A stretch of DNA of 46,378 bases from NCBI RefSeq assembly GCF_029978005.1, contig NZ_JARKOZ010000051.1:1-46378 (forward strand), read 5' to 3'. A model generated the notes under the pieces. It did no database searches and was not told the origin of the DNA. It worked only from the letters and a program-made list of their open reading frames with translations. The position numbers were made by a program, and so were the translations under genes. This document shows positions 1-46,378 of the stretch, piece after piece; position 1 is the first letter of the stretch, and each line of letters begins with the position of its first letter. The stretch is from Solidesulfovibrio sp. Its GTDB lineage: Bacteria > Desulfobacterota > Desulfovibrionia > Desulfovibrionales > Desulfovibrionaceae.

Positions 1-2
1 TC

Positions 3-257
3 GGCGACATCGTGGACGCGGCCCGCAAGGCCGACATCCTGCGCATGCTGGCCGAACGCGAGCGACTGTCCCTGCAACAGGTCATCGCCGTGGGCGACGG
101 GGCCAACGATTTGCCCATGCTCGGCATCGCGGGCCTCGGCATCGCCTACCACGCCAAGCCGGTGGTCAAGAAGGGCGCGGGCCAGGCCATCTCAACCCTG
201 GGCCTGGACAGCATCCTCTACCTTGTGGGCGTGCGGGAGCGCGACACCTTGTCGTAA
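3..257 (+). CDS. serB: Phosphoserine phosphatase, C-terminal part (5' end outside window)
   Basis: This is the C-terminal 84 residues of a HAD-superfamily phosphatase whose 5' end lies upstream of the window. It contains the HAD motif IV signature VGDGANDLPML, which places the Mg2+-binding acidic pair, followed by GLGIAYHAKPVV, a stretch typical of SerB. SerB hydrolyses O-phosphoserine to serine in the cytoplasm, the last step of serine synthesis. The reading frame is open from base 3 to the TAA at 255-257. There is no obvious strong terminator before phoU. Identification as SerB rather than another HAD phosphatase rests on this short tail. Confidence 0.85.
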   Translation, partial: GDIVDAARKADILRMLAERERLSLQQVIAVGDGANDLPMLGIAGLGIAYHAKPVVKKGAGQAISTLGLDSILYLVGVRERDTLS

Positions 258-322
258 CACGACCGTCGCACAGGCCCGCCGAAGCCCCGCCGGACGGGGA
301 TTCTTGACACGCCTTGTCCGAA

Positions 323-340
323 TCGTCACAATTCGGTCAC
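323..340 (+). promoter_or_regulatory. Pho-box-like direct repeat upstream of phoU
   Basis: Two 7-bp direct repeats, TCGTCAC at 323-329 and CGGTCAC at 334-340, are separated by exactly 4 bp (AATT). The 11-bp period and GTCA core are those of the PhoB box. It lies about 90 bp upstream of the phoU start, so phosphate-responsive control is plausible. The same stretch also forms a short inverted repeat (CCGAAT/ATTCGG), so a different role is possible. Confidence 0.45.
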
Positions 341-427
341 ACGTTCGTCGCCCGCCACAAGGGACGAAAAGGGTTAGCCGAACGTATACCCCGAGGCCGC
401 ATGCTCGGGGAAAAACCGGAGTGTGAC

Positions 428-1105
428 GTGGAAACCCCGCTCGACAACGCCATCCACTCGCTCAAGGTGGATGTCCTGCATATGATGCACCTGGCCCAGG
501 ACGCCGTCAAAAAGGCGGTGGCCAGCCTGCTGGAGCACAACGCGGCCAAGGCTCGCGAAGTCATCGACGCGGACCGGGAAATCAACGACTACGAGTGCCG
601 CGTCGATTCCGAGAGCCTCAAGATCCTGGCCCTGCACCACCCCGTGGCCAAGGACCTGCGCTTCATCGTGGGCTCCATGCGCATGCTGGTCAACATCGAG
701 CGCCTGGGCGACGAGGCGGTCAACATCGCCGAGCGAGTGCTGGTGCTGACCACCGAACCGCGCCAACCCCTGCACGACGACCTGCGCCGCCTGGCCGACC
801 TGGCCATGGAGCTCATGCGCGCCTGCATCAACTGCTACATGGACCTCGACGCCGAGGCGGCCGTGGCCATCATCGACCAGAACGCCGCCGCCCTGGAGCT
901 CAACGTGCGCATCTTCCGGGAAGTGACGGGCGAGATGATCCGCGAGGCCAAGCCCGTGGAGCGCGCCGTGCAGCAGTCCTTCGTGGCCCACAGCCTCAAG
1001 CGCATCTGCGACCAGTGCGCCAACATCGCCGAATCCACCATCTTCATCCGCAAGGCCATCGACTACAAGCACAACAAGTGCTCCCAGCCGCCCCAGGACT
1101 CCTGA
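428..1105 (+). CDS. phoU: Phosphate signalling regulator PhoU
   Basis: The 225-aa, all-helical protein matches PhoU in length and layout: two three-helix PhoU domains, roughly residues 15-105 and 115-210. The first carries a typical stretch around HHPVAKDLRFIVGSMRM and a GDEAVNIAE segment, and the second repeats it as LKRICDQCANIAE. These E/DxxxD-type faces bind metal in the family. PhoU links the PstSCAB phosphate transporter to the PhoR/PhoB two-component system. I chose the GTG at 428 because GGAG lies 7 bp upstream and the frame before it has no family similarity. No pst genes are in the window. Confidence 0.92.
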   Translation: METPLDNAIHSLKVDVLHMMHLAQDAVKKAVASLLEHNAAKAREVIDADREINDYECRVDSESLKILALHHPVAKDLRFIVGSMRMLVNIERLGDEAVNIAERVLVLTTEPRQPLHDDLRRLADLAMELMRACINCYMDLDAEAAVAIIDQNAAALELNVRIFREVTGEMIREAKPVERAVQQSFVAHSLKRICDQCANIAESTIFIRKAIDYKHNKCSQPPQDS

Positions 1106-1192
1106 GGCCGCCCCTCCGAGACGGACGGAACGCGTCGGGCATACGCCCCGGCCGCCCGAGGGCCACGGGCTTCCCGCCACACCGCGCTTTTC

Positions 1193-2101
1193 CTAGAAGC
1201 TTCTCCCTGTTCCCGCCCCCTCCCCTCCGGCGCCGGCCGCCGCCTTTTGCCGCTTGCGGGCCGTGGGATCGCGGCATTCGCAGGGCGTGCCCACCTGGCA
1301 CAGGCCGCAGCTGCTGACCGGGATGCCCGGCAGCAGGTCGCGGGCCACATAGGGGCTGGTGACGCCCGCGATGTAGTCCCGACAGCGGACCTTGTCGTGG
1401 CCGGCCTCGGTGATGGCCCCGGCCGGGCAGCGCTTGATGCAGGCCCGGCAGGCCACGCCCACGGCCCGCAGGCACCAGGCGTCGTGGCGGTCGTAGGGGC
1501 GCGGCGTCGCGGCGATGGCGGTCCGGGCCACCACGCTGCCCACGCGCACGGCCTTGCCGGCCGGGGTGATCAGCCCGTCGGACAGGCCGAACGCGCCCAG
1601 GCCGCAGGCATGGGCCGCGTGGCGCTCGGACCAGCGGGAGGCGAAGCCGTAGCGCGGGGACATCCGGCGGCCCCACTCCGGGAGCAGCGTCGGGGCCACG
1701 GCGTCCACGCCCTGCCCGTCCAACCGCTCCACCACAAAGCGGCGCAGCCCTTCGTTGACCATCTCGCCGTAGTGCCTGACCTGGCTCCAGGCCAGGCTCG
1801 GCAGGTCGCGGCAGCGCTTGTGCGCCTCGCGCGTGGCCGCGGTCTGAGGCAGCACCCAGGCCACGACCGTGAGCTCCCCGGCCGGCGCGGGGGCGTCCGG
1901 GAAGGCTTCGGCAAAGGCCGCTTCGGGCGTCCAGTAGAATTCCGGGCCGATGTCGTCGCGTAGGAAAGCAAAGATCGGGTCCGTGCCCGAGGCGAAGCCG
2001 ATAAGCGGCGGGTCGAAGGCCGGCTGGTCGGCCCCCGGAAACAGGGCGTTGTTGGCGCGCTCGGCCATCCAGTCCGCGATGTCCTGGGCGATGGGCTCCA
2101 T
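1193..2101 (-). CDS. QueG-like double 4Fe-4S cluster protein
   Basis: The 302-aa cytoplasmic iron-sulfur protein is related to the ferredoxin half of epoxyqueuosine reductase (QueG). The middle has the conserved HACGLGAFGLSDGLIT stretch. It is followed by CRACIKRCPAGAI, a 4Fe-4S motif, and by SCGLCQVGTPCECRDP, which supplies the second cluster. The N-terminal part (about residues 1-130) does not look like the cobalamin-binding QueG region, and the protein is shorter than QueG, so tRNA modification should not be assumed. The C-terminus is a low-complexity Ala/Gly tail. It lies on the same strand as mltG and ruvX, 34 bp downstream of mltG, so it may be co-transcribed. Its substrate is unknown. 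Confidence 0.75.
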   Translation of the reverse strand: MEPIAQDIADWMAERANNALFPGADQPAFDPPLIGFASGTDPIFAFLRDDIGPEFYWTPEAAFAEAFPDAPAPAGELTVVAWVLPQTAATREAHKRCRDLPSLAWSQVRHYGEMVNEGLRRFVVERLDGQGVDAVAPTLLPEWGRRMSPRYGFASRWSERHAAHACGLGAFGLSDGLITPAGKAVRVGSVVARTAIAATPRPYDRHDAWCLRAVGVACRACIKRCPAGAITEAGHDKVRCRDYIAGVTSPYVARDLLPGIPVSSCGLCQVGTPCECRDPTARKRQKAAAGAGGEGAGTGRSF

Positions 2102-2135
2102 GACGTGCCTCCCCGGGGACGGACCGTCCGGGCGG

Positions 2136-3158
2136 CTACTGCTTCCTGCCGCGTCCCCGCTGGTACTTGTTGACCGCGTTTATGTGCTCGTCGAGGGTCT
2201 TGCTGAACTTGTGCTCGCCCTCGCCCGTGGCCACGAAATAATAGAGGTCGTGGGACTCGGGCGCGGCCACGGCCTGCAGGGACTTGAGCCCCGGCGAGCA
2301 GATGGGGCCCGGCGGCAGGCCCGGGCGCGCGTAGGTGTTGTAGAGATTGGCCGTGTCCTCGAGGTGGGCCCGGGTCAGGTTGCCGTTAAAGCGTTCGCCG
2401 AGACCGTAGATGATGGTGGGATCGGTCTGGAGCAGCATGCCCTTGGCCAGCCGGTTGACGAACACGCCGGCCACGCGCGGCCGTTCGGCGTCCACGCCGG
2501 TCTCCTTTTCCACGATGGAGGCCAGCGTCACGGCGGCGAGCAGGTCCTTGCCCGTGGGCTTGGTTTCGCCGGGCCACACGGCGTCGGCCTGCCGCCGGAA
2601 CTCCTTGAGCATGGCCTCGACCACATAGGTCCCGTCGTCGCCGCGCTTGCGGGTGAAGAGGTAGGTGTTGGGGAAAAGGAATCCCTCGGCGGTGGGGGCC
2701 GGGATGTCGTACTTGGCCAGAAGCTGGGGGTCGGCGGCGGCCTTGAGGAACGCGGCGGCCGAGCACAGGCCGGCCTCCTCGGAAAGCCTGGCGATCTGGC
2801 GCATGGTCAGGCCTTCGGGCGCGGCCAGCTTGTGCTGTATGCCCTTGGCCGTGGTCAGGTAGTCGAGGAGCTGGGTCGGGGTCCAGCCGGTGTTGATCTC
2901 GAATTCGCCGGCCTTGACCTTGCCGCCCTTGTCCGTGATCCGGGCGAGGAGGCGGAAGGCGTCGGCGTCGCGCAGCGCGCCCTCGGCCACGAGCATTTTG
3001 GCCGTGGTCTCGAAGGATTGTCCGGGTTCGATGAACACGACCTTGGCCTCGCCTGGCCGGGCCGGCGGCACGGCCAGGAATTCGTAGGCCTTGTAGCCGA
3101 TCAGGGCGGCGAGGCCTATCAGGAAGAGGCAGACGCCGAGGAAGAGGGATCGCAGCAT
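2136..3158 (-). CDS. mltG: Endolytic murein transglycosylase MltG
   Basis: The 340-aa inner-membrane protein has an N-terminal anchor (LFLGVCLFLIGLAALIGY, about residues 5-22), a LysM-like region and the YceG/MltG catalytic domain. The active-site Glu sits in LASIVEKETGVD, and the downstream signatures RVAGVFVNRL and LQTDPTIIYGLG are intact. MltG cleaves nascent glycan strands and probably sets the end of peptidoglycan synthesis. Its start overlaps the 3' end of ruvX by 40 bp. The ruvX-mltG pairing is common in bacteria and supports both calls. Confidence 0.95.
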   Translation of the reverse strand: MLRSLFLGVCLFLIGLAALIGYKAYEFLAVPPARPGEAKVVFIEPGQSFETTAKMLVAEGALRDADAFRLLARITDKGGKVKAGEFEINTGWTPTQLLDYLTTAKGIQHKLAAPEGLTMRQIARLSEEAGLCSAAAFLKAAADPQLLAKYDIPAPTAEGFLFPNTYLFTRKRGDDGTYVVEAMLKEFRRQADAVWPGETKPTGKDLLAAVTLASIVEKETGVDAERPRVAGVFVNRLAKGMLLQTDPTIIYGLGERFNGNLTRAHLEDTANLYNTYARPGLPPGPICSPGLKSLQAVAAPESHDLYYFVATGEGEHKFSKTLDEHINAVNKYQRGRGRKQ

Positions 3159-3571
3159 AGTTCTCCGCCGCGCAGGTAGCGCTCGAGTATGACGGCGGCG
3201 GCTTCGGCGTCGAGGCGTGCCGCCAGTTCGCGGCCGGCGAGGCCTGCCTGCCGCAGGCGTTCGGCCGCCTCTTCCGTGGAGTGGGCCTCGTCGGCCAGGG
3301 CCACGGGGATGGCGGTCCGCCGCTTGAGGCGTTCCACGAAGTTGCGCACCTGCCGCCCGGTGAGGCCCTCGTCGCCGCCGGCGCGCGCCGGGTAGCCCAC
3401 GACGATGCGTTCGGGGCGCGTCTGGTCAATAACGCCGAGCAGCTCGCGAAACAAGACCTCGCGGGTCTCCCAGGCCACGGTGCGCAGGGCGAAGACCACG
3501 GTCCCGCCGGGGTCGGTGACGGCCAGCCCCACCCGGGCCTGTCCGTAGTCTATGGCGAGCAGTCGGGGCAT
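3119..3571 (-). CDS. yqgF: Putative pre-16S rRNA nuclease / Holliday junction resolvase homologue YqgF
   Basis: The 150-aa RNase H-fold protein of the YqgF/RuvX family begins LLAIDYGQARVGLAVTD, with the first catalytic Asp. It continues with VVGYPAR, then the conserved DEAHSTEEA (second acidic residue), and ends with DAEAAAVILERYL (third acidic residue). The family trims the 5' end of 16S rRNA, and a role in branch resolution has also been proposed. The ATG at 3571 is chosen because the family N-terminus starts there. The C-terminal tail is Ser/Ala-rich and overlaps mltG. It is likely translated with mltG from one mRNA. Confidence 0.92.
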   Translation of the reverse strand: MPRLLAIDYGQARVGLAVTDPGGTVVFALRTVAWETREVLFRELLGVIDQTRPERIVVGYPARAGGDEGLTGRQVRNFVERLKRRTAIPVALADEAHSTEEAAERLRQAGLAGRELAARLDAEAAAVILERYLRGGELCCDPSSSASASS

Positions 3572-3744
3572 AGGGAGAAGCGTTCCGTACGGTTGCAGCC
3601 CGTCATGGTGGTGGTTTGGGGGGCTCCCCCGCGGGGGCAAGGAGCACGCCTTGCTGTTGCAAGCGCCAGTCCATGTCTTGCGCCGCGCCGTCGCCCGGAA
3701 TACTTTGGGAGGCAACATCCCCGGACAGCCTGGCGAGGGAAACA

Positions 3745-3921
3745 ATGGGATTGATCTACTCGGCTTTTTTACTGGTCTTTCTGGGCGAGATCGCCTGCCG
3801 CGCCCTTTTCGGCCTGGAGTTCAATCCCGTGGCCGCTTTTGGCCACGGCTTCCTCGCCGGACTCGCCGTGCTGGCGATCGACTACATCATTTATTTTTTC
3901 CAGCAGATCCGCAAGATGTAA
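3745..3921 (+). CDS. 58-aa two-helix membrane protein of unknown function
   Basis: The small hydrophobic protein starts MGLIYSAFLLVFLGE and has two predicted membrane segments (about residues 2-20 and 27-50) with a short GHGF turn between them. The C-terminus is basic (QQIRKM). The ATG is preceded by GCGAGGGA at a suitable distance. The protein stands alone between the divergent yqgF and the CRISPR array, with its stop 28 bp before the last repeat. I do not recognise a family. The frame is clean and the composition is plainly membrane-like, so I treat it as a probable real gene. Confidence 0.6.
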   Translation: MGLIYSAFLLVFLGEIACRALFGLEFNPVAAFGHGFLAGLAVLAIDYIIYFFQQIRKM

Positions 3922-3948
3922 CGGCAAGCCCGCCGTCGCCCGCAAGTC

Positions 3949-4831
3949 GCGTTCATCCCCGCTCGCGCGGGGAACACGCGGCTCATCGCAGCCCCCGCCG
4001 CATCGGGGCCGGATCATCCCCGCTCGCGCGGGGAACACGACGTGGTAGGGATGTCCGACATCAAATTCCCCGGATCATCCCCGCTCGCGCGGGGAACACG
4101 CGAGCCATTCGGCTAGCTCACGGAGTTTTTTCGGATCATCCCCGCTCGCGCGGGGAACACGTGGACTCGCCTGCATGGACGGTTAACTCGTGCGGATCAT
4201 CCCCGCTCGCGCGGGGAACACGGCTTTTCCAGGATGAGCAGGATGCCGGGCGTCGGATCATCCCCGCTCGCGCGGGGAACACCACCTGTGCGCGGCCCTG
4301 GTCGACTGGGAAAACGGATCATCCCCGCTCGCGCGGGGAACACCAACCCCGCACGAAACAACCTGCCTTGAGCCACGGATCATCCCCGCTCGCGCGGGGA
4401 ACACGAGCCATGGGCCAGGACGTAATCCCATATGTACGGATCATCCCCGCTCGCGCGGGGAACACGAGCAGGCCTGGTTCGAGAAGCTGAAGTTCTACGG
4501 ATCATCCCCGCTCGCGCGGGGAACACCGCAGACCGAAAATATCACAACGAAGCCGAATCGGATCATCCCCGCTCGCGCGGGGAACACTACGATCCTGTAG
4601 TAGAACACCGTCCCGTCCTCGGATCATCCCCGCTCGCGCGGGGAACACCGTGGCCCGATCCTGATGCATGCCGGCAAGCACGGATCATCCCCGCTCGCGC
4701 GGGGAACACGTAGCATGACCGACCAATCCGCCCTCGTCACCCGGATCATCCCCGCTCGCGCGGGGAACACCCCCCCCACGACATATCGTTACTCGAATGT
4801 TACGGATCATCCCCGCTCGCGCGGGGAACAC
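3949..4831 (-). CRISPR. Type I-E CRISPR array, 15 repeats and 14 spacers
   Basis: Fifteen 29-bp repeats start every 61 bp from 3949 to 4803. All 14 spacers are exactly 32 bp. Read on the minus strand the repeat begins GTGTTCCCCGCGCGAGC and ends GGGGATGATCCG, the palindromic CCCCGC/GCGGGG type of the E. coli-like subtype I-E (Cse/Cascade). Fourteen copies are identical. The copy at 3949-3977 differs at three positions in its outermost six bases, marking it as the old, leader-distal end. Transcription therefore runs from high to low coordinates with the leader beyond 4831. No cas gene occurs in the window, so the array depends on Cas proteins encoded elsewhere, or is orphaned. Confidence 0.98.
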
Positions 4832-5148
4832 TGGTACGGCAAAAAAGCGGCATCATTCGCCTTTTTGGACGACCAAAAAGCCACCACTTTTACAGGCTGT
4901 CAAAGACCCGGAAAATCGTGGCGGCAGCAACCGCCGGGACATGAAAATACGGGAAAGGAATCTCCGCGACAAGCCCGCGCACGAGCCCCCGCCACGGCGA
5001 TTCCAGGCGGCGGTCAGCCTCCGCGCCGCTAAAGACGCATGGACGGGAAAACGACCCGGGCGTGAAACGGCAAGCCGACATCCTCGGCGCGAACCACACC
5101 GCTGCGCACGCCCCGCGCCGGCCGCCGGCCGGACGCCAAACGCCGCCA
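4832..5148 (-). promoter_or_regulatory. CRISPR leader and adjoining non-coding stretch
   Basis: The first 90 bp next to the newest repeat are clearly richer in A/T than the surroundings, as expected of a leader. The perfect inverted repeat CTTTTTGG/CCAAAAAG (4861-4868 and 4873-4880, loop ACGA) lies about 30 bp from the array. A TTGACA box on the minus strand (4903-4898) could be the -35 of the array promoter, although no strong -10 is visible. From about 4930 to 5148 the sequence returns to high GC. I see no gene there; the neighbouring dehydrogenase ends at 5149. Confidence 0.7.
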
Positions 5149-8100
5149 CTACCCGCGCACGCGGGCTTCCTTGACGTTCTTCTTGAGCATCTTCTTCCAT
5201 TTCGGGCCGTCCAAGGCCTCGGCCAGATACTCCAGGGTGTGCAGCACCGGATGCTTGTCGCGCATCTCCGCCAGGATGCGGTTGATGCCCATCTTGCACG
5301 AGGGGCAGCCCACCAGGATCGGCATGGCCTCGGGCGCGTCGGCCAGATTCTCGGCCAGGGTGATGCGCTTGCGCTCCCGCAGGCGGTTGTAGATGGCCGG
5401 CGTGGTCATGGCCCCCATGCCGGACTCGCCGCAGCAGTTGGGCGAAAGTTCCACCGGCCGGCCCGTGGCCTTGCGCAGGGCGGCCATGTACATGCCCGTG
5501 GCCTTGCTTTTCGGCACGTCGGCCCACTCGCAGTGGCAGGCGGCATGGTAGAGGATGGGCGAGGCGTCCTCGGGCGCGGGGAAATCCAGACGGCCGAGCA
5601 GGAACTGCGTGACGTCCATGTGCGCGAGGTTCGGCCGCAGGGTCTTGAGCTCATGCTCCTCCAGGGCCTCGCGGCAGGTGCCGCAGCTCGTGAGGCTGTG
5701 CGACGGGCAAAGCCCCAGGTTCTCGGCCTCCTCCAGAAGCGCGGCCAGGGCGGCCCGGTTGCGCTCGCGGTTGGCGCGGTAGGCCTCGCCCATGCCGGCG
5801 GCCAGGAGCGGATAGCCGCAGCACAGGTGCCGGTGGGGAATGAGCACCGCCACCTCGGCCCGAAGCAGCAGATGCAGGGCGGCCATGCCGATGGAACTGG
5901 AGAAAAGCGACGCGCCGCAGCCCGGGAAATAGAGCACCGTCTCCGGAGCCTCGCGCCCCTCCTTGGGGATGAAGATGGAGCCCTTGTCCAGATCGAGGCG
6001 CTCGGACAGGTTGCGCAGCCCGATGGACGGGTTGGGGCCGCGCAGGGCCGGATTCTCGATGCGGTCGCGCCAGAAGCGCGGCAGAAGCGGCATGGCCTTG
6101 TTGTGGAACTGCTGGCCGTAGGCCGCCAACTTGGCCGCCTTGGGCGCGCGGTTGGCCACGTCCTCCACCAGGTAGGACAGCACCTTGTGCTTGATGGGAT
6201 GGCCGCCGCAGCCCTGCTGGTCCAGGAAATTGCGCAGCCCCAGGGCCACCTGGCCGGACTGGATCTTCACCGAGCACACGCCCGTGCACTTGCCGCAGGC
6301 CGTGCAGTGGTCGATGAGGCGGCGCAGCCGGTCGAGCAGCTCGGGATCGGGCTCGCCGTGGGTGATCTGGGAATAGTAGATGGCCTCGATCAGCGCGCCA
6401 AGGGCGATGTTCTTGTTGCGCGGATGGTAGAGCATCCCGTATTCCGGCGCGAACATGGGGCAGACCTGCTTGCACTTGCCGCAGCGGTTGCAGAACTGGA
6501 TGCCGCTTAAAATGGAAATCAGCGTATCCTTGTCGGGCAGCGCCGTCTTCTTGATGTCGCGGATGAGGCGGTTGAACGAAAAGGTGTAGGGCTCGACGGC
6601 CAGGGTGCGGGTGGTCAGCTTGCCCGGGTTGATGAGGTTTTTGGGGTCCACCCGCTTCTTGTAGGCCCGCAGCGCCTCGATCTTGGCCTCATCCAGGAAG
6701 GCGATCTTGGTGATGCCGATGCCGTGCTCGCCGGAAACCGCGCCGCCGAGTTCGGTGACCTTTTCGAAAACCTTTTCCGCCGCTTCCCAGGCCTGCCGCA
6801 TCATCTCGGGATCGTTGGAATTGACCGGGATGTTCACGTGGCAGTTGCCGTCGCCGGCGTGCATGTGGCTGGCCACCTCGATGCGGGTGGCGGTCAGCTC
6901 GGCGTGGATGTCGGCCAGGCGATCCTTGAGCCGGGGATAGCGCGCGGCCAGGTCGGTGAAGAAATAGTAGGTCTGGACCTCGACTTCCGAGTCGGACAGG
7001 TCCCGGGCCGTGATGCGGCCGCGCAGCACCCGGTCGCAGAATTCCAGCTCCATGGCGATGAACTCGTCCGAGGCCGGAATGCCGGGCAACCGGCCGGCAT
7101 TCTGCAAGGCGGTGCGGTAGGCGTGGACGATGCAGTGCAGGTTCAGGTCTTCCAGGAACTCGGCGAACTCCGGCACCACGGAAAGCGGAATGACCACGTC
7201 CTCGTTGATCTTGAACCCCGAGGTGCGCCTGGAGATGGCCGAGAGCTTGTGCCGGTCCTCCCAGTACAGCTCCGCCGTCTTGGCGTCCTTGGCCTCGAAC
7301 ACGTCCACGTTGTCGTAGGGGTCGACGATGTCCACGATGTCGGCCGCGGCGCGCAGCAGCGCATCCTCGTCGTCGGAGTCGAGTTGCAAAAGCAGCACGG
7401 AAATGGGGTCGCCCTCGTAGAGCGAGGACTTCTTGGCGTAGCTGATGGCCTTGACGTACTTGGAGTTGAACTCCTCCAGGGCGGAAATCTTGACCGCGTC
7501 GCCTTCCTCGCGGATGCGGTTGCGCAGTCCCACCACGTCGCGGATGACGCACATGGCGTTCTTCATGGAACGCCCGAAAAATTCCAGGCACAGCGTGCGC
7601 GAAAATTTCGGAATCGGATAGAGCGCGAAGCAGGCCTCGGTGATGATGCCGTCCACGCCCTCCTTCTGCACGCCGGGCAAGCCCCCGAGGTACTTGTTGG
7701 ACACGTCCTTGCCGAGGTTTTTGGCCCGGATCTGGTCGCCGGGCAGGCGGATCACGTCGCGCACCGCCCCCTCGCCGTCCACGACCTCGAACACGGCCGT
7801 CTCGTCGGGGCGTATCTTGTGGCGCGGATGGTCGACCCGGCGCACCTCGACGATCTCGCCCGTGGCCTCGACCATCTTGTAGCTGATGATGTTGTCGAGC
7901 GTCGTGCCGTACTCGAAGGCGAACGGGCCGCCGGCGTTCTCGGCGATGTTGCCGCCGAGCGACGAGGCGGCCTTGGAGGCCGGGTCCACGGTGAAGAGCA
8001 GCCCCTTGGCCTCGGCCGCCTTGATGGCGGTCAGAGTGATGACGCCGGTCTGGGCGCAAAGGGTCTTGGCCTCGACGTCTATGGACAGGATCTTCTTGAA

Positions 8101-8673
8101 TTTCGACAGGCTGAGGATCACCGAGCGGCGGTGCGCCGGCACGGCCCCGCCGGTGAGGCCCGAGCCGCCGCCGCGCGGGATGACGGCGAATTCCAGCTCG
8201 TTGGCCAGGCGCAAAATCAGGCGGATATGCTCGGCCGACTCGGGCAGGAGCATGCAAAGCGGAATCTCCATGCGCAGGTCCGTGGCGTCGGTGGAGCACT
8301 CGACCAGGGAATTGGGCGCGGTGACCACGTCCTCGTCGGGAAGGAACTGGCGCAGGCGCTCGACGAGATTGTCGCGAAAGCGCTTGTCCGCTTCGAAGAC
8401 GTCCCAGAAGGCCTTGTAGGCCTTGCGGATGGTGCGTGGATAGTCGCCCCAGGCCTTGGGGTTGGCGTCGGACAGGCGCTTCTCCACGGAAGCCTTGACG
8501 TCGTCGGCCTTGATGAAAGGATTGGCGCGCACGAGAAAAAGCTCGGCGGCCACGGCCACGGCGAGGTTTCGCGCGTCCTCGGGCCAGGACTCGAGTTCCT
8601 CGGGGGTGATGTCGAGGACCCGGGGCACGAGACGGTCGAGGGGCAGGGAGATATGGGGCGTTCGCTCCGACAT
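5149..8673 (-). CDS. FAD- and Fe-S-binding D-2-hydroxyacid dehydrogenase fusion (GlcD/GlpC-like)
   Basis: The 1174-aa protein joins a GlcD-type flavin subunit to a GlpC-type electron-transfer subunit, an organisation like E. coli YdiJ but longer. After an N-terminal extension of about 120 residues comes the PCMH-type FAD domain (PRGGGSGLTGGAVP) and the FAD-oxidase C domain (HMHAGDGNCHVNIPV, GEHGIG). Two 4Fe-4S motifs follow (CNRCGKCKQVCPMF, CTACGKCTGVCSVK). The C-terminal part has CCG-type motifs (PGCGASLFSS, LCCGYPLLAAG, CHCEWADVPK, CCGESGMGAM). The enzyme should oxidise a D-2-hydroxyacid such as D-lactate or D-2-hydroxyglutarate and pass electrons to a quinone, cytochrome or ferredoxin. There is no signal peptide or membrane segment. 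It appears to be a single-gene unit. The substrate cannot be decided from sequence. Confidence 0.85.
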   Translation of the reverse strand: MSERTPHISLPLDRLVPRVLDITPEELESWPEDARNLAVAVAAELFLVRANPFIKADDVKASVEKRLSDANPKAWGDYPRTIRKAYKAFWDVFEADKRFRDNLVERLRQFLPDEDVVTAPNSLVECSTDATDLRMEIPLCMLLPESAEHIRLILRLANELEFAVIPRGGGSGLTGGAVPAHRRSVILSLSKFKKILSIDVEAKTLCAQTGVITLTAIKAAEAKGLLFTVDPASKAASSLGGNIAENAGGPFAFEYGTTLDNIISYKMVEATGEIVEVRRVDHPRHKIRPDETAVFEVVDGEGAVRDVIRLPGDQIRAKNLGKDVSNKYLGGLPGVQKEGVDGIITEACFALYPIPKFSRTLCLEFFGRSMKNAMCVIRDVVGLRNRIREEGDAVKISALEEFNSKYVKAISYAKKSSLYEGDPISVLLLQLDSDDEDALLRAAADIVDIVDPYDNVDVFEAKDAKTAELYWEDRHKLSAISRRTSGFKINEDVVIPLSVVPEFAEFLEDLNLHCIVHAYRTALQNAGRLPGIPASDEFIAMELEFCDRVLRGRITARDLSDSEVEVQTYYFFTDLAARYPRLKDRLADIHAELTATRIEVASHMHAGDGNCHVNIPVNSNDPEMMRQAWEAAEKVFEKVTELGGAVSGEHGIGITKIAFLDEAKIEALRAYKKRVDPKNLINPGKLTTRTLAVEPYTFSFNRLIRDIKKTALPDKDTLISILSGIQFCNRCGKCKQVCPMFAPEYGMLYHPRNKNIALGALIEAIYYSQITHGEPDPELLDRLRRLIDHCTACGKCTGVCSVKIQSGQVALGLRNFLDQQGCGGHPIKHKVLSYLVEDVANRAPKAAKLAAYGQQFHNKAMPLLPRFWRDRIENPALRGPNPSIGLRNLSERLDLDKGSIFIPKEGREAPETVLYFPGCGASLFSSSIGMAALHLLLRAEVAVLIPHRHLCCGYPLLAAGMGEAYRANRERNRAALAALLEEAENLGLCPSHSLTSCGTCREALEEHELKTLRPNLAHMDVTQFLLGRLDFPAPEDASPILYHAACHCEWADVPKSKATGMYMAALRKATGRPVELSPNCCGESGMGAMTTPAIYNRLRERKRITLAENLADAPEAMPILVGCPSCKMGINRILAEMRDKHPVLHTLEYLAEALDGPKWKKMLKKNVKEARVRG

Positions 8674-8886
8674 GTTGGGCGCTTCCGGCGAGGGTTGAAA
8701 TGAGGGAGGCAGTCAGATAATGCCGAAGCCGACGAAAGGCAAGGCTCGGCCAGTTGGCGCATGCGCCGGCTCCGGCTTCCGTATTGCCCCAGGCGGCATG
8801 CGCCGGCAAGGCCTTTTCCCGTGGCCATTTCCCGTATTTTCCATGACGCGCGCGTCCCTGCCGGGCCTGCGACGTTCCGGTGGTCC

Positions 8887-10863
8887 ATGACCGACAGTCT
8901 GCTTAGTCTGGCGCTCCTTTGCGAACTCGCCTGTTGCGTCGCCGCGCTCCACCGCCTCCAGCCGGCGCGCCTGCCCGTGGGCGAGGCGCTGTGCCGCGCC
9001 CTGGCGCTTTTGCTCTCCGGCCTGGGCCTTGCCGTGCAGCTTCTTTTCGCCCTGCGCCTGGCCCGGTTTCCCTGGCTCCTGGACGCGGCCGTGGCCGGCC
9101 TGTGCTGGGTGGGGCTGGCCCGGGGGCGACGCCGATTCCTGACGGAACTGTCGCGCGGGCTGCGCCCTGGGGCATCGAGCCCGAGCGCCTGGCTCCTCGG
9201 CGCGGCATTGGCCGGCCTCGGCCTCGCGGTCTGGCTCGCGCCGCCCAGCAACTGGGACTCCATGACCTACAACCTGTCCCGGGTGCTTCTCATGATGCGC
9301 GAGAACACGCTGGCCCCGGAGCACTATTCCACCTTCCGCCAGCTCTCCTTCAGCCCGGGCTTCGACCTCCTGCACTGGTTCTTCCTGCGCTACGGCACGG
9401 ACCGGGCCGTCGCCGCCTTCTCCTTCCTGGCCTATGCCACGATCGTCTCGGGGGCCTACGCCCTGGCCAGGCGGCGCGGCGCGGCGGACTTCGCCTGGCG
9501 CGTCGCCCTTGTCGTCGCCTCGCTCAAGCTCCTGCCGCTCGAGGCCGTGTCCACCAAAAACGACATCGGCGCGGCGGCCATGGCCGTGGCCTGCTGCCTG
9601 GCCGGCGGCCGGCTGCTCGACCACCCGGGACTCGGGACGCTTTCGCTGCTGTCGACCTTCGCCTGTTTTGGCCTCTCCACCAAAAGCCATTTCGCCCTTT
9701 TCGGCGGCCCCTTCGTGGCGATCGTTCTGTGCCTGCGGCGCAGGGAACTGTTCGCCGCCCTTTGCGCCGCCTGGCAGGCGTCGCGGCCGCGCCTGGTCCT
9801 GGCGACCCTGGCCCTAACCGCCGCGTTGGCCCTGGGGCTGGCCAGCCAGTGGGTGAACCTGGCCCGGTTCGGCGACCCCTTCGGCCCGCGGGAGGCGGTG
9901 GAATTTCATGAGAACCGCGACGGCCCGGCCGGCGCGGCGGCCAATCTGGCCCGCTATGCCCTGGACGTGCTGGATGTTCCCGGCCGCGCCTGGTTCGAGG
10001 CCCGCCGCGACCTCCACGCCGCCCTGTTCGGCCAGGGCTTTGGCCCCGGCGCGTCCATGGCGTTTCACGCCGGCTACGCCCCGGGCAACGAGCTTCGCGA
10101 GGACGCGGCCTGGTTCGGCCTGCTGGGGGGGCTGCTCGTCGTGCCTTGCGTGCTGGCGGGGTTTTTGCGCCGGGGCGACGCCCTTTGCCGGGCCACTTCC
10201 CTGGCCCTTGCCGCCTTCGCCCTGCTGGTGGCCGTCCAGATCACCTGGTTCAGCTACAACAACCGCTTCTTCACGCTTTTCTTCGCGGCCAGCGCCCCCT
10301 GCCTGGTCGCGGCGAGAGGCGTCTGGCACGACCGAACCTGGCTGCGCCGGCCGATCCTGCTCGTCGCCGCCCTCACCCTGGCCGCCGCCGTGCTGGCCAA
10401 CCAGGACCGTCCCTTGCTGGACGCGCAATGGCTGCCCGAGGCCGCCCCGCCCCTGGCCCCGTCGCTCCTCGACAGGCCGGGCACGCGCCGCGACGCCTAC
10501 GCCGCCTTCTTCGACGGGCCGCTTCTGCTCGATTATCTCGCGGACGGCATTTACCCCGGCGGCAAGGGCCTGCTTTTGGCCGGCAAGGACAGCGTGATCT
10601 ACCCGATCCTTTTTTACGCCCGCGCCCAGGACTGGCAGGTGGCCGGCCCGGACGCGCCCCTGGCCGAACGCGACGGCCAGGCCTTCGACACGCGCGACTG
10701 CGCCGCCCTTCGCGAGGCGGTCAGGCGCTTCGACGTGACGGTGGTCATGGAAAACGACGGGGGCTTGGCCTGTCTGGCCGGGGAAACGCCGATCCTGCGC
10801 ACGCGCGCCCCCTGGGGCGAAGCGCTGGTGTTCACGGCGGGGCGCAACGCCGCGCGGCAGTAA
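8887..10863 (+). CDS. Polytopic membrane protein, GT-C glycosyltransferase-like
   Basis: The 658-aa protein has a hydrophobic N-terminus (MTDSLLSLALLCELACCVAAL) and roughly ten or more membrane segments over the first 540 residues. A soluble, probably periplasmic C-terminal part of about 120 residues follows. The segment NWDSMTYNLSRV near residue 121 sits in the first large periplasmic loop and resembles the acidic active-site loop of GT-C enzymes (ArnT/PMT-like), which use polyprenyl-phosphate sugars. I chose the ATG at 8887 because membrane helix 1 follows directly. The Shine-Dalgarno is weak and an upstream start is possible. Its neighbour on the right is convergent. The acceptor is unknown. 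Confidence 0.6.
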   Translation: MTDSLLSLALLCELACCVAALHRLQPARLPVGEALCRALALLLSGLGLAVQLLFALRLARFPWLLDAAVAGLCWVGLARGRRRFLTELSRGLRPGASSPSAWLLGAALAGLGLAVWLAPPSNWDSMTYNLSRVLLMMRENTLAPEHYSTFRQLSFSPGFDLLHWFFLRYGTDRAVAAFSFLAYATIVSGAYALARRRGAADFAWRVALVVASLKLLPLEAVSTKNDIGAAAMAVACCLAGGRLLDHPGLGTLSLLSTFACFGLSTKSHFALFGGPFVAIVLCLRRRELFAALCAAWQASRPRLVLATLALTAALALGLASQWVNLARFGDPFGPREAVEFHENRDGPAGAAANLARYALDVLDVPGRAWFEARRDLHAALFGQGFGPGASMAFHAGYAPGNELREDAAWFGLLGGLLVVPCVLAGFLRRGDALCRATSLALAAFALLVAVQITWFSYNNRFFTLFFAASAPCLVAARGVWHDRTWLRRPILLVAALTLAAAVLANQDRPLLDAQWLPEAAPPLAPSLLDRPGTRRDAYAAFFDGPLLLDYLADGIYPGGKGLLLAGKDSVIYPILFYARAQDWQVAGPDAPLAERDGQAFDTRDCAALREAVRRFDVTVVMENDGGLACLAGETPILRTRAPWGEALVFTAGRNAARQ

Positions 10864-10870
10864 GGGAAGG

Positions 10871-11167
10871 TTATTTCGCCAACCGGACCAGAGCGGCCAG
10901 GTTGGGGCTGAACATGGCGATGGCCAGCACGGCCAGGGCGATGAGGAGCTTCATCTGGAGATCGAGGCGCTTGATGTCGCCGCGAAGAGACGCGATCTCC
11001 TCGCGAGTCTCGCCGCGCAGCTTCTCCAGATCCGCCTTGGTGGCGATCTCCGCCAGCAGGGAAGAGAGCACCCGCTGGTCCGTGGACTGGATGGCTTCCA
11101 CCACTGGCTTGGCCGCGTCCACGCCCAGGGCGTTCTCGATGGCTTTTATCTGCTCGTACGTCAGCAT
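10871..11167 (-). CDS. Small coiled-coil protein with a C-terminal membrane anchor
   Basis: The 98-aa protein starts LTYEQIKAIENALG and has a predicted coiled coil in the middle (STDQRVLSSLLAEIATKADL and following, about residues 33-72). It ends in one hydrophobic helix (LLIALAVLAIAMFSPNLAALV). This layout is like bacterial CCDC90/DUF1640-type tail-anchored coiled-coil proteins. It is convergent with the GT-C-like gene, with 7 bp between the stops, and lies downstream of the YeiH unit behind a hairpin. Its function is unknown. Confidence 0.65.
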   Translation of the reverse strand: MLTYEQIKAIENALGVDAAKPVVEAIQSTDQRVLSSLLAEIATKADLEKLRGETREEIASLRGDIKRLDLQMKLLIALAVLAIAMFSPNLAALVRLAK

Positions 11168-11221
11168 GATGCGACAATGCACACCCGGCCGCTTCCCGTC
11201 AAGGCGTCCCGAGCAACGCAA

Positions 11222-11247
11222 ACGGGCGGCCCTTGCGGGCCGCCCGT
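11222..11247 (-). terminator. Hairpin after the 57-aa membrane protein gene
   Basis: A perfect 11-bp GC-rich stem (ACGGGCGGCCC pairing with GGGCCGCCCGT) with a 4-base TTGC loop lies 26 bp beyond the stop of the 57-aa gene on the minus strand. Only a short GTTT follows on that strand, so termination may be partial. It separates the YeiH unit from the coiled-coil gene. Confidence 0.65.
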
Positions 11248-11272
11248 GGTGTTCATTCGTCTTTCGTCCGGC

Positions 11273-11446
11273 TTAGCCGTGCGCGCCCGGGAAGAACACG
11301 CCGCTGACGTAGTAGAGGATGAAGAGCAGGGCGACGCCGAGCCCGATGCTCCAGCCCACGAGCTTCTTCTCGATGGGCAGAAGCGGCTCCCATTCCATTT
11401 TCGCGAGTTCCTCGGAAAAGCTCGCATCCTTCTTTTCAGGTTCCAT
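11273..11446 (-). CDS. 57-aa single-pass membrane protein paired with the YeiH-type transporter
   Basis: The short frame starts ATG at 11446, eight bases after a perfect AAGGAGG, and ends TAA at 11273-11275. It encodes MEPEKKDASFSEELAKMEWE, then a charged linker (IEKKLVGW) and one membrane helix (SIGLGVALLFILYYVSGVFF). The strong ribosome site, typical topology and position 29 bp downstream of the transporter argue for a real gene. It is probably translated from the same mRNA and may be a small accessory subunit. I do not recognise a named family. Confidence 0.78.
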   Translation of the reverse strand: MEPEKKDASFSEELAKMEWEPLLPIEKKLVGWSIGLGVALLFILYYVSGVFFPGAHG

Positions 11447-11475
11447 GCAGGCCTCCTTGCGTATGGTTTGCCCGG

Positions 11476-12915
11476 CTAGGAAGCCAGGGGCGGCTTGACG
11501 CCATGGAAGAACAGCCAGGAGATGAACAGCCCGATCCAGATGATGAACCCGAACAGGCTCACCACGTAGACCAGGGCCAGGCGGCCGATGCCTTCATCCC
11601 AGAGCTTCTTGAAGTTGGACACCACGCCGATGGTGAAGAAGGTCAGCACGAAGAAGATGGCCCGGAAGGGACCGGTGTCGCCGATGGCGGTCTTGCCGAA
11701 CTTCAGCATGTCGCCGCCCTTGGCGCACAGGATCAGCATGATGATGAAGGTGATGACGTAGCCGAGGACGAAGCGCGGGAAGCGGTCGAGGATCGCACCG
11801 AACTTCATGCGTTCGCCGGGCTTGCACTCGATCATGGTGCACCAGATGGCGGCCAGGATGAAGGCCCACACGCCGATGAACACGTCGATGAAGATCTTGA
11901 TGGTGGTGGCCGCCATGGTCACCCAGCCTTCCTGGTACTTGATGCCGTCCACGGCCATGGCCTGGGCGCGGATGAGCGCGTCGGTGATGACGCCCGAGGC
12001 GATGGCGCCGCCGTCGGACTTGACGGCCAGGCCCATCCAGGCGCCGGCCACCATGGGCTCGCCGTACATCCAGTGCTGGGCGACGAAGGGCAGGATCAGC
12101 ATTTCCACGCAGGTAAAGACGACGACCAGCGAGGAAACCATTATCGGGACGATGGGGCGGGCGCGGATCGCGCCGCCGGTGGCGATGGCGGCGGAAACGC
12201 CGCAGATGGAGATGCCGGAAGCGAGCGGAGCGGCCCATTCACGGCTGAACTTAAAGTATTTCCGGGAGATATAATACACCAGGGCCCAGTAGATCAGGTA
12301 GGCCTCGACGATGGCGCAAAGGCCCCGGAAGATGACCGAGGAGGCCAGGCCCAGGGCGTCCACGGACTTGACGCCGAGCTCCGCGCCGAGGATCACGATG
12401 GCGATCTTGACGAACATCTCGGGCTTGAGCGCGTCCTTGAACTTCTCGGCCAGCCCCGGCATGAAGTTGCCGATGAAGATGCCGGCCAGAAGCGCGATGA
12501 TGAATCCCGCCTCGCCGGTCAGGCCCATGGCCCAGGTCAGGTTGTACTTCTTGAGCTGGTCCGGAGTGGCGGCGATGACCGCGTAGTGCCCCAGGGCGTA
12601 GCAGAAGTAGCCGATGAAGAAGACCAGGGTGAAGCTGACGGCGAACCGTTTGGGGTCGCCGCCCAGCGCCTTGACGCCGACGGCCAGCATGGCCGTGACG
12701 AAGATCCAGGTCAGGATCAGCGAGGCGAACCCCGACAGGTCCTTGTAGGCCCCGGTGGCCGCCGAGAAGATCTGGGACGCATTGGTCCACACGTTGATCT
12801 TCACGGCCCAGCCGAGCGGATCCACGCCGCCGAAGTTGAAAAGCGACAAGCCGAAAAGGATCAGCCCCAAAATGAGGGCCAGCTTGTCTTCCGTCAGCCA
12901 TTTCTTTTCCGCCAT
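11476..12915 (-). CDS. YeiH-family putative sulfate/anion exporter
   Basis: The 479-aa membrane protein has about 12 hydrophobic segments and matches the YeiH/UPF0324 (Cons_hypoth698) family. Characteristic stretches are GLTGEAGFIIALLAGIFIGN, AIVILGAELGVKSVDALG and ASGISICGVSAAIATGGAI, with the conserved Gly-rich re-entrant region. It is more than 100 residues longer than E. coli YeiH, mainly through extra segments at both ends. The family is annotated as putative sulfate exporters, but transport has rarely been shown. The start at 12915 has AAGGAGGGA upstream. It is probably in an operon with the 57-aa protein and divergent from the heme-sensor kinase. A candidate sigma54 promoter lies at 13175-13189. 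Confidence 0.82.
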   Translation of the reverse strand: MAEKKWLTEDKLALILGLILFGLSLFNFGGVDPLGWAVKINVWTNASQIFSAATGAYKDLSGFASLILTWIFVTAMLAVGVKALGGDPKRFAVSFTLVFFIGYFCYALGHYAVIAATPDQLKKYNLTWAMGLTGEAGFIIALLAGIFIGNFMPGLAEKFKDALKPEMFVKIAIVILGAELGVKSVDALGLASSVIFRGLCAIVEAYLIYWALVYYISRKYFKFSREWAAPLASGISICGVSAAIATGGAIRARPIVPIMVSSLVVVFTCVEMLILPFVAQHWMYGEPMVAGAWMGLAVKSDGGAIASGVITDALIRAQAMAVDGIKYQEGWVTMAATTIKIFIDVFIGVWAFILAAIWCTMIECKPGERMKFGAILDRFPRFVLGYVITFIIMLILCAKGGDMLKFGKTAIGDTGPFRAIFFVLTFFTIGVVSNFKKLWDEGIGRLALVYVVSLFGFIIWIGLFISWLFFHGVKPPLAS

Positions 12916-13174
12916 GACTCCCTCCTTACGCGTTGACGATGACGCAGCCCATCGCGACCGCCCGCACTGCGCGAACCTTCCCGCCGCCTCTCTCCCAAGG
13001 CCTTCGCGGGCCGGCCGCCATGCCGCGTGATCGCTCCCGCCAGGCCGCGCCATGGCGTCGGCCCGCGTTCGCTCCGTCCTCCCCTGTCACAATCCGGTGC
13101 GCGGCCCCTTGCCGGGAAGCCCTCTCCCCGCGCCGGCCGCCCCGCCGGGGGGCACGCCGCCCCGCTTGCCTTAA

Positions 13175-13189
13175 GCAAGTCCGGGACCA
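13175..13189 (-). promoter_or_regulatory. Candidate sigma54 promoter for the YeiH unit
   Basis: On the minus strand the site reads TGGTCCCGGACTTGC: TGG at -24 and TTGC at -12 with the required 10-bp gap between GG and GC. The inferred transcription start is near 13163, about 250 bp before the coding start. The inverted repeat CTTGC-CTTAA-GCAAG (13165-13179) overlaps the -12 element. Upstream on that strand is an AT-rich island (about 13190-13240). The rest of the 423-bp gap, 12916-13338, holds no gene that I can see. It must also carry the promoter of the kinase gene on the plus strand, which I cannot place securely. Confidence 0.45.
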
Positions 13190-13338
13190 AAATCTCATTC
13201 ACACATAATATATTGATATAGCATACTATTATTTCAAAGCTGGACCGAAACTGCCAACTCGCGTTAGCAGTTCGCATCCCGGCGTTCGCATTGCCTTTTT
13301 CCCGCAACGGCCACACAAGGAAGACAAGGGAGAAACCC

Positions 13339-15804
13339 ATGGCCAGACATCGCCCCAGCACCATCAAGCATCGCTTCGTGGTGGGCCTTTCCGTCATCAT
13401 GGCCCTGCTCGGGGTCTTCTTCGCGGTCATCATCTCCATGAACCTGCGCAACCAGCTCGTCACGGACACCGAGCACAAGGCCTCCCTGGTCCTGTCCCAG
13501 GCCGAGGCCGTGCAGGCCTACGTGCGCCAGGTGCTGCGGCCGTCCATGTACCATCTGCTGCCGCCCGACGCCTTCCTGCTGGAGGCCATGTCCACTTCCT
13601 TCGTCACCCGCCGGGTGATGAGCGACTTCAACATCCAGGGCGACCAGTACAGGTACCGCCGGGTGGCCATCGGCTCGCGCAACCCCGACTACGAGGCCGA
13701 CGCCTTCGAGCGCGCCCTCATGGAACGTTTCGAAAAGGACCCGGAGCTGACCCGGGTGGAGGAGATCACCGAGCGCGGCGGCGAGGAGGTGTTCGTGGCC
13801 GCCCGGCCGGTGCGCCTGGACGCCTCGTGCCTGCACTGCCACGGCGACCCCGAAACCGCGCCGCGGGAGCTCATCGAACGCTACGGCGACAAGCGCGGCT
13901 TCTGGCGGCATGACGGGGAGCTCGTGGGCGTGGACGCCGTGACCATGCCCGTGGCCGGGGCGCTGGGGCAGATCAAGGGAGCCACCATCAGCTTCATGGG
14001 CCTGTTCGCCCTGGGGCTCGGCGTCTTCTACCTGACCATGCAGGTCTTTTTCGACCGGCTGGTGGTGGTCAATCTGCGCCGGGTGACGGAGGTCATGCGC
14101 CGGTTCTTCCCCAAGGAAGCCGACGAGGAGCCGCGCCCCCCCCGGGGCGAGGGCGAGATCGACGAGATCTACGCCGGTATCGAGGACTTCGCCGCGCGCC
14201 TCAAGGAAGCCCGGGGCAAGATCGAGGACCATGCCCAGAACCTGGAACGCAAGGTGGCGGACCGCACCCTGGACCTGGCCAACGAAGCCGACGAACGCCG
14301 CGCCGACGTGGCCCTTTTCGTGGAACTCCTGAGCATCCTCAACATGTCCCAGACCCGGGCCGAGCTGCTCTCCGGGGCGCTGGCCCGCATCGCCGAGCGC
14401 TTCGGCGCGCGCGCGGCGGCCTACGAATGCGAGTTCTCCGGCGGCGGCTCGGTAACCTGGCCGCCCGGCACGGCCGCGCCGCCGCCGCCGGCCGACTGGC
14501 GCAGGCTCGTGGCCGGCAACGAGCTGCGTCTGGAAGCCCACGCCGCCCTCGTGCCCGTGCGCACCACGGACGTGAGCCGGGGGCTGTTGCGCCTGTACTT
14601 CCCCGAGGACGGCTCCGGCCCCTCGCCCGAGGCGGCCGACCTCTACCGGGCCATCGGCCAGCAGCTCGGCATCGCGCTGGAAAACCTCGACGCCATCAAT
14701 TCGCTGCTCGGCCAAAACACCTTGCTCGCCTCCATCTTCGAGGGCATCTCCGATCCGCTGGCCCTGCTCGACGCCGGCTTCGGCGTCATCCTGGCCAACG
14801 AGCCGGCCCGGGAACTGGCCCGGGCCGTGCAAAAGGACCGGGCCGGCCCCCACTGCCCGGCCCCGCCGGCCGGCCCCGGCCAGGCCCCGAGCCTGCCCCC
14901 GGAGATCTTCGGCCCGCCGGACGGCGTGCTGACCGACGCGCCGGCCCGAACGGCCTCCGGGCGCTCGGTCTCCACGGTCACCCTGCCCGACGGCCGCTCC
15001 TTCGCCGTCACCCGCTACGCCCTGGACGACTCCACCGGCGGCACCGGCCGCATGGTGGTCTACGCCCGCGAAAACACCGCCGAGCGGCGCATGCGCGAGC
15101 AGATGCGCCAGACCGAGAAGCTCGTGGCCGTGGGCAAGCTGGCCGCCGGCCTCGCCCACGAGATCAACAATCCGCTCGGCGTCATCAGCTGCTACGCCGA
15201 GCTGCTGCGCGGCAGCATCGCCGATGCCCAGGCCATCGAGGACCTGGCCGTCATCGAACGCCACGCCGACATGGCCAAGAAGGTGTTGCGCGACCTGCTG
15301 GATTTCGCCCGGCCGCGCCCGGCCACGCCCGGCCCCTGCGACCTGGAGGCGCTGCTCAAGGGGCTTTCGCGCATCTTCGACGTCCAGGCGCAAGCACGCA
15401 AGGTGCGGCTCGTCACCCGCGCCGCGCCGTCCCTGCCCCTGGCCAAGGCCGACGCCTCGGGCCTGGAGCAGGTGCTCTCCAACCTGCTTTTAAACGCCCT
15501 GGACGCCGTCTCGCCCGGGACCGGCGAGATCGTCATGGAAGCCGTGGCCAGCCCCGAACCCGAGGCGGTGCGCATCCGGGTGGCCGACAACGGGCCGGGC
15601 ATCGCGCCCGAGGACATCACGCGCATCTTCGACCCGTTCTTCACCACCAAGGAGGCCGGGCGCGGCTCCGGCCTGGGCCTGGCCGTGGTCTACGGGCTGC
15701 TGCGCGACATGGGCGGCCGGGTCGAGGTGGAAAACGCCGGGGGCGCGGTCTTCACCGTCACCCTGCCGGCCTGCGGCCGCAGTTGCCAGGAGGAGGCGTC
15801 ATGA
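13339..15804 (+). CDS. Sensor histidine kinase with Tll0287-like c-heme sensor domain
   Basis: The 821-aa membrane kinase has a first membrane helix at about residues 12-33 and a periplasmic DUF3365/Tll0287-like domain with one c-type heme motif, C164-L-H-C-H168. A second helix is at about 213-238. It is followed by a HAMP/coiled-coil linker, a GAF-like region (about 325-455), a PAS-like region (about 470-590), the HisKA box (LAAGLAHEINNPLGVI) and a HATPase domain (NLLLNALDAV, DNGPGIA, GRGSGLGLAVVYG). A bound heme suggests sensing of redox state, NO, CO or another small ligand in the periplasm. The start has GGGAGA upstream. It overlaps the regulator gene by 4 bp (ATGA), so the two form a pair. 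Confidence 0.9.
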   Translation: MARHRPSTIKHRFVVGLSVIMALLGVFFAVIISMNLRNQLVTDTEHKASLVLSQAEAVQAYVRQVLRPSMYHLLPPDAFLLEAMSTSFVTRRVMSDFNIQGDQYRYRRVAIGSRNPDYEADAFERALMERFEKDPELTRVEEITERGGEEVFVAARPVRLDASCLHCHGDPETAPRELIERYGDKRGFWRHDGELVGVDAVTMPVAGALGQIKGATISFMGLFALGLGVFYLTMQVFFDRLVVVNLRRVTEVMRRFFPKEADEEPRPPRGEGEIDEIYAGIEDFAARLKEARGKIEDHAQNLERKVADRTLDLANEADERRADVALFVELLSILNMSQTRAELLSGALARIAERFGARAAAYECEFSGGGSVTWPPGTAAPPPPADWRRLVAGNELRLEAHAALVPVRTTDVSRGLLRLYFPEDGSGPSPEAADLYRAIGQQLGIALENLDAINSLLGQNTLLASIFEGISDPLALLDAGFGVILANEPARELARAVQKDRAGPHCPAPPAGPGQAPSLPPEIFGPPDGVLTDAPARTASGRSVSTVTLPDGRSFAVTRYALDDSTGGTGRMVVYARENTAERRMREQMRQTEKLVAVGKLAAGLAHEINNPLGVISCYAELLRGSIADAQAIEDLAVIERHADMAKKVLRDLLDFARPRPATPGPCDLEALLKGLSRIFDVQAQARKVRLVTRAAPSLPLAKADASGLEQVLSNLLLNALDAVSPGTGEIVMEAVASPEPEAVRIRVADNGPGIAPEDITRIFDPFFTTKEAGRGSGLGLAVVYGLLRDMGGRVEVENAGGAVFTVTLPACGRSCQEEAS

Positions 15805-17207
15805 GCGACTTCACGCCGCGCGTGCTGATCGTCGACGACCAGCCGGACTTCGCCCGGGGGCTCGCGCGGCTGCTCGCGCCCAAGCTCCCCGAGGCCAGGC
15901 TCGACCACGTCCTCTCCGCCGAGGCCGCCCTGGAGGACCTGCGCGCCCATCCCTGCGACGTGCTGGTCACGGACCTGCGCATGCCGGGGCTGTCCGGCCT
16001 GGAGCTGCTCACCCGGGCCCTGGCCCTGGAGGCGCGGCTGGGCGTGGTGCTGCTCACTGCCCACGGCGACATCGACACCGCCGTGGCCGCCCTCAAGGCC
16101 GGGGCCTACGACTTCCTGACCAAGCCCGTGGATTCGGAGCACCTGGCCCGGGTCGTCGCCAAGGGCCTGGAGCGGGCGGAACTTTTGCGCGAGAACCAGC
16201 GGCTGCGCGCCGCCGTCGCCGCCTGCGGCGCGGGCGACGGCCTGCTCGGCCAGTCCCCGGCCATGGCGCAAGTCAAGGAAGCCATCGCCGCCGTGGCCGG
16301 CTCGGACTACACCGTGCTCATCCGGGGCGAATCCGGCACGGGCAAGGAGCTGGCCGCCCGGGCCCTGCACAGCCTGTCGCGCCGGGCCGACGGGCCGTTT
16401 CTTTCGGTCAACTGCCCGGCCATCCCGGACCAGCTGCTCGAAAGCGAACTCTTCGGCCATGTGCGCGGGGCCTTCACCGGAGCCGAACGCGACCGGCGCG
16501 GCCTGTTCCTGTCCGCCAACGGCGGCGTCATCGTGCTCGACGAGATCGGCGACATCCCCATGAGCGTGCAGACCAAGCTTTTGCGCGTGCTCCAGGAACG
16601 CGAGGTACGGCCCGTGGGATCCAGCAAGTCCTCGCCCATCGACGTGCGCATCCTGGCCTCCACCAACCAGGACCTGGAAGCCAAGATCGCGGACAAGTCC
16701 TTCCGGGAGGACCTCTACTACCGCTTAAACGTCCTCACCGTGCGCATGCCACCCCTTCGCGAGCGACGCGACGACATACCGCTGCTCGCCACGGCCTTCC
16801 TGGCCCGGGCCTGCCGCGAGACGGGCATCGGCGAAAAGGAGTTCTCCCCCGAGGCCCTGGCCGCCCTGGCCGGCCGGGACTGGCCGGGCAACGTGCGGGA
16901 ACTGTTCAACTTCGTGCGCCGGCTCACGGTCTTTTGCCGCGGCGACGTCATCGGCCCCAAGGCCGTGGCCACGGCCGATCCGGACCAGTCCGACCCCAAC
17001 GACGGCGAGGACGAGGCCGGCATGGCCGCGCCCTACCTCGAAGCCAAGGCCCGCGTGGTGGACGCCTTCACGCGGCGCTACGTCGAACGCCTGCTCGGCC
17101 AGACGCGCGGCAACGTGTCCGAAGCGGCCCGGCTGTCCGGGTTGGAACGGGTGTCGCTGCAAAAGATATTGCGGCGGTTGGGAATCGCAGCGGAAGGCTA
17201 TCGCTGA
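15801..17207 (+). CDS. NtrC-family sigma54-dependent response regulator
   Basis: The 468-aa regulator has a receiver domain (VDDQPD, phospho-acceptor D58 in VTDLRMPG, K in LTKPVD). It is followed by an AAA+ domain with Walker A GESGTGKE, the sigma54-contacting GAFTGA loop and Walker B VIVLDEIGD. A C-terminal Fis-type helix-turn-helix ends the protein (GNVSEAARLSGLERVSLQKI). Its partner kinase is encoded directly upstream with an ATGA overlap and AGGAGGAGG before the start. Likely targets are the flanking transcription units, because candidate sigma54 promoters precede both the YeiH unit and the aldehyde oxidoreductase gene. Confidence 0.93.
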   Translation: MSDFTPRVLIVDDQPDFARGLARLLAPKLPEARLDHVLSAEAALEDLRAHPCDVLVTDLRMPGLSGLELLTRALALEARLGVVLLTAHGDIDTAVAALKAGAYDFLTKPVDSEHLARVVAKGLERAELLRENQRLRAAVAACGAGDGLLGQSPAMAQVKEAIAAVAGSDYTVLIRGESGTGKELAARALHSLSRRADGPFLSVNCPAIPDQLLESELFGHVRGAFTGAERDRRGLFLSANGGVIVLDEIGDIPMSVQTKLLRVLQEREVRPVGSSKSSPIDVRILASTNQDLEAKIADKSFREDLYYRLNVLTVRMPPLRERRDDIPLLATAFLARACRETGIGEKEFSPEALAALAGRDWPGNVRELFNFVRRLTVFCRGDVIGPKAVATADPDQSDPNDGEDEAGMAAPYLEAKARVVDAFTRRYVERLLGQTRGNVSEAARLSGLERVSLQKILRRLGIAAEGYR

Positions 17208-17565
17208 ACCGGCTGGCCGGCCCCGGCCGGCGGCAGCCGACCGGTCCGTTGCCCCATGCCGGGAGAGCCGCCTCCCCGTCATCCCGGCGTGCCCGTTGGC
17301 CCGATGCGCAGACGGCATTCGTCGTCCCAAGGCCCCCCTGGGCGCGACGCTCGCGCCATATCACAAAAGTTCTTTCACCGCCGGCCCGGCTCGCATTCGC
17401 CCCCCGACAGTCCGGGTCAGCACAACCGTGTAACATTTTGACCCAAATCGCTCCCGAACCGTCCCTTTTCTGCCCTCTGGGCAACCCCATGTAATATTTA
17501 ATTTAACACAATACTCTTTGCTCCCGTATCCCACCTTGCCCCTGCGCAACGGTCACGCCGGGCAC

Positions 17566-17591
17566 TGACGCCGTGTGCCGCACCGGCGTCA
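17566..17591. promoter_or_regulatory. Inverted repeat, candidate upstream activator site
   Basis: TGACGCCG (17566-17573) and CGGCGTCA (17584-17591) form a perfect 8-bp inverted repeat around a 10-bp centre. The midpoint is about 80 bp upstream of the start predicted from the sigma54-type promoter at 17632, the usual place for an NtrC-type enhancer. The 637-bp gap 17208-17844 holds no gene that I can see. Its first 200 bp are GC-rich, and AT-rich patches follow at 17490-17515 and 17598-17660. Confidence 0.45.
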
Positions 17592-17598
17592 TGCAGCT

Positions 17599-17619
17599 CT
17601 AATATCCTTATTTTATTAG
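17599..17619. promoter_or_regulatory. AT-rich inverted repeat next to the sigma54 promoter
   Basis: CTAATA (17599-17604) and TATTAG (17614-17619) are perfect inverted copies spaced by 9 bp, within the AT-rich patch just upstream of the -24 element. It could be an operator or a bending site. No regulator can be assigned. Confidence 0.35.
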
Positions 17620-17631
17620 GCATGGTCCGGA

Positions 17632-17646
17632 TGGATCACAACTTGC
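17632..17646 (+). promoter_or_regulatory. Sigma54 promoter candidate of the aldehyde oxidoreductase gene
   Basis: TGGATCACAACTTGC has TGG at -24 and TTGC at -12 with exact spacing, followed by an A/T tract (TATTTTTAAC). The predicted start is near 17658, about 190 bp before the coding start. It lies between an NtrC-type regulator gene and the oxidoreductase, with a candidate enhancer repeat at the usual distance. Confidence 0.6.
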
Positions 17647-17844
17647 TATTTTTAACTTAACTCGATCGTCCCACTCGGACCCACTGGCGCAGGGCGCGCC
17701 AAGCCGGCGACGGTCGGCCCGCGCCCGCCCATGTGCCGCGCCATCGGGAAAACGAATGGAGCGGGCAACGATCCATCGGAATCGACTTGAGGCGGATCGT
17801 ACGGCCGGCAAGGCCGAAAGACAAAAACACGCGTGGAGGCTGGT

Positions 17845-19572
17845 ATGCCGCAGTTCATCAGGATCGACATGGGGACGAAGACCGTCAAGACCGAGGCCTG
17901 TCCCGAACAGTACGCCGGATTGGCCGGCCGGGGGCTCACCTCGATCTTCGTCGCGGACGAAGTGAAACCGACCTGCCATCCCCTGGGCAAATACAACAAG
18001 CTCATCTTCGCCCCGGGCTTTCTCACCGGAACGAGCGCGGCCAACTCCGGCCGCCTCTCCTGCGGAGCCAAGAGCCCGCTCACCGGCGGCATCAAGGAGA
18101 GCAACACCGGCGGCACCTTCGGCCAGAAGATGGCCAAGATGGACATCAAAGCCATCGTCTTCGAGGGCCTGCCGACCGAGGACAAGTACTACGTCGTCAA
18201 GGTGACCATGGACGGCGTGACCATCGAGGAGGCCCCGGCCGAGACCATCGGCATGGGCAACTACGAGGCCATCAAGGTCCTGCAGGCCAAGTACGGCCCC
18301 AAGGTCGGCGTGGCCATCATCGGTCCGGCCGGCGAGATGCGCCTGACCGGAGCCAACATCTCCTTCGCCGATCCCCAGAGCAACATCCGCAGCGCCGGCC
18401 GCGGCGGCCTCGGCGCGGTCATGGGCTCCAAGAAGATCAAGGCCGTGATCATCGACGACACGGGCGCCAAGGGCGTGACCATCGCCCATCCCGAAGCCTT
18501 CAAGGGGGCTTCCAAGCGCTTCACCAACGCCCTGACCACCCACCCGGTCACGGGCCAGGGCCTGCCCAAGTACGGCACCAACGTTCTGGTCAACATCCTG
18601 AACGAAGCCGGCGGCCTGCCCACCAAGAACTTCCGCGAGGGCCGCAACGCCTGGGCCAACAACATCGGCGGCGAGACCATGGCCGCCACCATCGAGGCGC
18701 GCGGCGGCAAGACCACCCACGGCTGCCACGCCGGCTGCATCATCCGCTGCTCCCAGCACTACCACGACAAGGAAGGCAAGTACCTCACCAGCGGCTTCGA
18801 GTACGAGACCGTCTGGGCGCTCGGCGCCAACGGCTGCATCGACGACCTCGACGCCATCGCCTACGCGGACCGCGAATTCGACGACGTGGGCGTGGACTCC
18901 ATCGAAACGGCCGTCGCCGTCAACGTCGCCCAGGAAGCCGGCATCATCCCCTGGGGCGACGCCAAGGCCATGCTCGACCTGATCCTGGAGATCCGCAAGG
19001 GCACGCCGCTTGGGCGCATCGTCGGCAGCGGCGCGGCCGCCGTGGGCCAGATGTACGGCGTGACCCGGGTGCCGGTGGTGAAAAACCAGTCGATCCCCGC
19101 CTACGACCCCCGCGCGGTCAAGGGCGTGGGCCTGACGTACGCCACCACGCCCATGGGCGCGGACCACACCGCCGGCTACGCCGTGGCCACCAACATCCTC
19201 AAGGTCGGCGGCTTCGTCGACCCGCTCGGCAAGGAAGGCCAGGTGGAGCTGTCGCGCAACCTGCAAATCGCCACGGCCGCCGTGGACAGCACCGGCATGT
19301 GCCTGTTCATCGCCTTCGCCATCCTGGACATCGCCGATGGCTTCAACGCCCTGGTCGAGATGATCAACGCCAAGTACGACCTCGCCCTGACCGGGGACGA
19401 CGTGGTGGCGCTGGGCAAGACCATCCTCAAGGCCGAACGCGGCTTCAACCAGCGGGCGGGCTTCACCAACGCCCACGACCGGCTGCCGGAGTTCTTCGAG
19501 GAAAAGTGCGCTCCCCACGGCGTGACCTGGGACTTCACCGACGCGGAGATCGACGAGGTCTTCAACTTCTAG
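17845..19572 (+). CDS. aor: Tungsten-type aldehyde:ferredoxin oxidoreductase
   Basis: The 575-aa cytoplasmic enzyme oxidises aldehydes to carboxylates, with ferredoxin as the usual partner. It has the AOR N-terminal domain (GRLSCGAKSPLTGG, SAGRGGLGAVMGSKKIKA) and a cluster motif C294-x3-C298-x3-C302 (GCHAGCIIRC). A distal ligand, C486 in DSTGMC, completes the expected 4Fe-4S set. Spacing matches bacterial AORs and the length is close to the family norm of about 600 residues. The two pterins and W or Mo would come from the host moa/mo pathway. The start at 17845 has GGAGG 5 bp upstream. A strong terminator follows at 19638. Detoxification or reversible acid reduction are both possible. Confidence 0.94.
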   Translation: MPQFIRIDMGTKTVKTEACPEQYAGLAGRGLTSIFVADEVKPTCHPLGKYNKLIFAPGFLTGTSAANSGRLSCGAKSPLTGGIKESNTGGTFGQKMAKMDIKAIVFEGLPTEDKYYVVKVTMDGVTIEEAPAETIGMGNYEAIKVLQAKYGPKVGVAIIGPAGEMRLTGANISFADPQSNIRSAGRGGLGAVMGSKKIKAVIIDDTGAKGVTIAHPEAFKGASKRFTNALTTHPVTGQGLPKYGTNVLVNILNEAGGLPTKNFREGRNAWANNIGGETMAATIEARGGKTTHGCHAGCIIRCSQHYHDKEGKYLTSGFEYETVWALGANGCIDDLDAIAYADREFDDVGVDSIETAVAVNVAQEAGIIPWGDAKAMLDLILEIRKGTPLGRIVGSGAAAVGQMYGVTRVPVVKNQSIPAYDPRAVKGVGLTYATTPMGADHTAGYAVATNILKVGGFVDPLGKEGQVELSRNLQIATAAVDSTGMCLFIAFAILDIADGFNALVEMINAKYDLALTGDDVVALGKTILKAERGFNQRAGFTNAHDRLPEFFEEKCAPHGVTWDFTDAEIDEVFNF

Positions 19573-19637
19573 GGACCTGACGCAGGGCCGCGCGGGAAGC
19601 GGCGCGCCTCGCCCGGCGCGGCCCATAAAAGACACGA

Positions 19638-19680
19638 CGCGGGCGGACGGCAGGTCGCCGTCCGCCCGCGTTCCGTTTTC
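19638..19680 (+). terminator. Strong hairpin terminator after the aldehyde oxidoreductase
   Basis: A perfect 14-bp GC-rich stem (19638-19651 with 19657-19670, loop AGGTC) is followed by TTCCGTTTTC. It lies 66 bp beyond the oxidoreductase stop and before the MoaD-like gene, so the downstream gene probably gets only read-through or has its own promoter. Confidence 0.88.
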
Positions 19681-19794
19681 CGACAATCGGTTGCGCCCTG
19701 CCTTTCCATCGTGCAAGAATACGCCGTGAACCGGCCGGTCCGCCGGAGACGACGGAAGGAATTTCACGGCTTCAGGCAAAAGGAGGAACGAGAC

Positions 19795-20079
19795 GTGTCC
19801 GAGACGATCGAACTGCGCGCCTTCATGGGGCTTACCGACGTCTTCCGGCAGCGGGGCTGGGACAATCCGACGACGATCGACGTCCCGGGCGAAACCAGCG
19901 GACCGAAACTGCTCGCCCTGCTCGAGCTCCCCCGGGAGGCGGTGGAGGTCGTCTTCGTCAACGGCAAGGCCGCCAGCCCCGAGGCGGCCGTGGTCCGCGG
20001 CGGCGACCGGGTCGCCCTGGCCCCGCCGGGCGTGCCCGGGCCCTACCGGGTGCTGCTCGGATTTCGCAAGATGGGCTGA
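19795..20079 (+). CDS. MoaD/ThiS-family small protein linked to the aldehyde oxidoreductase
   Basis: The 94-aa ubiquitin-fold protein starts SETIELRAFMGLTDVFRQRG. It has the family core EVVFVNGKAASPEAAVVRGGDRVALAPP, typical of the MoaD-like proteins found beside AOR genes, which take part in pterin cofactor sulfur transfer. I chose the GTG at 19795 because AAAGGAGGAA lies upstream and the preceding frame is unlike the family. The C-terminus reads FRKMG: the usual Gly-Gly tail that is adenylated and thiocarboxylated is not present in that form. It may be a divergent carrier or a non-carrier partner. It converges on the next regulator gene. Confidence 0.8.
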   Translation: MSETIELRAFMGLTDVFRQRGWDNPTTIDVPGETSGPKLLALLELPREAVEVVFVNGKAASPEAAVVRGGDRVALAPPGVPGPYRVLLGFRKMG

Positions 20080-20085
20080 TTCCAA

Positions 20086-20115
20086 TTCGAAACATGACGT
20101 GGGTCGTGTTTCGAA
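20086..20115. terminator. Hairpin between convergent genes
   Basis: A 13-bp stem with one G-T wobble (TTCGAAACATGAC with GTCGTGTTTCGAA, loop GTGG) lies between the MoaD-like stop at 20079 and the regulator stop at 20167. Neither side has a long T tract. The position suits a bidirectional terminator. The perfect TTCGAAACA/TGTTTCGAA arms could also be a protein site. Confidence 0.5.
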
Positions 20116-20166
20116 ATACGGCGGCATCTCGAAACGGGACGAGGCGGCGGCCCCTCGCGGCCGGGC

Positions 20167-21510
20167 TCAGTCCAGGCCGTACTGCTTGATCTTGCGCCAC
20201 AGCGTGGTGCGCGGCACGTCGAGGATCTGGGCGGTCAGGCCCTTGTTGTAGCCCGTGCGTTCCAGCACCTTGGCGATGTAGCGCCGCTCCATCTCCTCCA
20301 GCGACACCAGCCCCTCGCCCTCCACGGAATCGAAGTCCATCTGGCGCAGGTCGGCCGGCAGGTCCTTGACGGCCAGCGTCTCCCCCTCGGCCAGGGCCAC
20401 GCCGCGCTCGACGATGTTCTCGAGCTCCCGCACGTTGCCCGGGTAGCTGTAGGCGGCCAGGATGCGCATGGCCTCGGGCTCGATGGCGGTCACGGCCTTG
20501 TGGAAGGCCAGGCTGTACTTCTCCAGGAAATGGGCGGCCAGGGGGGCGATGTCCTCCCGGCGCTCGTCCAGGCGCGGCAGGGGGATGGTCACCACGTTGA
20601 GGCGGAAATAGAGGTCCTCGCGAAAGGCCCCGGAAGCGGCCTCGTGCTTGAGGTCCTTGTTGGTGGCCGCCACGATGCGGATGTCGAGGTCGATGGGCTG
20701 GGTGCCGCCCACGCGCCGGATACGCCGCTCCTGGATGGCCCGCAGCAGCTTGACCTGCATGGAAAGCGGCATCTCGCCGATCTCGTCGAGAAAGACCGTG
20801 CCCCCGGCCGCCGACTCCAGAAGCCCGATCCGGGCGGCCGTCGCCCCGGTGAAGGCCCCCTTCTCGTAGCCGAAAAGCTCGCTGCTGATGAGCTCCTCGC
20901 TGAACGCCCCGCAGTTGAAGGACACGAAGGGCCGGTCCCGGCGGCCGCTCTGGCGGTGCAGCGCCCGGGCCACCAGCTCCTTGCCCGTGCCGCTGCCGCC
21001 GAGGATGAGCACGTTGCAGTCCACCGGGGCCACCTTGTCGATCATGGCGAAGACCTTGCGGATGGCCGGCGAGACCCCGATGATGGGCCGCTCGCCCGGC
21101 GCGCCGCGAAGGGCCTGGCGCAGGGCGGTGTTCTCGCGCTTGAGTTCCGCCCGCTCCAGGGCCGATTGGGCCAGATGGCGCACCTCCTCCAGCTTGACCG
21201 GCTTCTGGGCGTAGTGGAACGCCCCCTCCTTGACCGCCGCGATGGCCGTCTCGATGGTGCCGAAGCCCGTGATCACCACGACCTCCGTGGCCGGGGACAC
21301 GGACTTGACCGTCGGGATGAGCGCCACGCCGTCGCCGTCGGGCAGCATCAGGTCCAGGAAGGCCAGGTCGAAGGGCGCTTCGGCATGGCGGGCCAGGAAG
21401 GCCCGGCCCTCGGTGAAGGCCTCGACCTCGGCCCCGTCCTTGGCCAGGGCGCGGCTTAGGCGGTTGCAGACGATGGTCTCGTCGTCCACCACGGCGATGC
21501 GGGCTTTCAT
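20167..21510 (-). CDS. NtrC-family sigma54-dependent response regulator
   Basis: The 447-aa regulator has a receiver domain (VVDDET, D53 in FLDLMLPDGD, K in AQKPVK). Its AAA+ domain has Walker A GGSGTGKE, GAFTGA and FLDEIGEMP. A Fis-type helix-turn-helix lies at the C-terminus (NKGLTAQILDVPRTTLWRKI). Walker A starts GGSG rather than GESG, a small deviation. It overlaps the kinase gene upstream by 4 bp. The seven-gene unit starting at 23351 is divergent and has a sigma54-type promoter, so this regulator is its natural activator. Confidence 0.93.
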   Translation of the reverse strand: MKARIAVVDDETIVCNRLSRALAKDGAEVEAFTEGRAFLARHAEAPFDLAFLDLMLPDGDGVALIPTVKSVSPATEVVVITGFGTIETAIAAVKEGAFHYAQKPVKLEEVRHLAQSALERAELKRENTALRQALRGAPGERPIIGVSPAIRKVFAMIDKVAPVDCNVLILGGSGTGKELVARALHRQSGRRDRPFVSFNCGAFSEELISSELFGYEKGAFTGATAARIGLLESAAGGTVFLDEIGEMPLSMQVKLLRAIQERRIRRVGGTQPIDLDIRIVAATNKDLKHEAASGAFREDLYFRLNVVTIPLPRLDERREDIAPLAAHFLEKYSLAFHKAVTAIEPEAMRILAAYSYPGNVRELENIVERGVALAEGETLAVKDLPADLRQMDFDSVEGEGLVSLEEMERRYIAKVLERTGYNKGLTAQILDVPRTTLWRKIKQYGLD

Positions 21511-22961
21511 GTCGCGGCCTCCGGGGTTTCGCCGCCCGGCGGCGCGGCCGGGGTCACGGGACGGGGCGCGCCGGGCAGAAGCAGGCTGAAGGCCGCGCCG
21601 CCGAGGCTCGAGGCATCCACCCCGATGCGCCCGCCGTGGCGCTTGGCCAGGGAATAGGCCACGGCCAGCCCCAGCCCCGTGCCCTGGCCTACGCCCTTGG
21701 TGGTGTAGAAGGGCTCGAAGATGTGCTCGCGCGCCTCGGCGGGCACGCCAGGGCCTGAATCCTCCACGGTGAACCGCGTGGCCCCGCCCTCGTCCGCGGT
21801 CACGGCCAGGCGCACCGCGCCGCCGCGCGGCGTGGCCTGGGCGGCGTTTTGCAGCATGTTGACCAGCACCTGCTGGAGGCTTCGCAGGTCGCCGCGCACG
21901 TCCGGCAGATCCGGCGGCACGTCCAGGCTGAAGGCCAAGCCGGCGGCCTGCATCTGGTTTTTCACCAGGCTCGCGCTCGTGGCCGCGACTTCAAGCGGCG
22001 ACAGGGGCACCAGCGGCGGGCGCTCGGTGCGCGAGAAATCGAGCAGGTTGCGCACGATGTCCGCCGCCCGGTCGGCCTGGCCGGCGATGTCCTCCACGAG
22101 CTCCCGCCCCTCCGCGTCCAGGCCGGCGGCATGGTCCTCGCGCAGGGCGTCGGCGGTCAGGGTGATGTTGTTGATGGGGTTGTTGAGCTCGTGGGCCACG
22201 CCGGCGGTGAAGGTGCCGAGTGCGGCCATCTTGCGGGCCTGGAGCAAATGCTCCTGGTTCTCCTCCAGGTGGCGGGCCATGAGGTTGAAGGCCCCGAGCA
22301 GCCCGGCGATCTCGTCGCTGAGGCCATTTCGCACCGGTGCCGGGCGGAAGTCGCCCTCGCCCACGCGCCGGGTGGTCTCGCGCAGGAGCGCCAGGGGCCG
22401 CAGCACCCGGGTGGAGACCAGGGCCACCACGGCCACGGTCACGGCCAGGAACACCCCGGCGAAGGCGAAGGGCAGGGCCAGAGAACGGTCGATGGTCTCG
22501 TGGATGCGCCGGCGCTTGTCGGAGAGGAGCCGGGTGGCGAAGTCGGTCAGGGCCTTGCCCCGGGTGCGCACGGCCTCGGTCGCGGCGGCGTCGGGCGTGC
22601 CCGAGGCGGGCAACGCGGCCAGGGCCGTACGGTAGGCGGACAGGTCGTCCAGGAACTCGCGGTAGGCCCCGGGGCCGAGCTCCCGGTCCATGCCGCCGGT
22701 CAGGCCGCCGGCCAGCCGGTCCACGGCGTCGAGGTAGTCCAGCCCTTCGCGCAGGCTGGCCGCGTCGTGGTAGAGCAGGTAGTTCTTCTCGAAGCGCCGC
22801 ACCTCGAGGATGTCGCTTTGCAGCTCCTCGATGCGCTCGCTGACCAGGTAGCGCTCCCGCAGGGCCGACAGGCTCCCCAGGTGCAGCGCGGCCAGGGCGG
22901 CCACGGCGAAAAGGCTCGCCGCGAACACGAAAAGCATCTTCGATCGGATGGTGCGCAACAT
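21507..22961 (-). CDS. Membrane sensor histidine kinase with a periplasmic four-helix-type sensor
   Basis: The 484-aa kinase has a first membrane helix (MLFVFAASLFAVAALAAL, about residues 9-26). An all-helical periplasmic domain of about 130 residues follows (SERIEELQSDILEVRRFEKN and onward), resembling methyl-accepting or DAHL-type helical sensors. After the second helix (about 167-190) come HAMP, HisKA (GVAHELNNPINNITL) and HATPase (LQNAAQAT, DSGPGVP, GTGLGLAVAYS). The ligand is unknown. The ATG at 22961 directly precedes the first helix. Between this start and the Usp-like gene lie 389 non-coding bases (22962-23350), which carry a sigma54-type site at 23314. Confidence 0.9.
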   Translation of the reverse strand: MLRTIRSKMLFVFAASLFAVAALAALHLGSLSALRERYLVSERIEELQSDILEVRRFEKNYLLYHDAASLREGLDYLDAVDRLAGGLTGGMDRELGPGAYREFLDDLSAYRTALAALPASGTPDAAATEAVRTRGKALTDFATRLLSDKRRRIHETIDRSLALPFAFAGVFLAVTVAVVALVSTRVLRPLALLRETTRRVGEGDFRPAPVRNGLSDEIAGLLGAFNLMARHLEENQEHLLQARKMAALGTFTAGVAHELNNPINNITLTADALREDHAAGLDAEGRELVEDIAGQADRAADIVRNLLDFSRTERPPLVPLSPLEVAATSASLVKNQMQAAGLAFSLDVPPDLPDVRGDLRSLQQVLVNMLQNAAQATPRGGAVRLAVTADEGGATRFTVEDSGPGVPAEAREHIFEPFYTTKGVGQGTGLGLAVAYSLAKRHGGRIGVDASSLGGAAFSLLLPGAPRPVTPAAPPGGETPEAAT

Positions 22962-23313
22962 GCCGGTCGTCCTTGGCGGGCAAGCCCCGGGCTCGCCGTT
23001 TCTCCAGGCCCCCGCGGACGCCCTCGTCCGCCGGCCGGATTTCTCCCCGCGCCCCGGGGAACGCCGGCCAACGCAAGCCGCGCCCCGGTCGCCTTCGTCC
23101 GTCGCGCCGTCCTGGCAGCAAAGGCCATTCCAACCGCGACCGCCCGCCGGGCCGGGCTTTTTTCCCGGGCTCCGGCCGCGCCCGTCCCAGAGTGAAACAT
23201 CGCCCGGCCGGCTTGGCCAGGAACTTTTCAATCTGGAACACCGAATCCGCCATCTCCTTCCCCCGCTTCCAACAAATCCAGCGATGCCCGGGCGTTGCGC
23301 CGACGCATCGCCA

Positions 23314-23328
23314 TGGCCCGGGCGTTGC
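23314..23328 (+). promoter_or_regulatory. Strong sigma54 promoter candidate for the seven-gene PpsA-like unit
   Basis: TGGCCCGGGCGTTGC matches the consensus TGGCACG-N4-TTGC at ten of eleven fixed positions and has exact spacing. The same core (GCCCGGGCGTTGC) occurs 30 bp earlier at 23286-23298 but without the GG of the -24 element. The predicted start is near 23340, leaving only about 11 bases of leader that still include the GGGAGA ribosome site. Nothing else recognisable is in the 389-bp gap except GC-rich sequence and a T6 run near 23157. Confidence 0.65.
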
Positions 23329-23350
23329 TTAGACGGCCGGGGAGAAACCC

Positions 23351-23797
23351 ATGGAACGCATACTCGTCGGCATGACGCCCCGTCACGGGGCTTTCGCCGC
23401 CCTGACCCGGGCGCTGTCCCTGGCCAAGCGCATCGGCGCCAAGGTCCACGTGCTGTACGTGACCGAGGGCCCCGAGGACAACACGCGCGCCACGCCGCCC
23501 CTGGCCGCCGCCGACGACCGGGGGCGGGTGCGCCTGATGGTGGAGCGGGCCCAGGAAGAGGGGGTGGGCGTCGAATGCTTCGTGACCGAGGGCGACTTCG
23601 AGGAAGAGGTGATCCGGTTCGCCCGTGATCGCAGGATCACGCTCCTGGTGTCGGAATCGGCCGACGGGGAAGGGCGCGCATCGGAGCGGGAGGCCCAATC
23701 CCTGCGGCGCATCCTGCATGGCGTCTCCTGCCGGGTGGAGCTTGTGACCCCGCGCCGGGAGCCGAACGAAACACAAACGAAAGGTGAGGCGACATGA
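23351..23797 (+). CDS. Universal stress protein-like (Usp) protein
   Basis: The 148-aa single-domain protein has the Usp fold pattern: MERILVGMTPRHGAFAALTRALSLAKRIGAKV (split here only for description), then HVLYVTEG, an amphipathic helix, VECFVTEGDFEEEVIRFARD and LLVSESAD. The canonical C-terminal ATP loop GxxGx9GS is not visible, so it is closer to non-ATP-binding members. It is the first gene of the unit. Its stop overlaps the TauE start by 4 bp (ATGA). In this setting it may be a regulatory or sensor partner of the exporter or the PpsA-like enzymes. Confidence 0.75.
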   Translation: MERILVGMTPRHGAFAALTRALSLAKRIGAKVHVLYVTEGPEDNTRATPPLAAADDRGRVRLMVERAQEEGVGVECFVTEGDFEEEVIRFARDRRITLLVSESADGEGRASEREAQSLRRILHGVSCRVELVTPRREPNETQTKGEAT

Positions 23798-24735
23798 GCA
23801 TTCCCATGACCCTGTACCTGCCCATCGCCGGCAACTCGGTGAACATCCTGGCCGTGCTGGGCCTCGGCGGCGGGGTGGGCCTGCTGTCCGGCATCTTCGG
23901 CGTGGGCGGCGGCTTTCTGATGACGCCGCTGCTCATGATGATGGGCATCCCGGCCACGGTGGCCGCGGCCTCGGACTCCAACCAGATCGTCGGGGCCTCC
24001 ACCTCGGGCACGTTAATCCACCTGCGCCTGGGCAACGTGGACGTCAAGATGGGCGTGTTGCTCCTCATCGGCGGCGTCCTCGGCGGCACGCTCGGCGTCC
24101 AGCTCATCAAAATCCTGCGGGCCATGGGCAACGCGGACTTCTGCATCGCCATCACCTACGTCCTCATGCTCGGCGGCGTGGGTTCCTACATGTTCTTCGA
24201 GTCCCTAAGCTCCATGCGAAAGGCCAAAAAGCCGGCCCCGGCCAAGGCCGCCGCCCCGGCCAAGGCCTCGGGCTACGCGAGGTTCATGGCCGCCCTGCCC
24301 TTCCAGATGGAGTTTCGCCGTTCGGGCATCCGCCAGTCGGCCCTGACCCCGCTTTTCTTCGGCGGCCTGGTCGGCGTGCTTTCGGCCATCATGGGCGTGG
24401 GCGGCGGCTTCATCATGGTCCCGGTCATGGTCTACATGCTGCGCATGCCCATGCACGTGGTGGTGGGCACGAGCCTTTTCCAGGTCCTTTTCACCTGCAT
24501 CAACGTCACCATCATGCAGGCGGCCGAGAACCACACCGTGGACTTCGTGCTGGCCCTGCTCCTTTTGATCGGCTCGGCCATCGGGGCCCAGTTCGGGGCG
24601 CGCATCGGCCGCCGGCTCCACGGCGACCAGCTCAAGGTCTACCTGGCCTGCATCGTGCTCCTGGTCATGTTCAAGATGCTCTACGAACTGCTGGCCCGCC
24701 CGGACGTCCTGCTGGCGGCCATCGGAGGACACTAG
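23794..24735 (+). CDS. TauE/SafE-family sulfite/organosulfur exporter
   Basis: The 313-aa membrane protein has about eight membrane helices in two repeats. Each repeat opens with a Gly-rich signature: GLLSGIFGVGGGFLMTPLLMMMGIP near residue 28 and GVLSAIMGVGGGFIMVP near residue 195. These are diagnostic of TauE/SafE. A cytoplasmic Ala/Lys/Pro-rich linker (about residues 145-165) joins the halves. Family members export sulfite, sulfoacetate or related anions. It sits between the Usp-like gene (4-bp overlap) and the TIGR02186 gene. Confidence 0.9.
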   Translation: MSIPMTLYLPIAGNSVNILAVLGLGGGVGLLSGIFGVGGGFLMTPLLMMMGIPATVAAASDSNQIVGASTSGTLIHLRLGNVDVKMGVLLLIGGVLGGTLGVQLIKILRAMGNADFCIAITYVLMLGGVGSYMFFESLSSMRKAKKPAPAKAAAPAKASGYARFMAALPFQMEFRRSGIRQSALTPLFFGGLVGVLSAIMGVGGGFIMVPVMVYMLRMPMHVVVGTSLFQVLFTCINVTIMQAAENHTVDFVLALLLLIGSAIGAQFGARIGRRLHGDQLKVYLACIVLLVMFKMLYELLARPDVLLAAIGGH

Positions 24736-24736
24736 C

Positions 24737-25495
24737 ATGCGTCGCCCGCTCCTCGTCGCCGTCCTGACCGCAATGCTGGCCGCCGCGTCCGGCGCGGCCC
24801 TGGCCGAATCCCTGCCGCCGCTGGCCGTTTCGCCCCAGGCCGTGGCCATCGATTCCCTGTACAACGGCGAGGACCTGACCGTGACCGGCCAGGTGCCGGC
24901 CGGCAGCCAGGTGGTGGTGCGCCTTTCCGGCGAGCCCCGGACCTTCCGCATGAAGGAGAAGGGCCGGGTGCTCGGCGTCCTGTGGATGAACACGGACAAG
25001 GTGTCCTTTTCCGGCGCGCCGAGCGTCTTCCTGGTCGCCGCCTCCAAGGACGCCCCGGCCGGGGACGTGGCCTCCCTCGGCGTCCCGGGCCTGGCCAAGG
25101 CCATCAAGGTCGAAACCCACGATCCGGACCCGTCGGCGCTGACGGCCGAGTTCCTCCGCTTCCAGAAGGCGGAGAAGCTCTACCTGGAAAACGCCGGCCA
25201 GGTGACGCTCGGCCCGGACGCCGGGGATATGCGCCCGTTTTCCGCCGTGCTGCGCCTGCCCTCCCGGCTCTCCCCGGGGGCCTATTCCGTGGAGGTCCTG
25301 GCGCTTCGGGACGGCGCGGTCGCGGCCAGCGCCGCCGCCTCGGTCAACGCCTCCTTCGTCGGCGCGCCGGCCTTCCTGGCCGACATGGCCTTCGGCCACG
25401 GCACGCTCTACGGCGTCCTGGCCTCGATCATCGCCATCCTGGGCGGCCTGGTCATCGGCCAGATCTTCAGCGGCTCCAAAAGCGGCGCGCACTAG
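24737..25495 (+). CDS. TIGR02186-family membrane-anchored periplasmic protein
   Basis: The 252-aa protein has a signal peptide (LLVAVLTAMLAAASGAALA, cleavage about residue 23), a beta-rich periplasmic domain starting LPPLAVSPQAVAIDSLYNGE, and one C-terminal membrane helix (TLYGVLASIIAILGGLVIGQ) with a short tail. It matches TIGR02186/Alph_Pro_TM, a family without known function that I recall often encoded next to TauE/SafE exporters, as here. The ATG follows the exporter stop by one base, with GGAGGA inside the end of that gene. It may be a periplasmic substrate or assembly partner of the exporter. Confidence 0.8.
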   Translation: MRRPLLVAVLTAMLAAASGAALAESLPPLAVSPQAVAIDSLYNGEDLTVTGQVPAGSQVVVRLSGEPRTFRMKEKGRVLGVLWMNTDKVSFSGAPSVFLVAASKDAPAGDVASLGVPGLAKAIKVETHDPDPSALTAEFLRFQKAEKLYLENAGQVTLGPDAGDMRPFSAVLRLPSRLSPGAYSVEVLALRDGAVAASAAASVNASFVGAPAFLADMAFGHGTLYGVLASIIAILGGLVIGQIFSGSKSGAH

Positions 25496-25515
25496 CTGCA
25501 AACGGATCATCGGCC

Positions 25516-28101
25516 ATGGGCGTCATCAGCAGGATCGCACAGGCGCTTCGCCTCGCGCCCCGGGGGAAGACCCCGGTGCCCTTCGTGGTGCTCTTCAAGA
25601 AATTCAAGAGCATCCTGGAGCGCAACAACCGCATCCTCACGCTCATGGCCGACATGGGCGACAAGCTCGGCGGCGAATACGTCTTCGACCGCCGCTACGT
25701 CGAGGAGGCCTGCGAGGAGCTCTCCGACCAGATCTTCAAGCTCGTCTCCGACCTGTCCATTTTGAACCGCTGCCGCAACGTGCCCCTTTTCACGGCCTTC
25801 GAAACCGTGCGCCAGGAGATCGCCGACGAGCTGGCCGGGCGGCACCATTTTCCGGACACCGCCCCCACCCTGCCCCTTTCCGCTCTGCGGGCCGACATGG
25901 CCGACGCCGCCGGCGGCAAGTTCGCCATGCTGGGGGAACTCAAGAACGTGCTTCAACTGCCCGTGCCCGACGGCTTCGTCGTCACCACGAGAGCCTTCGC
26001 CGAGTTCATGGCCCGAAACGGCCTGCCGGATTGCATCGCCGAGCAGACCCGCCGCCTGGATGCGGACGAGGAAGGGGCCATCGCCGACGCCTCGGCCAAG
26101 GTGCGCCAGCGCATCCTGGCGGCGAGCCTGCCGCGCGGGCTTTCGCGCGGCATAAGCGAGGCCGTCGCCGCCCTGGCCGAGCGCCTGGGCCGGGCCCCGG
26201 CCAGCCTGGCCGTGCGCAGCTCGGCCTGGAACGAGGACGGCGAGGCCAGCTTCGCCGGCCAGTACGAAAGCGTCATCGGCGTGCCGCCCGCCCAGGCGGC
26301 CGAGGCCTTCAAGCGGGTGGTGGCCGGGGCCTACACCCCCGAGGCCTGGCTCTATCGCCGCCGCCGGGGATTTAAGGAGCACGAGGCGGTCATGGCCGTC
26401 GGGTGCCAGGTCATGATCGACTCCCTGGTCAGCGGCGGGCTCTACACCTACGCGCCGCTCACCCGCAACGAGGAGGGCGTCTTCGTCAGCGCCGCCTGGG
26501 GCCTGTGCGCCCCGGTCATGTCCGGCGAGATCGAGACCGACTCCTACCTGATCGCCCGGCGCGCGCCGTTTGCGACCGTGTCCCGGGAGATTGCCCACAA
26601 GCCCCGGGGACTGGCCCTTCGCCCCGAGGGCGGCACGGCCTACGCGGACCTGCCGCCGCAAAAGGCCGACGCGCCCTGCCTGACCGAGGCCGATCTGTCG
26701 CTTCTGGGCGAGGTGTCCCTGTCCCTGGAAAAATACTTCAAGCGGCCCCAGGACGTGGAGTGGACCATCGACGCCGCCGGCCGCCTGTACGTGCTGCAAA
26801 GCCGGCCCATGTTCTTCTACGGCGACCCGGCCCGGCGCACCGGGGCCATCGACGCGGCCGTGAAGGACGCCGAGATCGTCTTTTCCGGGCGCGGCGACGT
26901 GGTGCAGCGCGGCGTGGCCATGGGCCGGGTCCATGTCGTCAGGAGCGACGCCGACCTCGACGACTTCCCCTTCGGCGCGATCCTGGTCGCCCGCCACACC
27001 TCGCCGCGCTATTCCCGGGTCATGCCCCGGGCCCAGGGCATCCTCACGGACATCGGCTCCCCGGCCGGCCACATGGCCGCCGTGGCGAGGGAATTCCGCC
27101 TGCCCACGGTGGTCGGCTGCGACCTGGCCACGCAGTTGCTTCAAACCGGCGACGAGATCACCGTGGATGCCACCCAGAACGTGGTCTACCGGGGGCTGGT
27201 CAAGGAGCTGCGCTACTTCGAGCTGACCGAGGAGGCCGTGTACGAGGATTCCTACGAGTACCGGCTGCTGCGCCGCCTGCTGAAAAAAATCACGCCCCTG
27301 AACCTCGTCGATCCCCACGCCCCGAGCTTCACCCCGGCCTCCTGCCGCACCTACCACGACATCACCCGCTATATCCACGAACAGGCCGTGGCCGAGCTCA
27401 TCGCCTTCAGCGAGAACAGCCTGGGCATCCTCGACCCCTCGGCCCGAAAGCTCCGCACGACGTTGCCGCTCAACCTCTCCATCATCGACCTCGACGGCGA
27501 CGGCAGCGCCCAGGACGGCGAGATCGAGGTCCGGGACCTGCCCTCCCTGCCCCTGCGCGAGCTCGTGGCGGGCCTGACCGAATCGGGCATGTGGGAAACG
27601 GCCCCGGTGCCCGTGGACATGGGGAGCTTCATGGCCAGCCTCACCCGGACCCTCGGCATGGGCGGTCCCGGCGAGGAGAAGCTCGGGCGCAACCTGGCCG
27701 TGGTCTCGCGCGAGTACATGAACCTCAACCTGCACCTGGGCTACCACTTCGTCCTCGTCGACGCCTATGCCGGCGAGGTGGTAAACGACAATTCGCTCTA
27801 TTTCCGATTCCTGGGCGGGGTGACGGATTTCGCCCGCCGGGCCAGGCGGGCGCGCTGCATCGGCAAGATCCTGGAGCGGGCCGATTTCCGGGTCGAGATC
27901 CACGGCGACCTGGTCATCGGGCGCATCAAGAAGGTCGACCTGGAAACCATGCGGGCCAAGCTGCGCCTGCTCGGCGGCCTCGTGGGCTTCACCCGCCAGC
28001 TCGACGTGCGCCTGTCGCGCGAAGACGACGCGCACTGCTTCGCCGAGGAATTTCTCGCCGCCATAAAGCCGGTGACGGAGGACGCCCATGACCCAGCCTG
28101 A
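25516..28101 (+). CDS. PpsA-like phosphotransferase 1 (ATP-grasp plus phosphohistidine domain)
   Basis: The 861-aa protein has an N-terminal helical region (about 1-110) and a PPDK_N ATP-grasp domain (about 125-435). The latter carries LAVRSSAWNEDGEASFAGQYE near residue 230 (described in parts) and the closing VLQSRPMFF near 426. A PEP-utiliser mobile domain follows with H519 in GSPAGHMAAVAREF, the expected phospho-carrier. The PEP/pyruvate TIM barrel of PpsA and PPDK is missing. In its place is a domain of about 260 residues (about 600-861) with CRTYHDI near 609 and LGYHF at 741-745. The enzyme should move a phosphoryl group from ATP to the His and then to an unknown acceptor. It is shared with two downstream paralogues. 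There is no strong Shine-Dalgarno; the gap to the previous gene is 20 bp. Confidence 0.8.
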   Translation: MGVISRIAQALRLAPRGKTPVPFVVLFKKFKSILERNNRILTLMADMGDKLGGEYVFDRRYVEEACEELSDQIFKLVSDLSILNRCRNVPLFTAFETVRQEIADELAGRHHFPDTAPTLPLSALRADMADAAGGKFAMLGELKNVLQLPVPDGFVVTTRAFAEFMARNGLPDCIAEQTRRLDADEEGAIADASAKVRQRILAASLPRGLSRGISEAVAALAERLGRAPASLAVRSSAWNEDGEASFAGQYESVIGVPPAQAAEAFKRVVAGAYTPEAWLYRRRRGFKEHEAVMAVGCQVMIDSLVSGGLYTYAPLTRNEEGVFVSAAWGLCAPVMSGEIETDSYLIARRAPFATVSREIAHKPRGLALRPEGGTAYADLPPQKADAPCLTEADLSLLGEVSLSLEKYFKRPQDVEWTIDAAGRLYVLQSRPMFFYGDPARRTGAIDAAVKDAEIVFSGRGDVVQRGVAMGRVHVVRSDADLDDFPFGAILVARHTSPRYSRVMPRAQGILTDIGSPAGHMAAVAREFRLPTVVGCDLATQLLQTGDEITVDATQNVVYRGLVKELRYFELTEEAVYEDSYEYRLLRRLLKKITPLNLVDPHAPSFTPASCRTYHDITRYIHEQAVAELIAFSENSLGILDPSARKLRTTLPLNLSIIDLDGDGSAQDGEIEVRDLPSLPLRELVAGLTESGMWETAPVPVDMGSFMASLTRTLGMGGPGEEKLGRNLAVVSREYMNLNLHLGYHFVLVDAYAGEVVNDNSLYFRFLGGVTDFARRARRARCIGKILERADFRVEIHGDLVIGRIKKVDLETMRAKLRLLGGLVGFTRQLDVRLSREDDAHCFAEEFLAAIKPVTEDAHDPA

Positions 28102-28501
28102 AACGACCGCCCGGACGAAACGACGCCTGCTCGTCCTCGACGACGAGCCCATCGTGGTCAAACGCCTCAAGCCCGCCTTCCAGAAGGCCGGCTACGACGT
28201 GGAGGTCTTCACGGACAGCGCCGCGGCCCTGGCCGCCTTCGAGGCCGACCCGGCCGACATCGTCATCACCGACCTCAAGATGGAGGGCCTCGACGGCATC
28301 GCCTTCCTCGACCGGGTCAAAGCCGTCTCGCCCGAAGTCGGCGTCATCGTCATCACCGGCTTCGCCACCCTGGAGACGGCCAAGGAATCCTTCCACAAGG
28401 GGGCCTTCGACTTCGTGGCCAAGCCCTTCAAGCTGGCCGACATCCTGGATGTGGTCGGCCGCCTCGAATCCCACCTGGAAAGCCGACGCCATGCCCGTTG
28501 A
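28088..28501 (+). CDS. Stand-alone response-regulator receiver domain
   Basis: The 137-aa CheY-like protein has every switch residue: D18-D19 in VLDDEP, phospho-acceptor D62 in VITDLKMEG, T90 in VITGF and K112 in VAKPFK. No output domain follows, only a short basic tail. It overlaps the upstream PpsA-like gene by 14 bp and the downstream one by 11 bp, so it is translated with both. This suggests that it acts on those enzymes by protein contact rather than on DNA. The kinase at 21507 is the obvious candidate phosphodonor. Confidence 0.9.
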   Translation: MTQPETTARTKRRLLVLDDEPIVVKRLKPAFQKAGYDVEVFTDSAAALAAFEADPADIVITDLKMEGLDGIAFLDRVKAVSPEVGVIVITGFATLETAKESFHKGAFDFVAKPFKLADILDVVGRLESHLESRRHAR

Positions 28502-30746
28502 TTCCGCCCGATCCGGCGCGCCGGGCGAGGCCCGGGCCTTCTTCTCGAAGTTCCAGGCCCTGCTCGAGGCCAACACCGCCGCCCTGGCCGCCATGGCGGG
28601 CCTGGAGCGCATGCTCGGCGGGGAATACATCTTCGACCGGGCCTTTCTGGAGAAATCCGCCCGCGAGGCCACGGACCACGCCCATCAGGCCGTTTATGCC
28701 CTCAATGCCATGACCGGCAACCGGCACATCGACCTCTACGACCGCTTCATGGCCCTGGCCGCCGCCGTGGAGGACATCCTGGCCGGCCGGCCCGAGCCCG
28801 GGGACGGGAGCCTCGTGCGGTCCCTGTCCGACCTGCGCCTGGAGGACCAGGCCAAGGCCGGACGCGACGCCGCCGCCCTGGGCGAGCTGGCCGGACGCCT
28901 GGGCCTGCCCGTGGCACGCGGCTTCGTCCTGGCCGCGCCCGCCTTCGGCGAAGGCGGGGACCTCGCGCCGGACGCCCGCGCCGCCCTGGCCGAGGCCCTG
29001 GCCGCCCCGGAGACCGCTCCGGGAAGCCCCTCCCTGACCGTGTCCGTCGCGGCCCTCGCCCCGGCCGAGGCGCGACTCGCCCTGTCGCGAAGCGGCGTGC
29101 CGGCCGAGGCCGCGCCCCTGGCCGCCGCCCTGGAGGCGCTCGGCCGCGAGGTCGCCGGCCAGGCCCCGGTGGGGGCCAGGCTCGCGGCCACGAACCTGGC
29201 CGCGCCCCCGGCCCCGGCGCGCGGCCGGCTGCGCACGGCCTTCGTCGGCCAGGGCGGCGCGGCCTTTCTGCGTTGCGACGTCTGGGACGAGGCCGACCCG
29301 GCCCGGGCCGCCGTCATCCTTTTCGACCGCGCCCATCCCTTCGCTCCGGCGCAGCCCGCCCCGGAGACGGACGCCGCCGCCTGGGCCGGCCTGACGCGCC
29401 TGGCCGCCCGGGCGTTGGCCGGCCAGGGGCTGGCCGCCGAGCGCCTGCTCGGCGCGGCCGTGGACATGGGCTTTCGCCTGGCAGCCTCGGGCGAGGTCGT
29501 ATTCGAATCCGCCGCGGCGCTGCCTTTCGTGCCCCTGGGCGCGCCGCCGGGGGACGCGCCGCCGGCGCTTCTGTGCGGCGGCGAGCCGGCCTGCCTCGGC
29601 GCGGCGGCCGGCGTGGTGGTCCACGTGGACGAGGACACGCCGCCCGATTCCCTGCCCTACGGGGCCGTGGCCGTGGCCCGCTCGGCCTCGCCGGCGCTGG
29701 CCCCGCTGCTGCGCCGGGCCGGGGCGGTGGTGGCCGAGGTCGGCGACGCCGTGGGGCACCTGGCGGCCATCGCCCGGGAATGCCGCACCCCGGCCCTTTT
29801 CGGCCTGGCCGGGGCCATGGAGGCCCTGCCCGAGGGGCGGCTCGTCACGGTGGACGCCGCCTCGGGCTGCGTGCTGGCCGGCGTCGGCCCGACCCGGCCG
29901 GCCCCGGACGGCGGCCTGTCCCCGGACGACCCCGAATACCTGGTGCTGCGACGGCTCCTGCGCCGCATCGCCATCCTGCACCTCACCGACCCCGACGCCC
30001 CGGATTTTTCCGCCGCCGGTTGCCGCACCCTGCACGACGTGCTGCACTACGCCCACGACCGGGCCGTGGCCGTGCTGGCCGACCTGCGCCAGGCCGGGGT
30101 TTCCGAGCGCGCGGCCACGCCGCTCCCCCTGCCCCTGCCCCTGGACCTGCGGGTCCTGGACATCGGCGGCGCGCTGGCCCCCCGGGCCTCGGGCCTCGCC
30201 GACGTGCGCTCCCGCCCCCTGGCCGCCGTGCTCCAGGGCCTGCTTTTGCCCGGGATGTGGGAGACCGGCCCGGCCCGGGTGGGCCTTGGCGACATCATCG
30301 GGGCCATGGCCCGGCCGCTGCCCGACATGCGCGGCAACCTGGCCATCGCCGCCCGGTCCTACTGCAACCTGAGCCTGCGCCTGGGCTACCACTTCACGGT
30401 CATCGACGCCTACGTCGGCGACAACCCGGAGAAAAACGCCATCGCCTTCCGCTTCGTCGGCGGGCTGGCCGACGCCGCCGGGAAAAACGCCCGCGCCGCC
30501 TGCGTCGGGCGCATCCTGTCGCGCCGGGGCTTCAAGGTGGAGACCGCGGGCGAGCTGGCCACGGCCCGGCGCAAGATGATCGAGCCCGAACCGGCCCTCG
30601 AGGCCCTGCGCCTGCTCGGGGCTCTTTGCGCCTTCGCCCGCCAGCGCGACACCGGACTGTCCGGACCCGGCGCGGCCGAGGCGCTGGAGCGGGCCTTTCT
30701 CGACGCCTGGGAAGCCGCCGACCCGGACGGAGGGAAGACGCCGTGA
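28491..30746 (+). CDS. PpsA-like protein 2 with a degenerate ATP-grasp and an intact phosphohistidine domain
   Basis: The 751-aa protein is a paralogue of the genes on both sides. The N-terminal helices are clearly homologous (MLGGEYIFDRAFLEKSA against MGDKLGGEYVFDRRYVE of protein 1). The ATP-grasp region is shorter and lacks both the RSS-x-ED-SFAGQ segment and the QSRP end; the equivalent end reads VVFESAAALPF. The phosphohistidine domain is kept: H423 in GDAVGHLAAIARE. The C-terminal domain has CRTLHDV (near 511) and LGYHF (631-635). It probably cannot bind ATP normally and may serve as a phosphocarrier or regulatory subunit for proteins 1 and 3. Confidence 0.78.
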   Translation: MPVDSARSGAPGEARAFFSKFQALLEANTAALAAMAGLERMLGGEYIFDRAFLEKSAREATDHAHQAVYALNAMTGNRHIDLYDRFMALAAAVEDILAGRPEPGDGSLVRSLSDLRLEDQAKAGRDAAALGELAGRLGLPVARGFVLAAPAFGEGGDLAPDARAALAEALAAPETAPGSPSLTVSVAALAPAEARLALSRSGVPAEAAPLAAALEALGREVAGQAPVGARLAATNLAAPPAPARGRLRTAFVGQGGAAFLRCDVWDEADPARAAVILFDRAHPFAPAQPAPETDAAAWAGLTRLAARALAGQGLAAERLLGAAVDMGFRLAASGEVVFESAAALPFVPLGAPPGDAPPALLCGGEPACLGAAAGVVVHVDEDTPPDSLPYGAVAVARSASPALAPLLRRAGAVVAEVGDAVGHLAAIARECRTPALFGLAGAMEALPEGRLVTVDAASGCVLAGVGPTRPAPDGGLSPDDPEYLVLRRLLRRIAILHLTDPDAPDFSAAGCRTLHDVLHYAHDRAVAVLADLRQAGVSERAATPLPLPLPLDLRVLDIGGALAPRASGLADVRSRPLAAVLQGLLLPGMWETGPARVGLGDIIGAMARPLPDMRGNLAIAARSYCNLSLRLGYHFTVIDAYVGDNPEKNAIAFRFVGGLADAAGKNARAACVGRILSRRGFKVETAGELATARRKMIEPEPALEALRLLGALCAFARQRDTGLSGPGAAEALERAFLDAWEAADPDGGKTP

Positions 30747-33208
30747 TCGCCTGGCTGCGCGACACCCTCCACCGGCGGCGGCAGGCCCGGGAACGGGCAA
30801 GCCTCGACGCCCTCAAGGTGCGCTACCACACCTTCCGCATCCTCCTGGCCAACGGCGAACGGGCCCTGGACAGGCTGGCCGAGGTCGAGGCCGCCCTGGC
30901 CGGCGGCGCGGCCACGGCCGAACTGGCCGGCCGGGTGGAGGAACTGCTCGCCGTGACCTTCGAAATGGCCGACGGCGCGGCAAGGCTCGCCGCCCGCGAG
31001 GCCAAGGCCCTCTACGCCCGCCAGATCGCCCTGGAAAAGGAGCTGCGCGCCGCCCTGGAAGCGGCCGAGGACGGGGTGCGCCCGCCCTCGTGCCTGCCCC
31101 TGGCCCTGGCGCGAAACCCCGAGGAAGCGGGCGGCAAGGCGGCCGGGCTTTCCCTGCTGCTCGGCAACGGCTTTCCCGTGCCGCCGGGGTTCGTGGCGAC
31201 GGTGGGGGCCTGCCGCGAATTCTGGCGCGAGACCGGGCTTGGGGTGCGCGTCGCCCGCACGTTGGGCGAGGCCGGGCCGGACGGGGACGTGGCCGCCGCC
31301 TGCGCCGCCCTGCGCCGGGACATCCTGGCCGCGCCCCTGCCCGACTGGCTGGCCGGGGACCTGGCCGAGGCCGCGGCCGCGCTGGCCCACGCCCCGGGGC
31401 TGCCCTCCCCCGCCGCCCTGGCCGCGCGCTCCAGCGCCCTGACCGAGGACCGGGCCGAGCACTCCTTCGCCGGCCAGTTCGCCACGGCCCTGAACCTTTC
31501 CCCCGAGACCCTTGGCCGGGGCTTTCTCGAAGTCATGGCCGGGGCCGTATCCGAGCAGGCCGTACTCTACCGCCGCCAGGCGGGCCTGCCGGCCGACGCC
31601 CTGGACATGGCCGTGCTCGTCCAGGCCATGGTCCCGGCCGTGGCCGCCGGCGTGGCCTTCAGCCTGGACCCGGTGCGGCCCGAATCGGACCGCATGCTGG
31701 TGTCGGCCGTGCCGGGCCTGGGCGTGCTGGCCGTCAACGGCGCGGCCCCGGTGGACATCTACCGCGTGGCCCGCGACGACCCGGACGACGTGGTGGCCCA
31801 CGTGGCCAGGAAGACCCGCCGGGCCGTGGCCGCCGCCGGGGGAGGCCTGCGCCGCGAGGCCGTGCCCGAGGCGGCCCGCAACGCCCCGGTGCTGAGTCCG
31901 ACCGTCCTTACGCGCCTGGCCAGGCTGACCCTGGCCGCCGAGGCCCTGGCCGGCTCCTGGCGAGACCTCGAATACGCCGTGGACGCGAACGGCGATCTTT
32001 GGCTGCTCCAGTCCCGCCCGGCGCGCATCGTCTGGGGCGCGCGCCGCCCGCCGGTTGCGCCCAAGCCCTTGTACGCCGGCGGCATGCCCGCCGCGCCCGG
32101 CCGCTGCCTGGGCCTGGCCCGCCACGTGACGGGCGGCGCGGCCGACGACGGCCGGGAGGACTGTCCGGTGGTGGCCCTGCTGGCCGAGGCCGCGCCCGAA
32201 GCGGTCCGGGGACTGCCCCAATGGCAGGGCGCGGCCACGGCCGGCGGCAATCCCGTGGACCATCTTTCCGCCCTGGCCCGCGAAGCCGGCCGGCCCATGC
32301 TGGCCCGGGCCCACGGCGTCATCGAGGCCGTGCCGGACGGCAGGCTCGTCGTGCTCGACGCCGACGCCGGCCTCATCCTGCCCGCGCCGCCGGCCATCGG
32401 CGACCCGGCCGGGCTGCTGCGCGCCCCGGACGGCCAGCGGCCCCGCCCCGCACTACCTCCTCTGCCGCCGGGGCGGGCCAGGGTGCACGACCTCGTCGTG
32501 CCCCTGACCCTGCCCGAGGCCGGCGACCCGGACCTTGGGGCGGCACGTTGCCGCAGCCTGCACGACGTGGCGCGCTTCGCCCGCGAAGCCGCCATGCGGG
32601 CCCTGTTCGAGGCCGGCGACGGTCTCCCCGCTTCCGCCGCCGGACGCGAGCTCCGCGGCGACGGCCCCGTGGCCTGCCAGGTCGTGGACCTCGGCGGCGC
32701 GTTGCGCGAGGACGGCCAGGCGGGCCCCCTTTCCGCCGCGTCGGTCGCCTCCGTTCCCCTGGCCGCCCTGTGGCGGGGCCTGGCCGCGACGGACGGGGAA
32801 GACGAGGCCCCCGGCCGGCCTCGCCCCCAGCCCGTGCTGGCCACGCGCGACTACGTCAACGCCAATTTCGTGTTGGAGCCCCACCGGGCCATGCTCGACG
32901 CCGTGTGCGGCCCCCGCTCCCGGGGCAACTACGCCCGGCTGCGCTTCGCCTGCGCCGGCCCGAAACCGGAACAGCGGCAGCGGCTGGCCGGATTCCTGAC
33001 GGAAGTCCTGCGGTCCCAAGGGTTCGTCGTCGCCCGGCGGGGCGACCTCGTCGACGCCGTCCTGCCCGACGCCGCCGAGGAAGCCACGGCCGAAGCCCTG
33101 GCGCTTCTGGGCAGGCTCCTGCGGTTCACCGGCCGGGCCGAGGCGGCCATGACCGACGGCGACGCCCCCGTCCGGGCGGCCCGGGCGTTCGTGGAAGGGG
33201 CGGCTTGA
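30743..33208 (+). CDS. PpsA-like phosphotransferase 3
   Basis: The 821-aa paralogue starts at a GTG overlapping the previous stop (GTGA), with GGAGGGAAG upstream. It has the shared N-terminal helices and then a complete ATP-grasp (AARSSALTEDRAEHSFAGQ near 228, WLLQSRPARI near 422). The His domain has H507 in NPVDHLSALARE; its preceding Gly/Thr-rich loop is altered. The C-terminal domain is the most divergent of the three: CRSLHDV near 603 is kept, but LGYHF is replaced by VLEPHR. The TIM barrel is absent. The stop lies 20 bp from a convergent hydrolase gene and ends the unit. Substrate specificity may differ from that of protein 1. Confidence 0.8.
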   Translation: MIAWLRDTLHRRRQARERASLDALKVRYHTFRILLANGERALDRLAEVEAALAGGAATAELAGRVEELLAVTFEMADGAARLAAREAKALYARQIALEKELRAALEAAEDGVRPPSCLPLALARNPEEAGGKAAGLSLLLGNGFPVPPGFVATVGACREFWRETGLGVRVARTLGEAGPDGDVAAACAALRRDILAAPLPDWLAGDLAEAAAALAHAPGLPSPAALAARSSALTEDRAEHSFAGQFATALNLSPETLGRGFLEVMAGAVSEQAVLYRRQAGLPADALDMAVLVQAMVPAVAAGVAFSLDPVRPESDRMLVSAVPGLGVLAVNGAAPVDIYRVARDDPDDVVAHVARKTRRAVAAAGGGLRREAVPEAARNAPVLSPTVLTRLARLTLAAEALAGSWRDLEYAVDANGDLWLLQSRPARIVWGARRPPVAPKPLYAGGMPAAPGRCLGLARHVTGGAADDGREDCPVVALLAEAAPEAVRGLPQWQGAATAGGNPVDHLSALAREAGRPMLARAHGVIEAVPDGRLVVLDADAGLILPAPPAIGDPAGLLRAPDGQRPRPALPPLPPGRARVHDLVVPLTLPEAGDPDLGAARCRSLHDVARFAREAAMRALFEAGDGLPASAAGRELRGDGPVACQVVDLGGALREDGQAGPLSAASVASVPLAALWRGLAATDGEDEAPGRPRPQPVLATRDYVNANFVLEPHRAMLDAVCGPRSRGNYARLRFACAGPKPEQRQRLAGFLTEVLRSQGFVVARRGDLVDAVLPDAAEEATAEALALLGRLLRFTGRAEAAMTDGDAPVRAARAFVEGAA

Positions 33209-33227
33209 CGCCTCTCGCCGCACTGGA

Positions 33228-34169
33228 TCAGGAGGCGGGCTCGCCGAAAAACGCGCGCAGCTCGCCGAGCAGGTCGCCCGGGCACTCGTCCTGCGGCGTG
33301 TGGCCGCAGTCGAGCGCCCGTCCGCGCACGTCCAGGGCCTTTTCCCGCCAGGTCTCGAGCACATCGTAGAGCGCCCCGACCGTACCCCGGCCCCCCCAGA
33401 GGGCCAGCAGCGGAGCCGCGATCCGCTTGTCGCCGTCGGCCGCGTCGTGGGCCAGGTCGATGCCCGCCGCGGCCCGGTAGTCCTCGCAGATGGCGTGGCG
33501 GGTCATGGGGTCAAGGTAGCAGCGCAGGTATTCGGCCAGGACCTCGGGCTCGGTGGCGTCCGGGATCTTGTTTTGCCCGGCGATGTGCCGGCGCAGGAAG
33601 AATTCCGGGTCGGCGTCGATGAGGCGCTCGGGCAGCGGATAGGGCTGGATGAGGAAGAACCACCAGAAATAACGCGTGGCGAAGGCCTTGTCGGTGCGTT
33701 CGTACATGGTCGACGTGGGGGCGATGTCGAGGAGCGCCAGCTTTGCGACGGCCTCGGGATGATCGAGGGCCATGCGGTGGGCCACCCGCGCGCCCCGGTC
33801 GTGGCCGACCACGTGGAAGCGGTCGTGGCCGAGGGCCCGCATCAGCTCCACCTGGTCGGCAGCCATGGCGCGCTTGGAGTAGTTGGCGTGGTCCGCGCCG
33901 CCCTCGGGCTTGCCGCTGTCGCCGTAGCCGCGCAGGTCGGCCGCGACCACGCTGAACCGTTCGGCCAGGGCCGGCGCGATCTTGCGCCAGGTGGCGTGGG
34001 TCTGGGGGTGGCCGTGCAAAAGGAGCAGCGGCGGCCCGTCGCCGGCCGCGGCGAAGCGCAGCCCGATGCCCTCGGAAGTCTCGAAATCGCGGAGCACAAA
34101 CCCACGCAGAAAGGGCGACGGCCCGAGTTCCCGGATTCGCCGGCCGGGGCCGGCAGTCGCTTGGCTCAT
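33228..34169 (-). CDS. Alpha/beta hydrolase of the haloacetate dehalogenase type
   Basis: The 313-aa hydrolase has the oxyanion-hole segment LLHGHPQTHATWRK and the nucleophile elbow VGHDRGARVAH, where the nucleophile is Asp124. The catalytic His290 is in DCGHTPQDE. Asp rather than Ser, with Arg125 and Arg128 after it, is the pattern of fluoroacetate/haloacetate dehalogenases that bind the substrate carboxylate. A possible mismatch is YFWWFFLIQP: from memory, the characterised defluorinase has His-Trp where this has Trp-Trp. An epoxide hydrolase-like role is therefore also possible. It is the last gene of the operon, with GGAGG before the start. Confidence 0.72.
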   Translation of the reverse strand: MSQATAGPGRRIRELGPSPFLRGFVLRDFETSEGIGLRFAAAGDGPPLLLLHGHPQTHATWRKIAPALAERFSVVAADLRGYGDSGKPEGGADHANYSKRAMAADQVELMRALGHDRFHVVGHDRGARVAHRMALDHPEAVAKLALLDIAPTSTMYERTDKAFATRYFWWFFLIQPYPLPERLIDADPEFFLRRHIAGQNKIPDATEPEVLAEYLRCYLDPMTRHAICEDYRAAAGIDLAHDAADGDKRIAAPLLALWGGRGTVGALYDVLETWREKALDVRGRALDCGHTPQDECPGDLLGELRAFFGEPAS

Positions 34170-34249
34170 GCATTTCCTCCAGAGGTCCGCGTTGCCGGCG
34201 CGACGCCGCCAGGGGCCGGGGCGTCGCGCCTTTTCCCGGTCGGGCCGGT

Positions 34250-35185
34250 TCAACCGTTCGTTTCGCCGATGACGGCGAGCTGTTTTTTGATCTTGGCCGC
34301 GCTGGCCACCAGGGCGCTTTTTTCCTCGTCCGTCAAGGCGACCTCGATGACGTCCTCCACGCCGCTGGCCCCGAGCTTGACCGGAACGCCGACGAACGTC
34401 TCGTGTATGCCGTACTGGCCGGTCAGGAAAGCGGCGCAGGGCAGGATCTTCTTCTTGTTCATGACCACGGCCGAGACCATCTGGATGACGGCCGAGGCCG
34501 GGGCGTAGAAGGCGCTGGTCTGCATGAGCCGGATGATCTCGGCCCCGCCGTCGCGGGTGCGGCCGATGAGCGCGTCCAGGCGCTCCTTGGGCAATAGCTC
34601 GGAAACGGGAATGCCGGCCACGGTGGAATAGCGCGGCACGGGCACCATGTCCTCGCCGTGCTCGCCGAGCACCATGGCCTGGACGTTCTCCACCGACACG
34701 CCGAGCTCCTTGGACAGGAAGTACTGGAAGCGGCAGGTGTCGAGCACGCCGGCCATGCCGACCACGCGGCTCCTGGGCAGCTGGCCGGCGCGCATGGCCA
34801 CGTGGCACATGACGTTGAGCGGGTTGCTCACGATGATGTAGAAGGCGTACGGGCTGTAGCGGGCGGCCTGGGCGACGCACTCGCCGACGATGGCCGCGTT
34901 GATCTTCAGCAGGTCGTCGCGGGTCATGCCCTCCTTGCGGGTGGCCCCGGCCGTGATGATGACGATTTCCGAGTCGCGCGTCTGCTCCAGGTCGTCGCCG
35001 GACACGCACACCGGCTCCAGAAGGTCGATGGGGCTCGCCTCCAGGAGGTCCAGGGCGATGCCCGCCGCCTTGCCCGGAGCCTTGTCCACCAGCACGACGC
35101 TCTTGCAGAACTTGCGTTCGACCAGCCGCCTGACGACCGCGCCGCCGACGTTGCCCGCGCCGAATACCGTGATCTTGCCGTTCAT
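34250..35185 (-). CDS. mdh: Malate dehydrogenase (LDH-like type)
   Basis: The 311-aa NAD-dependent dehydrogenase of the lactate/malate family has the nucleotide-binding loop VFGAGNVGGAV. The substrate loop TAGATRKEGMTRDDL carries the Arg that selects for a dicarboxylate, hence malate rather than lactate. VSNPLNVM, VLDTCRFQYFL and the catalytic His in LGEHGEDMVP are all conserved. It oxidises malate to oxaloacetate. The neighbours are a dicarboxylate-type transporter and a hydro-lyase, so it probably handles the product of the hydro-lyase step. Confidence 0.9.
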   Translation of the reverse strand: MNGKITVFGAGNVGGAVVRRLVERKFCKSVVLVDKAPGKAAGIALDLLEASPIDLLEPVCVSGDDLEQTRDSEIVIITAGATRKEGMTRDDLLKINAAIVGECVAQAARYSPYAFYIIVSNPLNVMCHVAMRAGQLPRSRVVGMAGVLDTCRFQYFLSKELGVSVENVQAMVLGEHGEDMVPVPRYSTVAGIPVSELLPKERLDALIGRTRDGGAEIIRLMQTSAFYAPASAVIQMVSAVVMNKKKILPCAAFLTGQYGIHETFVGVPVKLGASGVEDVIEVALTDEEKSALVASAAKIKKQLAVIGETNG

Positions 35186-35244
35186 GCGCCTTCCCGGACC
35201 GGCCGACGGCCGGTTGTTCGTACGTTGCGGAAAAAGGGGGCTTC

Positions 35245-36729
35245 CTAGCCGCCCAGGCCGATGAAGGCGATCCAGGGCACGCACACGAACAGGAACGCGC
35301 CCAGGAACAGCAGCCCGAAGACCGCGCCGAGCAGCCAGAACTCGCCGGCCTTGACGTAGCCCGTGCCGTACCAGATGGGGCTCGGGCCGGTGCCGTAGGG
35401 AGTGATGATGCCCATGATGCCGAAGGTCAGGCACAACAGAAGCGCCGTCTGCCCCTGGTTAAGGCCCGGGATGCCCTTGGCCGTGGTGAGGAACAGGGCC
35501 AGAAGCGCCGCGGCGTGGGCCGTGGAGCTGGCGAAGAAGTAGTGGGCGAAGAAGAAGAGCACGACGAGCCCGACGGCCACGGTCCCGGGGCCGAAACCCT
35601 GGAGCAGGGAGGTCGAGAACCCGGCGAACCACTTGAGGAAACCCACGTTGGCCAGGCCGCCGGCCAGGGCCACCAGGGTGCCGAACCAGGCGAGCACGTT
35701 CCAGGCCTGCTTGTTGCTTATGATGTCGTTCCAGGTGACCACGCCGGTCAGCACCATGGCCACCAGCACCAAAAGCGCCGCCGTGGTGGCGTTGATGCCG
35801 GGATAGACGACGCCGAAGCCGGTTTTGAGCATATCGGGCAGGGCCTTTTCGCCGAAGATCCACAGCACCAGGGCCAGCACGGCCAGCAGGGCCATGACGA
35901 CCTCCTGGCGGCGCAGCGGCCCCATTTCGGCCAGCTGCGCCGCCGCCCAGCGGGGCGTCTCCTCGGAGCGCTTCATGGTCGGCGGATAAAGGACGTAGGT
36001 GAGAAGCGGCACGGCCAGAAGCAGCGGCACGCCCACGGGCGCGAAGGCCTTGAACCACTGCAGCCACTCCACGCCGAAGCCGTTTTGCCTCATGATGCTC
36101 ACGGCCAGCACATTGGTGGCCAGGCCGGTCATGAACAGCGAACTGGTGACGCAGGTGCCGGCCAGGGCCACCCAGACCAGGTAGGCCCCGAGCTTTCGCG
36201 GTTCCTTGTCCGGCAGGGAGTCGTACATGACCGGGATGTTGCGCACGATGGGGAAGATGGTGCCGGCGCTGCGGGCGGTGTTGGAAGGCATGAACGGGGC
36301 CAGCACCGCGTCGGCGAAGACCACGGCGTAGCCCAGGCCCAGGCTGCTCTTGCCCAGGCGCTTGACCAGAAGCAGCGCGATGCGCTTGCCGAGGCCGGAT
36401 TTTTCATAGCCCATGGCGAACATGAAGGCCGCGAAGATGAGCCAGACCGTGCTTTGGGAGAATCCCGACAGCCCCCAGTTGACGAGGTCGCCGTTGGTGA
36501 CGGCCTTGTCCTTGACCGCCGGGCCGACGCCGAGCAGGCAGGCGGCCACGACGCCGATCACGCCGACCAGGGCCGCCGGCACGGGTTCGAGGATGAGCCC
36601 GGCCACCACGGCCAGGAACAGGGCGAAATAGAGCCAGGCCTGGGGCGAGAGCCCGGCCGGCGTGGGAACGCAGTACACGGCCAGGCCGACCGCAAACGGG
36701 GCGAGGCTTCTGCCGAGGGTGGATCGCAT
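35245..36729 (-). CDS. DASS-family (SLC13/CitT-like) dicarboxylate or tricarboxylate transporter
   Basis: The 494-aa inner-membrane protein has about 12-14 helices. Each half of the protein carries a Ser-Asn-Thr-type re-entrant loop of DASS carriers: MPSNTARSAGTIFPI near residue 150 and ASSTAHAAALLALF near 405. The fold and C-terminal pattern (GIITPYGTGPSPIWYGTGYVK) are those of citrate/succinate/tartrate antiporters. It imports a C4-C6 carboxylate by antiport or with sodium. The gene lies between the LeuD-type subunit and mdh in one operon, with GGGAGGAAG before the start. Confidence 0.9.
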   Translation of the reverse strand: MRSTLGRSLAPFAVGLAVYCVPTPAGLSPQAWLYFALFLAVVAGLILEPVPAALVGVIGVVAACLLGVGPAVKDKAVTNGDLVNWGLSGFSQSTVWLIFAAFMFAMGYEKSGLGKRIALLLVKRLGKSSLGLGYAVVFADAVLAPFMPSNTARSAGTIFPIVRNIPVMYDSLPDKEPRKLGAYLVWVALAGTCVTSSLFMTGLATNVLAVSIMRQNGFGVEWLQWFKAFAPVGVPLLLAVPLLTYVLYPPTMKRSEETPRWAAAQLAEMGPLRRQEVVMALLAVLALVLWIFGEKALPDMLKTGFGVVYPGINATTAALLVLVAMVLTGVVTWNDIISNKQAWNVLAWFGTLVALAGGLANVGFLKWFAGFSTSLLQGFGPGTVAVGLVVLFFFAHYFFASSTAHAAALLALFLTTAKGIPGLNQGQTALLLCLTFGIMGIITPYGTGPSPIWYGTGYVKAGEFWLLGAVFGLLFLGAFLFVCVPWIAFIGLGG

Positions 36730-36853
36730 GCTTCCTCCCGGGGTTGCGCGTGTCGCCCTCGCGTCACGTCCCGGAAGCGGACGCTTTTGGGGGTGACGCA
36801 CGGGACATCGCTCTTTCATTGAAACTGCCGACGGGCTCTACTTATCCCGGCCT

Positions 36854-37354
36854 CTACAAACCCAGGCTCTTGCGGATCATGGGCTTGATGCCGCCATTTC
36901 GCAGGATGTTCATGACGTAGTCCGACAGGGGCTGGGCCGTGAGCGTCGCGCCGGTGGTCTTGTTGGCGACCGTGCCCGCGGCGATGTCCACGGACACGAC
37001 GTCCCCGCGCGCCACGGCCTCCTGCACGCCCGGGCAGACGATGGCCGGCAGGCCCAGGTTGATGGCGTTGCGGAAAAATATCCTGCCGAAGGACTCGGCC
37101 AGGATGGCCCCCACGCCGGCGGCCTTGAGGGTGACCACGGCGTGCTCCCGGCTGGAGCCGCAGCCGAAGTTGGTGGCGGCGACCACGACGTCGCCCGGGG
37201 CGCACTGGGAGGCAAAGAGCGGATCGGCCCCCTCCATGGCGTGCCTGGCCACGTCCTCGGGATCGGTCAGGTCCAGAAAGCGGCCGGGATAGATCTGGTC
37301 GGTGTCGACGTTGGCCCCGTAGACGAAGGCCTTGCCGGTGATGGTCGTCTGCAT
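36854..37354 (-). CDS. LeuD-type small subunit of an aconitase-family hydro-lyase
   Basis: The 166-aa swivelling-domain protein begins ITGKAFVYGANVDTDQIYPGRFL and has NFGCGSSREHAV, the substrate-binding loop of LeuD/DmdB proteins. The short form pairs with a separate 417-aa large subunit, encoded just upstream. Related pairs are isopropylmalate isomerase, dimethylmalate dehydratase, citraconate or maleate hydratase and homoaconitase. The variable loop that fixes specificity (ANVDTDQIYPGRFL) cannot be assigned by eye. The neighbours favour a C4-C6 hydroxyacid catabolic reaction over leucine synthesis. AGGAGGAG precedes the start. Confidence 0.85.
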   Translation of the reverse strand: MQTTITGKAFVYGANVDTDQIYPGRFLDLTDPEDVARHAMEGADPLFASQCAPGDVVVAATNFGCGSSREHAVVTLKAAGVGAILAESFGRIFFRNAINLGLPAIVCPGVQEAVARGDVVSVDIAAGTVANKTTGATLTAQPLSDYVMNILRNGGIKPMIRKSLGL

Positions 37355-37443
37355 GGCGATGCTCCTCCTGTCGCGTCCGGAAAGGGCGCGCACGCCCGTT
37401 ACGGACAGCTTCCTCGAATCGTTTCTTGGTAAGGGACGCCGGC

Positions 37444-38697
37444 CTAGGCGAGGTATTTGGCCGGGTCGGCGATCCGGCCCTCCAGGGCGGAAGCGGCCAC
37501 GGCGGCCGGGGAAGCCAGGAAGATCTCCGCCTTGGCATGGCCCATGCGGCCCGGGAAGTTGCGGTTGGAGGAACTGATGCAGCGCTCGCCCGAGGCGAGC
37601 AGGCCTTCGTGGGTGCCGAGGCACGCGGCGCAGCCCGGGGTGACGAAGGTGGCCCCGGCGGCGACCAGGGCCTGGACGTAGCCCCGCTCCATGGCTTCCA
37701 GGAACACCGCCTTGGAGGCCGGCACCACGAGCATGCGGGTCCCGGGGTGGATGTGCTTGCCTTGCAGGATGGCGGCGGCCACGGCCAGGTCCTCGACGCG
37801 CCCGCCCGTACAGGTGCCGAGGAAGGCCTGATCCACGGGCTTGCCGGCGTGCGCGGCCAGATCGGAGACGTTGTCCACGCTAAATGGCGCAGCCAGTTGG
37901 GGGCCGATGGCCGAGACGTCGAAGACGTGCTCGGCGGCGTAGCGGAAGTCGGGGTCGGTGGTCGGAACGTCCGCCGGCGGGCAGCCCCGGGAGGCCAGAA
38001 AGGCCATGGTGACGTCGTCGGGCTGGATGTAGCTGGTCTTGGCCCCCATCTCCGTGGTCATGTTGCAAAGGGCCATGCGCTCGGAGACGCCGAACTGGCG
38101 CAGGGTCGGGCCGGCGAACTCCACGGCCTTGTACACGGCGTAGTCGGCCTTGAGCCGGCCGATGACGTGCAGGATCACGTCCTTGGCGTACACGCCCGGC
38201 CGGGGCTTGCCCTCCAGGCGGATGCGCACGATCTCCGGCACCCGGAACCAGAGCTTGCCCGTGACCAGGATGATGGCCAGGTCCGTGGCCCCGACGCCGG
38301 TGCCGAAAGCGCCGAAAGCGCCATGGGTGGTGGTGTGGGAATCCGTGACCACCACGACCTGGCCGGGGCGCACGAGCCCCTTGTCGGCCAGCACCTGGTG
38401 GCACACGCCCTGGTCCACGTCCATGAGCAGGTCGATGCCCTGCTCCCGGCAGAACTCGCGGAACTGCTTCTGGTTCTCGGCCTGGGCGATGGTCGAGGCC
38501 GGGGCGTAGTGGTCGAGGAACATGACGACCTTGTCCGGGGCGTGCACCCTGACGCCGCCCATTTCGCGAAACGAGCGGACGGTTTGCAGGTACAGGTCGT
38601 TGATGCCGGCCAGGTCCACGTCGCAGTTGACGATCTCCCCCGCGCCCACCGAGGGGACGCCGGCGGCCCGGGCAAGGATCTTTTCGATGGCGTGCAT
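37444..38697 (-). CDS. LeuC-type large subunit of an aconitase-family hydro-lyase
   Basis: The 417-aa protein carries the aconitase-family signatures VVVVTDSHTTTHGAFGAFGTGVGATD (in parts) and the three 4Fe-4S ligands: Cys in FLGTCTGGRVEDL and the CxxC of TPGCAACLG. It forms a dehydratase/hydratase with the small subunit encoded 89 bp downstream. It is the first gene of the operon. A sigma54-type promoter precedes it at 38809-38823, and the divergent PrpR_N-type activator is the obvious regulator. The exact substrate is undetermined; biosynthetic LeuC is less likely because of this regulation and context. Confidence 0.87.
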   Translation of the reverse strand: MHAIEKILARAAGVPSVGAGEIVNCDVDLAGINDLYLQTVRSFREMGGVRVHAPDKVVMFLDHYAPASTIAQAENQKQFREFCREQGIDLLMDVDQGVCHQVLADKGLVRPGQVVVVTDSHTTTHGAFGAFGTGVGATDLAIILVTGKLWFRVPEIVRIRLEGKPRPGVYAKDVILHVIGRLKADYAVYKAVEFAGPTLRQFGVSERMALCNMTTEMGAKTSYIQPDDVTMAFLASRGCPPADVPTTDPDFRYAAEHVFDVSAIGPQLAAPFSVDNVSDLAAHAGKPVDQAFLGTCTGGRVEDLAVAAAILQGKHIHPGTRMLVVPASKAVFLEAMERGYVQALVAAGATFVTPGCAACLGTHEGLLASGERCISSSNRNFPGRMGHAKAEIFLASPAAVAASALEGRIADPAKYLA

Positions 38698-38808
38698 CGA
38701 GGCCTCCTGAAAAGTGTTCGGGTTCCAATGCGGTCGCGGCGCATCCCGGCCGGGCCCCGGGGTACGGGGCGGCTCCGGGAGCCTTTCGTCCGTGTGTCGA
38801 GGAGGGAA

Positions 38809-38823
38809 GCAGCAATCGTTCCA
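38809..38823 (-). promoter_or_regulatory. Sigma54 promoter candidate of the hydro-lyase/transporter operon
   Basis: On the minus strand the site reads TGGAACGATTGCTGC, with GG and GC exactly 10 bp apart and a good match in the -24 block (TGG-ACG). The predicted start is near 38797, about 100 bp before the LeuC-type start. A divergent sigma54 activator and repeated boxes upstream support it. Confidence 0.6.
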
Positions 38824-38856
38824 AAAATATCATTTTTAATTTCAATGCATTAACAA

Positions 38857-38869
38857 ACAATGGCATTGT
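38857..38869. promoter_or_regulatory. Perfect 13-bp palindrome in the divergent promoter region
   Basis: ACAATG-G-CATTGT is perfectly self-complementary about its centre base. It lies between the sigma54-type promoter and the CGTTTCA boxes, in the AT-rich stretch 38821-38925. It could be a bending or regulator site; no protein can be assigned. Confidence 0.35.
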
Positions 38870-38871
38870 CA

Positions 38872-38920
38872 TGAAACGCAAAACGTTCTATTTCGCTGAA
38901 AAACGTTTCATTTCGTTTCA
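38872..38920. promoter_or_regulatory. Repeated TGAAACG/CGTTTCA boxes, candidate activator sites
   Basis: TGAAACG at 38872-38878 and CGTTTCA at 38904-38910 and 38914-38920 are copies of one 7-bp box. The last two are 10 bp apart, so on the same helix face. The middle one is part of TGAAA-N4-TTTCA. They lie about 75-125 bp upstream of the predicted start of the operon, the usual enhancer distance, and end 10 bp before the activator's own start codon, which suggests autoregulation. Confidence 0.55.
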
Positions 38921-38929
38921 GGAGACCGC

Positions 38930-40774
38930 ATGGCCGACATCGCCTTCGTCGCCCCCAGCCCCGACCTCTACCGAGACGCCAAGGCCGCCCTGCACGCCAG
39001 GCACAAGCACATCCGCCTCGTGGAAGGGCTCCTCGGCAAAGGCGCGCAGGCGGCCGCCCAGCTCGCCCGCGAAGGCGTGGAGGTCGTCGTCTCCCGGGGC
39101 GGCACGGCCGAGGCCATCGCCAAGGCCGTGCCCGGGCTCACCGTGGTCGCCGTGCCGACCACGGGCTTCGACGTGCTGCGGGCCATCGGCAAGGCCAAAA
39201 GCCACGGCCAGCGCATCGGCGTGGTGGCCTTCCCGTCCATGACCACGGGCATGGGATCGATCGGGAACCTCCTCGGCCTGGACGTGCGCGTCTACGACCT
39301 GGCCGACGAGGCCGAGGCCGAGGGGCTCGTGCTGCGGGCCAGGGACGAAGGGGCGCAGGTGGTGGTCGGCGGCATCATCTCGGCGCTGACGGCCGAGCGT
39401 CTCGGCATCCCGGCCCAGGCCATCGAGAGCGGCCTGGAGAGCATCCTCGGCGCAGTCGAGGAGGCCGAGCGCGTCGGCCACGCCCTGGACGGCGAAAAGG
39501 CCAAGGGCGAGCTGCTGCGTGCCGTGCTGGCCAACGTCGCCGACGGCATCGTGGCCGTGGACGGCCACGGCCGCGTCACGCTGTGCAACCCCGTCGCGGC
39601 CCGGGCCGTCCGGCTGGAGGAGAAGGCCGTCCTCGGCCGGCCGGTGCGGACGGTCTGGCCGGAGCTGCGCCTGGAGAAGGTCGCGCGCGGCGGCCGGGAC
39701 GAACGTGGGCACATCCTCAAGGTCTTCGACCAGGAGGTCATCTGCGACAAGATCGCCCTCGCCGTGGGGGACCGCACGGCCGGTGCGGTGGCCACCTTCC
39801 ACGACGTGCGCCGCATCCAGAAGATGGAGGCGGCCGTGCGCCGGCGCGCCCTGGACGCGGGGCACGTGGCCGCGGCGCGGTTTGCGGACATCCTGGGCGA
39901 AAGCCAGGCCATCCGACAGGCCATCGAACTCGGCATGGACTACGCCCGCAGCGACGCCACCGTGCTCGTCACCGGGGAGACCGGAACCGGCAAGGAACTC
40001 TTCGCCCAGGGCCTGCACAACCACGGCCGGCGGCCCATGGGACCGTTCGTCGCCGTCAACTGCGCCGCCCTGCCCGGCCAACTGCTCGAAAGCGAACTCT
40101 TCGGCTACACGGCCGGCGCGTTCACGGGAGCGAGCCCCAAGGGCAAGGCCGGGCTTTTCGAACTGGCCCACGGCGGCACCATCTTCCTGGATGAGGTGGC
40201 CGAGGCGGACCCGGTGGTCCAGGCCAAGCTCCTGCGCGTGCTTCAGGAGAAGAAGGTCATGCGCGTGGGCGGGGACCATGTCGTGCCCGTGGACGTGCGC
40301 GTGGTCGCGGCCACCAACAAGGACCTCCGGGACATGGTGGAGCGGCGGCTTTTCCGCGCCGACCTGTACTACCGCCTCAACGTCCTGCACCTGCCCCTGC
40401 CGCCGCTTCGCGAACGCCGCGAGGACGTCCCGATCCTGGCCCGGCATTTCCTGCGCGCCCTGGGCCGGCCCCTGGCCCTGTCCCCGGCCTGCCTGGCCGT
40501 GCTCAAGCGCCATCCCTGGCCGGGCAACGTGCGCGAGGTGCAAAACGCGGCCGCCCGCATCGCGGCCAGTTGCAAGGAGGAGACGGTCACCGAGGCGCTG
40601 GTGCGCCGGGTGCTTCAGGAGCCGGGTCCCGACGCGGCCGGAGGCATGAGCGAGGCCAGGGAGATTCGCGCCGCCCTGGAGGGGGCGAAAGGAAAGCTCG
40701 TGGACGCGGCCAAGGCCCTCGGCATCAGCCGTTCGACGCTCTGGCGCAGGATGAAGCATCTCGGCATGTCGTAA
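38930..40774 (+). CDS. PrpR_N-domain sigma54-dependent transcriptional activator
   Basis: The 614-aa regulator has an N-terminal PrpR_N domain (about 1-180; VVSRGGTAEAIAKAV, VVGGIISALTAERLG) that binds a small organic acid in family members. A PAS domain follows (about 200-310, VLANVADGIVAVDGHGRVTLCN). The AAA+ domain has Walker A GETGTGKE, GAFTGA and IFLDEVAEAD. A Fis-type helix-turn-helix closes it (KLVDAAKALGISRSTLWRRM). It lacks a receiver domain, so it responds directly to a ligand, probably the substrate of the divergent operon. The ATG at 38930 follows GGAGACC. Confidence 0.92.
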   Translation: MADIAFVAPSPDLYRDAKAALHARHKHIRLVEGLLGKGAQAAAQLAREGVEVVVSRGGTAEAIAKAVPGLTVVAVPTTGFDVLRAIGKAKSHGQRIGVVAFPSMTTGMGSIGNLLGLDVRVYDLADEAEAEGLVLRARDEGAQVVVGGIISALTAERLGIPAQAIESGLESILGAVEEAERVGHALDGEKAKGELLRAVLANVADGIVAVDGHGRVTLCNPVAARAVRLEEKAVLGRPVRTVWPELRLEKVARGGRDERGHILKVFDQEVICDKIALAVGDRTAGAVATFHDVRRIQKMEAAVRRRALDAGHVAAARFADILGESQAIRQAIELGMDYARSDATVLVTGETGTGKELFAQGLHNHGRRPMGPFVAVNCAALPGQLLESELFGYTAGAFTGASPKGKAGLFELAHGGTIFLDEVAEADPVVQAKLLRVLQEKKVMRVGGDHVVPVDVRVVAATNKDLRDMVERRLFRADLYYRLNVLHLPLPPLRERREDVPILARHFLRALGRPLALSPACLAVLKRHPWPGNVREVQNAAARIAASCKEETVTEALVRRVLQEPGPDAAGGMSEAREIRAALEGAKGKLVDAAKALGISRSTLWRRMKHLGMS

Positions 40775-40811
40775 GCGCGGACATCGGCCAAAAGCCGCCG
40801 GCGGGCCGTCG

Positions 40812-41177
40812 TTATCCGCCGGCGAGCTTCACCTTGTGCCCGAGCCTGCGCAGTTCCTCGGCCAGGGCTTCGCGGTGCTCGCCCTGTATCTCGATGACGC
40901 CGTCGCGCACGGTCCCGCCCGCGCCGCAGCGCCGCTTGAGCCGGCCGGCCAGGGCTTCGAGCTCCCCGGGCGGCAGGGAAAGGCCGGTCACGCAGGTCAC
41001 GCCCGCGCCTTTGCGGCCCTTGGTCTGCCTGGAAATGCGCACGACGCCGTCCCCCGGCGGCGCACCCCGCCCCTTGGCGCAGGCGCACCCGGCCACGGGC
41101 CGGCCGCAGCCGGGACACATGCGGCCCTGGTCCGTGGAATAGACCAGGCCGGAATTGTTTTCGCTTCGCTTCGCCAT
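40812..41177 (-). CDS. yciH: SUI1/eIF1-like translation factor YciH
   Basis: The 121-aa protein has an N-terminal region with a zinc-ribbon-like CPGCGRPVAGCAC segment and a C-terminal SUI1 domain (RISRQTKGRKGAGVTCVTGL, KRRCGAGGTVRDGVIEIQGEH). YciH proteins are bacterial eIF1 homologues thought to affect initiation fidelity under stress. The Cys-rich part is a variation found in many members. It is a single gene, convergent with the PrpR_N-type regulator 37 bp away. A GC-rich inverted repeat (40797-40804 with 40816-40823) spans its stop codon. Confidence 0.9.
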   Translation of the reverse strand: MAKRSENNSGLVYSTDQGRMCPGCGRPVAGCACAKGRGAPPGDGVVRISRQTKGRKGAGVTCVTGLSLPPGELEALAGRLKRRCGAGGTVRDGVIEIQGEHREALAEELRRLGHKVKLAGG

Positions 41178-41211
41178 CGTCCCGGTTGGATTCCAGGCAA
41201 ACCGGCGGCCG

Positions 41212-42657
41212 TCAAGACAGGGCTTCGAAATAATCGTAGAACACCCCGTCGGGGTCGTGTTTTTGCCGCAGCTCCCGCAGGCGGTTCCAGGCCGATTCGC
41301 TGTACGACCGCCGCACGAAGTCCGGGCGGCGCACCATGCTCGACTCGCTGATGTAATGCCCGCAGGCCAGCGGCGTCAGCAGATCCAGGCAACGGTCGTG
41401 CCAGCGGGTGGCCGCCGCGTCGTCCCCGGCGTCGCGCCACTGGGTCCAGGGCCCGCCGTAGTAGCGGGCGCTCATGGAGAAGGCCGCATCCGGCAGCGGA
41501 GCCGGGACGTCGGGACCGGTGAAGATCGTGAAGAGAACGAGTCCTTCGGGCGCGGGCGTCGCGACGAAGTGGTCCCGCACGGCCAGCACCATGTCCTCGA
41601 GTCCGGCGTTGAAGAACATGGCGTCCACGTGGCTGCGCATCCCCTGAGGCCACAGGGCTCCGGACGCGTCGAACAGGGCCGAAAAATCGGTCGGTGCGGC
41701 CGTTTCCTTGAAAAGATGCTTGTCCATGGCCGGACAGGCGTCGAGGGCCGCCAGCGCGGCTCTGGCCTCGTCCAGGGAATCGGCGAAGACCGTGGCCGTC
41801 ACCATGCACGTCTTGCCCGCGTCGGCCGGGGGGCACTTGGCCGCCACCTCGGGCGGGGCGGCGACCAGGAACAGGCTCAGTTCGAGGTTGGCGGGCAACG
41901 CTGGCGCCACGGCTTCCAGCCAGCGGGCCACGGTCCCCGCCTCGGCCATGGGGTAGTGGCAGACGCTGCCGGCGATGGCCCGGGGCAGGTCGTAGAGCCT
42001 CAGGTGGTAGCGCGTGGCCACCCCGAAAAAGCCCGGTCCGGCCCCGCGCGCCGCCCAGAAGTAGTCCGCGTTGTGGTCCTTGTCGGCGAGGATGCGCTCG
42101 CCCCGGGCCGTGACCAGCTCGATCGCCTCCACGCTGCCGACCCCGGGGCCCCAGACGCCCTGGTTCCAGGACATGCCGCCGCTCAGCAGATACCCGCTCA
42201 GCTTGACCTCGGGGCAATGCCCGCTGGGATAGGACAGGCCCAGGGCGTTGAGCCGGGCCTGGACCTCGCGGTTGCTGACGATGGGCTGGAGCACGGCCCG
42301 CCGGGCGGCCACGTCGATGGACGCCACCTGGTTCAGCTCGCCGAGGTCGATGAGCAGGCCGCCGTTTCGCAATGTCGGATTGGCCCAGTTGTGCCCGCCG
42401 CCGCGCACCGCCACCTTGAGCCCGTGGGCCCGGGCGAACCGCACCGCCTCGGCCACGTCCTGCGCGGCGGCGACCCGGACGATCAGCCGGGGGCGGCGCG
42501 AGACCGGCCCCAGCCTGTTCCAGAAACGCAGGGCCGCCGTCTCGAACGCGGGGTCCGCGGGCGTCAGCGCCCGGCCCCGAATCCGGGCCCGCAGGCCGTC
42601 GACGTCCGCCTGGGACGGCTTCGGAACATGGTCGGCATCGAAAGGCTTCGCGGTCAT
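41212..42657 (-). CDS. Berberine-bridge-type FAD-linked oxidoreductase
   Basis: The 481-aa flavoprotein has a PCMH-type FAD_binding_4 domain (about 55-195) and a BBE C-terminal motif (WNRLRELRQKHDPDGVFYDY). Both bicovalent attachment residues of this class are present: His89 in VRGGGHNWA and Cys148 in YPSGHCPEVKLSG. Family members oxidise sugars, alcohols or alkaloids and pass electrons to O2 or another acceptor. No signal peptide is visible. A strict anaerobe would need a non-oxygen acceptor or use it for O2 defence. It appears to be a single gene, 34 bp from yciH. Confidence 0.85.
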   Translation of the reverse strand: MTAKPFDADHVPKPSQADVDGLRARIRGRALTPADPAFETAALRFWNRLGPVSRRPRLIVRVAAAQDVAEAVRFARAHGLKVAVRGGGHNWANPTLRNGGLLIDLGELNQVASIDVAARRAVLQPIVSNREVQARLNALGLSYPSGHCPEVKLSGYLLSGGMSWNQGVWGPGVGSVEAIELVTARGERILADKDHNADYFWAARGAGPGFFGVATRYHLRLYDLPRAIAGSVCHYPMAEAGTVARWLEAVAPALPANLELSLFLVAAPPEVAAKCPPADAGKTCMVTATVFADSLDEARAALAALDACPAMDKHLFKETAAPTDFSALFDASGALWPQGMRSHVDAMFFNAGLEDMVLAVRDHFVATPAPEGLVLFTIFTGPDVPAPLPDAAFSMSARYYGGPWTQWRDAGDDAAATRWHDRCLDLLTPLACGHYISESSMVRRPDFVRRSYSESAWNRLRELRQKHDPDGVFYDYFEALS

Positions 42658-42809
42658 GACGTCTCCTTGTCGCCTCGGGCAATGATGAAAGAGGGTTCTT
42701 GCTGCTCGCCTTCAAGGGTTCGCGTCGGCCGGCGCATCGGTCGCGACAGCCGCGTCCACGCCGCACGTCGGCTTTGAAGCCAGGTTAGCAGGGGATCGCC
42801 CCTCCCGCC

Positions 42810-42838
42810 AAGCGGGCATTGAAATTATCCGCCCGCTT
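42810..42838. repeat. Inverted repeat in the divergent gap before the AspT-type gene
   Basis: AAGCGGGC (42810-42817) and GCCCGCTT (42831-42838) are perfect inverted copies around a 13-base AT-rich centre. They lie in the 439-bp gap 42658-43096 between the divergent flavoprotein and AspT-type genes. A second short stem GGGG-ATCG-CCCC is next to it at 42791-42802. Operator or attenuator-like function is possible. I see no gene in this gap. Confidence 0.4.
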
Positions 42839-43096
42839 CCACAGCGTTTGCGACAGGGCGAGAGGGGAACGCGGATCAGCCAGGGCCATGCCCCCCTTCG
42901 CCCGACTTGACGCCCGCGCCCGTCCCCAGCCAAACTGCAAGTGCGCGGGAGGCCGCCCGGGACGCGCCCGGCGGCCCCGCCCCGGCCAAGCCGTCCCGGG
43001 GTGCGAGACGACGCGGCAACAGGGCCGCCCTACCGCCACGCCGCCAACACATCCCCTCCGCCCCGTCAGGCGGGACGGCCGGGCCGGGAGCGTCCC

Positions 43097-44773
43097 ATGC
43101 AGTGGCTCGCGCAACTTTTTTCCAACCAGTCTCCGGCGCAAGCCGTGGCGGTGCTGGGGCTCGTGGCCGCCGCCGGCCTGGCCCTTGGGCGCGTGCGCGT
43201 CCGGGGGGTGAGCCTCGGCGTCGGCGGCGTGCTTTTCAGCGGCCTGGCCGCCGGCCATCTGGGGCTGGCCGTCGACCACCACGTGCTGGAATTCGTCCGG
43301 GAATTCGGGCTGATTCTCTTCGTCTACGCCATCGGCATGCAGGTCGGGCCGGGATTCGTCGATTCCCTGCGCCGCCGGGGCCTGCGGCTCAACGCCATGG
43401 CCGGTCTCATCGTGCTGCTCGGGGCGGGGCTCGCCGCCGCGTTCCACCTTTTCGGCGGCCTGCCCCTGGCCACGGCCGTGGGGCTGTATTCCGGCGCGAC
43501 CACCAACACTCCGTCGCTGGCCGCCGCCTGCCAAGCCTTTCGCGAGGCGGCTCCGGCCGCCGCCGAAGTGGCCACCGCCCAGGCCGGCCTGGGCTACGCC
43601 GTGGCCTACCCCTTCGGCATCGTCGGCATCATCCTGGCCATGCTGGCCATCCGGGCCGCGTTCCGCATCGACCCGGCGCGGGAAACTCGCCAGCTCGAAG
43701 AGCAGATGCGGCAGCAGCATCCGCCCCTGGCCGCCGCCACAGTGGAGGCCACGCGGCCCGAGGTCATGGGCGCGCCCCTGGACAAGCTTCCCGGCGTCGC
43801 CTCGGGCGGCGTGGTGGTGTCGCGGGTCATGGTCCGGGACGCGGTGGAGGCCGCCCGGGCCGACACGATCCTTGCCCCCGGCATGCTGCTCCACGCCGTG
43901 GGCCGGCCCGAGGCCCTGGAGGCTTTTTGCCGCCAGGTCGGACGCATAAGCAAAGCCAGTCTGCCGGAACTGCCCGGACCGCTGGAGGTGCGCCGGATGA
44001 TCGTCACCAGACGCCAGGCCATCGGCCGGACCGTGCCGGAACTCGACCTGGCCGGACGCCACGAGGTCACGGTCACCCGCATCATCCGGGCCGGCACGGA
44101 GCTCTCGCCGGGGTCGGACGTGCCCTTGCACTTCGGCGACATGCTGCGGGTGGTCGGCCGGGCCGAACAGCTCGAGGCCGCGGCCGGGCGCATCGGCAAC
44201 TCCTCCACCCAGCTGGCGCATCCGCACATCCTGCCGATGTTCATCGGCATCTTCCTGGGCACGCTGCTCGGCAGCCTGCCCGTGCCCCTGCCGGGCCTGC
44301 CCACCGGCGTGCGCCTCGGCGTGGCCGGGGGGCCGCTTTTAGTCTCCATCCTGCTCTCCCGGCTGCACCATTTCGGCGGGCTGGTCTGGTACATGCCCCA
44401 AAGCGCCAACCTGCTTTTGCGCGAGATCGGCATCAGCCTGTTCCTGTCCTGCGTGGGGCTGGCCGCCGGCGGACGCTTCCTGGCCTCGGTGCTGTCCGGC
44501 CAGGGCCTCTACTGGCTCGCGGCCGGGACGACGATCACCTTCGTGCCCCTGGCCGTGGCCGGCGTCGTCGGCCGGGTGTTTCTCAAGTGCAACTACGCCT
44601 CGACCTGCGGACTGCTCGCCGGCAGCATGACCGATCCGCCGGCCCTGGCCTTCGCCGGCCAGATGCTCGGCGGCGACGCCCCGGCCTCGGTCTACGCCAC
44701 GGTCTATCCCCTGACCATGATCCTGCGCGTGGTCACGGGGCAGCTGCTCGTGCTGGCGCTTTTTTCCGGCTGA
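43097..44773 (+). CDS. AspT/YidE/YbjL-type transporter
   Basis: The 558-aa membrane protein has two duplicated AspT-type halves of about five helices each (GVGGVLFSGLAAGHLGL, YSGATTNTPSLAAACQAF in the first; CNYASTCGLLAGSMTDPPAL in the second). Two cytoplasmic TrkA_C/RCK_C domains lie in the middle (about 210-370; LPGVASGGVVVSRVMVRD, VTVTRIIRAG). The paired TNTPSL and TDPPAL loops are typical of the family, which exchanges aspartate/alanine or transports related anions. I chose the ATG at 43097, with CGGGAGCG upstream and helix 1 following. The stop is 2 bases before the glycosyltransferase start. Confidence 0.88.
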   Translation: MQWLAQLFSNQSPAQAVAVLGLVAAAGLALGRVRVRGVSLGVGGVLFSGLAAGHLGLAVDHHVLEFVREFGLILFVYAIGMQVGPGFVDSLRRRGLRLNAMAGLIVLLGAGLAAAFHLFGGLPLATAVGLYSGATTNTPSLAAACQAFREAAPAAAEVATAQAGLGYAVAYPFGIVGIILAMLAIRAAFRIDPARETRQLEEQMRQQHPPLAAATVEATRPEVMGAPLDKLPGVASGGVVVSRVMVRDAVEAARADTILAPGMLLHAVGRPEALEAFCRQVGRISKASLPELPGPLEVRRMIVTRRQAIGRTVPELDLAGRHEVTVTRIIRAGTELSPGSDVPLHFGDMLRVVGRAEQLEAAAGRIGNSSTQLAHPHILPMFIGIFLGTLLGSLPVPLPGLPTGVRLGVAGGPLLVSILLSRLHHFGGLVWYMPQSANLLLREIGISLFLSCVGLAAGGRFLASVLSGQGLYWLAAGTTITFVPLAVAGVVGRVFLKCNYASTCGLLAGSMTDPPALAFAGQMLGGDAPASVYATVYPLTMILRVVTGQLLVLALFSG

Positions 44774-44775
44774 CC

Positions 44776-46059
44776 ATGCGCCCGGTCAACATCGTTTCCT
44801 GCACGCTCTCCATGGGGACGGGCAACGGCATCAGCCGCATGGACGAGGCCCTGGCCCGCTCGGTCGATCGGGGCAGGTTCCGCTACACTTGCTGTTTCAC
44901 CGACATCTTCCGCCCGGACACGGTCTGCGACCGGGACTGGTGCGTCGCCGTGCCGGCCGCCGGGCGCTTCGAGCGCCTGTGCGCCCTGTTTCGGGACGCC
45001 GACATCGTGCAGTTCAACGGCGGCTTCGATCCCGTGGCCTGCGAGGCGGCCGAGGCCACGGGCGTGCCGACGCTCATCGAGGTCATGCACCAGTGCGACC
45101 GGGGCCAGCGCTCGCCCTCCATCGACGTCACGGTCTGCGTGTCGGAAGCGGTCAGGAGCGTGCAGCCCTTTCCGGAAAGGACCGTGGTCATCCATAACGG
45201 CGTCGACACGGAGCTCTTTCATCCGGCCGCGCCGCGATCACGGGAAGGCATCGTTTTTCTGGAGGTCGCCCAACGCGGCAAGGCGGTGCATTTCCACCTC
45301 GACCAGCTCGCCGAGCCGCTCCTGGCGCTGGACCCAAGAATCGAGCTCATGCTGGCCGGCAGCGGACAGACCGGCCCGGAAGCGTACCAGGGGCGGGTGC
45401 GCTTCCTCGGCCTTCGCCGCGACATGCCCGACCTGTACGCCAAGGCGCATTTCCTGGTGCTGGCCTCGAGGCAGGACGCCTTCGGCCTGGCCTGCGCCGA
45501 GGCCATGGCCTGCGGCTGCCTGCCCATCGTCTCCGCGGACGGCGGCATGGCCGAGATCGTGGCCCACGGCCGCACCGGCTGGCTCTTCGATCCCCGGGAC
45601 CGCCAGGGGTTCCTCGACCTGGTCCGTCGGGCCGTGGCCGGCGAGTCCGCCGACGGCCTGGAAACCATGCGCCGCCAGGCCAGGGCCGCCATCCTCGAGC
45701 GGCATTCCCTGGGGCGGTGCATCGACCGCTACGAAAGCCTTTATCTGGAGTGCGCGGCAGGAAACGGGCTGCGCGAAGCTCCCGCTGCCGAGCCTTGGCC
45801 CCGCCGCAGCGCCGAAGGCCTCATCGGCGAGACCATCATGGCCGCCCAGGCCCGTCTGGACCTGGAGGCGATCGTCGCACCCTGGCTGGACACCCTGGAC
45901 CTGCCGCTTTCGCCCCTGCGCGAACCGGACGACGCCTACTGGCGGGTGTGCCGCGCGATGCTGCTGTCGCTTTTTGCGGAGATCGCCCGGGCCGGGTACC
46001 AACCCCTGGCCGATGCCCTGTCCACCCGGCTGGAGCGGCTCTTCCCCCTGCAATCCTAG
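44776..46059 (+). CDS. GT4-family glycosyltransferase
   Basis: The 427-aa protein has a GT-B fold. The N-terminal lobe opens IVSCTLSMGTGNGISRMDEAL with the Gly-rich acceptor loop, followed by NGVDTELFHP. The C-terminal lobe carries the GT4 donor motif with both Glu residues (DAFGLACAEAMACGCLPIVSADGG). A C-terminal extension of about 80 residues follows the GT domain and ends with a helical segment. It transfers a nucleotide-activated sugar, most likely to a cell-surface glycan. It is translationally close to the AspT-type gene (2-bp gap), an odd pairing with no clear functional link. Confidence 0.85.
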   Translation: MRPVNIVSCTLSMGTGNGISRMDEALARSVDRGRFRYTCCFTDIFRPDTVCDRDWCVAVPAAGRFERLCALFRDADIVQFNGGFDPVACEAAEATGVPTLIEVMHQCDRGQRSPSIDVTVCVSEAVRSVQPFPERTVVIHNGVDTELFHPAAPRSREGIVFLEVAQRGKAVHFHLDQLAEPLLALDPRIELMLAGSGQTGPEAYQGRVRFLGLRRDMPDLYAKAHFLVLASRQDAFGLACAEAMACGCLPIVSADGGMAEIVAHGRTGWLFDPRDRQGFLDLVRRAVAGESADGLETMRRQARAAILERHSLGRCIDRYESLYLECAAGNGLREAPAAEPWPRRSAEGLIGETIMAAQARLDLEAIVAPWLDTLDLPLSPLREPDDAYWRVCRAMLLSLFAEIARAGYQPLADALSTRLERLFPLQS

Positions 46060-46090
46060 CGACGGCCCTGCCCCGCGCAGGCGATGCGGC

Positions 46091-46143
46091 AGGCGCGGAC
46101 GCTCTGTCCCGACCCGACGGGTCGGCGGGCATCCGCGCCTTTC
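46091..46143. terminator. Nested hairpin between convergent genes
   Basis: An outer 9-bp stem (AGGCGCGGA at 46091-46099 with TCCGCGCCT at 46132-46140) encloses an inner 7-bp stem (CCGACCC-GAC-GGGTCGG, 46109-46125). TTTC follows on the plus strand. It sits between the glycosyltransferase stop and the convergent symporter stop. Confidence 0.65.
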
Positions 46144-46163
46144 CCGAGGCGGCCCGACCGGGC

Positions 46164-46378
46164 CTATTCCTCGCCGGCCAGGACCCGCGCGCCCACCGCC
46201 GTCGTACCTGGATGCAGGGCGGCGTCGAGCTGATGGACGTCCAGGGCGTTCTCCCACTTGGCCACCACGATGGTGGCGATGCCGTTGCCGATCATGTTGG
46301 TGATGGCCCGGGCCTCGGACATGAAGCGGTCCACGCCCAGAAGCAGGGTGAGCGAGGCCACCGGAATGTGGCCCACGG
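46164..46378 (-). CDS. DAACS-family dicarboxylate/amino acid:cation symporter, C-terminal part (5' end outside window)
   Basis: These are the last 71 residues of a DctA/GltP-type symporter whose start lies beyond the window. The segment [32 protein letters not shown] is the conserved last helix region, with the Asp and Arg/Asn residues that bind substrate and sodium in this family (described in parts). The tail ends VLAGEE. It probably imports C4-dicarboxylates or glutamate. It is convergent with the glycosyltransferase. Confidence 0.88.

Follow-up and report, generated by a model that had tools for sequence, protein, structure and literature searches.

The locus described here belongs to Solidesulfovibrio sp. 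(NCBI RefSeq assembly GCF_029978005.1, contig NZ_JARKOZ010000051.1), of which a stretch of 46,378 nucleotides, referred to as the window, was analyzed. Two gene sets diverge from an intergenic region of 389 bp. On the minus strand, a histidine kinase with HAMP, HisKA and HATPase_c domains (21507-22961, Pfam, ATG start) is followed by an NtrC-type response regulator (20167-21510, Pfam), which has a Fis-type HTH and a GAFTGA motif that is visible in its translation. The plus strand encodes a universal stress protein (usp, 23351-23797; Pfam Usp), a TauE/SafE (TSUP) permease (23794-24735; Pfam TauE, PF01925), a membrane protein of the Alph_Pro_TM family (24737-25495; Pfam), a PPDK_N/PEP-utiliser mobile-domain protein (25516-28101; Pfam), a lone receiver-domain protein (28088-28501; Pfam Response_reg) and a second PEP-utiliser-like protein (28491-30746; Pfam PEP-utilizers, scanned from 28449), which gave no Pfam PPDK_N match. 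Between 25516 and 30746, the two PEP-utiliser-like proteins flank the lone receiver, and their matching regions overlap in tblastn (approximately 35% identity); the pair and the receiver possibly form an uncharacterized signaling or phosphotransfer set.

Relatives of usp were collected from 59 whole genomes, 19 of which matched at a total of 20 places. Thirteen of these places (L009-L021, the window being L009) were used, and seven with weaker Usp matches (L022-L028, E 3.5e-8 to 8.8e-4) were left out; in four of the latter, L023, L025, L026 and L027, the search pattern found no TGG-type site upstream. Named contigs contributed 16 further loci, and six duplicates with the same upstream sequence were then dropped from the total of 29 (L067, L068, L079, L080, L081 and L082, which duplicate L014, L015, L018, L017, L021 and L019, respectively), leaving 23 distinct loci. 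The named relatives are several Solidesulfovibrio as well as Fundidesulfovibrio, Nitratidesulfovibrio liaohensis and uncultured deltaproteobacteria. The divergent kinase gene is adjacent in 22 of the 23 loci, and it is followed by the gene of an NtrC-type regulator in all 16 loci with enough sequence. Within the genus, usp with a close tauE was found in 11 of 14 genomes and a regulator match with an E-value of at most 1e-150 in 10 of 14 (121 of up to 213 candidates scored). In G002, a usp-tauE genome that is 69% complete, the regulator matches in two pieces on the contig concerned (L068). The three genomes without the usp-tauE operon (G005, G006 and G009) contain distant kinase matches of the 33-39% identity class and gave no regulator match at E 1e-150; since 121 of up to 213 candidates were scored, absence of the regulator from these genomes is likely rather than proven.

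Directly upstream of usp, the sequence TGGCCCGGGCGTTGC (23314-23328, +) has the GG and GC of a sigma54 -24/-12 promoter at the correct spacing. TGGCCCG and TTGCT, at 23314-23329 and with the fixed spacing between them, fit the consensus tGGcacg / tTGCt for sigma54 promoters of Desulfovibrionales (PMC4641369). A -24/-12 site is present in all 23 distinct loci, where it is located 37 to 47 bp before the usp ATG (-37 to -47 in 29 of 29 loci before duplicate removal), and it starts with TGG in 22 of them, L016 having AGGC instead of TGGC. When the window was scored with a matrix built from the 22 non-window sites, with four spacer positions omitted, TGGCCCGGGCGTTGC ranked first among 92,722 positions with 21.8 bits. 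The genome contains one rpoN match (PF04552, E 6.4e-60), and a gene for a GAFTGA activator lies next door. The sigma54 promoter with exact -24/-12 spacing that had been proposed in the original prediction is thereby well supported as a conserved promoter of the usp operon, and the transporter operon of this sulfate-reducing bacterium is probably switched on through RpoN. By convention, the sigma54 start site is placed 12 nucleotides after the C of the -12 element. In the window, this yields a predicted usp leader of 11 nucleotides (GGGAGAAACCC, 23340-23350, +), as had been anticipated from the sequence of the window, and the implied leaders of the 23 loci measure 11 to 21 nucleotides, which makes the short leader a likely trait of the whole family. 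An RNA leader or hairpin was considered and rejected: 22900-23400 gave no Rfam match, and the single-strand DNA fold of 23276-23336 has a z of -1.89, with 8 of 200 shuffled sequences folding equally well.

Further upstream lie two palindromic activator-type sites, CGTCCCAGAGTGAAACA at 23183-23199 and CTTTTCAATCTGGAACA at 23224-23240, which are found at -131 and -90 from the promoter start, respectively, and each match TGTTYCANNNTGRAACA in 12 of 14 positions. Palindromes like TGTTYCANNNTGRAACA occur in other loci at -89 to -93 and at -123 to -135 from the promoter. At least two activator-type sites with a score of at least 11/14 were found in 21 of the 23 loci as opposed to 1 of 2300 shuffled upstream regions, a figure that is partly circular because the activator consensus was derived from the same loci; in L077 and L078, one activator site is just below the threshold. 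The two sites of a pair are 41 to 42 bp apart in most loci and 34 to 35 bp apart in L017-L021 and L076. The core of the second site, TTTCANNNTGRAACA, is found without mismatch only once in the genome, at the site itself, and with up to one mismatch the activator core gave 22 matches genome-wide, compared to 11 for a reversed control. In eight of these 22 places, the surrounding 300 bp were examined for a sigma54-like site, which revealed the two sites of the window as well as TGGAGGTCGTCTTGC in L060, at a distance of 55 bp. A GAFTGA regulator encoded next to paired palindromes is the arrangement expected of an enhancer-binding protein, and the linkage suggests that the activator motif belongs to the neighboring NtrC-type regulator, which would bind to it.

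A second sigma54-like site, TGGAATGGCCTTTGC (23118-23132, -), faces in the opposite direction and precedes the kinase-regulator operon. It ranks ninth in the matrix scan and falls within a 20-bp block that L010 shares without a mismatch. In the interval from the kinase start to the first activator site, the pattern TGGN8TTGC was found on the minus strand in 9 of the 22 kinase-adjacent loci, whereas shuffles lead to an expectation of 0.25; all nine matches read TTGCT (0.036 expected), and each lies 50 to 51 bp from the first activator site. The other strand of the same interval gave no match among the 22 loci. The nine sites do not represent nine independent events, because they are confined to a few related lineages. 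Counting genome G010, in which the kinase gene is displaced, an opposed site is present in 10 of the 23 loci. Among the culturable relatives, Solidesulfovibrio alcoholivorans DSM 5433 (L067, which represents the locus of L014) carries sigma54-like sites in both directions. The opposed site is located at -171 from the kinase ATG in the window and at a distance of 88 to 109 bp in relatives (-88 in G001, -107 in G010, and -108 or -109 in four other genomes). In the window, the two palindromes are thus enclosed by sigma54-like sites at 23314-23328 (+) and at 23132-23118 (-), as is characteristic of divergent sigma54 promoters that share one regulator. Neither the two palindromic activator sites nor the opposed sigma54-like site had been part of the original prediction, which missed them. 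A terminator-like stem (23142-23157) separates the activator sites from the opposed promoter; the number of such stems is about that expected by chance.

In addition, the intergenic region contains a partial copy of the usp promoter. The window contains two occurrences of the 13-mer GCCCGGGCGTTGC, which start at 23286 and 23316, 30 bp apart, and the upstream occurrence (23286-23298) forms the core of ATGCCCGGGCGTTGC (23284-23298, +). The -24 GG had been described as missing from this copy, and one of the two G's is indeed absent, with ATGC replacing TGGC. When the intergenic region was shuffled 5000 times, 17 of the shuffles had an exact direct repeat of at least 13 bp at a distance of 13 to 60 bp; four such repeats are found in the 46-kb window, and the 13-mer itself occurs eight times in the 4.8-Mb genome. 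The repeat is thus mildly unusual for this intergenic region, but it could be accounted for by a local duplication of recent date or by convergence in GC-rich DNA. The possibility that an ancestral full tandem promoter is decaying in two lineages was discarded, because the window and its nearest relative, L010, align here without gaps and share only TTGCGCC; the promoter spacer of L010 also differs from that of the window. The partial copy is surrounded by the inverted repeat GCGATGC/GCATCGC.

It was considered whether the usp-proximal motif might be a chance match, with the operon being read from a sigma70-type promoter. The exact pattern TGGCN7TTGC is common in this GC-rich genome, where it occurs 456 times as opposed to 117 times for the reversed pattern, and nine copies are found on the two strands of the window; bare motif counts were discarded as evidence for a promoter. 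However, the motif is found at the same place in every distinct locus, and it is the position rather than the bare pattern that is unusual, since the pattern is present anywhere in 24 of 5000 shuffles that preserve the dinucleotides of the intergenic region, but within the last 60 bp in only six. Furthermore, a simple consensus scan detected nothing sigma70-like in the region at the scan threshold, and hardly any probability remains for a chance match. A different question is whether the partial copy has a function, as it had been suggested to bind RNA polymerase weakly or to act as a decoy. A weak sigma54-polymerase site or a decoy that tunes the real promoter would be in line with the local rarity of the 13-bp repeat, with the complete -12 TTGC that the copy has kept and with the presence of TTG near the same place in all four lineages of the closest clade, although 53 of 1000 shuffles match the latter. 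However, the copy lacks a -24 GG at the right spacing and reaches 2.3 bits, corresponding to rank 163 of the 92,722 positions that are led by the promoter, and it was found in none of the 22 other loci. Of the two copies, it is therefore the promoter that is conserved, and a role of the partial copy as a weak site or decoy is improbable. The copy is most likely a repeat particular to its lineage that has no promoter function, and it is of little importance unless an effect is shown in a reporter. A search of one open-access paper collection for sigma54 promoters that overlap, occur in tandem or act as decoys returned one paper, whose title concerns synthetic circuits.

The opposed site could also be a third activator half-site or the binding site of another protein, in which case the promoter of the kinase operon would be located elsewhere. 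On the plus strand, the -24 part of the opposed site reads TTCCA, which resembles the activator half-site GTTCCA/TGTTYCA; L014 scores 10/14 at the opposed site, and the opposed pattern is absent from 13 of the 23 loci. On the other hand, the TTGCT half is also constant in all nine matches and is found at a fixed spacing, and the two kinds of element are separated in G010 (L011 and L096). In this genome, the kinase and regulator genes are located approximately 2.7 kb from usp, and the stretch read here contains an antisense open frame of more than 400 codons. The activator sites of G010 remain with usp, whereas the opposed sigma54-like site remains with the kinase, where TGGAACGGGAGTTGC is found at -107 and its TTGC precedes an A instead of a T; within 1500 bp upstream of the kinase, no activator-type score exceeds 9/14. 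The persistence of the opposed site next to the kinase, in a region with such a low activator score, favors a kinase promoter over an activator half-site, and the latter is rather unlikely. If the opposed site is the kinase promoter, the activator sites of G010 would have to act over approximately 2.5 kb.

Taken together, the data are best explained by a sigma54/enhancer control region that works in two directions and comprises the kinase-regulator pair, the two activator sites and the opposed promoters, a reading to which we assign a probability of about 0.82. The sensor kinase (21507-22961, -) would phosphorylate its NtrC-type partner (20167-21510, -) in response to some signal, and the phosphorylated regulator would bind to the palindromes at 23183-23199 and 23224-23240. 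Using the energy of ATP, the regulator would then open the sigma54-RNA polymerase waiting at TGGCCCGGGCGTTGC, thereby initiating transcription approximately 11 nucleotides before the usp ATG. The resulting single transcript is predicted to cover usp, the TauE/SafE permease, the membrane protein, the PPDK-like protein, the lone receiver and the second PEP-utiliser-like protein. The same activator sites may, in the window and in part of its relatives, also serve the opposed promoter at 23132-23118, which would raise the expression of the kinase and the regulator and thus amount to positive autoregulation. The anatomy of the region, its conservation, the linkage of the genes and their co-occurrence can be read directly from the loci compared, and from these we infer phosphotransfer, binding, activation, start sites, the single operon transcript and autoregulation. 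What had been a guess from one sequence has thereby become a conserved regulatory unit that can be put to the test. It consists of a single regulator, a pair of activator sites and a pair of opposed sigma54 sites, and the transporter and PEP-utiliser-like genes with which it is linked are little understood.

This sigma54/enhancer region is well supported, and similar control regions have been described before for transporter operons of Desulfovibrio. Operons of TSUP or PSE transporters belong to the sigma54 regulome of D. vulgaris (PMC4641369). A close parallel in plan is found in Desulfovibrio vulgaris Hildenborough, where the kinase-regulator operon DVU0540-0539 and the usp-transporter operon DVU0542-0545 are divergent as in the window, and both operons are believed to be under the control of the regulator (PMC3333781, PMC4641369, PMC10102598). 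In an E. coli reporter, this regulator activated the DVU0542 promoter (PMC3333781, PMC10102598), and molybdate phenotypes have been reported for the DVU0539-0545 cluster (PMC10102598); the conditions that activate DVU0539 are stated to be unknown in PMC6456213. The likeness is one of operon plan: the transporter of this system, DVU0543, belongs to the PSE family, whereas usp is followed by a TauE permease (PF01925) in the window, and DVU0542-0545 includes another usp but lacks PPDK-like genes. The nitrate cluster DVU0251-DVU0245 / Dde_0597-Dde_0605 (PMC4001038) shares with the window a permease of the TauE type, a lone receiver and a PPDK/PEP-utilizing protein; it differs by an additional PtxB-like protein, a kinase of its own and a phosphatase, and no usp is listed for it. 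The regulatory plan, in turn, resembles that of zraP / zraSR of Salmonella and E. coli (PMC4987338), where the NtrC-type regulator ZraR of a two-component system acts at divergent sigma54 promoters of its own operon and of its target; the target zraP, unlike the operon in the window, encodes a periplasmic zinc-binding chaperone. Since related gene sets of Desulfovibrio have been linked to responses to nitrate and molybdate (PMC4001038, PMC10102598), the control region could be of use in identifying the signal.

Approximately 20 bp upstream of the -24 element, GTT was found in 8 of 13 lineages, which was reached by 1 of 1000 shuffles, and GTTG in 5 of 13 (10 of 1000 shuffles); within the closest clade, GTTG occurs in three of the four lineages (180 of 1000 shuffles), in addition to the TTG mentioned above. 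The positional excess was sought in four tests, of which the three besides GTT were weaker, and it is regarded as a lead only. It is conceivable, albeit very improbable, that a short GTT(G) element at this position contacts the polymerase or a bending protein, and that it has grown in the lineage of the window into a promoter-like parking site, which biases the traffic between the opposed promoters.

Other sigma54-like places in the window lie near further putative regulatory genes. A second transporter/two-component set extends from 11476 to 17207 and includes a minus-strand gene for a Cons_hypoth698 (PF03601) protein; the sigma54-like site TGGTCCCGGACTTGC (13189-13175, -) ranks third in the matrix scan, and 13291-15804 (+) contains a kinase-like frame followed by a receiver/sigma54-activator-like protein, both of which were recognized by eye from the translations. 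The site ranking second, TGGCACGACCGTTGC at 41389-41403 (-), is located inside a FAD_binding_4 frame (41212-42657) and close to a PrpR_N sigma54 activator (38930-40774).
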